Positions 1 through 64,000 of a stretch of 64,000 nt of DNA are shown piece by piece. Made by a program: the position numbers and the translations under genes. This DNA is from Halichondria panicea (Eukaryota > Porifera > Demospongiae > Suberitida > Halichondriidae). The notes under the pieces are model-generated. The model saw only the letters and a program-made list of their open reading frames with translations. It was not told where the DNA came from and searched no databases. Numbering within the stretch: position 1 is the stretch's first letter; every line of letters begins with the position of its first letter. Where the stretch lies: NCBI RefSeq assembly GCF_963675165.1, contig NC_087378.1, positions 7,332,273 through 7,396,272 of the forward strand, read 5' to 3'.

Positions 1-20
1 TAAGGTAATAATTAACTTAC

Positions 21-1099
21 GATCTGCTTTAGGATGAATTCTTGAGACAACACCTCTGCCATTTGCATATCATACTCATCTTGATTGTCACTGTCCAGTC
101 TCTTCTTAGCCTCCTCTTGTTCCACGGATCTAGCCACAGCTTCTCCTATCTTTTCTTCCTCCGCACGCTCAGCAGCAAACTGATAGGGAGAGGATGTAAA
201 TTAGATCAAAATGTACAGAGAATGAAACCTTGAGGTCCCCGTTAATTTAGCAAACACATAAGATCTAGGTAAAAAAAAAACAGTATACATTAATAATAGA
301 GGATATACCACTTGATTCTCAATGTCTAGTCTCCTTGCTTCTTCTTCACCGACACTTTCCTCCATTGAACGCTCTTCTTGCATCTGAGGAGGAGGGAATA
401 CAGTTACAGCAAAGTGGCAAATGTTCCTCACCTTATCCAACTCACAAAGATAGTCTTTTCGTACTTCACCTGGTTCACTTAACTTCCAACATCTTTCATC
501 TACATAAAATTATTAGAGAGGGGGAATTCAACATCACATTCATGAGCATAGTGGCTGATCATACTCTAGTCAAATTCGGTACACGGTCATTAGCACAACT
601 GGTCAATACAGAATGATCTACCGTATAGCGAGTAATTTTCATTGGTGCAAATGCTTGTTCGAACGACCCTAATTTTCGTACAGCTCAGGATAGTGACGTA
701 GAATCTATTGGAGTAGAATAATTTCGTAGTTTTAATTTTAGTACGATGCTCTTCAATACAAAAATGTCCACCATACGAAAATAACCTGCTATACGGTATA
801 TGCAGCCGGCTAAGAGGTTGCCTACCGTTTGTGGATTCCGTGGACTTCATGAGTGTATTAATGTCACATTTCGCCAAAACTTCCTCAATTTTTCTTTTCC
901 TCTCAGAGCTCACAGGATTATTGACGTTTCTTCTGGCCCAGGAGCTTATCCTCTTTCGACAGATGGGACACCAGTGGTTGGCTGTCTCCAGGCTTTTTTT
1001 GAAGCAGGTAAGACATATCTCGTGTTTGCAGGGGAACATCACAGGCTCTCTTATGATCTCATAGCAGACAGGGCATGTGCTAAGTACAGTCAAATCCAT
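21..1099 (-). CDS. RNF168-like: RNF168-like RING E3 ubiquitin ligase, 5' part (continues past window start)
   Basis: Four exons read on the minus strand: 1099-826, 499-432, 383-309 and 179-21, each bounded by AG/GT with matching phase; the gene runs off the window at position 1. The first exon encodes a C3HC4 RING (CPVC, then CKHEICLTC, then CPIC) followed by RKRISSWARR, which matches the stretch after the RING in RNF168. The second exon gives KLSEPGEVRKDY, the RNF168 signature LSKPGELRREY. The third and fourth are acidic/charged helices with two related EEEA[RK]-RLD-NQ blocks, ending in MQMAEVLSQEF, which fits the ubiquitin-interacting MIU pattern. Vertebrate RNF168 is a nuclear ligase that ubiquitylates H2A at DNA breaks. 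The start ATG at 1099 lies 13 residues before the first RING cysteine pair region. The intron 500-825 contains an inverted-repeat element. RNF169 or a related ligase is the main alternative. Confidence 0.78.
619..798. repeat. MITE copy 1 (TACCGTATAGC family)
   Basis: Terminal inverted repeats begin TACCGTATAGCGAGTAATTT on the left and, read in reverse complement, TACCGTATAGCAGGTTATTT on the right. Outermost TA dinucleotides at both ends fit a TA target duplication. The element lies inside an intron of the RNF168-like gene. Other copies in this window are at 6554, 8591, 34135 and 44095. Confidence 0.8.
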
Positions 1100-1281
1100 C
1101 TTGAATCTGTTTCTGAAATTCCCACCAAAACACTTCCAAAGCCACGTGGGCCACATGTCTTTGGAAGCGCATGCGCTTGATAAGTAGAGCTAGATAGAGG
1201 GCGACCAGAAATAAAGAAATGCGGCTTATATTGGAGAGCACAATGACATGATTGTACATGTACACACATTTATATTCAATA

Positions 1282-1509
1282 CTAAACTGAAGATTTCTGT
1301 CTACTGACACATAATTTAAAGTCCTCCATTTCTTTTCTACATTTTCTCCAATCATTGTGCTCAAAATAACAGTCTTGCAATGCAAAGTGAAACTTTGAAC
1401 ATCCAGAATTTTCTATTGCAGTCTCGTAAACATCTTTCTCTTCCTCAGTTTGATTCTGTATCTTCTCTTTGTGAGTCTGGTGTGTTGGTGGTGGAGGCAA
1501 CTCAGCCAT
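1282..1509 (-). CDS. COA4: Cytochrome c oxidase assembly factor 4 (twin CX9C protein)
   Basis: Single-exon 75-residue protein. Two CX9C pairs are visible: C-SKFHFALQD-C and C-RKEMEDFKL-C, separated by a short loop containing EHNDWRKC. The order SGC-x4-HFALQDC-x2-EH-x-DWRKC-x6-FK-x-C matches animal COA4 (CHCHD8), a small intermembrane-space protein imported through the MIA40 disulfide relay and needed for complex IV assembly. The N-terminus is Pro/Gln/Glu-rich, as is common in the family, and no presequence is seen. It sits 183 bp upstream of the RNF168-like start on the same strand and diverges from the Calx-beta/EGF gene, so the spacer at 1510-2655 may act as a two-way promoter. Confidence 0.9.
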   Translation of the reverse strand: MAELPPPPTHQTHKEKIQNQTEEEKDVYETAIENSGCSKFHFALQDCYFEHNDWRKCRKEMEDFKLCVSRQKSSV

Positions 1510-2655
1510 TAGTCAAGGATCTGAAGGAAGTGAAATATTGGAATAACAAAACGACTTCTTTGGGCCACAGTACGAAACCTGACTACCGTAGCCAGGTAAG
1601 AAAAGTGTGTGGGCATCTTTAATCTTACCAACAGTAATAAAAGTGTAGCTTCTACTTGGCTCTGGATTGATCTTCAGTGTGGAGCAGTATGAGAGCTAGA
1701 GAGAGAGGTGCACACACCATTCAGCAGTGCAAGTGCAGTGAGTGGTAGGTAGGCTCAGTAGTAAGGTTTCCTGAACTATTGACCTATACATTGTGGCTCA
1801 GGAATTTCTAATGCTGTATTAAAAAGGCACCTGCACCACAAGATGACACGATCATGATGCAGTGAACATAATTTTAGGAGAGGTAAAGGAATTTTAATAC
1901 CTTATCTGCATGTGACAGCTAGTGTTTCTGTCCTTTAGGACAGACCAGGTATACTTGATGGGGCTGCTACACCAGAAGGTATTTCAACCTTGAAAGCGCT
2001 TGAAGTGCCCACAATTGGATTAGCGTCGCGTATCAGTAACGATTCCAATTGGTCCTTAGTAACAATTTAAGGTTCCATATGATAGCTTTTATCATTTCTT
2101 TATCAAAGGATGGGTAGGGTGAGATAATAGAATTAGGTTTAGTACCATTTAGGATAGGTCATAGTCTATGACGTTTCACACATGTTTATCTATTAGCAAA
2201 TAATTGTAACCTGCTGACGCTGTACATGTACCACTGTTTTTCTTTTTCTTTTTTGTTTAAAAGGTTTAAAATAGCGTTTTGTGGGTGGTAGTTAATTAAG
2301 TGAGGGCTGTGGGAAAGGATGTGACTCAATCACTTACACAGCTAGCCTCTATGTCTTGGTGGGGTCTTACACTAATTGAGGTATGACACACCTTGACCAC
2401 ATACAAGCTTGCCAAAGTATACGCCCTTGGTAGTGGTAAACATTCCCCGGTCCCCATAGTAACTTCCCTAGCTACCACCTTATAAATTAACTTCCATGGG
2501 GATGTGGGGGCACTGTGAATTCCTAAGCTGCAATGAGGCATGGCACTATGACACAGTAACTGTAACAATATAAGGAAGTGCACAGCTTTCTTACATGCAT
2601 TTAATAGTAGAGGTTGTTGCATTGTAGCTCAAACAGAATATATACCAGTTTGGAG
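1510..2655. promoter_or_regulatory. Divergent intergenic region between COA4 and the Calx-beta/EGF gene
   Basis: No coding exon is recognised in these 1.1 kb. Just after the COA4 start, the plus strand shows a possible untranslated exon ending at 1595 with a good donor (GCCAG|GTAAGA). It could belong to the plus-strand gene starting at 2656, which would make this a shared two-way promoter. That link is inference; nothing else distinctive is seen. Confidence 0.4.
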
Positions 2656-5600
2656 ATGTCTCTTCTAAAGTTTTCAGCAGTGTTGTGTCTAATGCACTTT
2701 ATTCAGTGCAGTACAGGTATTGTTTTGTATATATGCAACTACAGCATTAATAGGAGTATTTACAGCTATAGCTAAGTGCAGCATTTTTAGTGTGTTAACA
2801 TTTTCCTATTCTCTCTGCAGCCCAACCAAATGTGGAGTTTCCAACTCTCGTGCATCGTGTGCAAGAGGACAGTCGTATTCTGAATGTAGAGCTCACTAAG
2901 AATGGAGAAAATGAAGAGGAGGTGGTGGTGCTCGTGACTCCACTCACCTTCAATGAGTACTATGTTCTACGCAAAGGCCTTCTACCACCACAGTTTGACA
3001 GTGTGGACTTGCCAGACCCAGCTGAGTGTAAGTTACAAGGACCCATGCACAAAACTACAGTGCTATACTATTAATGCAAGCTATCATGCACCTATTAGCT
3101 ACTGTGATATCATTTTGCATTTTGCTAGTCTATCAGAGGATCTTTTTAAGTTGTTATAGTTATTTTTCTTCTACAGATGACGTAAATGGAAAACAAGACT
3201 TCATTCGCAATGGACCTATCAAATATGTCTTTGACCCCAGCTCAGAGACAGAAACAGGAAGTATTGAGATCTTATTCAACGATGACTCCATAAACGAGGC
3301 TGATGAAGGATTTCTGTTGCTCATTGAGGTCGAGAAAACAGACCAAAATGTTGCAATTCTTAGAGGGGGCCTCACTCTTGTGATCCTTGTTGACGAAGAT
3401 CGTAAGTAATGTTTCTGGTAGCTACTGCTGTCAGTTCTCAAGTATAAGCTTGCACTCAAGCTACATGTGTTTGCAGTACCACAACAATTCCAACAGAGAA
3501 TTGAGCTAGCTATAACATTATTATAATGGAACACCTACAGAATGAATCATAAACCCTCTCTCTTAGCTCTTCGATTGGGTTTTGAGCAGCCACAGTATGA
3601 AGTACTAGAGGAGAATCGCGTTGTCAACGATTTAATCTACATCACCAAAAATGGGATGGAATCCGAACAGACTCTGCGATTCCTGGTGGAAAATTCGCAA
3701 GGTTCTGCAGTTAGAGGTATGTTTCTACAGTGTTCAATACCCACACCCAAGTATTATTTATGTAATAATTATAATGACAGAAAATGTGTTCAAAACCACT
3801 TCTGTATCAGACAAAAGTTGTTGCCATAAACGTTTGTGAACTTAACACTAATATATCTAATTTCATAGGAGAGGACTACAACGTTCTTGCTAGAACAGAA
3901 GTCAACTTCCCTCCAGACGAAGAGAGAATGGCGTTCAGTTTACAGCTGTTGGATGACCAGTTGCCAGAGGAGACGGAGAGTTTCCAGCTACTGCTAGTGA
4001 CCGAGGATGATCAATCAAACATTTCCTTCAGTCTAACAACAACCACTGTGAATATTGTAGACAATGATGGTGAGTAACTGCAAATCTTGCAGCAGTAAGT
4101 GAGCATGCATGCAGCTTTATTTTCACAAATCTTCTTGCTACTGTGCGCCTACTGTTTTCACCTTAAAATATATGTAGCAATTGTAAACTGACCCAGTCCA
4201 TATAGTGTCATGCTCAATCAAGGAAAATAATTTATTTTTTGCGTCTTTGTTTTTTGCATGCAGTTATGACAGTTGGCTTTGAACAAGCGTTGTACACTGT
4301 GAGTGAAGAAGACAAAGAGGTTGAAGTGTGCGTTGCCATCTCTTCTCCAGCAAACATTGACTTGACTGTCATAGCTACTCTCTCAACCAGTGACGATACT
4401 GCAGAAGGTATACCCAGTGTGTGTATATGCCTCGTAATAGTAAGAACAGCTGCATATGCGTATTGGAAATTGTCCGTGCAAGCATTTTTGTATCATGATT
4501 ATAATAATTATCCCTTCCTCTGTCTATTCAGTATAAGACTAAGTGCTGTGTGCTTGAATGCATTAATTAATTGCTTGTATTCAATCGTGCAGATGGTGTC
4601 GACTACGCTCATATCAAAGAGTTTGTTAGCCTTCCCTCCTACGATGAAAAGACAAGAATCTGCTATCAGATCCCCATCCTAAACAATGAAGATGTTGAGC
4701 AGAACGAGGAGTTCACGGTGATACTGACACCTGGGGTTTCAACCCCACCAAATGTACGGTTCCAACCAGGACAGGTGCAAGTCAGAATAGTGGATGACGA
4801 AATAGGTATACAAATGTAACTATCTTGTAAATCGTTTTGTGCCCTGAGGGAGCTTATCAATAAGCCAAAGAATGATAATTTATAATTCACCGGTAGTGGT
4901 AGTGCAATGGACATATTTTGGCTATGTGTTTTTTTTAGGTTAATTAAATCATGGTTGGTGCCCAGTTGTCTGGTATCATTGTGTACTGTGTGTACAACAC
5001 TGAGACATGTATGTCACCACCTGCAGTGAATGAGTGTCGACTGGGATTGCACAACTGTCATGAGAAGGCTCGCTGCGTAGACACTTACCAGAGCTTTAAA
5101 TGTATTTGCAAGAATGGTTATTCTGGCAATGGTGTTGAGTGCAATGGTAAGAATGGTGTCCTTATTAGATTAATTACCCTTGCATTAGATGTGGTAAGAA
5201 AACAAAGCAGTTGCTTGTAGCTTCAATGCAATAACCATGATTCTGTATTTATTATGAGGTTTTTCAATGGTCTAGTGTTACCAGCATTCGTATAGGTGCA
5301 TACTTGTAATCCTTTGCAATCACTTTGTCTGTGTACAGATTAAATCATGCACACATGACCGTGTATTATTGATTTTCAGACATTGACGAGTGTTTGGACA
5401 GCAGTACTCATTACTGCCATGACGATGCCATTTGTACCAACTTTAAGGGAGGCTTTCGTTGCTCTTGCCCCCAGGGCTACAGTGGCAATGGAATTATCTG
5501 CATCCAAAACAGTAAGACTACTACTCTTTACATTTACATTCACCTGTGCACTATTCGCTTCAATGAATCAACTAGCTAATGTACGTGCATGCATAATGAT

Positions 5601-6348
5601 TCATTGTGCTTTTGAATATGCTGTTGCTTAATCATAGATAATAATTATGACACTTCGTTCCGAAAGAGGTGACAAATACTTTTGATTTTATGCGTACAGC
5701 ACCTCGCCATGAATGTCTTCAAGACAGTGACTGTGATAGACAAGCGAGCTGTATGGGAAAACCACAGGGGAACAAGTGTGTGTGCAGGTCAGGTTACTCT
5801 GGCAACGGGAAAGCTTGCACTGGTGAGATAATTTGACATTGTTGATACAAAAAAATTTCCCATGGGAACCAAACTGAAATAGTTAATCATGTGTAGTTTT
5901 GTTCCCATAGAGATCAATGAGTGCACCAGTGATACACACAGCTGCCCCCCTGAGGCGTCTTGTATCAACACACAAGGATCATACTTTTGCAAGTGCAAAC
6001 CAGGCTACAAGTCGACTGGCAGGCACTCATGTAGAGGTAATTATCACTACTTAAAGGCACTTTAACACTTTGTTGGAGCTAAATAAAATTTCCTGCTGAT
6101 CACTTATCGCTTATTATCCCTATACAGACTACGATGAGTGTGCGTCATTGCATCACAATTGTGACCGACATGCTCAGTGTACGAATACAGTAGGCAGTTT
6201 CACTTGCACCTGTAGCCCTGAATACACCGGAGATGGGACAAGGGGAAATTGCAACAGAGGTACGTGTGTTTATAGATCACTATGTGTGAAAGTTAATCCT
6301 TCTTATATTTTTACAGAAAGCTCCAAGCCTCGTCCTGGTCATGGATAA
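2656..6348 (+). CDS. Secreted Calx-beta / EGF-like matrix protein
   Basis: Thirteen exons: 2656-2716, 2821-3027, 3177-3401, 3567-3716, 3869-4069, 4264-4407, 4593-4805, 5027-5146, 5380-5511, 5700-5822, 5911-6036, 6128-6259, 6317-6348; 621 residues. Exon 1 encodes a signal peptide ([20 protein letters not shown]). Exons 2-7 encode three Calx-beta repeats, ending in VDEDR, VDNDG and VDDE, the acidic calcium-site ends of such repeats. Exons 8-12 each encode one six-cysteine EGF module; four carry calcium-binding [DN]-[IY]-[DN]-EC starts. The protein ends in a short basic tail with no membrane segment, so it is probably secreted. Calx-beta repeats occur in sponge aggregation factors and many adhesion proteins. 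All twelve introns are phase 1, so exons can be gained or lost without breaking frame. A role in matrix or cell adhesion is inferred. Confidence 0.88.
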
Positions 6349-6911
6349 ATTACTCAATAATGAATAACTCAACAACTAATAACTCAACAAATACTTACGT
6401 TAACTGTTTCTTACAAAACAAGAGTAGTAAATTTGTCATTGCTCTCTTCAATTTATGCTGTTGTTTGTTTATACAATATTTTTGCTTGCATATACAAAAT
6501 CCGAAAATCAATATAAAGGCTAAATTCTGGTCAATGACCACACCCCTACAGTATACTGTATAGCGGGTATATTTCGAGGGTATAAATTTTCGCGGAAATG
6601 CCTTTAGAAAGGTTTTTGGATTTATAATTCGCGGAAATTTTTTGCAGCATGCAGTAATAAAGAAAGAAAAGATCAATCGTTCAATCAAAAATTGGTGCCT
6701 AACTTCCCTCCTCTGGAGGGAAAAATTTAGTGCCTCGAAAATAACTCGCTATACAGTAATAAAGGCCTCGATTTCCATGCCGCTTGCGTTGTTGTATGAC
6801 ATAAGTGGGCGGGGCTTACTAAACACGCTCATCACGTTAGTAATTTGAGCTGTACCTGTACTGTGGCTTCGAGAAAACGTCCTCAGAGCTGTAGAGACGT
6901 TTTTATTAGAG
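6349..6911. other. Spacer before ethanolamine kinase
   Basis: No gene seen. It holds the inverted-repeat element at 6554-6758 and, after it, the short GC-richer 5' flank of the kinase gene. Confidence 0.6.
6554..6758. repeat. MITE copy 2 (TACTGTATAGC variant)
   Basis: Ends are TACTGTATAGCGGGTATATT and, reverse-complemented, TACTGTATAGCGAGTTATTT, followed by the shared inner block TTTCGAGG. TA is present at both edges. About 205 bp, with no coding capacity. Confidence 0.82.
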
Positions 6912-9900
6912 ATGGCTGCTGCTGTACTCGCCAAGCTCTACAGAGGAATAACAAAATCTAGATCAAAGTCATTCTCACAAGTGCTGACAAAAACTGAGGC
7001 AGTGTGTGTAGATGGGGTGACATGGAAGAGCATGTCCATTGAAATTAGTCCAGAAAATCATTTGGAAGATTTCAAGAAGTATTTACTTTGCTCTGTGAGG
7101 CCAGAGTGGGAAGGAAGAGTTCTAACTAGCAAGAGCTTTGATGCTGGTACCACGAATGCTTTATTCGCCATTTACGACAAAGAAAAGGGAATGGACGCAG
7201 ACACGGTTCTAATTAGAATCAACGGAAATGGGACTGAGAATCTAATATGTCGAAAAGACGAAATTGTATCACTGCTATGTCTTCATCACCACCACCTCTC
7301 TCCCCCAATGTACGCCCAACTCAATAACGGTATGTGTTACGGCTTTATGACAGGAAGATCTATCGTCGCTGAAGAGCTTACAAATCCGGTGATGATGAAA
7401 AAGATTGTCAGAGCGTTAGTGAAGATGCATTCGCTCGAGATGCCCACCTCATTTCGTGGCCGAGAACCGCACGTGTGGTACAAGTCTGCACAATGGCTGA
7501 AGCTTGTTCCAACTCACTTTGACGAGGCAGACAAGCAAAGAAGGTATAATGATAGTACCGGTATTTGCATTCATGAGCACACAGTGCACAATATTGACAG
7601 AATTAGCGGTAAAAGCCTCACTATAATTATACGAATTTTACAAGAGTTAGATAAAAAAAGACTGGTGTTGACTTGGTCACACTTCTAACACTGTGGTTCT
7701 TCACTCAGGGCTGGCTGGCATCGTGCAATATAATTCTGACAGTGTATTTCTCTGACTTTTTGCTCAGACATGCTTTGCAATTTCCTTCCATTTGGAGGCA
7801 AAATGACCCACCCTGTGTAGGTGTGCGTACTGTGGGTGATGATGAGGTGTTGAGTGACTGCTCATGGGGAGATTGTGTATGTAGTATTTGAGTTTGATAC
7901 ATGTGTTAATGACCTAGTTTGTTCAAAGTAATAATTGGAGACATGTGTTAATAGTGCAGACCTGATCACAAATCACATAAATTATGATATCAAAGTTCGA
8001 ACTTTAGCAGTTGGAGAACTAACCTCGTCCCCAGGCCGAGTTGTCTCTAAAATAACACTAGGTCGCCTAGCGTTTTTTTTTAGAGGCTATTGAATTTAAA
8101 TTAGTGTAATGAGATAAATTGTAAAAAATGATTCTTAATTGTGTGTTTTTCATTGCAGGCTTGTTGAGAGTGTTGGCTCCATTGATGAGCTACAGCATGA
8201 GATGGATGAGATGAAGAAAGAGTTAACGTTTGCCCGATCACCGGTCGTCTTCTGTCACAACGACCTCACCGCGGGGAACATCATCTACAACGAGGATAAA
8301 GGTACAGGCATTTCTTGAGTGTACATGCATCTTAACAAACCACCACTTTGCTTTTTGACAGTTTGGGTCAATCTCTTTAAATTGCATAAGCCTTAATTGC
8401 GTCTATATTCAATCCTCATTCTCAATTCAAGCACACAGAGTTGTAGCCTAGGCCTAAAGAGGTAGTTTACTTTTGTCTGTTGATTAGTACCAACCACCAC
8501 CGACCAGTGTGCCTGTATAACGTAGAAATGGATTTAAGTGCTCAGCTAGGAGTGTAATTTGAGCAGCTAGTAATGTAACTCAAATTAACCTACCGTATAG
8601 CAGGTAAATTTGGCGAATGAGGGAATTGAACAATTAATTGGCGATTTTTACTTGACGATCAATTCATGCTGTCTGGCATTAATGATACTGGGAGGACTGA
8701 GTATCAAGCTAAAACATTGGCGATTTTTAATTTTGGCGACACTCGCCTTGATTCACCAAACCGCCAAATTTACACGCTATAATATAGAGTGATGTAATTG
8801 CATTCTAGCTTTTGACATCAGAAATCTATTATTATTTCTCACAGATGAAGTGGGACTGATTGACTTTGAGTACGCAGGACCTAACTACCTTGCTTTTGAG
8901 ATAGCCAATCATTTCTGTGAATTTGCTGGTGTGCATGATATCGACTTCTCCCTCTATCCCACCGAGGACGTACAGAAGCTCTGGATAACTGCTTACCTTG
9001 AGGAGTCTACAAGTAAGAGTAAACAAGATGGGCGTGCCCACAACTTTAGTCTATAGGCAGTTGCGTAGGAGTCAGAGTACACACGAGGTCAGAGTACATG
9101 AGGGTCTACATGCATTGTATCGCCACAAACTATTTACCTTTTCTATAAAACTCTCGGCATTAGCACAGCGCAGCTTGCAACATTCATTAATTGTTGTTTT
9201 GTGTTTTGTAATCTCCTGTGTAGGAGGTCCAGTGAGTGTGAGCGAGGTACATGACATTTACAGAGAAGTGAATAAATTCACCCTGGTAAGTGGAGTGAGT
9301 ATCCATGGTTGGTGTGAACTATGTGTTAACAGTGATATGCCCAGCATTTCGAAGTGGTGCCTGTTTCAACCCTCAATCTCTATTGAACTATTATAGTAAA
9401 CAGGCCTATAAGTGTCTGGAGGTGGTTGGTACCAGCCACCACCACCAACCAGGGTGGGGCACATTCCTACATATAACACTCTTCATAATTATAACTTTTC
9501 TAACACTGTTGTCCAGAGTAACCATCTATTTTGGACCGTGTGGGGAGTCTTTCAAGCTCAGAACTCAAGCATTGACTTCGACTATATTGGGTAAGCAAGT
9601 GTGATCGAGATATGTAGCAATAGAGCAGCCAGTACTGAACCTTTAGGGTTACTATAGTATCAACATCATCTCATAGGATTGTGAAACTGCATGTTGCCTG
9701 GCACTTTGTTAATCCTGTGTTGAATCAACAAAATAATTATTATGGTTACCTCCTTTTAGTGTAGAGTTCATTTCCCAACTGACTGCAATGCAATTATTTA
9801 AGTGTTGCTTTAAGATGTAGAAATAAAATGTTATAAAAAAATGGATATTGCTTTGACTCCTCCCCTCAGGTATGCAGGTATTCGATACAGTGAGTACAAG

Positions 9901-9930
9901 AAGAACAAAGACAAGTTCCTAGCATTGTGA
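6912..9930 (+). CDS. ETNK: Ethanolamine kinase
   Basis: Six exons: 6912-7543, 8159-8301, 8845-9012, 9224-9285, 9517-9590, 9870-9930; 379 residues, normal for the family. It phosphorylates ethanolamine with ATP, the first step of the CDP-ethanolamine (Kennedy) route to phosphatidylethanolamine, in the cytosol. Visible motifs are VLIRINGNGTENLICR in the N-lobe, the Brenner phosphotransferase motif CHNDLTAGNIIYNE across exon 2, and the choline/ethanolamine-kinase motif IDFEYAGPNYLAFEIANHF in exon 3. The final exons give FWTVWGVFQAQNSSIDFDY and YAGIRYSEY, the usual C-terminal helices. The ethanolamine rather than choline assignment rests on the NYLAFEIANHFCEF form of the motif. An AATAAA signal lies downstream near 10060. 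The 3' end was copied in the tandem duplication that follows. Confidence 0.93.
8591..8786. repeat. MITE copy 3, diverged inner TIR
   Basis: Left end TACCGTATAGCAGGTAAATT, right end reverse complement TATATTATAGCGTGTAAATT, both continuing into TTGGCG. It lies in an intron of ethanolamine kinase. The outer end matches the TACCGTATAGC family while the inner part differs from the other copies. Confidence 0.7.
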
Positions 9931-10858
9931 ACAATGTCTTATTATTATAGCTGACCCAATTCCCCCAATTCCCTTTTATTTATTTGGCTTTAAATGTTTC
10001 TTGTGAGTGTTGTGAGTGGGATCAGGAGTGCATTATGTATGTGGATGATTTTTGCTTTCAAAATAAAAATTTATTGCTGACCTTTGAGGACAAACCAAAA
10101 TGGTGTTGGTCGGTAAAGTAATGAATCAGTGCTAATTGCTGCATAGAGGATCATTGAGGATCAAGGATGATAGAGGTCAAGCTCCTCCAATATGGATTAA
10201 GAAGTCAAGACTGTCGACCCAGCAAACCATGAGCAAACTAACTAGCACCCCTAGCTGGCTTAGCAAACAAATTAAAGGTATACAATTAATGGTGAAATCC
10301 CTGTGACATTAATTTAGTGTCTACGTACGTACTGTCTGCATGTGTGATATGATATGTGCGTACGTGTGGTATGTGGAAGCACACGAAATTTTGGTCAAAT
10401 AAGTCATTATGCCTATACCGGTGGTTTGTGTGTCAACCAGAGCGGTAGAGTCACCTAGCTTTGTAATAATTAGAATAATTGATCCAAAATGGCTTTTAAA
10501 TACATGTATAACCGTGTATTGTTATAATTATAGGCAGGAGGTACGACATCACGTATAGAGTTTCAATTAGTGCTGCAATGTCAGCATAGTAAGTCCACGT
10601 TAATTGAAATTCCATAGTCCATCACGTAATGTTATCGTATCTCCTCTGGCACCAATGTGTTTAATGTGGGAAATGATTCATTGATGAGATCATTCTGCTT
10701 AATCATTCTGCTTACTGTATAAATACCGGCATAAAAGCATCAGTCAATGGTTGAGTAAAATTGGATTCAACAACAAGAAGCACATGTAATGCAGTTCTGC
10801 TTTGAATTGTGCCTTCATGAGATTTACTTGTGCAGGAAGATAAGAATAATGACTAACG

Positions 10859-10894
10859 ATGATGATGATGATGATCTCCTGCCTGGACATACGC
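10859..10894 (+). pseudogene. Relic first exon of the Ig gene (duplicate copy)
   Basis: Five in-frame ATG codons, then ISCLDIR and a donor CGC|GTAAGA. Compared with the working copy at 11777 the hydrophobic signal core is deleted, and the exon ends in phase 0 whereas exon 2 needs phase 1, so it cannot splice in frame to 12169. A TATAAA at 10718-10723 is kept upstream. Confidence 0.55.
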
Positions 10895-11699
10895 GTAAGA
10901 CGATACTCTGACTGAATACCTTTAAAGTATAACATACCTAGAACAGCTAGATAATATTATACCCTCGTAGGAGGTTCATTCTACGCATTCTGGGTAGGTG
11001 GCAGAAATAAAGCATATTCTGATTAAGTACAAGAACTAAGTACAAGAACAAAGACAAGTTCCTAGCATTGTGACAATCTCTTACTCTATTATAGCCAATT
11101 CCCTGAAGATATGATTGATTTTTGCTTTCAAATTGTTGACCCTTACCTACTAACTTATTGCAAAGCTATGCATGCAAGATGGATAAACAAACAGCTAGCA
11201 CTGGACTGGTCAGAGTCTACTTGAGGTCTACTTGACTGTCTGAAACAGTCAACTGAAGACAGTCAAGTATCAAATATATCAAATGAATAATTTGCTGCTC
11301 AAGCTGTCTTTGGATTAAGAAGCCAAGACTGTCAACCCAACAAAGTATGAGCAAACTAACTATGCACCCTGGCATGGCAAACTGCTGTTACAAAGGCATA
11401 TAAAAATGATGAAATAAAAATGATAAAATCTTCCCTGTTGCATTTATTGTCTACTGTATACACAACATAATGTGGAAGTATGGAAGCTGTAGCTATTAAT
11501 TACTTCTCCTGTTTCGGGATAGTACATGACTGTGGTCAAACAAGTAATTGCGATACTGGTTATTGTGCAAACCAGAGCGGGAGAGTTAGTTTCGTAATAT
11601 AATATTTATCTAAGCTGGCATTCAAATACCGCCTATCAGGAGCCGGAGCGCAATAATAGGAAGGAAGTGCATGATCGATGACATCATTATGTTTTACTG

Positions 11700-11705
11700 T
11701 ATAAA
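11700..11705 (+). promoter_or_regulatory. TATA box of the secreted Ig gene
   Basis: TATAAA lies 72 bp upstream of the first ATG at 11777. The same TACTGTATAAAT context is kept in the upstream duplicate at 10718, which supports a core-promoter role. Confidence 0.5.
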
Positions 11706-11776
11706 TTGAGATGTATCAGTCAATGGTTGATTCAGTTCATTTTTAGTTGTTGAGGAAGATAAAGAAAATCACGACG

Positions 11777-14327
11777 ATGATGATGATGAAGATATCCTGT
11801 CTTTCAGTACTCTCTCTGCAGCTATTCTTTGCTCTATCTCTAGGTGCTCCATCTCCATTCAGCCAAGTGGAGAATACTCGTAAGCCACTTTATTAGAGTA
11901 TTTTATATATCTACTCTGAGACTTGCATGTAGTGAGTGCATGGATTACCTTTATTACAATACCTATCTCACCGAAACAATTGTATCTGCAAAAAAGTTCA
12001 CTAGAACAGATAAATTATATTCCCCTCCTTAGTTGCAGTGGCTGTATTTATAATGGTCCATTCTATGCATTCTCATTCAGTGAGTTCGTATATGCTTTAT
12101 ATAATTATGCATGAGCACAAATTATTAGTCTTCGTGTAAAATTTTATGTGCTCATCTTCTCTTTTCAGTCTTGCTCTCAGGGACAGCCTCAACTACACTA
12201 ATTTGTCGCTTTTTTGGAGGGAGTTCCAACACAATCAAGTGGCAGCGTGATGGACAAGAGATCTCTGTGGATAATTTGAAGTATCGATCGTTGTATAACA
12301 CAAGATCTAGACTGGAGATCAAGAACATCTCCTCGAGTGATGAAGGAGTGTACAGTTGCTCATATGAACGGGATGGTGTAAGAAGCAAATTTGATATTGT
12401 TTACATCTACGTTTTAGGTGAGTAACTATATATAATTATAATTATTGGGTTTTGAATGCGATTGGCACTGTACAAAGCCTGTTGCTTTTCTAACTATGCG
12501 AATTGCATGCAATGCATGGGAAATTGCATGCGCATGGTCACTCTTTGCGTGTCTTTCGATTGAGAGTTTTCGCAATTCACAATCGAAAGAACCTACGATC
12601 TTATTGGTATGGTGGGCTATACTCCCAAGTATACAAGAAAAGCGTAATGCATAAATTATGTTATGCAGTGAAAGTATAATTAATGCAATAAACTCGCTCG
12701 TTGTAATTTGCAGGTGCTGCACAGTTTTTCTCTGCTAATACTACCACAATTGATGTGTGTCGTGGAGAGGACGCAGCACTGGACACTAGAGTCATGTACA
12801 CTGGAGCTGGGCCTAGCAACTGTAACCAAACAGTCACTGTGCTACATCTGTTCAGAGTGGTCAATGGCGTCTTGGCACCGTTGGTGTATTTTTGTGGTGA
12901 TGAAGGTACCGGAAATGGCGTCCCTTGTCCTTCAACGTCAAAAGTTAGTGCTACAAGTGGAACTTACAAGTACGATCTCTCTTTGAGCCTCAAGAACCTT
13001 ACGATTAAAGATGGTGGACGATATCAAGCTCGTGTAGAATTACTTCGTCCTGGGGTTAGCAGCAGATTGTATATTAGGAAGGAGTTCATCATTCAAGTGT
13101 ATGGTAAGTGCTTTCCCTTCCATTCAGAATACATAATACGTTTTTCCGGTCTTGCTTTTTTAAGACATGTAACGTAAATAGTCACAAGACACTCCATAAT
13201 GTGTAGACATGTGTTACTACAATAGTGGGTTGTAGAAAAATTTCCCTACACTTTTTTGACCCTTTTACACTATTTTTATGGGCTGTGTTATAATGGTTGC
13301 AATTGCAGAACCAATTGAGGTGAATGTGTGGAGAGTGGAAAATTCTCTTCACTGCCGAGTACCACTCAATAATATGGATTTCAAATTATTGAGTTTGAAC
13401 TGGCAGAACTCAAAAGGAGAAGGCCTCTCTTCGGATGGCAATGTGCAACTGATCACAGGAGTCAACTCGAATGAAATCTCCTTAACTGCCGAGTTTGAGA
13501 CACTCTTTGATGGTAACTATTCGTGTGTTGTTACTGTGAGCTTATCCAGAAGCCCTGGGGTCAACAAAACTGTCATATCTATTCTGACAGTCAAGAGTGA
13601 GTTGAAAATTACTTCGAAACTGATTGCTAACTGTCTATTTTGCATATTAATTAAGGAATGTGCAGTATAAATTATGGATAGCAAACAATTTGTGTCTGTG
13701 GTTGTGACTCGTGCATATACTCTGTTTCAGGTGGTGTCACTGGCGGAGAAAATGAAACCTCCAGTATATTTCAGATAACTATCGGCCCTGTATCATCAGT
13801 GGAATGCTCAATATGGGTAAGTTTACATGACTTTGTGCAGATCATTCTCTGTAGATGCATGGCATTGCATGGAGCGTCCACATTGAGTTGAAATAACTGA
13901 AAATAGGGCAGTAAAAAAGTTCTTTTTCCATTAGAAAGGCTGTCCTTTTATTCAGAAGTACGGTCTTTGTAGAGAGGTGTCTATATATATTTTCAGAAGA
14001 AAGTATTCATTGCAGTTTTTCTTACAGTATGATGCAGACAAGTCTGCTGCCATGGAGGCAACCATCAGAAGGGGCATCGCAATCTCAGTCTCACAACATT
14101 GCAACTGTGAAGTAACTGCCGAGGACTTTGCAACTGGCCGGCTCAGTTGTAATGGTGACTGGCTCATCTACAGAAGCTCTGTGCAGAGCATAGGGAGAGA
14201 GGAAGTACTTCTTTCTGGGATTGATGCGTGGACTACTGTCAGAGATGGTGTACCAAGCATTGCCCTGGGCATTTTTGATCTGCAAGTAAACACTACATGC
14301 AGTGGAAGCAGACTAATAACTTGCTAG
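11777..14327 (+). CDS. Secreted Ig-superfamily protein with a C-terminal SEA-like domain
   Basis: Six exons: 11777-11879, 12169-12417, 12714-13103, 13309-13596, 13731-13816, 14028-14327; 471 residues. Exon 1 is a signal peptide that opens with four methionines (MMMMKISCLSVLSLQLFFAL). Exon 2 is an Ig domain (LICRFFGG, then SDEGVYSCSY). Exon 3 is the unusual domain shared with the minus-strand receptors (GEDAALDTRVMYTGAGPSNC). Exon 4 is a third Ig-like domain (LHCRVPL, then DGNYSCVVTV). Exons 5-6 encode a cysteine-bearing ~125-residue region (QHCNCEVTAEDF, GIFDLQVNTTC) that I judge SEA-like by its general pattern only. The stop at 14325 leaves no membrane segment. A donor-like CTGCAA|GTAAAC just before it could allow another end. 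It is probably a soluble relative of receptors A and B. Confidence 0.8.
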
Positions 14328-14615
14328 TTTTGATTATTAATTTTAGTGAATTTTAGGCCAACTTCATGATATTCCTGACTTCTTGAATTCATTTTTTTGT
14401 AACACAAAATTAATTATCATTGATGAATCATTTGATCAACCAAGTTCATGGACTGTGATTTGTGGTTTCTTACATGCAAGCTGATTGGGTTTTTGGGCCT
14501 CTTAATTTCTATGACAACAAAGATATTCATGATAACAGCAGTCGTTTACTATATCTATATGGTTTTATCCAAGCAAAAGCTAGCTAGGTGTATAGCCAGA
14601 GAAGGTGGAGATAAA

Positions 14616-17600
14616 ATGAGTGACAGAGGGAAGATTTCTGAATCCTTTGATGAAATTTTATTTTCATCAAAATTCGATTCTGGTCAGTTTAAGATTCCAT
14701 ATAGAGCATCCATGTTTGCACACTCTAGCTATAATTATTCAATGTAGACATAGCAAGACTGCATGGATCGAGACTAACCTCACACACACACACACGCACA
14801 CCACGCTACCCCCAGGCAACCTAGACAGGGTCGAGGAGTGCAGGTCCACACTGGGTCCTGGGACGAGGGAATTCAACTTATGGACTGCCCCGGATTGTGC
14901 CGGGTTGCCCTATGAGAGCGGGTGCAAGTCGTGGTTCTACTTCAGTGTGACTACTCCCTCTGACTCGTCTGGTCTCGTGCTAAGGTGAGTGAAACACCAC
15001 ACACCAGGCACACCACCCACACCATGCACACCACACACCACCCACACCATGCACACCACACACCAGGCACACCACCACCCACCACACACCACCCACACCA
15101 TGCACACTACACACCACACACCACCCACACCATGCACACTATGCACACCTTAATTATAAGGCACCACTGCGTTTGCTAGAGATTGTGCACAAAACAAATC
15201 AATGTGAGTGAATTGTCCAAGTGGCGCTAGAGTGGTAGTATCTTATGGTGAACTTATAGGGATTGCATATTCTCCTATATAGCTATTACATAAAATAATG
15301 TACTCCTACTCAAAAGTTGGTTTAATTTGTGCAACCTGACAATTAAACATCCATCCCATTGAGTATTGACCTATTGGGTATTAGTGGGACTTTTACCACA
15401 GATGCCTATATGCCAAGCCTACGTACGTACAACATGTATGTATGTATTGGGTATCAATAATTATATGAGGGACTGTTTTCCTAATCTAACAGTTATTGTG
15501 TGCATCGTTCTTCGGGTCATTCCTTGCAAGGTACTAGATCTATCAGTGTTATACTGCTTGGGACTATGCACGGAAACTGATTCGGTCAACTATCAATGCA
15601 ATAGTCAACAACGTAACAAATTTTTGATATCCTTGAATGTGTAGACTTTTTGACCTGTAAACAATTAAATTAAGTGTATGGGGAAAGTTTAATAGTCTAA
15701 AGTTTAATAGTTCTTCAATGACGTACGTGTGTACCACAGGTTGAATGTCCAGAATCTGAATAAGCAGTGTCGACTTTACCAGCAGGGTTGTACCCCCTTT
15801 GTTAGGACGGTGCCAGGTCGTGGAGGCTGGGAGAGACTGAGAGACAAGGTCGAGTATGAGGTGAGGAGGGGAGACCCCTGGTAATTAGAGTGGTGTGCCA
15901 TACTGTGACATGCTCATGGTGTTGGTTAGAAGCACCCCCTTCTGAGGGAGGGGAGACCCCTGGTAATTAGAGCAGTGTGCCATACTGTGACATGCTCATG
16001 GTGTTGGTTAGAAGCACCCCCTTCTGAGGGGGGAGCCTTATGAGTGATAGCATATCAGTCTGGACACGTATACACTGTAACATGCTCATGGTGTTGGTTG
16101 GTAATACATAGTCCAGCTTATAATTATCGTACACATGATTCTTTTAGCACACTTTCCTTTGAATGTATAACAGACAAAATAATTATGTGCATTCAACTTT
16201 TGTCTATGTACTCTTGTGTTTTAAAACCCCTTAGGCCTCTGAGGAAGGTGTGTACGTGCTGTCATACAACCTGACTGTACCTGACTCCCGTAAGATGACC
16301 TTTTACTGTGCCTTCTGTTTCCCTCACTCGTACACTGATTGTCAAAAGCTACTCTCTAAACTTGACGAGCAGTACAGGGGCGTGGCACAGCACTCGGATG
16401 AGGACAGTGTTTACTATCACAGGTACGTACGCGTGACATCGATTACTGTAAATTAAAATGGTGCCAATTTAGTTATTTGTAGCGAATGTTTCTCAAGGAA
16501 CAGTAATTATTACAGTATGGCTGATAATGGGGTTAATAGGGCTAGTAAAAGGAAATGGTAAGGCCTCTAATTTATTGCACAAGGCAAAGCCGAATTCCTA
16601 TATGCCAGTGCTTGTTATGTGTGCTGAAGTCTTTTATTGCACGACTATGGTTGAATGGTAATCCTTATGATGCAGCTTTTGTTGTATTCTTAGTCTTCTT
16701 CTAAAAAAAAACCCAAATGCCATTATTAGTCCTTTCTGTACAAAGTCCAACAACCATAGTTACTATTGTACCGGAAATGATACAGCACTAGATGGTGATA
16801 CAGCACTAGATGGTGCCAGTTTAGTTATACAATACCTACATATTTGGAGGCCAACAAGAACTCTGTGACGACAGATGATCGCTGGTCCTCTCCCCTTGGC
16901 TGTTAGTCGACATTCCTTGTTCTGATAAGGTAACATGGTTGTTGGGTCTACATGATTAGGGGTGTGTATTGTTCTATATGTGAATTGTTTTCGTGGGTAG
17001 CCAGAAGAAAAGTTCCCTCTCAAAATCCAATCACACAGCATGTTTACTATGCTAGTAAACATGCTGTATGGCTATGAACACAATGACTGCTCTGTCCCCC
17101 ATTACTGCCATTACTGTCAGGCACGAGTACAAGCGTTGTGTTACAATAGTAAACTCTGAAACTAAAACTTGTAATAAACTATAATCGATGCTTGGGAAAC
17201 ACGAATTATATGCTCGTACATTCAATGCTCGTGTTGGAAAATATCCCCTCTTGTGAGACAACTATGTATTCTGTAATCAATCTTCTAGTCATGTGTATTA
17301 TGTTCCTTTCAAGTTGCTGAACTAGATCTACATGCATATTAAATTGCATCATCTGCATAAATATCTAAATTATGTTTTGTGTGTGTCGATGGTGCGTATA
17401 TACAGATGTTAGTATGTGATTTTCTCATGTAGAGAGCTTGTTTGCTGGAGTCTCGAGGGCAGACGTGTTGACCTGGTCACAGTGAGCTCTTGTCATGGCC
17501 TGGGGAGGGAGCGAGAGCCACGACTAGACAGACTGTTCCCTGACACTGCCACAGAGAGAGCTCACACCTTTAGTGAGAAAAAGGTGAGAGCTACGAAGCT

Positions 17601-20600
17601 AGTAGGAAATGGGTGGGGAGGAGTATTTGTATGCCTGAGTCAAATTTTGAGGAAAAAAGCTATAATTGTTGTAAGATACTGAGATGACATGATTTAAATA
17701 ACCTATTCTGACCATTTTGGACAAAATAATAGAAGACTAGACTTTTGATACTGTTTGCTTGACACTGTGGAATCTTTAGTTGTGTTCCTGTCTCAGTCTC
17801 CCTATAAGCACTGAGTATTGAATCTTTACTTCACTCAACTGACTAATATGCACAATGTGTGTCCTCTATTTGATCCGTTTGTGCACCTAGCATCATCACA
17901 TGTTGTAGGAAAGGATACACTATAGAATAAGAAGAGTTGTCCACTCAGTTATCATGCATGCATAATTATAGTGAGACATCGTAAGCCTTCTATTGTATTG
18001 CTTATCATGATCACATCGAAGGGAATTTACTGTGTGAGGGACGTACATCAATCCACACGAACTGGACATGTGCATACTTGTTCCAGCTACTGCATGACTG
18101 GAGATATACCCTAATGCCTTAAAAACCACCTCATATAACAATATCCTGAAGTCACCTTTACTAGACAATAGTCGAGTTGTGCATAAGGCATGTGAGGAAT
18201 TCAATGGTTAATCACCGTACATGTATGGCTTGGGGTACTTTTTCAATAAGCCATAATGTATTTCTAGCGACGAACCCATTGTTTGTATAATTATGCCGAG
18301 CCTTTTAATACTTTAATAGTTCCACCTCACAATTATGAACACATAATTATCCTTTGCAACAGGTGATATTCATGAGCAGTCGCGTGCATCCAGGGGAAAC
18401 CCCTTCCAGTCACGTATTCAACGGGCTGCTACAGTTCATCCTGAGAATAGACGACCCACGAGCGGTGACACTGCGTCGACACTTTGTCTTCAAACTCATA
18501 CCGATGTTGAACCCTGATGGTAGGTACACTGTATCTCATGATGAAAGTGGGTGAATGGGTGATTTAAACTGGGCTTGTTTTGGCTATAGTACACGTATAT
18601 CATGAGCCCCCTCTTGCAGTATACCACCCCGCTTCCTGGATATGCAAACCATGATACTCTTGCATAAGCTAAATAGAAGCCTGCTGTGTTGGGTCAGGCG
18701 CATGTGCAGAGAAGCATTTCCATGGCTTCAGTGTACATACAGCACATATCTGTGGGCGTGTGGAAATGTCAATGTGTTTGTAGTTAAAATAAATAAAGTA
18801 CCATAGTATTTAGATCACAAATTCCAAAAATTTCCCTTTTCTTATAAACTAATTGCGTTTCTGATGTCAGATTTTTCTTTTTGATAGCTTTAACCTTTGA
18901 CCCTTTCCTCCGCTCGGCCAGGTGTGAGTAGAGGTCACTACAGAATGAACACGACTGGAGTCAACCTCAATCGAGTGTACCTTGACCCCGACTTTGAGCA
19001 GTACCCGTCCATATTTGCAGCACGTTCGCTCATCGTCCATCACCACCAGACTACAGGAGACAAGAGTCCCTCATCAGCTAGCACTCTTCCAAACATTATC
19101 AACAAAGATCTTCCAAAGATGGCTACAGCATCTGCCACCACATCTGAAGGTCAATCGACACAAAGCACAATCTCTGAGCATTCTGTAACACTCAAGTCCC
19201 ATTCTGCAACAAGTGTCAGCAATCAAACTAGCACATCTGATTTGAGAGTGTACGCCAGTCACTCTGCACCCTGTCACCAGGTCTCCGCTAGTAGCCCGTC
19301 GACATTGCCAACACCTCCACAAGATGCTATCTCAGTCACCAAGAATAGCGGGCTTGCTTTCTATGTCGACCTACATGCTCACGCTAGTAAGAGAGGATGT
19401 TTCTTTTATGGCAACTATTTCAGTGATTTGGGCGAGCAGACTGAGAATATGCTCTTCCCTAGATTGGTGGCTCTGAATTCTCCTCATTTGGACTTTGAGC
19501 AATGTGTGTTCTCTGAGAAGAACATGTACACATCGGACAAGCGTGATGGCATGAGCAAAGAGGGGAGTGGGAGGGTGGCAATGTACAAGGCAACAGGACA
19601 CATTCATAGGTGAGTGTGGTACGGGGTGAGGGGGTGAGTGTGAGGTGAGGGGTGAGTGGGAGGGTGGCAATGTACAAGGCAACAGGACACATTCATAGGT
19701 GAGTGTGGTAGGGAGGTGAGTGTGGTAGGGGGGGTGAGGGGTGAGGGGGTGGGGGTGAGGGTGAGGTGAGTATGGTAGGGGGGTGAGGGGTGAGGGGGTG
19801 AGGGGGAGCGAGGATGGAATGGTGTAGGTTAAGGAGGTAAGGTTGGTAGGGGGTATAAGGATGGTAGGTTCGAGACGTGTATTGTATAGTGTTGGTGCTC
19901 TGAGTAAGGCATTTGGTAGGTCATCCTAAGGCTGCCCACATCTGAACACATACATGTATGTACATTGTTTCTGGGAAGGCCCCAGTGTACAATACCTGTA
20001 AATCGATATCAATGCATGTCTTTGTGATTTCGCCATGATCTTATAGCCACATCCTCCTTTACATTCCTCAGTGTCCTCGTGACTATAATTATAACGACCT
20101 ATGGACTTGTCTATTAGCATGGGGCCTGGAATTATATCCACGAGAATTGTTTTAGGCAATGTATCGCAGGAGCATCTGTTCATTATTTATAGATTGCTGG
20201 TAGCCCTACCATTAATGGGAAGATTCACATTGATCTCATCATTAATGTGAGAGAGAAATTAAATCTATTTGTTAAACTCCAAATTTGATATTACCCTATT
20301 ACTAGAATGTTTTGCGAGCATCAAACATATGTGAACTTTGCGAGGGTTGATCAATTTGCAACAATAAAATCGCAAAACCTATACATACTCTGGATAAATA
20401 CACATGATCCTTATCAAATTGCAAAATATCAATTTCTCTGCTGATTTGGCTCTTTCACAAAGGTTTTTAACCCACAAAATATTCTAGTAATACGGCTATG
20501 CTACCAAGGGCATATAAAGAGAAAAGGGCATGCAACTCGCAATGTATACTGTGTATGCGTCATATTACTGATGACTCAGCAGGATACGCTATACATATAT

Positions 20601-22901
20601 ATTTAGCCAACCGCTCACTAGGGAATAGAGAGTATAAAGTGCACGTGCAATAAATTCTTGTCTATTTTTAGACATATACACTCCCGTCCATTGTAATACG
20701 ATAGATTGTAGTTGCATGCCCTCTTGCTCTTTATACGCCCTTGATACTACATTGTGTGTAAGTAACTCGTAGTTAATGTAGTACCGTACTCTACCTAGGT
20801 TACGCCCACCCTAATTGCATGCTACAAAGCAGCTACAGGTGGGATGGGCTTAATTTCGAAAACAGTAGTTTTGTCTCGAAATTAAGCCCACCCAGGTGTT
20901 TGCCTCGAAATTAAGCCCACTCATTAAGAAACTATTCTTCTCTGTCTGCGTCTGAGGCCTGCCAGCTCTTGAAATACATCAACATACAACAACGGTAAAT
21001 GCATGGGTAAAGTAGCTACGTATAAAGAGTCAAGATTCTGCATCAGAAGGTTGTTCCTTGTCACTGTCAGAGTCTTCAACAGAGATTCAGAGAAGATTGT
21101 CCTTGTCTCTTATACTTGCAAATAGGATCTAACTATATCTAGCTATAATTATTCAGAGCTAACCAGCGTACACAATAATTAAACTTTTTTGTCAACTTGC
21201 TCACTGACAAATGCATCACTTCCTGATGGGCGTATTTTCGTGGCAAATTAGCCTATGCAGGAACTTTCACTCAAAAGTGGGGGTGGGCGTAATTTCGGAC
21301 GTGGGCATAATCTCGGTAGAGTACGGTATATCACATAATTATACAAAAGATCATTATTCTGTGACCTTTACGAATGCATATAACCAGTATACCCCCTCCC
21401 CCACACACCACCTCTCCTCTCTCTCTCTCTCTCTGTATAGCTATACACTCGAGTGTAACTACAACAGTGGGCGACAGGTCAACAGTATGAGTGAGGCCAC
21501 TCTGGCCGAGGGGAGGGCCACACCTCCACACCCAGGCTCTAACATGCCTCACCGGTTCTCAATACAAGACTTTGAGCAGGTCAGTCCCCGAGCAGAATTA
21601 AGTAATCATCATGTTGAACTTCTTTGCCTATGTTAGTTGATTGTAGTCAGTAGTCGTTGTTATATTCATTAAAAGCGTGCTTCCTTTCGTGGTTTTTTAT
21701 CTGTGTGATATAGTATGTATCATCCTAGAGGAGGTACGACATCCGCGTGTCAAAGGAAACGTTTTAGACACACATTCCTTAGGTCAAAGTTCGGAATGTG
21801 TGTGTTAAAGACACGCGGATGTCGTACCTCCTCTGGTATCCTCCCTCCCCTTGCTAGAAAGTTGGGTATAGAATTATCTGTATGCTGTGATGTGTGTAGG
21901 TTGGTCATGCATTGGCAATAGCTGCACTGGACCTGTACCAGTTGAACCCTTGGACCCGCCTCCCACACACAGACTACAAGAGTTTGGCCGGGCTTAGGGA
22001 AAGTCTGCAACAGAGGGTACGCACCACTCGAGCTAAGAGGTGAGGCATGGCCTAGTTAGAGTCAATTGTTGCTGTGGCTTTGTAGACAATGCAGTCTTAA
22101 TTAAACACTATAGTATGGTTCGGGGAGTCTTTTAGCTGCCATAGCTTGAATTCCGATTTTATGATTTTTTGGAAGCTTAGAAAGATACATTTCAAACGGT
22201 ATGATCAATGTTTATATTTAGGAGATGAAACAATTTGCCAATTTCGGCCAAATACCATGGATTATAGCCATTAATCTAAGGCCGAATTATGGCTCCAACA
22301 AAAAACACATCATTTGAACTGTCTCTTTCTAAGCTTTCAAAAAATCATAATATTTTGAAATTGGATCAATGATACTAAAGTTATTGAATAATCATGGCTG
22401 TTGAAAGATATAACTGCAAACCCTGCCTCAGTACCTTTATCAAACCAGGCATTTGTAGAATGTTATGTAAGTTCCATCTAGTTCAAGTGCAGTTTATGCA
22501 TTTAATGACCCTTTACCAGGTATGATTTAATGACCCTTTACCAGGTAAGGTAAAGGTCATCAATAGTATTGTCATAATTCCACCCTCTAATGTTAATTCA
22601 CTCAGAGATAAGCCGCTCAGTGCCCGACGGGTTGGCAGGACTCCAGCAGTCGCAGCCTCGGTGTCCGCACCATCGGTGGCTAAAGACAATGCTCAGGTCA
22701 CAAAACTGGTGATGAAAAATCAGCGAACACTGGGACTCTACAAAGGACCAGGTAGCTACTTTTAATTACTACTATGCACGTACATGTACTTGTAATTATG
22801 GCTGCTCTTTGATGACTGCATTCGTCTCAGCTCGCTGTGAGATTGACAACATTGGCAGTGATTATTATGCCTCGGTTGCGCATGCGCAGTGAGGTATACG
22901 G

Positions 22902-22972
<71 letters not shown>

Positions 22973-25900
22973 TGTGTGTGTGTGTCTGTGTGTGTAGAGT
23001 GCTACAGCTGCTCAATAATAACTAAAGTGCAAGTAAGAGCTTCTATACACTTATAGTCATGTTTTATTGGATTGCAATTAGTGGATTTGCAAAATAATCT
23101 AGCTACGTTTGCTTACTTAGAATGCCATTGTAGCTTTTTCAGAACAGTGTGTAGCAAAACTTGTCCATGGAATGCTACTTAGTAGTTAGCTCTGCACTAG
23201 AACGCTAGCTATTAGCTGCAAGAGTGAGAAAGCTGCACTGTTTCATGAGCTGCAGCCATTTACTAGTTATGAAAAAATTATTCTTTTTAGCAACAATTGT
23301 AGTCAATCATTTCCGACTCTTTTGTACCATTCTCTGCATGCAAATGAATTGTACTGTGTATTTAATAATAGTCTGCTAGAGTCTAGTACTACTACTACTG
23401 TAGCTTCATGGCCGTAAAGGCTTTGGCGCCTACATCGAGGCATCAGCACCCGCAGTGCTTTCATTGTATTGGTTGTTTACACCTCAGCTATACGTAAATA
23501 CAGGTACATGTATGCATGGGCTGGTTTCACGACATCATAGACCCCCTCTAGATCTCTAATGGTTTTTGCAAGAGCTCTACCACAGATACACATGTAGATG
23601 AACTGATTGTCTGCTCTATTTGGTACATTTACGCAAAGGTGCCAGTTATCTATCCTGGGGATGAGCCCAGTCTTGTATTCAGTGTGACTATAGGCCACTA
23701 TTAGTCTCGGTCCCATATATCGCGTAGTCCTTACTTAGAATGCCATGGCTACTCTTTGTCAAATCTCGTTTGATCGCTAAATCAATTACAATGAAGCCGC
23801 ACTACTAAAGGCAGTAGGATAATTACTGACCCCCTTATTCAGTCTCCTTAGGCATTAAGCTTAGTTAACAGTCTATTCATTAACCCATACAAGATCATCG
23901 TATTCAATCTGGTCAAAACAACACGTAACGGTTTGGCTCCATCTTCCTCACTAGCTACTGCCTATAATTATTCAATCCACGCGGTTGTTTTTTCCCTGCA
24001 GCTTCTGTATCATACGATATAGCGTTTGTGACAGAGGGCAAGCGGTCCTCCCGACGGAGACTCCACCCTCCCAAGGTGGGCAAGGGACGGGGGAAGCAGA
24101 GAGCTCATACACAACCACCTGTCCAGCCCGAACTAAGCACGCCCAGTGCCGTCAAGGTAGGGAATAGACCTAACCCCACAGATATAATAATCATGCTCTT
24201 TTAAAGTTTTAATGTACTGTATGAATATCTAGGCTGGTACTGTTATATAACTTATCCGTGCTTTTTAGCAGACCATTCTATATGCTATATAAGGGAAGAC
24301 GTGTCTAGTGTATCATACCATACTTGAAACGGTTACCTCTGTTTGAGAGTGTAGTGTGAAGTAGGCCCAGACAGCTCAACACTGTGTGCTTGTTTGCTGT
24401 GCACAGCTACATGTGATCAAGAGTCAACATTGTGTCAGTTGTATTCCCTTTGTTGCTGCAGCCGTCAGTACAAGATGTGGTATTTCCACTGCACAATTTG
24501 AAGATTGACACTGACCTGGGTCCAGGAATAAGTGAGTCAATCCACTCTGTATACTCAACCAGTTTCATGACTCAGCTCATTACTCATAATAATTAAGGGA
24601 AATTTATCAATTCAGCAAAACCAAAGGCTGTAAACTGGTTAAAATCCCCTGTTCTTAAAAGCTGTAGACTTGCTCTTTTTCCTCGAAAGTTGAGCCGTCA
24701 TCTTTAAATAGTTATAACTTTGGTTCCGTTATTGGACCAAACGTTAATTTTATGATTCTGAAAGCTTAGAGAGAGCCCTTTTAGATGATAATTATGTTAA
24801 AACCAAAACTCTATGTTTTGACAAAACACCGGGCTATGTAAGCCATAATTAGTTAATTATAACCTGTTCCAAATTTGGGATTTGAGCATACCATCTGAAC
24901 GAGCTCTTTCTAAGCTTTCAGATCGTTGAATTTGAACCACCAAAACTCTAGTTACAGAGCCGATTCTAGTGGAGTATTGTCACTGCATGAATGAATCCTG
25001 GGCCCACTAACTTCCCTAGGCCGTATGCATACCGCAGACTGAGTGACTTAATTATAAGAGAGTTGCATCAATAGACAAATTACCCACTGATCTTTTATTG
25101 TGTATAACAAAGTAAAGTCTGAATTGCACCACTAGCTTCCACCAGAGTCCCCTCTGGCTTCCCACTATACATGCAGGCGCCTCTTTCGGGTTGCAGCATG
25201 AATGGTCACTGACATATGCTTGTGCTGTGTTATATAATTGAGCCGCATATGAACAGTTGAGGCACGCTCTCTCTAAGTGTTCACATTTGGCACTCTTATG
25301 CATACACGTACACAGATGTACCTCTAATATGGCAGTAGGTTGATTGCCTTAATGTAGTCATCAACTATATATGGGGAACAGAGCATATTTTAGGGAGTTG
25401 TTGATGTAGGTCGTCTCCATCCCAGCTTGTTAACGGTATTCATGACCTGCTTGTACATGTAGCTGAAAGAATGTATTTTCAAGCATGTGTCTAATGTATT
25501 GGTGTGTGAGTGTGATCAATGGTTGTGCCTGGGAATGGTTGCCATTAAAGGCAGTGCTGGCCATTGGAGACACCCCCGTATTGGAGCCACTCTAAATGTC
25601 TCTGACCATATCTTCCCACCTCATGTTCATTAGCCATTACTGGTTAGGGTGTTTATTTGGTGTGTGTGGGTGTGAGTGTGTGTGTGTAGGTGGGTGAGTG
25701 TGTGTGGGTGGGTGGGTGAGTGTGTGTGTAGGTGGGTGGGTGTGTGTGTGTGTGATTGTGCCTTATAAATTACCGTGTACTCCGTCTGGTGTTCCACTGC
25801 AACTGCTTCCTGTAATGACTGTAGCTAGGTGCATACGTTCATAATAATAATATTATTATTGAGACAAATTACAGCCAATTATTGTCGATAGCTATTCAAT

Positions 25901-26344
25901 ATTGAGTTACCATCTTCTTAAATACTTCTCTACCAAATGTCATAATTATTTTGGGGCTTGAAATTCTTGATACTTTACTGTGCAGGGGTCAATGGTAGTC
26001 CACTACCTATAGAGGTGTCAGGCACTCGTTGTTGTACCAACCGATTCTCTACCAGTTCATCCCTACGAGCCAAACCCTGCATGGGCAAAGGCTTGCAACG
26101 AGCTAAGACCGAGCCTCTACCGGCTATCAATGTCACGAAGCACAAGATCAATCTAGTCGCGAGCTCCAAGACAATGGTGAAGCAGTATCGAGCTAACTCC
26201 TTGCCACCTTCTAATGGCACTAAGGTTTGTAAGTATCTCTGATTTTATAACCTATTTTATGAGCTATTTTTGCAGATTTTGGGAGATTCTGGTAAGTGTA
26301 GTGTGGAGGAGCAAGCTACAACTGATGTTGCAGAGACAAGCTAA
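14616..26344 (+). CDS. AGBL5: Cytosolic carboxypeptidase 5 (tubulin deglutamylase)
   Basis: Fourteen exons: 14616-14682, 14816-14984, 15740-15860, 16235-16422, 17433-17583, 18363-18519, 18922-19609, 21441-21579, 21900-22039, 22606-22751, 24002-24156, 24462-24531, 25986-26224, 26276-26344; about 832 residues against 886 in human CCP5. The N-terminus [13 protein letters not shown] and [10 protein letters not shown] match CCP5. The M14 zinc site is present: VHPGETPSS gives His and Glu, and [16 protein letters not shown] gives the third His. GVNLNRVY binds substrate, and [10 protein letters not shown] carries the catalytic Glu. Exon 7 holds a Ser/Thr/Ala-rich insert between these motifs. The enzyme removes glutamate branch points and side chains from tubulin. 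A basic low-complexity tail follows the catalytic region. The last intron could use AAG|GTTTGT (used here) or a donor four bases later that adds only a few residues before a stop. Confidence 0.92.
14985..15147. repeat. CACCAC/ACACC minisatellite after AGBL5 exon 2
   Basis: Irregular tandem units built from CACCACACACCA, CACCCACACCATGCA and CAGGCACACCAC begin right after the donor of AGBL5 exon 2. The preceding acceptor at 14815 also sits in a CA-rich tract. Confidence 0.75.
15861..16032 (+). repeat. Two ~83-bp tandem units after AGBL5 exon 3
   Basis: The block beginning GGGGAGACCCCTGGTAATTA and ending AAGCACCCCCTTCTGAGG occurs twice head-to-tail with few differences, immediately downstream of the exon 3 donor. 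Confidence 0.8.
19567..19800 (+). repeat. Duplicated AGBL5 exon-7 end with donor, then GGTGAG-rich tract
   Basis: About 50 bp containing the last codons of exon 7 ([10 protein letters not shown]) and the donor CATAG|GTGAGTGTGG appear at 19567-19616 and again at 19656-19705. They are followed by a G-rich tract of GGTGAGGGG-type words up to about 19800. The second copy keeps an intact donor 89 bases downstream. Confidence 0.8.
20502..20746. repeat. MITE of the TACCAAGGGC family, copy 1
   Basis: Left end TACCAAGGGCATATAAAGAG and right end reverse complement TATCAAGGGCGTATAAAGAG, both continuing into AGGGCATGCAACT after a few bases. It lies in the AGBL5 intron after exon 7. A second, interrupted copy is at 54449-55114. 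Confidence 0.8.
20782..21328. repeat. MITE with TACCGTACTCTACC ends
   Basis: The left end TACCGTACTCTACC matches the reverse complement of the right end (GGTAGAGTACGGTA). Inside both ends are TACGCCCACC-type blocks and several AATTAAGCCCAC repeats. 547 bp, in the same AGBL5 intron as the previous element. Confidence 0.8.
21727..21834. repeat. 108-bp hairpin element, AGAGGAGGTACGAC ends
   Basis: Near-palindromic: the first 25 bp (AGAGGAGGTACGACATCCGC and five more) are mirrored at the end. An inner pair, ACACACATTCC/GGAATGTGTGT, extends the pairing. It lies in the AGBL5 intron between exons 8 and 9. The same end sequence occurs at 54239 and 55204, and a half copy near 10533. Confidence 0.8.
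22120..22400. repeat. Imperfect palindromic repeat sharing AAGCTTAGA blocks
   Basis: The left part contains GGAAGCTTAGAAAGATACAT and the right part the reverse motif TTCTAAGCTTTCAAAAAATC. A diverged relative lies at about 24700-24970 (GAAAGCTTAGAGAGAG and TTTCTAAGCTTTCAGATC). Both are in AGBL5 introns and carry no coding signal. Confidence 0.5.
22893..22996. repeat. TG dinucleotide microsatellite
   Basis: A long run of TG units with a few TCTG interruptions near its end, in the AGBL5 intron after exon 10. Confidence 0.9.
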
Positions 26345-27100
26345 TGTGTGAGAGTTGATACTACTTCTATGTCTATTATATATTGGTGCATGTAAAGCTA
26401 AGTGTTTTTTCTGGCTAATAATAACTTTTCGTTTGCCTCGTAGGATGCGGCGGCAATGCGGACAATTGGAACTAAACAGACATTCATTTGATGCAACCAA
26501 AGACGACGATTTATATCACTTTTCATTGCACATTAATTTTACCATTTTTATTATTATTATACTCTAAGCTATTCAATCTCTTGAATCTCTTGTTGTTTGT
26601 TGCCAAATGCTCTCCCTAGTAAACCTTTACTGCTCTGTGTGTAACATTAGTTGAGTGGGTAGCTGTGCATGTACTCTGGCAGTGTGCATGGAACGGATTA
26701 GGGCAAATGACCAAATTTGGGACTCAATGGCTGGCCTTATTTGGTGTCTGGAATTTCAATTTATGCTGTTTATGTAAATTCACCCACGCTCTGGGCCTGT
26801 AATTAACCAGCTACCTTTGGGAGCTCGAGCAGACAAGATATATATACAGTCTTTGTCAGAGCAATGTCTCTCTAACGACTACTCTTTGTGGTACCAATTC
26901 AAGCTCGATATAATGTAAGTTTACCATTGTATTCAATAGGTATAGGTATACGTTGTACTACTAGCTTAGACTTCTAGTCATAGCTAGTTCACAATGATCA
27001 AGCTAGGTACTAGGTGCAGTGGTTTCATAGTTGACCACTAAAGTAGATAACAGTTGCATTTGTTTTTTCCCTAAGGTTGACAAATTTGGCAACAACCATC
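26345..27100 (+). promoter_or_regulatory. Spacer and probable 5' UTR exon of the NRF1-like gene
   Basis: No coding gene seen. A candidate untranslated exon ends at a donor in GATATAAT|GTAAGT near 26913. The acceptor TTTTTTCCCTAAG just before 27077 could join it to the first coding exon. This is inferred from splice signals only. Confidence 0.4.
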
Positions 27101-30100
27101 ATGTCCAAATCACTGGCAGATGAGAACCGCTCTCGAGATGTGCGCAGACGCATTGAGGTGATCCACAAGAAACTGGCTGACCTGCAAGAGTTGGGCATAC
27201 CCTGTGCATTCTGCTACTCTTCTGCAAGAAACACTGGGAGCATCTTCACTCTAGGAGATGCCCGTATCACCGATGTCGTAGAGCGGCATAAAAATGAAAT
27301 ATTGGTCAACTTATCAGGCGATAACTCGGAGCAGAGTGAGGGGAATAAAACGGAGATTCATCTCATCTTACCGCCTCTTCCCTTGCCCTTGGAGGAGCTC
27401 AGTCGCCACACGCTGCAGTCTATGATAGTCGGCATCATTAAAGACTTGAGGTTGAGATGGACGGACCCCACTCCAAGCTGGTGGCCGTCGGACGTCCCGT
27501 TTGTGCATCCAAGATCCATGCCTCAGAGTTACTGTGGTGAGTGCCCACTGCTCAGTAATTCCTCCCCCAGCCATTTTAGTGTTCTCCTACAGTGTATAAT
27601 TAATGTACTGATTGTGGTGATCTCCCAAATGTTGTTAGTTAGGCTCTTAATTAATTAAAGTGCTGTTTACTGCACATTTTTCACCACAACACAAGGTATG
27701 TGGTTGAACTGTCATCATTATCTGATCAGGACCCTTGTTACAGGAGCCTATGGGATGCAATAGCAATCCTACGTTTGCAATTAGTATTATAATGATCAAT
27801 ATGTGATGAGAAAATGTGGCTTTGTTTATAGGTATTAAGCTTGTGTACAAGTTAGTGTATACACAGTAAGAAAGACTCTGTTGCCCATGAACTGTACACT
27901 ATAAAAACTGTAATTAGATATTGACTGATCGAAGTCAATGAAATAACACATCTCCATATTTGCAACAACTGTACCCTAACCATATTACATGTTATAAAGC
28001 TTCTGATATTTATCTAGACCCAATTTGGTGGCATAATTTACAAGCCATTTTAATTGCTTTGGCTCGATGTATATGATACAATTGTTGTTATTGAGACGTT
28101 TATGGAGTGAATTTGCAAACATTAGTACAGAGGGTATGTTTTGAGGGTCTGTGTACTTCATGGCTCCATTTCTGTGTAGTATGATATTATAATCTGCTGC
28201 ATAATGTTGTTGAAACACACACCATCACTTCAAAATACAGGCCTTCTCCTAATATGTGCAGGTTTTATAACACCTTACTAGCCGCTGGTTGCCTTATAGC
28301 TCCCTCTTCCAAATATGTGTGTGTTTGGGTTGTCTGGCATTTAACGTGGCTTCATAATGAGAATGTGTCTAGCTTGTCTGGCTTAGCTATCTCCCCTTAC
28401 ATGGATGAACAACTTGTTGTGGCCTGGAAGAGCTAGTTGTGGCCTGGAAGAGCTAGCTAGCGGTGTGGTTGCAGCCTTTTAATGTCCACCACTGTGTAGG
28501 CATTAGGTATATAGTCATGGCAATAATGTATGGTCATGATTGAATTAGGGTTCAATAAGACACCTGTCTGTTCCAGAGTCCTAGCTGGTGTGTCGATCAT
28601 AGCTAGTTACCACCTAGTACCCAGCCTTATACGCTATCAGTGACTCCCAAATTGAGGAGCAGTTTGGATCCAAATTTGTTGTGCGTGTTTGAATGACACA
28701 TTCTTATTGTGTTGGGTATGTATTCAGATCACTGAGCTGTGATTAGGTTGCCTAGTGCTTGCCTTAAATGGTGTGTATACTAAACGTGTTGACAAAAGCG
28801 GCATGCTTATTGCAATCAGAGCAAGAATGGAATCTAGACAGTCAATAATTTGAGCTCTTTTGTGTCTACTTCATGAGGATGTAATGACACGTACACTGTG
28901 CATTTTCTGAACTTCCTCGAATCATTATTATGCATGTAACTATAGCAATAGATGCCATTTATAGGTATCTTAAAAGGGAGCTCGTTTAATATAATGTATT
29001 ATTGATGAATTAGCTATAAAATAAAATGATTATTAGGATGGTATGGTTACAGATTTAGTTTATTCCCCTTGCAGGTAATTTGGTGCAAGCACTACGGAAA
29101 GTTCTGGATAGTGTGTACAGCTACTTCAGTTATGATGTCACCAAGTATATATCCAATCAACTGGAACAAGAGACCGAATCAAACAATACTTGTCACGTCA
29201 GCAGAGTCCAACCTCAAGCGAAAATGGATCCCGAATCTGACGAAACAACTCTAAACGTACAAGATCCCAAGATGACTAGAGATAGTGACGAAGCTACAGT
29301 CGAAAAAAAGCCTCCGACAAGAACCTTATCAAATTTCACTGTCGAGAATATCCTAATGAGTCATCCACACAACTCTTCTACTTCATCTCACTCTCCCTCT
29401 AGTACCAGTACAGGCTCTAGCCTCACCTCACCTATAGCCGAATACTCGTCCATACTACCCGGGAATTGGATCAGCCACCCTCCAGTCAAGTACACCAAGT
29501 ACACTATGCTCAGTCCCGGATCAATGGGTGATGATAAAGCCGCCAAGAAAAAGCAGAGCAACAGTGGTGAAACTATCACCACCACGGTGTCGTCAAATTC
29601 ACGACAGAGACATCACTCCAGTAGCATTGAGAGCACGTCTAGTTCGAGTGAATCGCAAAAATTGATGATGCGCAGAGTTCCCTCTAATCCAATCACTCGC
29701 GTGCCGAGTGGCGAGCAACTTCACTATACCTTTACAACCCGACCTACCACAGGCAATAATGGCCACCATAATATGAGGAGCAAACTCGTGTCTACCGATG
29801 ATACCAAGCCGCTACAGATCCACTCATTCACACAAAGTCATCCAATGCTCACCACAAAGAGTGTGTCCACACTACCAGTCATACAAGCCATTCCCTACTC
29901 CTCGCCGGTCGGGAAATCAGCTGTTCTGCAGCAAAACTTTCCACCGACTCGGCAATTTGTTCTCCTTGTACCCTCGACGACAGCAAACGTTAGCGACGGA
30001 TTGCAGGCAGTTGTGTACGCTAACCAGACACAGATATCGACAAGTTCTCAATCGACTAAATCCTCTCTTTCCGAGCAGACGTCTGAATTAAATTCCCCTT

Positions 30101-30780
30101 CTCACACTCACCCAAGTACTGATACTGACAAGAAACTTTTAGAGACGTACAGACCAATTGCACCCAAGAGTAAATCAACACCGTTTAGAGAGATCTCAAC
30201 TGTTCCTGCTAGTACTGCACTCGATAAAAAGCCATACAAACGGCCACCAATTGTTGGAAAACCTCAGAAACTTCGATTCCACATGACGACTGTTGTTAAG
30301 CGTCCGAAACACAGTGCAATGACAAGCAGCATGACCGTGGACTCTCCCTCTACCATCAACCAGAGAACGAAAACAACATCCTTCGTAATGGACTCACATC
30401 CTTCTGCAGAGATACTGGCTGAAAAGCACATCACAAAAGCCAAAAACAACTACTCGAATGAAAAGCTAACAACTGAAGACTCCAGTAATGCAGAAAATAC
30501 TGCAGATAGTCCACAAAGTATTGCTTCAAACGATGAATCGAATACACACCCTATAAATGAAATCAGGGATCAGCCCAGCCAATCTCCAGGAGCTCATCAC
30601 ACAGACCTCACTGACAGCAAGAAAGACAAGCTCACTTTCATTCACTGCCACGAAGACAAACAGTTTGAGGATAATGGACGCACCACCAGGAGCTATACCA
30701 GACGGAAAAGAGAACTAACTTTTCATCTCTATGAGGATCCAGAGACGGCATTCAAGACGAAACGAAACTGCAAAGAGTAG
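27101..30780 (+). CDS. NRF1-like: NRF1-family (nuclear respiratory factor 1 / erect wing) transcription factor
   Basis: Two coding exons, 27101-27536 and 29075-30780 (phase 1 junction), 713 residues against about 503 in human NRF1. The start ATG at 27101 follows an in-frame non-ATG stretch. Residues ~10-170 match the NRF1 DNA-binding/dimer region in order: a basic helix (RDVRRRIEVIHKKL), a LPPLPLPLEELSRHTLQSMI segment like the family's LPPL block, then SWWPSDVPF, the conserved WWPxDIPW motif, then LVQALRKVLDSVYSYF, like TQALRTIVKNCY. NRF1 binds GC-rich palindromic promoter sites and drives mitochondrial and growth genes. The remaining ~540 residues are Ser/Thr/Pro-rich and look disordered, with basic patches near the end (RSYTRRKREL) that may act in nuclear import. 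This tail does not resemble the glutamine/valine activation domain of vertebrate NRF1. The assignment rests on the N-terminal part. Confidence 0.75.
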
Positions 30781-31727
30781 TATTTTTTTTATGTGTTTTG
30801 TGTTTTGTGTACATGTTTTGTGTCACCAAATGCATTTCAATTTTGCATTTATACCGCATTACCTCTGTGTGGGTGCTGTGCATGTTTAGCCTCGGTTCCA
30901 GGCTGATTAAAATAGGGTATTTTCTTAATCAGCCTGGATTCGAGGCTACTGTGTGAATGCCATAAATGAATTTAGTTAATAATTATTGTGTAACCGCTTT
31001 TAGTGGGTGTTTTGATTGTAGCCACAACAATGTACAAAAGATCCCCTAAAAGCTGTAAATGCTGTTAGCTAAACAGGATCTAAGAAAATCCCCCCCATAA
31101 CAGAACTCTGGCATCATGTACAAGTACGTTCAAGCAGCATGTTTGCTGGCTGGGTACTCCCTACCACGTAGCTGCGTGTTGGATTATGACCTACCCGTAG
31201 AAAGAAGTTGTTATTAAAAGTCTCAAGAAACACAGAGAAGGTGAGTATATATACACTGGTTGGTGTCACTGTGAGTCCACATATTAGTTATGGCATAAAC
31301 TATAAGCTATAATAAAGCCAAAACATAATGTTCACTCTCCTAGGCCATAGGATCTCATAATCATTTCAGTGTGAGCTAGCTAGACCTAGCACCTAGACAA
31401 GTACGTACCTGTAGGTCTACAGCTGCAATAAGCCTATCACCATGTATATGAGAATGGCTCTCTAACTAGAGTTGTAATCGTATGATTTTCTGATATCTTG
31501 AAGGAGCTCGTTTAAACGGTGTGCTCAAACTATTTGAGTTTGGGTGCGGGTCGAGACTAGCTGCGATACGTTTAATGGCCATAACTTATGTGCTGCCGCT
31601 ATTTGATGTGAGAGCAGATAAATTAATGTTCTCAAAATCAAGGATCCGTCTCACAATTAGTATGAAACATTTCATTGTCTATTCTTTACCCCTGTGGTTA
31701 ATTACTGACCATCATAATTATATAGGT
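30781..31727. other. Spacer between NRF1-like and Ig-Death genes
   Basis: No coding exon recognised. It contains a hairpin at 30887-30948 and a possible untranslated exon ending ACAGAGAAG|GTGAGTAT near 31239, which could be the 5' leader of the Ig-Death gene. Confidence 0.4.
30887..30948. repeat. 62-bp hairpin, TAGCCTCG...CGAGGCTA
   Basis: Arms TAGCCTCGGTTCCAGGCTGA and its near-complement TCAGCCTGGATTCGAGGCTA flank an AT-rich centre. The ends are related to the much longer palindrome at 48558-48662. It lies about 105 bp past the NRF1-like stop. Confidence 0.75.
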
Positions 31728-34700
31728 ATGGACAGGCCAGGTTTCTTAGTGAATCAGCATCGCTACATACAAACTGAAGGTGAGACTTATACACACAGCT
31801 GCTGTGATAAGATTGCATTTAATACTGGGGATAACTCCAGGGAAACACCTTTGTCAAGTAATATGACAACATGCATTCAATCATAGGTGGTACCCCAACA
31901 TCAGTCAAGCCTACACTGATTGCACGCAGCCCCTACAAGTATCTTGGAGATGTGGAGAGAGATATGGACAGATACAGTTCAAAGAAACCGGCCGCACAGG
32001 CTCAACCACCTGGACACCACTCAAAATCAGTTAACCCCCGAGGGCCTCATTACAGCGGCACACACAGTCAACATGGCTCGTCTTCAAGTACCCACTCCTC
32101 TCTCTCAGACTCCAGTTCGGGGTACAGTTGTCAAATGGAGAATGGCTCGCAACCACTTCGGCAAGAAGACTATCGGTTAACAAATCAAGGACAATATGGC
32201 CACCAGTACGCTGCAGGGCGTCCTGGAGACCCTGGTTACTATCAGCACTCAGATCTAAGGTACGTTGGATCTACAAGACAGCAGTACACCGCTCAATACC
32301 CGGGAAGAACAACGTCTAATTACGAGAAATTTGGACCCACCAGTTATCACGAGCAGCGGAGGGACTATGAGCATCGGCAACCTTACCACCCCCAATACAG
32401 GCATATTTCACGACAACATGGACCCCTCGTGAAAGCTCATTCCGAAGAGACTTTCAGACAAGAAAGAACTATTGATAGTGAGAGAGGATTCTCGTCTTTG
32501 GGTGATCCACCGCCACCACCGGTACAGACACCAGTATACAGGCAAGAGCACCCTCCTATGGGGCAGCCACTTATGACACGGTACACCTACCAAACAGAGC
32601 ACCCAGGACCGTACAGAGAACTGTCTCCAACTTCAACCCAGTACAGTTACAGTACATCTACTACTGCTTATTCGTCTGGCGTGAACAGAACAGACATACT
32701 CTCGGAGAAAATTGAAGGCATGAGAATTCATCTAGTTGACGGTAATATTGAGATTTTGAAGCAGCCTATAGACCAAGTCGTCGATTTAAATGAGAGCGTG
32801 GTGTTCACGTGTGATGCTCGTGTAGTTGATTGTCAAGAAGACCCGAATCTATTGTGGTTTAAAGATCAAGAGCCGTTGATTGGTGAGATCGATTCAACGT
32901 ATGTTATCACAGAGACGACTGAGAAAGATGCTGGTGTGTATCACTGCCTTGTCTCGCACCCTCTGAACCCAACTCAACAGAAAGAGTCCACTTCGGTCAC
33001 TCTCACCATCAACACAGGGGGTTAGTCCACCTCATTGTCATAGTCGGGTAATAGTTTTGCTCCCCTGCAGAGTTGTACTTTAGATGTACTTACGTTAGTG
33101 TAGTGTACTCTTTTCCTACAACAACCTTCTTTTCCTACAACGCTTAGTTTTCAATTTCCCTATCCGTGTTTACTTATTACTCAGCGAACAAGATTTTGTT
33201 ACTTAGTTGTCATATAACCTCCTCCCCTCTCCCCCCAGTCCCTAAGACCACTCCGCCATTGGTCAGTCTCCCGGAGATAGTGAAGCAGCCACTGGGTATA
33301 CTAGCAGCTGTTGTGGGAGAGCCTCTGGAGGTGGCCATACAAGCCAGCGGAGACAATCCACTATCGTGAGTTGAGCCTCTTTAAATGTTTCGTAGCAGCG
33401 TTAAAATTAAGTGCTTGTTTATTCTATAATTATAGTGTTGTGAGAAAGTGTATGTACAAGCTTTCAATCAGAAACTTCCCTTGAGTCACATGTATAACTT
33501 TAACTTGATTCATTAGTCATTAGTGTATACAATTTCCTTTGTATGGTAGATTTGTTGTTGAAGTATACACTTGTTAAATTTGTTGGACAGTACCATCGAG
33601 TACTCATTGAAATTAATTTTATAGGTTTTACTTTTGTTATGATTGTGCATTATAACTTAAGCACTTTAACTGAGCCTAGAGTGTCCCAATTTCAGTATGA
33701 ATAAACTGTATTCGTTTATAGCGTGATGTTTTAATCGTCGCCAATCTTCAGTTTTACTTCATCCAGATGGCTTTTGATGTATTTTCCTCTACTTTACTAC
33801 TTCTCCCCTCAGGTACCAGTGGTACAGAAACTCACAACCCCTGAACTTTGCCCAGTCCTCTATTCTCCGGTTCCCTGCAGCCTCCATTACAGACAGTGGT
33901 GACTACTGCTGTCGGGTGGCCAACGATCATGGCAGCATTCTCTCCAAGGTCTTCACTCTGGAGGTGACTAGGGTTCGAGGTGAGAGACATGTTCCATACT
34001 AGCTGGCACAATAATGAAACTCCTCACTAGTTAATGTGCTATTTCTGTATACTGTTACCACGGGGCAAAGCAGAAAGGAGTAGAACCTTTAGGGAGGACT
34101 AAGTTGGTTTTGAGGCGTAGGTGTAGGTGGGATATACCGTGTAGCTGGTAATTTCCGGGGGGCAAATTATTCGTGGTTTTCGTGGTTGAACACTGGACCA
34201 CGAATGAAGCAACCTTGACTACCTTTACCTGCAGTGCAAGCAACCATGAAAATAAGATCCACAAACTGACTAAATATTGCTCAACCACGAATATTTTGCC
34301 CCCCCCCCCTCCGAAAGTTACCCGCTATACGGTAGTAGTCTGCCAGTGCAGTGGGTTTGTCTGTCTGTGTATTTTAAATCTGCTCACGTGGCTGCCAAAT
34401 CGCTGGGTATGATTATATGCTCCTGTTTTCCTTTTAATAATTTCTTAATAATAATAATTTAGCTACTATTGCTGTTTCTTGCACGTTTTCACCCTCCTTG
34501 CTGTGTCTGTTTAAATGCAGCTGCTGTTGTGGCTGCTGACTTGAGTGATTCGTACCTGCAAAGAGCCAGTGTGGCCATTGCCCAACAAGTTAGGGGCATT
34601 GAAGAACTAGCTCTCACTCTTGGAGTGCGAATACCTCACCCAACTACCTATCAAAGTTTAGCAGAGCAGGTGTTGCACTTGCTCGTGATCTGGAGGGACA

Positions 34701-35734
34701 CTAAAAATGGAACTAAGAAAAGACTTGTTAGTGCCCTAAAACAACTTCGCATTGTGTTGCAAGATTCAGAAAGAAGCCAGGGATATGGCCGGTCAAAGGA
34801 TTTAGAACGAAGCCAGGGGTATGGCCGGTCAAAGGATTTAGAAATAAGCCAGGGGTATGGCCGGTCAAAGGATTCAGATAGAAGCCAGGGGTTTGAACGT
34901 TCAAAGACAGGTGTGTAATATGATTAGGTATGCGTGTGGGGAGTTCACCCCATTGGTAAGAATTCCACTCCCGGCTGTTTTGTTAGTTTTCAATATCCTG
35001 TGTGTACACTAGGCTTACATGTACTGTAGTGAGTCAGGTATGTAGACTACGGCGCTATAGAAGCCTGACATTGATTTGGGTAAGCCCTTTTGTATCCTCT
35101 TTCCTACACGCGACAATTAATAATGGGAATATTAATTTGTTTCCTTACAAAATGTCGGTTGCTCTCTGCACAGCTAAACTACAGTTTTTGAAGCAGCCAC
35201 AGAGTGCAAAGGTCATATATGGACAATCGGTCAGTCTCCATGTTGCCGCTTCTCCAGTAACACCCTCAACAAAGTATCAGTGGTATTTAAACGGGAATCC
35301 TCTGGTCGGACAAACCTCTTCTCATTTCACCATCTCTTCAGTTGTTGACTCGGATGTCGGAGACTACGTGTGTGTTGTTGTCAGTGGCAGCGACACTCGA
35401 ATTCAGTCAGAACCAGCTGTTATAGAATTGACGGAGATCTCTCACCAGAGGAGAGGGGTACCTGCCCCTGCCCCCCAGAGCCAAGTTTTCGAGCCCCCCA
35501 AACGCTATCTTATCACTCGTGGAGCTCCTGCTGACAGGGAAGCAGATGTTTTGTTGTTGGAGCCTAGGCAACCGCCGGTCACTAAAGCAGGTATCAATGC
35601 CCAAGATGTGTGCTATTTGCATTATTTTACTATTTCTATATACATTCTTTGGTTGTGTGGCGAATATTTAAGGGGGTTAGTGATCATCACTTGATATTAA
35701 TTTTGTGCAGCCATTAAATCTTCTATTATATAAG

Positions 35735-35794
<60 letters not shown>

Positions 35795-36070
35795 GCTCCA
35801 CCCAGTATTGTCATTGACGAGCACCCAGCCTCGGTGGAGATTGAGCCAGGCGACCCTTTGACCCTCCGCTGCCGAGCCTCCAGTAGTCATGGCGACATCA
35901 AGTACAGCTGGTACTTCAACGGACTATTGATCGAAGAGGAACAATCGGACTATGTGCTTAACTTTTTCACTGACGAAGATGAGGGCTATTACACATGCAA
36001 AGTGAGCAATCAGTACGGATCAGTTACCTCCAACACGGCTCAAGTCAAAGCTAAACTAGACTCAGACTAA
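31728..36070 (+). CDS. Cytoplasmic Ig-Ig-Death-Ig-Ig protein
   Basis: Seven exons: 31728-31779, 31887-33020, 33239-33365, 33813-33979, 34521-34910, 35174-35590, 35793-36070; 854 residues. No signal peptide or membrane segment is seen, so it is probably intracellular. Residues ~20-270 are disordered and rich in Tyr, Gln, His and Ser. Then come Ig 1 (VVFTCDA, LLWFKDQ, DAGVYHCLV), Ig 2 (YQWYRNSQPL, DSGDYCCRVAN) and a death-fold domain in exon 5 (YLQRASVAIAQQV, GIEELALTLGV, YQSLAEQVLHLLVIW). A 12-residue tandem repeat and two more Ig domains follow (YQWYLNGNPL, DVGDYVCVV; YSWYFNGLLI, DEGYYTCKVSN). The Ig domains are I-set-like. MALT1 also combines Death and Ig domains but has a paracaspase, which is absent here. 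A scaffold or adaptor role is inferred. Upstream non-coding exons are likely. Confidence 0.82.
34135..34334. repeat. MITE copy 4 (TACCGTGTAGC variant)
   Basis: Left end TACCGTGTAGCTGGTAATTT; right end reverse complement TACCGTATAGCGGGTAACTT. A poly-C/G stretch and ATTCGTGGTT/AACCACGAAT follow inside both ends. It lies in the intron just before the death-domain exon. Confidence 0.8.
34769..34907 (+). repeat. Coding tandem repeat, four 36-bp units
   Basis: Four in-frame copies of ERSQGYGRSKDL-type units (the last one is DRSQGFERSKT) directly follow the death domain. The first three units are nearly identical at DNA level. Each has an SQ pair and the first three a YGRS motif, so they are possible phosphorylation or binding sites. 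Confidence 0.9.
35735..35792 (+). repeat. CA microsatellite forming a splice acceptor
   Basis: An uninterrupted CA run ends in ACACAG, which is the acceptor of the last exon of the Ig-Death gene at 35793. There is almost no ordinary pyrimidine tract. Confidence 0.85.
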
Positions 36071-36363
36071 TTAATTATATAAAACTCGATCTCTCAATTT
36101 GTGTGGACTTGTTGGTTTTGTGATAGTTTGTAATTACGTCATAATTATATTAATTGTATGTGGGGTGTTTTTTTCACCTGTTCAATTTTTATGACCGAGA
36201 ATTAATGCACTTTTTTTCCTTCACTTTCATGTTGAGGCCAATTTTCATAATTTTGTCTTATTGCATGACTGTGTATGATACGATGTATAGAATATTACAT
36301 GCGAACTGACATAAAATTAATGACAAATAAAAACGTTTTCAAAAAAGACAAAAACAGTAATTG

Positions 36364-38255
36364 CTAAACTTTAGCAGATGTTTTAGATTCTAAAATTAAT
36401 TGTAGGGCAAAATTTTTCTCAAAGTCATTGGTGTACACAGATTCACGATTGGGTCCACCTACAGGGTTGGTGTTTTGAGGTATTTCCATTTTTATAGTCT
36501 CTTCTTTTTTGTTCTCTATGTCTTTAGAATCTGTCCTGTGTCTTTGGTATTGTAAGACAATAGCGATAGCTACAACAACAGCGGCTACTATCAGCACGAT
36601 CACGACCACTGCTCCGACAGCACCTCCGACAGCACCTCCAACAGCACCTCCAGATACAGGTACATTAGGATTCAGTGCCCCCACCATGCCTGGAGTACAA
36701 ACACGAGCATGTGTAAAACAAAATTATTATAGCAGATGGGGTCGTTTAAACAAGCATACCGTTATAAAGTAATCCTGGAAATGCATCAATAATTAGTTTG
36801 GATAATCTGACACAAATTACGATAGCTACTGATTAAGCGCAAGGGTATTGAATTGGTAATGCGATAACAGTCGTGTGGGTATAATAATTATATACCTAGA
36901 GAACTCAAAGTAGTCCCATCGTTGGTTGTCATAGTATTGTTGGTTGTAACTGGAAATGTAGTGGCTGGAAATGTAGTGGGTGGAGGAGGCATTGTAGTGA
37001 GATCTGTATATAGGGTAATTGTCATGGGATTATCATTGAAATTGTACTTCTTATTATATTAGACAATGGGCATCACATGTTGAAATTAACACAAACTCAC
37101 ATAAGTACAAGGAAGTAACTATCTATTCCCACTTAGGATGTGGGGGATACAACAGCTGTCGGTGTGTGTGCGTACGTGTGTGTGTGTGTATAACTCACCT
37201 TGATGAACTGTCACACTAAATATCTTCCAAAAAGACCTAAAATCGCTTCGCCTCGGTTGCCTCACTTCACTTGCCACATAAATGAGCTGAGCACTGTCAC
37301 TTGCATTTAGTTGTAGCTCAACTTTAAAGTCGTAAAATAAAAAGCTTTGTCGATTAACAACAACTCCACTTTTATTAGGACAATTGCTGTTAGGTGTGTC
37401 ATCACAATTATACAGTAGGTTGGTTTGAGTTCCCCGATGTATTGTAAATATGTTGATGTCTTCTCTGCAGTTGCAACACCCGCCTGGAGAGTACATGATT
37501 CTAGTATCCAGGGTAACTCGTCCCTCTGTGACATTCAATTCTTCGTAGCAGCTGTTGCTACTTAATACCACACCCGGGCTGTACGTGAATGGAAATGGTG
37601 CGTCGCAAGTAGCAAAACGAGCCAAACCTGAAGTAGAGTACAATTTAGTAAACTATATACACGAAGATAAGATAGGGCGATTATCATTGAACAACTTACC
37701 ACTGACTATCACACAAGATATTGGTAACATGATCCCTTCAGTATTGGAGCAAGAGTAACGTCCCTCATCACTGGACTTAATACTTTCTATTCGCAGAGTT
37801 CGATCGTTGACCATTGTATAATTACCACCATCAAGGACAATAGCCTCTCCGATATCTTCACCACACGAATGTTTAAACACTGTGAAAGTCGGTGCAGTAA
37901 CAGAAGGGGGACATTCCAATTCAACAGAATCTCCAACCAGATGCTCTAAAGGTGGACAGACATAGTAGTATAAGTGTGGGCATGCACGTTTTGATCACTT
38001 TTATTAGAGTTTTCCAACCAGATACATGTATGACTACTCAGTTATTCGATCATCAAAATTTAAATTCTTAGATAAATAAATAATATGCTTACCATTTATT
38101 TGTTTTCCCAGGCAATTATTCAACAGACTGGTGCAGCCTGGGTTAATAGGTCCCCCAAGCCTGTCAGGATCATAGCATTGCAATTGCTGGCTACAGACGA
38201 GTTGAAGCACACACACAGACAGGTAGAGAACCCCTAACGATAGTCTTCGCAGCAT
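36364..38255 (-). CDS. Ig-family single-pass receptor A
   Basis: Five coding exons on the minus strand: 38255-38093, 37945-37700, 37627-37199, 37003-36896, 36689-36364; 423 residues. Exon 1 is a signal peptide plus a short two-cysteine N-terminus (LQCYDPDRLGG). Exon 2 is an Ig domain (VELECPP, SSDEGRYSCSN). Exon 3 is the unusual shared domain (EGRVTLDTRIMYSPGGCCNC, then VELQLNASDSAQLIYVASEV). Exon 4 is a Thr/Pro-rich mucin-like stalk. The last exon holds a Gly/Ala/Val membrane segment (VVVIVLIVAAVVVAIAIVL) and a ~60-residue tail with ESVYTNDF, whose Y-x-N pattern is the kind bound by Grb2 SH2. All introns are phase 1. A non-coding first exon ends at 39188. It is convergent with the Ig-Death gene. 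The ligand is unknown. Confidence 0.88.
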
Positions 38256-39187
38256 CTGAGAGAAGTTACATGTGTACAACACTTGTATCATAAATACATC
38301 GAATGTATTGATTTATAGAAATGATCATGCTTAGTGTTTATGTTCAAGAGTGTTGATGTTACTCTATTGGTTGCAATACCCCATGGGCCAAATAATAAAA
38401 TTATTGATATTAAACTGCAACTATTAGGGTAGAGCCCTCGTTAGTTAGTGGCTTCACATGAATTAACCCACACAAGAGAGGGCCTCTCCCAATGAATGTG
38501 AGGTGAGGGGAAATAATGTGTGAAACAAACAAGTCTTGAATATCACCAAAGTGGATTAGAGGGATTTCCCAACAGAAAGGAAATGAAATTCAATTTATAT
38601 CTATCTTGGGCTCCCTGAAAGATCCCTGGTTAGGTTAGTCCTCCCCCGTGTGTGTGGGCTGCTACACTATTGAGACACCCATCATGTAGTCAGTACAATA
38701 GGAGATTATACTGATACATGTGTACAGGTACACAGGAACATATTAAGGGCCTGAGGGGACAGATTGTTATCATTCTAGTAGCAACAGTGCATAATGGGTT
38801 ACCTATAAGTAAACGTAAACCCTAACACACTTTTTCCTATTACGAAATCTCGCTGTAAGAATAGGATAGCGCCTAGTGGCTGGGATAGGGGATTTTCAAT
38901 AAGAAAACTGTGAACGATAAAAGTAAACAGTACAACAGCTAGTGTAAGAATGTGAGAACAGGAAGAGCATTAATTTATGATTATGAAAGGTCACATTTAA
39001 TATTAATGACCATTCTTTAAGCATGTCTTCTGGTACTTATTCAGATAGCACAGAATAAGACATATTTAGCTAAAATTATACAGCAACAGTTTATACATGC
39101 TCTAGCTAACTAGAGAGCTATGTGGTTTTAATACATCACCACATAGATCTAATTTAATATAAACAAGCAGCAGAAAATTCCACTCAC

Positions 39188-39290
39188 TGTTGATATATAA
39201 TGATGTGTCCTCCTAGGAGCCAGGTACCGGATACTGCAGTGGAGGTTAGCTGTTCTGTTCTAGCACACACTGTACATACATAAAATGTGA
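39188..39290 (-). promoter_or_regulatory. Probable 5' UTR exon and promoter of receptor A
   Basis: Read on the minus strand this block ends ATCAACA|GTGAGTGG, a good donor, and could join the acceptor AACTTCTCTCAG just before the ATG at 38255. The block (CTCCTAGGAGCCAGGTAC, GCAGTGGAGGTTAGCTGTTC) is strongly conserved at 49538-49650, upstream of the receptor A pseudogene, while neighbouring DNA differs more. Confidence 0.6.
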
Positions 39291-40882
39291 CCTATCTTTT
39301 ATTAGCTAACTGAGGTACATCCCCGGCCTCTGCAATACAAGGTACGCCCATTAGCTCATTAATGGCCGCCCTCAAAAAATGCTTGCTCGCTCTACAAAAT
39401 CGGCCTGGGAACAGTGTAGTCTGGCCTAGCCTCTACACAGGCTCTCCTTTTTCTGTTCTTTATCACAATCGTTCAATAAGATAAAATACTGTATTAATTG
39501 TTCAATGAGATAAAATACGGTATTAATTGGAGGAATAAAGAAAGAAATAGACGTAAAGTTAGGAAAAAGGAGAGCCTGTATCGGGAAGTCGCGTGAGGGT
39601 AGAAGGGTGGTAGAAGGGTGAAAATGAGCGTGGGCATGCTGAGCTAGAGATGTTGGACTGCCCACGCAGAGATCTATGACTAATAAAACTTTGCCTGCAG
39701 CAAGCTGGACATGGACTTGGAACTGGAAGTTTGCAAGCACTAGAGCTAGCTATACCTTAGGCTTAGCTAGATGATCTACTAGTCTAGATTGTGTGTTCAG
39801 ATTCTATCCTATTCTATCAGACTATCACCTTTTCTTGTGTCTTTCTACATGCTATAGTCTATACAGGTTAGATCAAGAATAGCTTAGTCATCATTATCAT
39901 ATAGCAGGTAGCTACTGCCACCAGAGCTGGCCACGCTGGTTCTCGATATAAATATATATGTCTTTCTATGATTTATGGATGAACAGTGACAACAGCAAGA
40001 AAAAGTAAGGCCTGGGAACGAGGCTAGTCTGGCCCAGAGGAGGATGGACACGAAGCCAAAAAGTTAATAATGACGTAGTCTTTATTAAAATAATTAAAAT
40101 ACTTGAACCTTGAACCTACTTTATCAAGCTCTTTTCTAGCCAGCAGGCCACCTTTTCATTCTGGAAACAAGAGTATACTTAGATGATGATAATTATAGCT
40201 GAGCTATACATTCACTCTATAGCACGGTAGCTCCTACTTTATAAAGGTCAGAGGTCAGTTTGACATGACAGAACTACGACCTTTGTGAGAGGTCACCCCT
40301 TTTAGGCACTGCACGATTTCTCTGGAGGGGCGCAGTAGCTAAAAGTTAACTAATTTGCAGCAGCAATAACATGAAGGGGCTACTTTATCACAAGAATCAG
40401 GGCGCGATGTGCAGTCAAACTTGCAAATTTACTGCACAAAACATAAGCTCACGTGATGATTATTAGTGACCTTTTGACCCTGTCCACCCTCCTCTGGTCT
40501 GGCCCCAGACCACTCCCTTGCACGTGATCTGACATGTGCCGGGAGGAGTCTGGCCTCGAGACTAGGAACAGTCCCAGACCACTCCCTTGCACGTGATCTG
40601 ACATGTGCCCGGGAGGAGTCTGGCCTCGAGACTAGGAACAGTGTATTTGTGTTCCCTGCGGCCTGGGATCGAGGTATCTATAATTATTTTGCTGGTAATA
40701 ATATTACCAGCAAAATAACAGACAGGAGCAGATTACAGAACTGCTCCTGGGGCGTATAAAGTATATAGGCATATAATTATGGTATTATATTAATTGCCTT
40801 ATTGCTCACAGAAAAATCTAAGCAGCACAAAGCGCATGCAAATGCATGCAACACAACAGGATAAAAATATTGATTTTATGCA
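39291..40882. other. Repeat-filled spacer between receptors A and B
   Basis: No gene seen. Contents: an inverted-repeat element about 39430-39585 (ends CAGGCTCTCCTTTTT / AAAAAGGAGAGCCTG); another about 40030-40500 (ends CCAGAGGAGGATGGACA / TGTCCACCCTCCTCTGG); two 69-bp tandem units at 40504-40641; and a short perfect palindrome around 40685-40719 (TTATTTTGCTGGTAATA arms). Confidence 0.65.
40504..40641 (+). repeat. Two 69-bp tandem units
   Basis: The unit from CCAGACCACTCCCTTGCACG to GGCCTCGAGACTAGGAACAG occurs twice in a row with a single-base length difference. Confidence 0.88.
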
Positions 40883-41344
40883 CTACGCAGCAATAGACAC
40901 AGATTCAAGAGTTGTTGACAGTTCATGAGGAGCAGCTTGTCCTTTAAAACTTGAGAAATTTTTCGACCCTCTCCTGTCATCAATCTCTGCATAAATCGAA
41001 TCGTCGTTTTTGTTTTTGAATGGACTTTTGATACCGGTGGTATTATGTTTTCTTCTTCCGTACTGGCAATAAACAAATACACTTCCAATCATGACTAGTA
41101 GTGCTAGTAGACAAACAGCTGATGTCACCACCCCAACCACAAGTGCTATAAAAGAGAGATAGGCACTTTACTAAATTTGGTATTAAACTTAAGGGGATAT
41201 TCAAAATTGAGACTGTAAAATGTACCCATCTAGTAACGTGGCTGGGTATTAAATAATTATACAAATTTACCGGTAATTGTACTAGGCTCAGCGGGTGTGT
41301 TTACTGTTGATAGCTCAGTAGTAGAGGACGTGGGGTCTGTGTCT

Positions 41345-41439
<95 letters not shown>

Positions 41440-42709
41440 ATGTGTGTGGTGTGTATGGCAAAAACTCACCAGGTGGGTCCGAGATGAGCACAGTAAAATC
41501 TTTGTTGTATAAATTTGTGCTACTAGGGCTCATCGGCACAATTCCAGCCACAACGAGTTCAAATTTACTCTCGTTGACTTCCATACACAGTGGTGGTATT
41601 GTAAGAGTAAAATTAAAAGGATTTCCAATTCGTATAAATTCTCCAGATATATTACGACAAGTCCTGTTTTGATCACAACTATACCACCGTTGAAGATTCA
41701 AGTTATTAAAAGCATTGACGAAATTAAATCTAGCAATTTCCTGTTTACATTTGCACACACTGGTCGAGTCAAACCTGAGTCTAGTATTGAACGTCACCGG
41801 GTCACCTCTGAATACTTCAACCGTTTCAACACAAGATGAGCCCTCTTCTGTCACCATACACGACTCGAATTCAACAGGATCTGAAACGAAAAAAACAGTT
41901 GATAATTAATTGCTACCTAGCCAGATACTATATACACTGTGATGTAGTCAATTTCAATGTCCGATGCATCTACATTATAATACATATATCAAAGTATTAT
42001 TCTGGACGGATTTTGGACTACAAACAAACCCTAAAATACATTTAGTTATTAGCTTACTTATCACTAGCACACAGAATGTCATCGCCTCTGGTCCAGTACA
42101 TCGGTACAGCCCTTCATCTTGAGGCTGCAAGTTGATGATTCGGAGTGTATTACCACTGACCGTATATTTACTGCTGTCACCAGTGTTAAACGTTATGAAA
42201 GTTGCGCTCATATCCGTAGCTGCGCTCACATCCGTAGCTAACTTTCTCTGAGTTAGAGTCTCTCCAGGAGGACAACGCAGATCGACGTCAGAAGCAACAC
42301 CTCGCTCCTCCACTTGCATTATGTAGGGGAAAACATCAAGTTCAAGCATGCAAACTATGTACTTGCACACCGGAATCAATCTAGAGACAATTAAAGCCAC
42401 AAAGTAACATGTGAAAAATGCTCAGCATACCAGGTTTCGTGTGTGGGGAAGGGGAACTTTGATATACAGGTGATTAATATATTCATCCAAAGAGGTATTC
42501 TAGGAAAATATGAATTTTGTAAATGTACCACTGACTAGGTAAAGAGTAAGAAACTGAATACAAACATGTTAGTAGCTATCGAGCAGCTAACCTGTAGCTT
42601 TATCACACTCAGTTTTAAATGCCTGATCAGCACAATCACAAGACTGTGCAAGTGTGCCTGCCATCCAGCACAGTAAGCAGAGCAGTCCCAAAACCTGTCT
42701 GTTGAACAT
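40883..42709 (-). CDS. Ig-family single-pass receptor B with ITIM-like tail
   Basis: Five exons on the minus strand: 42709-42592, 42312-42058, 41880-41470, 41336-41271, 41145-40883; 370 residues. Order: signal peptide (VLGLLCLLCWMAGTLA) with a short Cys-rich N-terminus (CDCADQAFKTEC); an Ig domain (VDLRCPPGE, PQDEGLYRCTG); the shared unusual domain (GDPVTFNTRLRFDSTSVCKC, ending FTVLISDPPG); a short Ser/Thr stalk; a membrane segment (VVTSAVCLLALLVMIGSVF); a basic stop-transfer YGRRK; and a ~60-residue tail with DDSIYAEIDD. S-I-Y-A-E-I fits the ITIM consensus [SIVL]-x-Y-x-x-[ILV], which in vertebrate receptors recruits SHP phosphatases. It is a diverged paralogue of receptor A with the same exon plan and all phase-1 introns. 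The acceptor of exon 2 (ATGCAAG) has a weak pyrimidine tract. The intron before the stalk exon is mostly CA repeat. Confidence 0.87.
41337..41469 (-). repeat. Microsatellite intron of receptor B
   Basis: On the minus strand this 133-base intron is GTGAGTTTTTGCC followed almost wholly by CA units, ending ACACAGACACAG at the acceptor of the stalk exon. Confidence 0.85.
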
Positions 42710-43346
42710 CGTGACCTGTGTGAACAACAACACAGCTCTAATTATCGCAGCATAGTTCACAACAATCACTTGTGATGTCCATTATCTAACACTGTATGGA
42801 CAGCCCCAGGAGCACATGATTACCATAACAACCGTGCACTATGAAAATAGTTAGAGTTACTGTTTATTGTCGAACACTACACAATGAACCAAAGAAATGA
42901 AAGTATTTGTGTTACAAGCAGGAATTATGCACATTGTGAAATAATTTGCAACTGTACTATACAGTCAAATTGAACGAAAGGTTTCTATTTACTGTGTGTG
43001 TGTGTGTGTGTGTGACGAAATGCTACGCAATACAATTAATACAATTGCCCTGTACAGGAAGTACGAACAGACATAAACAAATATTAAACACACTCATGAC
43101 ATGATCATTTCAACCACAAGCATGCCAAAGTCATTACTCTGACATACTAACAGGCACCACTGGGAATATTGGTCTACAATACTTCAGGAGAGGAGTTGTA
43201 TTAATAGGTGCACACTCCCACTGAGTCAATACCTCTAGCTATGTAAAGATACAGCAAGTCCGACATAGCTTGGCACTCACATGTAATTGTCTGGCTTAAA
43301 CTGATTAACGTATAAAAAAACATTATGTGGTGCTGCTATAAAATAA

Positions 43347-43680
43347 TACCATAAGACCTCGATTTAAGGCGACACTTTAAATAATTACAAAGCCAGAGGT
43401 CGGTTCTTTTAGAGGTTGAAAATTATGTTGAAGTCCTGGTGTCGCATATTAGTCTACTTGCCTCGATTTTAGGCTGCTTAAATATGTATTTTCTAGTGGG
43501 CTAGAATTGAGGTTAGGGTGTGGCTACATTTACCTCCATTTAGGACGCGACATTAAAAATTAAATTAATTGTCAACACAGCAGCTGTCGCTACTTTTAGA
43601 GGTCAGAAAATTGCCTTGTCCATGGAGTCTCGAGGGTGTCGTATATTTGGAGGGTTGCCTTAAATTGAAGTCTTACGGTA
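43347..43680. repeat. MITE with TACCATAAGACCTC ends
   Basis: Left end TACCATAAGACCTCGATTTA, right end reverse complement TACCGTAAGACTTCAATTTA, both followed by AGGC. Internal TTTTAGAGGT words appear on both sides. TA at both edges. Confidence 0.75.
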
Positions 43681-44094
43681 ATTATGGGCGGAAATGTCCA
43701 AGTGGCACTTTAAATTCAGACGATTTATGCGATACACTTGTATCTATACTCTTCTCAAAACAAAGCTCCCTAACAGGCTTCAAAAATACATTGACACTTT
43801 TCTGGAGAAGGTATAAACAAACAAACACTCAATCTACTGAACCATAGCTAGTGTGCAACTCCATTGTAAATGGTTCATCTACAATTCACCGGTAGTGTAG
43901 TGTGGGGTTGTGCACATCCTATAACACCTCTACTCAACCATTAACAGATATAATTCCAAGAGAACTATTCCCATCATTTTCACACCTTTCTCTGATTTAT
44001 GGTGACCCCCTCTCACATTGTAGCTAGACACACAACTCACTTTGCTCAGCCTGTCTCTTGAGTACGTACACACGTCGTTCTTCGATTCTTCATA

Positions 44095-44332
44095 TACCGT
44101 ATAGCGCGAAATTTTCGAGGCACTTATATTTCGTGGATTGGCCTCTAAAAACCATTTCGTTGCACAATGTTCGCGGAATAGCTGCTTACCGGAAGCCACG
44201 CCTTTAAATCTTTGCATGATAGCAGGTAATTCTAATTAAAGAACACTTTTTGTGGACTTAATTTTCGTGTAGAATTCTAACCCACGAAATCCGCGAAAAT
44301 TAAGCCCCTCGAAAATTTCGCGCTATACGGTA
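44095..44332. repeat. MITE copy 5, best-preserved TIRs
   Basis: Both ends read TACCGTATAGCGCGAAATTT and continue identically through TCGAGG. Internal TTCGTGGATT/AATCCACGAA-like blocks are present. This is the cleanest member of the TACCGTATAGC family in the window. Confidence 0.88.
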
Positions 44333-44751
44333 CAAGTTATAGTTATACCACACCCATACATGTAATATCTAGCCACCGGCTGGGAAATACCCATACAGAC
44401 AAATGATATTCACTGACACGGCATTCTTGGAACCACAATAAGAGTTCTTGTTAGAACTTTAATGCTATAGCTAGCTATAGGTGCGTAGCTATATTAAATA
44501 GCTAGATAATGCCTGCACTACTGCATACTCAAATCCTGCCAGCTGCATCTCCTCATGCAAAGATTGTGTTAATTACTACAGCTGTAAAACACACACACAG
44601 TTAGCTTTACAGTGAGGCATTCATGTTTAACCGCTATTTTAATCGATTGGCAAAAATTAAACAGAATTAAAACAGAACATTAAAATATCGGCATGATAAT
44701 TATAGGGTAAGTATAGGACAATCATTCGACATCATTTTTTCATAGTGAAAG

Positions 44752-45456
44752 TTAATAGTCTGTTGTAGTCATTTCTTCCCTGAGGCCATATGCACTGTTC
44801 TCAGTTGTTAGAGGGTCTACCTGACGGAAGGTTGACATAGCGATGAGGGGATTCAGTGGGCACAATGTCTGCCAGAAAGAAAACCGTAAAACAGTTTTAG
44901 TGATATAGCATCCAAACATAATAATTATTATTTTAGATCATATTTTACAGTAGAGGTAAGGTGAACAATCCAAACAATACGATGGACGAAAACTAAATAG
45001 AGTAATAGTGTACATGCAGTCTTCCAAGACTCCGGGAAGTGCACTTCATCACACTCTATATGGATCCTATGGGATTAATTTAACAGAAAGACTTATAGCA
45101 ATCTCTGATTCTGTATGTACATTTAAGTCAGTGAAGATGGCATGTAACAGAGACAATAAACATATAGATAAGAAAAGACTAAACTTACTAACTGTGATCG
45201 TCAATGACAGTGACGATGGGAGGTAAACATGATTATAATATACTCACTGCATTCTTACCGGACATTGGAGTGAACGAGTTGATGACAGGGGCAGGAGAAT
45301 TGTCCCCCTCAATAACGAAACGATCAGTGGAGCACTCTTGCATCACCTCACAACTATACCTCCACCCACACCACCCACATGCGAACTCTGACCCTATTCT
45401 GGCCGCAATACATTCTGAACATCCACTGGCCAAATCACGACAATCATACAGCGTCA
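44752..45456 (-). pseudogene. Fragment of the receptor tyrosine kinase: PSI exon joined to tail exon, kinase missing
   Basis: Minus strand. 45456-45259 copies the PSI exon of the kinase gene at 61332-61141 ([25 protein letters not shown]), still open, with a 6-bp in-frame insertion and intact AG/GT. 44868-44752 copies the last tail exon (52528-52410), but a one-base insertion in the CTACCTGACGG region breaks the frame. Between them are stretches resembling kinase-gene introns (near 45000-45060 like 53725-53770; near 45104-45180 like 57163-57230). All exons for IPT, membrane and kinase regions are absent. It is a collapsed duplicate rather than a working gene. Confidence 0.8.
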
Positions 45457-46387
45457 CTGCATGTGTATTTTATGGTGTACATGTAATGAATGACAAAATT
45501 ATACTACAAAAAATTTAGTTCATAGAATACCCAAATGTATCTAGATTAAGGGTGCTGTGAGCAAACGGCAGGTTAACACGAAACAGAAAAACAGACGGGA
45601 ACAGAAAAAGCAAACAGCCCGACCTTGAGAGTTGAGAATGATGGGTTTAATGGTATACCAACCCTCCCCATTTCATCTATTGCATTTAAAGTCAAGTATA
45701 CACTGAACATTGGGGCCATGCCGATATAAATTTATGACTTACATGGACTGCATGTCGCATGGTGGATCGACGTAACAGTACTTGGTTTGGCTTTACTATA
45801 GATACCGTAGACGCGCGCGTTATATTATAAGCGGAGGCACCTATAATCCCACAGGAACGACATGTCAGCGCTTAAGAGCGCCTAATAGAACCTTTTAGTG
45901 TGCGCCATTTAGTGAAACGCAAAACTTGTGCGCTCAATGCCATTAACAATGGCTCTTTTGCAGCTGCTGAGCTTACCTTCACTTTTGACAGTATGTTAGC
46001 AGACACAACATATATAAATCAGTTTGGAGACCTGCTGTAGGATAGACTACTGCTAGAGCTGATTACTAAATAAAGAGTAATTCAGTAAGGATCAAGACAC
46101 AGTTGGACCTAATTAAACTTAACAATGAATGGCGCCTAATAGCGCGCGCATATACGATTTTGTATATATCATACTGTGCTTGAGGGAGGCCTCATGCATG
46201 TTGTCCTTTTTCCTGCATGTGCTAGCAGGAGTTAATTCATACCGATTAGCTGATGAATGCATGGGGATGGTGGGAATGGGAAACCTCAAATCCTCTAGCA
46301 TTATGGTTCTAGCAAATTATGCTCAGGCATTAGTATAGATATCAGTGTGCATGTGTGCGTGTGTGTGTTTGCGTGTTTACAACTCAC
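45457..46387. other. Spacer between kinase fragment and receptor A pseudogene
   Basis: No gene seen. Possible diverged inverted ends with GCGCGCG cores near 45813 and 46141, enclosing unclassified sequence; weak evidence for a mobile element. Confidence 0.4.
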
Positions 46388-47365
46388 CTTGATTGACTGT
46401 CACACTAAATATCTTCCAGAAATACCTAAAATCGTTTCGCCCGGTTGCCTCAATTCACTTGCCACATAAATGAGCTGAGCACTGTCACTTGCATTTAGTT
46501 GTAGCTCAACTTTAAAGTCATAAAATAAAGAGCTTTGTCAATTCACAACAACTCCATTTTTATTAGGACAATCGCTGTTGATCATCACAATTATACAGTA
46601 TGGAGTTGATTGGGGTTTCCAAGCGTATTGTAAATATGTTGATGTCTTCTCTGCAGTTGCAACACCCACCTGGAGAGTACATGATTCTAGTATCCAGGGT
46701 AACTCGTCCCTCTGTGACATTTATTTCTTCGTAGCAGCTGTTGCTACGTGATACCACACCCGGGCTGTACGTGAATGGATTTGGTGGGTCACAAGTAGCA
46801 AAACGAGCCAAACCTGAAGTAGAGTACAATTTAGTAAACTATGGATGAATGAATGAGGTATTAGATTATCATTGAACAACACTGTTTAATTGTATTTCTA
46901 TATACTGCTTACCGCTGACTACCACACAAGATATTGGTAACACATTCCCTTCAGCATTGGAGCAAGTGTACAATCCCTCATCACCAGGCTGGACATTGTT
47001 TATTCGCAGAGTTTGGTTGTTGATAATTACCACCATCAGGGTCAATAGCCTCTCCGTTGGGATCTCCATCACACGAATGTTTGAATACTCTGAAAGTCAG
47101 TGCAGCAGCAGAAAGATCACATTGCAATACAACAGAATCTTCAACCATGCAGATACTCTAAAGAGGAATCAAATGCAAAATTTAATGAGTGTTGCAAGCT
47201 GCGCTGTGCTAATGCCTCTCGCCATGTTATGCTTTCGCTCTAGAGTATTATAGTAGGGAGAATAAGTTTTTTCTATAATATTAAAATTTACATTTGAATT
47301 TCATGCAAAGAAAGAGTGTTATAATCATATCTATCTGACTTGTGTGCATGCATCTATTGTATATG

Positions 47366-48009
47366 CAGGGGCGTAGGCAGGAATTTGAGGAAGGGGGGGC
47401 TGAGCTGTTAGGGCGCCAGAAACTACTTCGCGCGGAGCGCCGAAATGTTTCGTCTACCGGAAGCCACACCCCTAATTAATGACTCATTTCCGGGAAGTGA
47501 ACTCTATATCCTGCCAACAATCAGCTAGCTAGTAATAATTATAGCTATAATACTTTTAGTCTACGTGGATGACGCCTGGCAAATTCATCAACAATGTCTT
47601 CATCAGTACTCAGGCTGGCAATACTAGAGCTTGCCCTTGAGAAGTAGCGGTCCAGTTTCTGTGACATGTTGCTGCTTTCAATCAACCTTCTCAATCAACC
47701 TCTGTGGTAGATTATTAATCAGTTGCACATTGCGCATGTGCAAAGAAATAGCCACACCTTGCTTCAATTAATAATACTGCTAAAAGCTAGCTAGCTAGCC
47801 GTACGTAGCTAGCTAGCTTAGTTGCACTAAAGAATTAAAGTTACTAGTATAGTATAGCTAGCTCTTGGACATGCTGTTTGTCTGCCACTAATCTATACCA
47901 GTAATTCCCAGGCTGAAGACTCATCAGAGAAGGTGGGGCTCTTAGTGTGGTTTTTGCAGAGAAAGGGGGGGCTCCAGCCCCCAAAGCCCTCCCCCTCCCT
48001 ACGCCCCTG
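47366..48009. mobile_element. Non-autonomous DNA transposon, CAGGGGCGTAGG ends, 5-bp target duplication
   Basis: Inverted ends CAGGGGCGTAGGCAGG and (reverse complement of the right end) CAGGGGCGTAGGGAGG, flanked by ATATG at 47361-47365 and 48010-48014. 644 bp, no long reading frame. It is inserted in the first intron of the receptor A pseudogene; the intact receptor A lacks it. Confidence 0.85.
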
Positions 48010-48557
48010 ATATGGTATCAATGAAGTATTCTGTGGCTTACCAGGACCTCAAGAAAGATGAAATTAGATCCACTGGAATAAGCTGGGTGTGTCGATCAAG
48101 TTCACAAAATAATGGCTACTAAATAGCTAGCTGCTTTAGCAGCTCTTTTCTGACTCTTGTAGCTAGCTAACTAGCGCTTTAGTGCAAGGCTAACTAATAG
48201 AAACTTTGTGCAAACAAAAGATGCTACGAAAGATTCTGAAGAGGTTGCAATAACCTTCAACGTGAGTCAATAACTTGAGAAAGAAGCTTTAGTTTGCTAA
48301 TCCACAAATCAAAATCCAAGAGAACTTGACGTGGCTAGAAGCCTATAGAAGCTGTTAGTTTTCGTCGCATTGCAACTGTTGAGCAGTTACAGCTACTCTG
48401 TCTACATAATAGTTAGACACTGTTTAGGAAGTTTCTACATGATTTAGAAGCCCAAAGGGCTGGTTGTAGTATCCCGAACGCAGTGAAGGTTCTACTAGCC
48501 CTGAGGACTTCTAAATCATGTGGAAACTTCCTAAACAGTGTCTAAGCATTTTAGATC

Positions 48558-48662
48558 ATAGCCTCGATCCCAGGCCGAGTTTTCGCTTTTATAACGGTTA
48601 GGCGAACAACTGGTTCGCCTAACCGTTATAAAAGCGAAAACTCGGCCTGGGATCGAGGCTAT
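48558..48662. repeat. Perfect 50-bp inverted repeat with 5-base loop
   Basis: The arm beginning ATAGCCTCGATCCCAGGCCG is mirrored without mismatch, with AACTG as the loop. The flanks share TTTAGATCATA. The outer ends resemble the hairpin at 30887 and single GCCTGGGATCGAGG-like stretches near 40003 and 40660. It is in the first intron of the pseudogene. Confidence 0.92.
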
Positions 48663-49939
48663 TTAGATCATAGCAACCATGAGTATTTAGCCAATCAGAT
48701 TTGAATGTTCTTATCTAATCTTTGCTACATGATCTTCTAAGTAAGTACATGATTAAGCCAATCAAATTGCAGTATTTATGGCAAACATGATCTAAAACTA
48801 GACACTATACTCTGAAGGGAGTATGTGGTTATAAAATCACGTATAGATGTATACCATTTATTTGTTTTCCCAGGCAATGGTTCACCAGATTGGTGCAGCC
48901 TGTGTTAATAGGTCCCCCAAGCCTGTCAGGATCATAGCATTGCAATTGCTGGCTACAGACGAGTTGAAGCACACACACAGACAGGTAGAGAACTCCTAAC
49001 GATACTCTTTGCAGCATCTGAAAGAAGTTACATATAATTATATCGAGTATATACACCGACTTTATTGTACTACAAAAAATTATAGTGATTGTAACTCAAC
49101 TGCCCCATGCATGCAGGCCAATGAATAAATTGTTGTTAGGGTAAAGCCCTCGTTAATTAGTTAGTGGCTTCACAATTAACCTACATATAAGAAAGGGCCT
49201 TTCCCAATGAATGTGAGTTGGATGTGTGAAACAAACAAGTCCTGAATATCACCAGAACTGGGATGAGTGCATGTATGTGATTGCATTGCAAATGCGAAGA
49301 GACGTTTTGTAAATGCATGATCTTGGGTCTGGTGCATTAAGGTTGCATATCATGGGGGGTAATTTTATTAACTTATTCAGAGCCCAGAATGTGTTAAAAA
49401 TAAATATTGGCAAGATATAATTAGCTAAAATTCTACAGCAACAGTTATACATGCTACTACAGAGCTAGCTATAGATCCATGTGGTTTAAATACATGACTT
49501 TTGTGCCACATAATTGTATATACAAGCAGCAGAACTCACTGTTGGTATAATGATATGTCCTCCTAGGAGCCAGGTACCCGATAGTGCAGTGGAGGTTAGC
49601 TGTTCTGTTCTAGCACACACTGCATGCATGTACATACATAAAATGTGACTAATCTTATATATAGATCCAACTTAATTAAGCAGGGAATTATAAGTCATAA
49701 TTTCCAGGAAATTACCTGAGGATACTAGATCTATTACATGCAACTGATGTAATGTTTCTAGTCTAGTTAGCCGATAAAAAATGGGTTCTAAATCAGTTAA
49801 ATCATGTGCGTATCAATGCAGCCATGAACTGTTTACAACCCATTCAGTAGATTCTTGTGTCCAATCGCTAAGCCTCAATAGGTCAATGGGCATGGTCTAA
49901 AGAGTGCAACTGCAGCAAAGGACGTCGATTCCACAACGC

Positions 49940-50080
49940 GATGTGTTGCTTGATTAGCTCTTTGACGGCTGAAAAATCTGGCATATATAGTCTCACTCTT
50001 TTTGCTGTTCTTGCATTGAATTGTTGCTAAGGGGAAGTCCTTTTATATAGTGCTGCCATCACGTAGTATATACCACACCT
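49940..50080 (-). repeat. Interspersed repeat, copy 1 (inverse of 58575-58745)
   Basis: Reading the minus strand, GGTGTGGTATATAC near 50080, TATAAAAGGACTTCCCCTTA, GCAACAATTCAATGCAAGAA and CAGCCGTCAAAGAGCTAAT follow in the same order as the plus-strand block at 58575-58745. The TATAAAAGGA word is a possible promoter inside the repeat. Confidence 0.65.
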
Positions 50081-50769
50081 ATATACGTAAACTCGGAGGA
50101 TATGGACCCAATTATCCTTACATACCCCTCGACTACGCCTTGGAGTAACCATGGTAGTGGAGGATATAATTATGGGTGCCGCATATCCTCCTCGTAGGTG
50201 CGGTATATCCTATACTCATAGGTATACCAGCTCTTGTGTGTTGGGACATGATAACTCATGCCCATGCACGTATACTATAACTATAGCAGCGAGAGCTAAG
50301 CCTGGTCTAGAGTTACACCCCCATTGCTCACTGTGGTCAGACATCAAGGAATGAAGTACTGTTGTATACAGGATGCATCAATATGGCTGGATGATAATAT
50401 TGATAATACCCAGGATGTGGTGTGTTTTTCCTAAAGCACCCACCACCGTATAGACCCCTTGCAGTGATGCAATTATAAATTATGTCATGAATGTCATAAG
50501 AATATTGGACATCTTGGTGTAGCAGACTTTTACATAGCCTCGTTCTTTTACAGATAATCATATGAAATGACCTAGTAAAAAATAGCATGAAAAGATACCA
50601 AGACCAAGGTGGCGAGAAGATGTACGTACCTGGACCAGCTAGATATCAATATTGGGCTAGACCCTATCAAGCCTTTTTCCTTTGTCTCCTTGACTGGAGA
50701 TGACGCTTGAGAGTTAGAAAAAGGTCTTGTCTTTATCCCTACCACTAGGAATTCCATACAGTATAGCTG

Positions 50770-50902
50770 CAGTGGCGTAGCCAGGATTTTGGGAAGGGCA
50801 GAATAGATTAACAGATCACAGTGATTCAAGCTAAGTTCGAGTTGATAGAGCACAAAAGGGGGGGGAGCTCTAGCCCCGCCAGCCCCTCTGCCTACGCTAC
50901 TG
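50770..50902. mobile_element. Short element, CAGTGGCGTAGCC ends, 5-bp target duplication
   Basis: Inverted ends CAGTGGCGTAGCCAGG and (reverse complement) CAGTAGCGTAGGCAGA, flanked by AGCTG at 50765-50769 and 50903-50907. 133 bp; related by ends and duplication length to the element at 47366. Confidence 0.82.
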
Positions 50903-52409
50903 AGCTGGTTTCTCTTTTAATTCCAACACCATGTTAGTGTTAGTCAATTAAACCCCAACTCTATACTTCTATACTGTACAACCTGCTCTGTGTCTGTTAA
51001 TTAGATTAGAGCCATATGGAAGCAAGGTGCATGTTGGGGACAGCCACAGTGTGATCAATGCAAAATCACCATGCTTACTATGTATTAAAACTGCACAATC
51101 TGTTTGCAAGTGTGCACCAAGATGGTGGCTATCAAAACGTGACGTCAGAACTACGCCTACTACAAGGGGTCTATAGAAACTGTATCCTCGGTGGTTTCCT
51201 GGGGGTTAGCGTGGAGAATTACGGTTGGAATCCTGCAATCTGATTGGTCCAGTAGGTAATGAACCTTGAAATTATTATGCATAACTCATTACATTCCAAT
51301 TCTATGTCTGTATGCAAACAACAATTAAGACAGGGATTTGTGCATAAAATGATGTTCAAGGAGCAGCAGCTATCCCAGAGTCATTTTCTCGAAGGATGGT
51401 ATTTTATTAATACTAACTTATGGATCAGCGATCAGCGATCCCAGTGGGATGCCGGCTTAATAGCTTGAAATTAACCACCAAGCCTAGTGGTTTTCAATGT
51501 ATACATAGGCTGCTATGGAGAGCAGTCTAGGTGGGTTAACTCAGCTACTATAGTTGATAAGATCTACATAGGAACTATATATACATGGCATATTATGAGA
51601 AACTGAGTGCCTCAGAGGAGGTATACTATGGGAATCAGTATTCCTAGTGCGCATGCGCAAGCCTTGCCATCTACAATACAAAGGATACTAAGACACTACA
51701 TATACATGTAGTTGATAAGATCTACATGGGAACTAAAAGTCTATTTGCGTTGAGTTCGACCCCGGAAGTATGTGGTCAATTATGGCTTCATTTATGCTTT
51801 ATGTGGTGGACAAGTATGCCTGAGACTTCTACATGGAAAATGCTAACTTTTAGCTAGTTGGAGCTTACCAGCTCTACATCATATAGATATATAGAAGTGC
51901 TTTTTAGCAAGGAATCCAATGCATGGTATATAATTATGACAAAGTTATGAACAACTTTATGAAAGTAAATCTCAGACTTCATGCAGTGCATGTGTACCGG
52001 TACGAAGTTACAGAACAGTATAGGCTGCGTATGTGATGTAGAATTCCTTAGACTGTTAGTCAGTAGATCTACATGAGACTAGAGCACTGCACTGCTGTAA
52101 TAATTATTATAAACACCACTTATAGTCAAGTGGATCTGTTCGGAACTGAAGGGAAAAATGGGAAAAGCAAGCTAAATTTTAGTCTTTACTATGCTAGGTA
52201 GGCTTTCGTCTTCGGTGTCATGTATTGTACTGATTACGGCTGGAAAACACACACATGCAGTTAGCTTTACAGTGAAACACTTGCATTCATGCGTAACATG
52301 ATCGTTTACATCATAAAAAAATAACAATTTGGCAAATTAAATTAATAGGTAGGATAAGTATAGGACAACCATTCGACCTTTACCACTATGTCATAGTAAA
52401 AGTATCAAT

Positions 52410-53629
52410 TTAATTGTTTGTTGTAGTAATTTCTTCCCCGAGGCCGTATGCACTGTTCTCAGTTGTTAGAGGGTCTACTGACGAAAGGTCGCCATAGTGA
52501 TGAGTGGGCGTCAGCGTGGGCACGTTGTCTGCCAGAAAGAAAACCGTAAATAGTAATGAAGTTTATTGATATAGCATCCAAACATAATTTTAGATGAAAT
52601 CAAACCATATACAGTATGCACGTACATACATAGGGGCAGATCCAGGGTCAGTTCGCTGGGTTCATAAACCACCCTAGTTTATACCCTACTAGATCTATAT
52701 TGAACTTACTGATTCGAGCAAGCTAGCTAGCTATATACTGTCAGTACAAAGTTCTCTCTGCACGAAAAGAGGGTGGGGCTGGCTACTGCTGAGTCAGCTA
52801 GTCTAGGTCAGGCACATTTTCACCATGGGTACCTAAAACTCCATTTCACACTGATTATCGATTATTGATCATAGTTAGCAGTATTACTAAACAGAAAGGT
52901 ACAGTCTTTTAGCCAATAAATTATAGCATATATACAGGAAGACCGACGCACATCGTTAAATTGTGTCTACACTTACTGAGATTGTCGCCGAGGCCATACG
53001 CACTGTTCTCAGTTGTTAGAGGGTCTACTGACAGAAGGTCGCCATAGTGATGAGGGGATTCAGTGGGCGTCAGTGTGGGCACATTGTCTGCCAGAAAGAA
53101 AACCATAATAATGTAGCATTCAAACATAATTTTAGCATACAGCATGCACGTACACAGGGGTGGATCCAGGGTCAGTTCGTTGGGTTCTACGAATCACCCT
53201 TCCAGTTAGTTCATACACAATACTAGATCTTACTGATACGAGCAAGCTAGCTATAGCTATACTGTCATGACAACACAGTACATCTTTCTGCACGAAAGAG
53301 GGTGGGGCTGGCTACTGCTGAGTCAGCTAGTCTAGGTCATCACATATTCACCATAGGCGGCTAAAACTCCTACTACAATTTATGATGAGTCTTTATGGGA
53401 TTAGATATTAATAGTTAGCAGTATACTAAACAGAAAAGTACAGTCCTTTAGCCAATGACATATACAGGAAGACCTACGCACATTAAATTGTGTCTACACT
53501 TACTGAGTTGCTCCTCTTCTAGATTGTTCCCGAGGCCATAGGCACTGTTCTCAGTTGTTAGAGGGTCACCTGACGGAATATCGTCATAGCCATGAGGGAC
53601 TTCAGTGGGCGGGGGTACGTAGTCATATT
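52410..53629 (-). repeat. Tandemly duplicated tail exons of the receptor kinase
   Basis: Three successive exons (53629-53504, 53087-52977, 52528-52410) encode the same motif: a [HG]-Y-[DG]-D segment, then [13 protein letters not shown]. The intervening introns are also alike (AGGGTGGGGCTGGCTACTGC, TGGATCCAGGGTCAGTTCG or close variants in both), so a roughly 540-bp exon-plus-intron unit was copied. Each unit keeps phase 1. Confidence 0.88.
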
Positions 53630-56600
53630 CTATAGTAGAGGTAACGAAACATTGTTGACATAGCCAATCCAAACACTACACGATGAACTCAAAGTAAATA
53701 GCGTACAATACTATAAATGTGCAGTCAGAGTCTGGCTGCACCAAGACTCCAGGAATTATATAGTGCACTCCATCACAATCTTATAGGCTAACAGCTAGAA
53801 GGGTAACAGTGAATCTACAGAAAACTGACTTACTGTACTCCTCCTCCTCTTGACTGGTGTCCACCAGCACCATACCGAGCTCAGTATAGCCAGCGATGGC
53901 TATCAGTAGCCTCTCCACAATGGAGGACAGTTGTAAGAAGGTTGGCCTCTCCTCTGGGTCCTCCCTCCAACACTTACGCATCACCACAGAACTGGGTGAG
54001 GGATATACGGTCAGTTGGAAGTGAAAACCCAAAATCCAACGTAACTCTCCTAAGAGCTTGTACAATTACGAGGGCCTTGCAATGCACAGACTCTCTGCAT
54101 GAGGTAACTGTTTTGCTGGGGACATAATTATATACATGTAGTAGAATGGTACTGAATCACATGACAACCCTCCCCCTTCAATCAGCCGACTCCAAGAGGC
54201 CGGGGTGGGGAGAGCTTGCAAACATGCAGTACTCAACCAGAGGAGGTCCGACATGATCACGTGATCCAGTTTTTAATTATATTCTTGTTATATTTACATT
54301 CATTTTCCCGTGTGCATAATTATGTTTGCTTATCAGAATGAAATCATGCTGTAAAACTTCTAAAACTTTACTTGTCTACAATATTATATCTGTAGTGCAA
54401 AACAACTCATGTTTCTTCCTTCTGTATTGCATAAACTAACTACAGTAGTACCAAGGGCGTATGAAGAGAAGAGGGCATGTAACTCACAATGTAAACTGTG
54501 TATGCGTCAAAAAACTGATGAGTCATGATCAGCAGGATATGCTATATTTAGCCAACCGCCCACTAGAGGAGGTTAGTCAAGATTAATTAAGATTCACGTG
54601 AGCTTATGTTTTCTATGTAAAAACTCTAAACCCATCCAAGCTGCTGAGTCGGCACTTTTTATCTACTTTCTTCCATTAGCTCGTTTATCTCTCTTGTATA
54701 ACATCTCCTGTTAGTTTATGAGTCGTAGTAGTTTAACACTATGATTGCTATACCTGCTACATCAAGACAGGAGTCAAAGAAACCAAGGATTTGAGGCAAC
54801 AACTCAAAGTTTGTGGTTTCTGGCTTGTTGCTTCTAGTACGACTATGCTACTCACTTTCTAGTGTCACTGAGCATTGTTAGCATCATTTACTACTAGTAT
54901 AGAGAGCTACAATCATCTGCAGTATGTTTGCTTAGCTAGCTTAGCTACAATATATAGCTACTTTCTCTGTAAGTTTCCGTATATCTTCACCGTGCACGCA
55001 CAAAAACGGTGCGCATGCAATGCATTCTTTACTATTTTTAGATATAAGACCCCGCCCATTTGTTTTCTAATAGATAGTAGTTGCATGCCCTCTTCTCTTC
55101 ATACGCCCTTGGTAGTACTAGATCTATACTAAACTAAAGGGCGGCTTAGATTCAAAACTAAGTACTCTTTATGGAATGTTCATTTCCTGTCGTACCTCTT
55201 CTGGTACTCAACCATGCAGGCACTGTCACAATACATACAAACTCGGTGCACTCACATCTCGGTGGCACATGCTGCGTTGAGAGGTCTGTCTAGTCTCCGC
55301 CCCTCCTCCAGCAGCTGAATGAGAGACAGCGGGTCCACGGCAGGGTAGGGGGTCCGTCCTCCATTGAAGATCTCCCACACAGTCACACCACACGACCACT
55401 GGGCACAACAAATAAGTATACATGTCATGATATTGAGAGCAACAATATTATTGTTAGTACATTTGGGTGAAAGCAAACAATGCTTATATAAATGAAGCAT
55501 TATAAGCCTGTGATCTTAGGCTGTATGGGCGAGTAAATTGTCTCCCCGAACAAATTACTCCGGAGCATAGTGTACTCAACCAGGGTAAAGTGTCTCCTCT
55601 CTTTTCTAAACGGGTATGCATACAACAAAACCTGCATGCTGCAAAATTAACTGCACAGAAACTAAACAACAGCAATAGTTTGAAGAGAGCTAGGACAGAG
55701 CAATGTGTCCGGGGGACACTTTTGCTCCGGAGTAATGTGTCCATGCAGGCCGGGGTAACACCTTGCACCAAGTGGGCCGGAAGAATTGGTCCTAGGGGAA
55801 CAATTTTACTCTGTCCAGGGGGGAAATCTACTACGGGGGGACACTTTACTATGTGACAGTTACAGGTCTACCATACACACTGACTCACCACATCAGTCTT
55901 CTCCGTGAAGACGGCATCGTTAAGACTTTCCAAGGCCATCCATTTGTAGGGCATCTTCACATTGACTCGATAGTTCTGTCTGAAGTAGCCGGTAGCATAG
56001 ACGTCCTCAGCCAGACCAAAGTCCCCCACCCTGATGCACCCTCCCGAGTCCAGCCTATATATAGGAATGTACAAGATGAAACCACACTGAAACATACAGT
56101 CATGTTGAATACATATATAACGAGTGTATTATTGACATTGGACACAATCCAATGAAAGTTCTCAAAACTGTATAATTATAGTATAGTGATGTATAAAACA
56201 AACTATGGATGAGTATACAGTCAATCTTTAACTCACATGCAGTTTCTGGCTGCAAGGTCTCGATGGACAAACTTCTGCTCGGCCAAGTAGGCCATTCCCA
56301 GTGCTATCTGATGGCATATCTTTAGAAGCAGTTTTCTCACTGCCAGAATCTGTAGAGAAAGGCATAAAATCATTTGGTGGTGCCGTGATCATTAATCTCT
56401 GTAAAATTCAGCAACACACAACTCTTTGTTTGAGACTACTCATTAACTATCCACGAAGAAATTATCTTTACACTTTAAACTCACAGCTATATAGTCGCTA
56501 GAGAGATACGTATTTCCATACCCTTAACACACACACCTGATCAATCTCGCAGTCATCATCCAGCTCAAGGTTATTCCTCTCTCTCTTGAGGTAGTCGAAG

Positions 56601-59600
56601 AGGCTCCCGTTGGCCATATATGGCATCACTATGGCAATGCCGGGGCCAGCATCGAGACACACCCCAATCAGGGACATGACATGGGGATGGTCAAAGTCCT
56701 GCATCTTGTTCACCTCACACACCATGCTCTGAACATCTGACATTGAGAACAGACCTACACAGGGTAGACAATGATTAACTGAGTGACTCATCACGAATAC
56801 AATTATTAGTAGTTGGCCAGAAATTGTGTAGGGTTCTGATAACAATTCTCAATAATATTATAGTTATAACCTCTCGAAAAATGCTGGGGCTGACAACATG
56901 CATACTAGGTGTATCAAGTTATAATTACATATATATGATGTCACCTTTTAATGTCTTCACGGCCACTCCCTGTATAGGTACATGGTTCCAGTCTGTCAGG
57001 ACTCCCTTGTACACAATGCCAAATTCACCTGTATAGTGATATCGCATAAATTAAGTAAAATACACATTTTGTTTACCTTGTCCTATTGCAGTACTAGAGA
57101 GCTTCAATTTTGAGGCTGGTATTTTGAATGAGTCTGGGATGGACTCAGCAATTTCATTGAGTTCTGATTCTGTAGGTCAATGAAGATTGCTGCATGTAAC
57201 AGAGACTATAAATATGTAGCTAAGAACGTACTAACGAGTGCAGTGTTGCCATCCAATACCTCTTGAGTTATCCTGTGAGTCATATGTACAACGGTATAAA
57301 AATGATAGATACATAGCAATACTTACCCAGTAGCCACAAGCTCCATGTTTTGTTGGTGCGTAGCAATTGACACTGACTTCCTTCGAGACTTTATATAGAA
57401 GCAGATGACAACTAATATCAGTACACACACGATCAGTACACCAATGATGATGATGACACTAAAAGGGATGATGATATTCAGAGGAAGTCCAGTAGTCACA
57501 GGAACTCCAGCAGTCACAGGAGCTGCAGTAGTCACAGGAACTTCAGTAGTCATAGGAAGTTCACGGTACATTAATCGCTGATCCAGTACTTCAGCGATGT
57601 TTCTCCCAACGGTCACCTGAAGGGACAGTGCCATGTGACACAAAGTTACAGTTTATTAGTCACTCACATTTATGATAGCTGGGTTTTCCCCTCCTGGTGG
57701 CTCTGAGGGAGCAGTACAGAAGATCCCTGTCAAGCTACTAGGTGTCTTGACACACTCCTCCCCTCCCACTGTCACACGTATCTCACTGGTATCCACTGAG
57801 TCGAGATTATCACCCTGGATACACGCACGATAACAATAGGGTCAGTATACTGGACAAGACATACCACAATATGTATGATGGCCGCCATGCCAGTGATGAC
57901 ATCTTGAGAAGAATTCAGACTGAAGTTGGATGGATCTGATTGGACGGTGATGAGGAAGAGTGCGGGTGGGACATCATCAAACATTAGAGCATAGTTCAAT
58001 GCAGTCGGTGAGGTCTCCGACAGGTCAGGAGTGTAGCATGTAAGGGTGGTAATGTTCACAGTAACACTGCAGATGGTACCCTCTCCCAAAGTGCAGTTGC
58101 TCCTCTGTAGGGGAGAGTATAAGTACATCGTATACAGTATAGACTCTCGTTAATCCAGTCATGCTTGGGACAGTGCAGTTTGGCCGGAATAGCGAGGTGG
58201 CTGTATTTCAGGCGCGGCTTAAAAATGACCTTACCTCAAATCTAAAGACTAATTTTGCGGTTCTTGTCTCAAAGATAATGAAGGATAATGAATCATTCTG
58301 CTCTCTATTTAAGTGTTAGATACCAAACCACACCCAAAACGTCATATCCGGCCGTAACAAACGTACATTGAAAACCTAGTTTGGGGCAGCCAGTACTGGC
58401 CAGTATACGGAATAGCGAGTGGCCGCATTTAAGGGTGAGTTTTGTGCAGTAAATTAACATCTAGCTAGCAATCCGTGCCAAACCAAATGGCCGGTATATT
58501 GAGGTGGCTGTATTTCAAGAGTCTACTGTATCACTTTGTCATGGTAAAAGCATGTACAGTCTCTTCCGTGTTATGTATAGGATATACCACACCTAAGTAG
58601 GTGTGGCATATCTGACTTATACCACGTGACCGCAGCACTATAAAAGGACCTCCCCCTAGCAACAATTCAATCACGATGCAGACTGCAAAAAAGAACAAGA
58701 CTATGCCGGATTTTGCAGCTGTCAAAGAGCTAGTTGAGCAACATGTTTACTCCTACAGATGCTCAAGAGCTTCCTTGGTCCAAGCGTTGACCATTCGACG
58801 ACCCTTACTGGAGTTGCAAGCTCTTCTTGAATAAAATGTATCTAAACCGCACCCATGGACCCATGGAAGCTTAGCCATCTTGTTGGAGAGCACCTTCCGT
58901 GTTTCTGCCGTCGCTTTGAGTCTTAGTACCGTCAAGCATGGCTCTTTTCTCTTTGCTTACTTTCTTGAACAAATGAAAAAACAAAAAAACAACTTGAAAA
59001 ACTGTGCATGCCTGGGGCTGTATGCTAATATTCTATATATCCTACAGCTGTTGACCAATGAGATCAATTTGTGGTGACGTAAGTGTGGTATAAATGGTTT
59101 TATTACACGTTGGTCACATAGACTCAAGGCACAAGTTAGTGTGATAAAACACATGATTATAGCATGATAATGCTTTCATACAACCAATCGGTCTCATGCT
59201 ATATATTTGTGAGGACAATAAAAAAGCCACGAACATTTTAGTAACTGTGTTTATTTAGTTTTACTGCTCTCGGCAAAATTTACAATTGCGAATTCATGAT
59301 TCATTAATGAATGTTTAGACGCATGACATTAGATCTACTCGCTATATACGGTAGTTGCTGGCTTACCAGAGTAACCCCCATTGGTTGGTAGACCTCCAAC
59401 ACAGGCTGTTGTACCACATTAAAGAATAGTCCAGTAAAGGTCAGCGCGATGCCTCCGCTGGAAATCGTGTTGCTAGGAGACACACTAATCACATTGGGGT
59501 TGTTAAGATAACTGAAGACTAGCCCAGGATTTCTGATTCTGGCAGCATCAATGGACACCACCACCATTGCATCAGAGGCGAAGCTTGATGCTGTGGTAGT

Positions 59601-62600
59601 GCAACGAATCTCATGAGACTGGATAGATCTGCAGGGAAAGATTTGAGAGCCAGCTACAGTGTTTAATATGGTCACTTACAATATATTACAGACAGAGCTT
59701 GATCCACTGATGTCTAAAGAAACGCTAGTGTCCTGCTGATTACCCACGTCCAGTCTAGTCCCACTCACAGCCACTGTGGTCCCCCCGGCCATGGGTCCAA
59801 AGGTCGGAGTCACACTGTTCACAGTAGGATCCACAGCAGTGAAGGAACCTGCGTTTACGATGGCATCTCTAGAGCCAATGGTGAGAGAAACGTTTTTGGG
59901 GCCTTCAGTTGTTAAGTTGGTGGTCTCACAGACAAATTGGCGCCCTGGCATGTAGCCAGTATTTACGGGAGTGCAGGTCACACCTCCTAATATAAGAGTG
60001 GAGTTCTGAATGTCGGCAAAGGTCACTCCGAGGTCAGTGCCGTTCACAGTGATTTCTGTACCACCCTCAACTGGTCCTGTAGGGGGAGGTGTAAGTCAGG
60101 ATAATGCCAATTCATACAATAACACTCAAGGTTAACAGCGAAACCTCCCTTCTCTAAAGAAGCAACCACCTGCTATAAAACTGTCAAGAACTCGGGTCTA
60201 GATTGAAACAACCTCTCAGGAACTACTCTGCGTATAACGATCCGCTTTTTTTTTATCAGCTTTATAAAGCAATTAAAAGTATTTCCAAGGCCAAATACAC
60301 ACTCTCACAAGAATGCAAACGTCACAAATACTGATGTGCCACTGACCACGCGCTAACTAATTTACTGCACAAAATATTATAGACCCTCGAGCTGGTATAA
60401 GTACATCACTGGCGGTCTGTTCTCGAGGCTAAAGTAATAACAATAATTCATAGCACATCTCAACTAAGAACACCTCTGTATAACTTTCCCCAATGGTGTC
60501 TGTTGAAATATTGAGGTTCTACTGTATTATTGTCTACATCCTACAGGAAGCATGCTTCAAATATTTCAGGGATAAACACTAGCTTCCTCTACACTACAAA
60601 GACAGCTAGCTAGTACATTCAATGTGCTTGTACGTATATACTTAGTCTATAGTCTACATGTATATACTGTGATCGTCAATGACAGTGACGATGGGAGGTA
60701 AACATGATTATATATGTGACAGGGCCTAGGAAAACAACCCTTATGGAGCAAACTAATTAATTGTATTTTATTGCTTAAATAAAGCAGTGCTTAAGCTTCA
60801 AATTGATTACAATATCACTCACTTTGCACCTTCCTACCCCAAAATATTTTCGGGTGAAAGGGGGACAGTATTGACCTACCGTTTTGAGAAACTAATGTTC
60901 CAAGTTCTATCCGCATGCAAGAACAGCATGAAAAAATTCAATGGCTGCCTTGTAACGGCTATACAAAAAATTTTCGGATAAAAAAAATTTTTTTTAAGTT
61001 AGAGGAGATGTTGAAGTTACTTCTTATGAAAGAAAACCAAAATCTCTAATATTTTACTTTGTAGTGTACTGAACATTATTAGTTTGCTCCATAAGGGTTG
61101 TTTTCCTAGGCCCTGTCACATATACTCACTGCATTCTTACCGTACATTGGAGTGAACGAGTTGATGACAGGGGCAGGACACTTGTCCCCCTCAATAAAGA
61201 AACTATCAGTGGAGCACTCTTGTATCACCTCACAACTACCTCCACACCACCCACATACGAACTCTGACCCTATTCTGGCCGCAATACATTCTGAACATCC
61301 ACTGGCCAAATTACGGCAATCATACAACGTCACTGCATGTATGTGTGCGTGGGGGGGATGAGATAGATTGTAAAGCCTAACGTGTACAGCTGTATGTAAA
61401 CTATCGTTGACAAGATGATGGTACCTGCAGTTGTATTGCTGAGTGTGTTGTTGACACCATTCTCCGACCGAATCACTGTGACAACCACAGGGGAACTACC
61501 GACCCCAGCAGAAAGTGTGAGCTATACGTAGAAAAATCAGTACATATACAAGCATGCATACGAGTATTATTAGAACTTAGACTACACCCACTCCATTAGT
61601 CTTGTGCAGTATACACGTAGTTGGTATCTTTATGCATAATTGTCCTCACTCACATTCCTGCTGCCCACTATACACACGATGGAGGTCTCGCTCTCATACT
61701 GAGCTGACAGACTAACTTCATTCACAACACACGAGTACTCAAAGCCATCTGTCTAATGGAGAGGGAAGCCATGGAACAATTAAGTACAGAGGTCATGTGA
61801 CTTACGGGGGGAATGAGGTTCCTGGTAGTCAATCGAATGATCTGGGGCAACCTTACTGGAATGACTGTAATAAAGAGGTGGCCAACTAAAAAACACGTTA
61901 TTATAACCTGCTGATCGACAAGTTTCACTGTACTTTTGGACTCTGGCTCAAACGGGCTGTCTATAATTCAAAACTCTCAAACAGGACTCAAGTTGACCAA
62001 TTCCTGTTCATATAGAATACCCAGATATCTACCCGACTCTAATTTGGTTCTTAAGATTAAAAGGTGCTGTGAACAAACGGCTGTCTGTAAATAATTATAA
62101 CAAGTGCCTCAAAATTAAGCTTAATTCCCATGTCTAGTTATTGAGAAATGTATCGGGTTTCTCCACTGTTGGGGTTGATGAGGGTCTGAAGGAAGCTTGA
62201 AGCTTATCAAGTCAGATCCCCCGGGACCTCCGGCTTTTTGTCAGGATGCGGTGTGCATACGCACGAGTCTGAAGAGACTACAATGGCCATCAAAGTAAGC
62301 AAAACTAGCCACGATGCTGCTTTAGTTAGCAATCCACAAATTGAATATCAAGAAAACGTGACTAGAAGAAAAGCTTATTGATCACGAGCAGCTGTAGCAG
62401 TCTACACACACAGACACACAAACACACTACCATATACCTGCTTGCTTGCCATGTGCACCAAGGCTAGCATGGCCAGTGATGAACACTGAATATACCTATA
62501 CTCATTTTTCAGGGCAAAGCTGAATGAACTGCTTAGAAAATGCATGCTCGGAGGCTAATACTCCTTAGAAAATGTTTCTGTAGAAATTTTTCCGCTACTC

Positions 62601-64000
62601 GAACTCTAACCTTCTGATCTTGAGTCGAGGGCTTTACCCACTGGCTTCCAAGGGGGTTACAGGTGGCCAGTGGGTAAAGCACCACTTAAAGGGAGAGAGA
62701 TTTATAACTATATATAAGATGCCAAAATACTGACAGTGGTAACCTAGCTTACCCCCGCAAATTGGTACAATTCCGGACCACACTCCATTCTTACAAGTCC
62801 TTGTTAGTTCTCCTACTAAAATTCCAACATCACACTCGTACGTGGCAACTGTTTCGTATGGTCGACCATTAATCTCTGGGAAAAACTCAAAGTCGTATGA
62901 GATGGAGCCACTGGAGAAAGCAGGTAGGTCAAGACAGGCACCTAAAGGGTGGGCAATCAACGTATCAAATTGAATGCCAAAAGCAACTGCGGAATGCAAG
63001 CTTGATTAGCCAGTAATCCGATGTATGCACTTCCATCAAGCTAATAATAACTGTTGCCAAGCAACTACATGCAGTGTATCATCCAGGGATGTCCCTAAGC
63101 GACTATAATAGTGACAATCACCATCAGTCCGTGAACCAGTCAAACTATACTTCATAAGTATGACAAGCACCAATACAATTATCTTTAACGTGGAGCTTTC
63201 AATTTGCATGCATTTACAATTATATTGGCCTCAATAGCCATTGCACACCCACACACTCACCTTGATCATCAATAATGGTTATGGTGTACCGAGTTCTGGG
63301 CAGGTAACAGTTCTCCATTGCAACACACTGCACAATCACCTCCACCACTTCCACTGGCTCTGAAATGGCATCATCCAAAATAGTGACTACGTATGGAACA
63401 CGAGGTAACGTGTCACCAGCTCTCCATCGCAGGTTGCCAATTTCAGTGGGCCCACCATTATTTTGTGGCTGAGGATCATTATAATCAGAACCTGCATGGA
63501 AGTCATTGATTAGCAATTATACAATAAACAATAACAAGACTTTACTGCGTAATGGTATGATCTAAATACCTGCTATGGCTGAGAGGTCTTGAGTGTCAGC
63601 AAATGCTCTACTACGCTCTGACTGATCACCACGGGTGATACTAAACATGAGATCGACCGTTCCAACAGTTTCCAGTACAACTTGATCCACTCCTCGAATC
63701 CAGGCCACTGCATAAACAAAGAGCAAAATGCATACAAATAATCACAAGAATTTTCTGGAAACTTACGTCCAACTGGCTCCATTTCAAAAGCCAAAGGATA
63801 AGCAAATGAAACTTCTCGAGCGTAGCCATATGCAAATCCCCAGAATGCTCCACCTTTAATGTTGTCATAAGAAATATCAACATTTCCTACGCCCAAAAAT
63901 CTGGTAGCTCCATAAGCACACACCTCATTTGAACCATTCACTTGACAGTTGATGGCTTCGTATTGGTCGGGAATGTATGTTTCTCCATTTACACGAAACC
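52410..64000 (-). CDS. Met/plexin-like receptor tyrosine kinase, 5' end outside window
   Basis: Twenty-four exons on the minus strand from beyond 64000 to the stop at 52410, phases consistent; about 1309 residues here. Exons: >64000-63767, 63707-63570, 63491-63261, 62941-62753, 61864-61806, 61752-61654, 61521-61425, 61332-61141, 60076-59680, 59628-59367, 58104-57865, 57814-57668, 57616-57327, 57261-57236, 57169-57077, 57028-56945, 56754-56537, 56349-56237, 56054-55889, 55398-55256, 53991-53834, 53629-53504, 53087-52977, 52528-52410. Order: Calx-beta ([10 protein letters not shown]), sushi ([17 protein letters not shown]), plexin-like segment, PSI (CSEC, CGWC), about three IPT repeats ([52 protein letters not shown]), a PVTT-rich stalk, TM, and a kinase with [44 protein letters not shown]. 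Active residues are intact. The tail has repeated NSAYGL tyrosine motifs. Confidence 0.9.
54239..55204. repeat. Composite inverted-repeat insertion in a kinase-gene intron
   Basis: Ends CCAGAGGAGGTCCGACAT and (reverse complement) CCAGAAGAGGTACGACAG, flanked by TACTCAA direct repeats (54230 and 55205). Inside it is a second element (54449-55114) with TACCAAGGGCGTATGAAGAG ends, the interrupted sister of 20502-20746. The outer ends match the hairpin at 21727. Confidence 0.75.
58575..58745 (+). repeat. Interspersed repeat, copy 2
   Basis: Contains GATATACCACACCTAAGTAG, CACTATAAAAGGACCTCC and GCAACAATTCAATCACGATG, then GCAGCTGTCAAAGAGCTAGT, collinear with the inverted copy at 49940-50080. It lies in an intron of the receptor kinase. 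A short frame beginning [18 protein letters not shown] is open here but not in the other copy. Confidence 0.65.
60715..61120. mobile_element. Non-autonomous DNA transposon with 43-bp perfect TIRs
   Basis: The ends TGTGACAGGGCCTAGGAAAA are mirrored exactly for 43 bp (47 bp with flanking TATA). TATA sits on both sides (60711-60714, 61121-61124), fitting a 4-bp duplication. 406 bp, no coding capacity. It lies in the intron right after the PSI exon; the duplicate of this intron near 45235 lacks it. Confidence 0.88.
62593..62652 (-). pseudogene. tRNA-Leu(CAA)-like relic
   Basis: On the minus strand: an A-box-like GCCAGTGGGTAAAGC, an anticodon-loop-like GACTCAAGATC with CAA, and a B-box-like TTAGAGTTCGAGT, spaced as in a tRNA. 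The anticodon and acceptor stems do not pair properly, so this looks like a decayed tRNA or tRNA-derived SINE head, not a working gene. A GCTTTACCCACTGG/CCAGTGGGTAAAGC inverted pair joins it to 62665-62682. Confidence 0.4.

Follow-up and report, generated by a model that had tools for sequence, protein, structure and literature searches.

A small cluster of immunoglobulin-type receptor genes with differing tail tyrosine motifs in the demosponge Halichondria panicea

A run of immunoglobulin superfamily (IgSF) genes in Halichondria panicea, one of which has an ITIM in its tail, raises the question of whether a sponge possesses receptor sets comparable to the vertebrate paired receptors, namely KIR, LILR, SIRP and FcR-like. 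We analysed a window of 64,000 nucleotides (NC_087378.1:7,332,273-7,396,272, forward strand), to which the coordinates below are relative unless a contig is named. Of the five cluster members found, A, B and C are transmembrane (TM) receptors, S is a secreted relative and one is a pseudogene. The same assembly encodes a silicatein with the serine active site, in keeping with a sponge.

Gene anatomy and extent of the cluster

Receptors A (36364-38255, 423 aa) and B (40883-42709, 370 aa) lie on the minus strand, and the exon model of each consists of five exons with GT/AG sites and a stop-free reading frame. All of their introns are in phase 1 and the two genes follow a common plan: a signal peptide, an I-set-like Ig domain (D1), a further domain (D2), a Thr-rich stalk, a membrane helix and a short tail. 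This exon plan had been proposed in a sequence-only reading of the locus, and it held up, as both models close without stops. Specifically, A exon 1 (38093..38255) encodes the signal peptide and a short Cys-containing N-terminus, exon 2 (37700..37945) the Ig-like D1 (Pfam Ig_3, E 9.3e-5, under the curated cut-off), exon 3 (37199..37627) D2, which had no Pfam match and gave a low-confidence model like a V-type Ig, exon 4 (36896..37003) a Thr/Pro-rich stalk, and exon 5 (36364..36689) the TM segment and a tail with ESVYTNDF and TIKMEI. In B, the signal peptide and Cys-containing N-terminus (42592..42709) are followed by D1 (42058..42312), D2 (41470..41880), a short stalk (41271..41336), and the TM segment and tail with the ITIM-type SIYAEI (40883..41145).

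The secreted relative S (11786-14327, plus strand, 468 aa) has introns in phases 1, 1, 1, 1 and 0. Its signal peptide exon (11786..11879) precedes an Ig-type D1 (12169..12417; Pfam Ig_3, E 1.7e-13, above the cut-off), the D2 that is common to A, B and C (12714..13103), and a third Ig-like domain (13309..13596) matched by the Pfam CD47 V-set with 22.3 bits for the whole protein (cut-off 21) and 17.6 bits for the exon 4 domain alone. Exons 5-6 (13731..14327) encode a last domain with no Pfam match and then a stop, with no TM segment. The N-terminus is hydrophobic and no later hydropathy window exceeds 1.66, as against 2.88-3.72 in the membrane helices of the three receptors. D2 of S was aligned by BLASTP to that of A (E 1e-9) and of B (6e-5), while the third Ig-like and last domains are absent from both. 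The earlier claim of a secreted relative was thus upheld.

The proposed third copy (46388-49017) is a broken duplicate of A, with stops and frameshifts. Its exon borders were set by reading and then checked. On the minus strand, exon 1 (48855..49017) agrees with A exon 1 at 155 of 163 bases, the frameshifted D1 exon (46913..47157) at 197 of 238 aligned bases, and the D2 exon (46388..46813), with frameshifts and an in-frame stop, at 391 of 423 aligned bases. Comparison with A by blastn gave three blocks of 82.5%, 74.2% and 79.7% identity, and revealed no match in the third copy to the stalk and TM/tail exons of A. Nonsynonymous change between A and the pseudogene affects about 30 of 172 sites in D1 versus 19 of 309 in D2 (Fisher p 1.4e-4). 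Such faster change would be expected if the outer domain met a changing partner. Positive selection on D1 was considered and rejected, the D1 dN/dS for this pair being 1.05, a value at which loss of constraint in a dying copy accounts for D1 too.

The new element here is an intact member, C, outside the window (C2:7403450-7405496, equivalent to window positions 71178-73224, 7-9 kb past its end), and the cluster therefore extends past the window. The reading frame of C is open, its splice sites are intact and its tail contains ISIYGEEE. Searches of the 131 Mb assembly with seven single queries, either natural proteins or one consensus, found no D2 outside the cluster of about 61 kb. Even C came up no better than at E 0.34, and with the consensus query, so distant D2 copies may be missed. 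An assembly-wide search for the shared domain, as suggested at the outset, hence yielded one further member but in the same cluster, and no large family; the use of D2 as a marker of a large multigene family was dropped, since no copy appeared beyond the cluster at the sensitivity used. One weak match reaching into D2 (C4:2770588-2771121, E 0.098) was fetched and found by profile not to be D2-like. Other weak outside matches (on C5, C11, C13, C14, C17 and several others) touch only the D2 end and the stalk/TM region.

Domains, tails and candidate signalling partners

Comparison of A with B by BLASTP gave 8e-9 for D1 and 3e-6 for D2, with identities that depend on the method (31-33% for D1, 21-33% for D2); D2 of A and C is 20% identical, and the ectodomains overall 20-35%. 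At the level of sequence, common ancestry of D1 and of D2 across the members is established. As an Ig domain, D1 of S exceeds the Pfam cut-offs and those of A, B and C fall under them. A D1 profile built from A, B and S matched contactin-2 at 4.2e-15, its top PDB matches being contactin-2 and DCC, followed by titin, DSCAM and Robo. The D2 domains of A, B and S had no Pfam match, that of C reached the V-set at E 0.071 (under the cut-off), and a D2 profile search of the PDB gave a best E of 1. A D2 structure model of low confidence (mean pLDDT 59.7) gave a best Foldseek E of 0.0018, with no hit at or below 0.001 and rmsd values mostly of 8-10 Å; going by their titles, antibodies or T-cell receptors made up 47 of the 50 hits listed for this low-confidence model. 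D2 thus possibly resembles a V-type Ig, as judged from the model.

Both tail motifs previously read, SIYAEI in B and ESVYTNDF in A, were confirmed, and SIYAEI meets the ITIM consensus. All three tails carry S-[I/V]-Y, and the residues that follow differ (TND in A, AEI in B, GEE in C). Among shuffled triples of tails, 0.19% had some -2/-1 class context in common, and 1.5% had some context of two positions in common. An ITIM appeared by chance in 5% of shuffled B tails, and when the window was read in six frames, 306 of 3940 Tyr contexts fitted the consensus. Ungapped matches between tails were within chance, as 959 of 5000 shuffles were as good for A-B (length 6), 2021 for B-C and 2004 for A-C, and MAFFT paired the tyrosine-less TIKMEI of A, rather than ESVYTND, with SIYAEI of B. 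Neither an ITAM nor a hemITAM was present in the tails of A, B and C, and no charge was found in the hydrophobic cores of their membrane helices; by reading, the helix of C has E and R at its outer edge.

Elsewhere in the genome, an SHP2-type phosphatase gene (C3:8404573-8406287) encodes SH2, SH2 and PTP domains in that order, its second SH2 piece matching PTPN11 at 4.1e-58; from its sequence, this gene product could read an ITIM. Genes for SH2-containing kinases flank the cluster, 76-82 kb to the left and about 50 kb to the right of the window, and the one of the four that was run with phmmer had Src as its best match.

Comparison with known receptor systems

The sequence-only reading had likened the locus to vertebrate paired receptors. 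The anatomy is real, with tandem IgSF genes of which one has an ITIM and others do not, a soluble relative and a pseudogene, and an SHP2-type gene exists. However, the sponge cluster differs in that no ITAM, hemITAM or membrane-core charge was found, the ectodomains of A and B have strongly diverged (one third identical at most), and an ITIM turns up in the shuffles at the rate given above. Membership in the vertebrate paired receptors is consequently not supported; it is possible that the sponge receptors pair with adaptors in some other manner.

According to three reports, the Alr receptors of the Hydractinia allorecognition complex form a cluster of IgSF proteins that cross the membrane once; they have V-set and I-set type domains, ITIM/ITAM motifs are reported, and some of the genes are putative pseudogenes (PMC12065747, PMC11067881, PMC11999971). 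By description, the sponge cluster is similar in its single-pass IgSF receptors, pseudogene and ITIM; unlike Alr, which has tens of members and high polymorphism, it has three TM receptors, one secreted member and one pseudogene. The Botryllus fester co-receptors (FcoR) are Ig receptors whose tails are described in PMC12065747 as bearing one of three elements, namely an ITIM, a hemITAM and a core tyrosine motif, and the sponge receptors resemble them, again by description, in their tail tyrosine motifs including one ITIM. In FcoR, a long tail is described together with one V-type Ig, one sushi and two C2 Ig domains, whereas the sponge receptors have two domains, no sushi match and short tails. 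The Ig receptor tyrosine kinase of Geodia cydonium is a sponge surface receptor with an Ig-like domain (PMC12018476, accessible part); A and B differ from it, as neither gave a kinase domain match in Pfam. Candidate allorecognition proteins differ among sponges, cnidarians and ascidians, and ITIM/ITAM-type motifs occur on the cnidarian and ascidian candidates, as far as the available text of PMC12065747 describes them. If the present assignment is true, a sponge ITIM member with differently wired sisters would carry ITIM/ITAM logic to a further animal phylum, one that branched early, and the tails of A, B and C and the SHP2-type gene are now named as testable candidates. As far as the literature was accessible, mostly without subscription papers, no publication listed by searches for Ig receptors or ITIMs in sponges, or for paired receptors in invertebrates, announces such a locus.

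Interpretation of the cluster

The reading that we tentatively favour, while placing it somewhat short of probable, is that of a small, locus-specific demosponge family of type I IgSF receptors with diversified tyrosine signalling, working in an Alr- or FcoR-like manner. D1 and D2, the latter possibly V-like, would recognise either a soluble ligand or a partner carried by another cell, and Src-type kinases would phosphorylate the tail tyrosine. The residues at +1 to +3 would then select the reader; given the usual SH2 preferences, AEI in B would fit inhibitory docking of the SHP type, and the residues found in C (GEE) and in A (TND) would fit other SH2 proteins. S may act as a decoy or ligand. 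With different SH2 readers, paralogs of one ectodomain plan would therefore produce different signals, as has been suggested for the Alr and FcoR clusters. A stronger version, which we consider unlikely, holds that this is a sponge ITIM/non-ITIM cluster in which the tail tyrosine was kept and the SH2-reader residues were swapped, so that the inhibitory/non-inhibitory split would already exist in sponges, with a private V-like recognition domain and S as ligand or decoy. Judged from motifs, the cluster could be an early version of immune on/off receptor pairs; its use in sensing self/non-self or microbes is conjecture.

Ordinary adhesion or scavenging receptors, in which the YAEI of B would serve sorting as a YxxPhi signal or have arisen by chance and the paralogs would form no signalling pair, are a possible though rather doubtful explanation. 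YAEI does fit YxxPhi, which arose in 29% of shuffled B tails versus 5% for the ITIM, sponge IgSF proteins are described mostly as adhesion molecules in the accessible part of PMC11999971, and contactin-2 and DCC head the D1 profile matches; yet S-[I/V]-Y recurs in every tail and YxxPhi in B only. It is also conceivable, if distinctly improbable, that tyrosine signalling operates with no inhibitory arm, all tails docking Src-type SH2 domains or adaptors and none SHP2. The IYGEEE of C resembles Src substrates and pYAEI a Src SH2 ligand, and Src-type kinase genes lie on both flanks. However, roughly one locus in ten would have an SH2 gene so close by (estimated from 71 SH2 matches), SIYAEI matches the ITIM consensus and an SHP2-type gene is present. 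That the genes are decaying duplicates devoid of function seems very improbable: one of the five members is broken, but the other four have open reading frames and undamaged splice sites, and A and the pseudogene are 92.4% identical in D2 and 95.1% in exon 1, against 82.9% in introns.

As a separate observation on a link to aggregation factors, the window contains one Calx-beta exon, and the other matches listed among the 150 of 645 candidates that were scored lie elsewhere.

Architecture of the receptor genes and extent of the family

The window lies at C2:7332273-7396272 of the 131.5-Mb Halichondria panicea assembly (39 contigs) and carries two intact Ig-type receptor genes on its minus strand. 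Gene A codes for 423 aa in five exons (window positions 38093-38255, 37700-37945, 37199-37627, 36896-37003 and 36364-36689), and gene B for 370 aa, also in five (42592-42709, 42058-42312, 41470-41880, 41271-41336 and 40883-41145). The common exon plan and phase-1 introns proposed from the sequence alone were confirmed, every intron being GT/AG and phase 1. Hydropathy analysis revealed a hydrophobic N-terminus in both proteins and a single strongly hydrophobic, uncharged segment in each (3.72 in A and 2.88 in B). The soluble relative noted in the sequence-only reading, S, was likewise recovered as a plus-strand gene of six exons within 11786-14327 (468 aa; intron phases 1,1,1,1,0); its product starts with a hydrophobic segment and lacks a membrane helix by hydropathy. 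S shares the domain order D1-D2 with the receptors and carries two domains more: an Ig-like one and, at the end, one that has no Pfam match and by eye resembles a juxtamembrane domain of other sponge receptors (loci L010 and L011).

The first domain, D1, is Ig-like: it scored under the Pfam cut-off in A and B and over it in S, and a three-row D1 profile matched PDB Ig domains, with contactin-2 on top (4.2e-15). The second domain, D2, was found by sequence comparison to be homologous among A, B and S, with no Pfam match in these three and no significant match to PDB sequences. An AlphaFold2 model of D2 from A, based on a four-row alignment, was all-beta apart from short helical turns (mean pLDDT 59.7, pTM 0.55). 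Among the 50 Foldseek matches listed for this model, 47 were antibodies or T-cell receptors by title and the remaining three were 5kwy_C, 5kwy_D and 2ben_A; the best E value was 0.0018, with none at or below 0.001, and rmsd was mostly 8-10 Å. A V-like Ig fold is our best guess for D2 from the model.

Querying the assembly with a consensus D2 returned six matches. Five fell in genes already known; the sixth, at C2:7404590-7404886 (E 0.34), scored 8e-6 among six loci with a profile built from A, B, S and the pseudogene, and the exon upstream of it scored 0.0027 with a D1 profile. This further receptor gene, C, lies at C2:7403450-7405496, 7 to 9 kb past the right end of the window, and is oriented like A and B. 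It was modelled as six exons, including two stalk exons, with all introns in phase 1 and 369 aa without a stop. When D2 of C and the complete A, B, S and C were searched against the assembly, D2 did not turn up again, at a sensitivity that may miss very distant members, and the pieces flanking C (7.0 and 3.4 kb) held no further member. The family thus gained a member beyond those first noticed, with D2 seen in this cluster only at that sensitivity. One weak outside match reaching into D2 was rejected, as its sequence fails the D2 profile.

The broken duplicate of A

Blastn of A matched 46352-47163, 48852-49254 and 49412-49660, with no match to the stalk and TM exons, in agreement with the proposal of a broken third copy. 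Coding identity between A and this pseudogene was 155/163 in exon 1, 391/423 in D2 and 197/238 in D1, as compared to noncoding identity of 92/111 in an intron and 175/236 in the upstream/intron sequence beside exon 1; D2 and exon 1 have therefore changed less than the introns, whereas D1 has changed like them. By Nei-Gojobori over in-frame pieces, D1 (75 codons) has a dN/dS of 1.05 and D2 (130 codons) one of 0.53. D1 outpaced D2 in nonsynonymous change (p 1.4e-4) but not in synonymous change (p 0.44), and within a single domain nonsynonymous and synonymous change did not differ significantly (D1 p 1.0, D2 p 0.15). This pattern could be due in part to constraint lost once the copy had died. A Plexin-repeat (PSI) fragment lies between B and the pseudogene on the minus strand (45230-45465; E 0.0019, under the cut-off).

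Cytoplasmic tails and signalling

The tail of B carries SIYAEI, which fits the ITIM consensus as claimed (as do 5% of shuffled B tails), and that of A carries ESVYTND instead. With ISIYGEEE in C, S-[I/V]-Y is common to the three tails; some shared class context at -2/-1 arose in 0.19% of shuffled tail triples, and some shared position pair within -2 to +3 in 1.5%. Ungapped comparison of the tails, however, gave top matches over 6 and 8 residues that were not beyond chance, and MAFFT pairs SIYAEI of B with TIKMEI of A rather than with ESVYTND. A tyrosine common to these tails is therefore likely but not certain from sequence comparison, with ESVYTND and TIKMEI as candidate counterparts in A. 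In other sponge receptors of the assembly (L010 and L012), the tails have repeated N-x-A-Y or D-A-Y-G motifs.

The gene cluster and the ITIM match are real. The sequence-only reading had likened them to vertebrate paired receptors, and two features of that type are lacking: no ITAM or hemITAM pattern occurs in the tails of A, B and C, nor does a partner have a charged membrane core, and the ectodomains are not near-identical. ITIM and hemITAM or core-tyrosine motifs are described on Botryllus FcoR and Hydractinia Alr candidates, and allorecognition candidates of sponges, cnidarians and ascidians are not conserved between these groups (PMC12065747); Alr genes are clustered, with 44 gene models regarded as likely pseudogenes (PMC11067881). 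Compared by these descriptions, the sponge cluster would be most like FcoR and Alr in its working if the inferred function is right. A split of signalling output among its receptors is plausible but unproven.

SH2, SH2 and PTP matches follow in that order at C3:8404573-8406287, the second SH2 piece matching PTPN11 (4.1e-58) better than PTPN6 (5e-50). To the left of the window are three SH2-kinase open frames (C2:7250-7256 kb), and to its right is a kinase frame (near C2:7448 kb); the one of these four that was tested matched Src best, and the other three were assigned by reading. Of the 71 SH2 matches in the genome, 5 fall in the 200 kb around the cluster. By our arithmetic about one locus in 10 would have an SH2 gene this near, so that the linkage is suggestive only.

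Other Ig, phosphatase and Calx-beta loci

The Ig_3 search of the assembly gave 1082 candidates, and the 150 of these that were scored were all over the cut-off; Ig arrays are dense on C1, C4, C5 and C9. At C4:335-600 kb (e.g. L041), a tandem gene array with a period of roughly 8 kb combines sushi repeats with a following Ig domain and tyrosine phosphatase domain, the Ig domain coming after the membrane segment by reading; two other stretches of C4 (1.27-1.38 and 2.1-2.6 Mb) also hold arrayed PTP matches. Calx-beta is a domain of sponge aggregation factors, and its exons alternate with Ig exons at C5:1.96-2.12 Mb and C1:16.2-16.4 Mb. Within the window, the plus strand holds a single isolated Calx-beta exon (4206-4682; Pfam E 2e-8), a weak match to a cytosolic carboxypeptidase N-terminal domain (14818-16430; E 0.0033, under the cut-off) and, at 31862-36069, three Ig matches with a weak Death-domain match (E 0.0025, under the cut-off), reminiscent of MALT1-type architecture if a single gene. 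The sponge origin assumed in the sequence-only reading is supported by a silicatein gene, silicateins being enzymes of demosponges; using an approximate query sequence, a multi-exon silicatein with the serine active site DCGASYAF was located at C2:659 kb.
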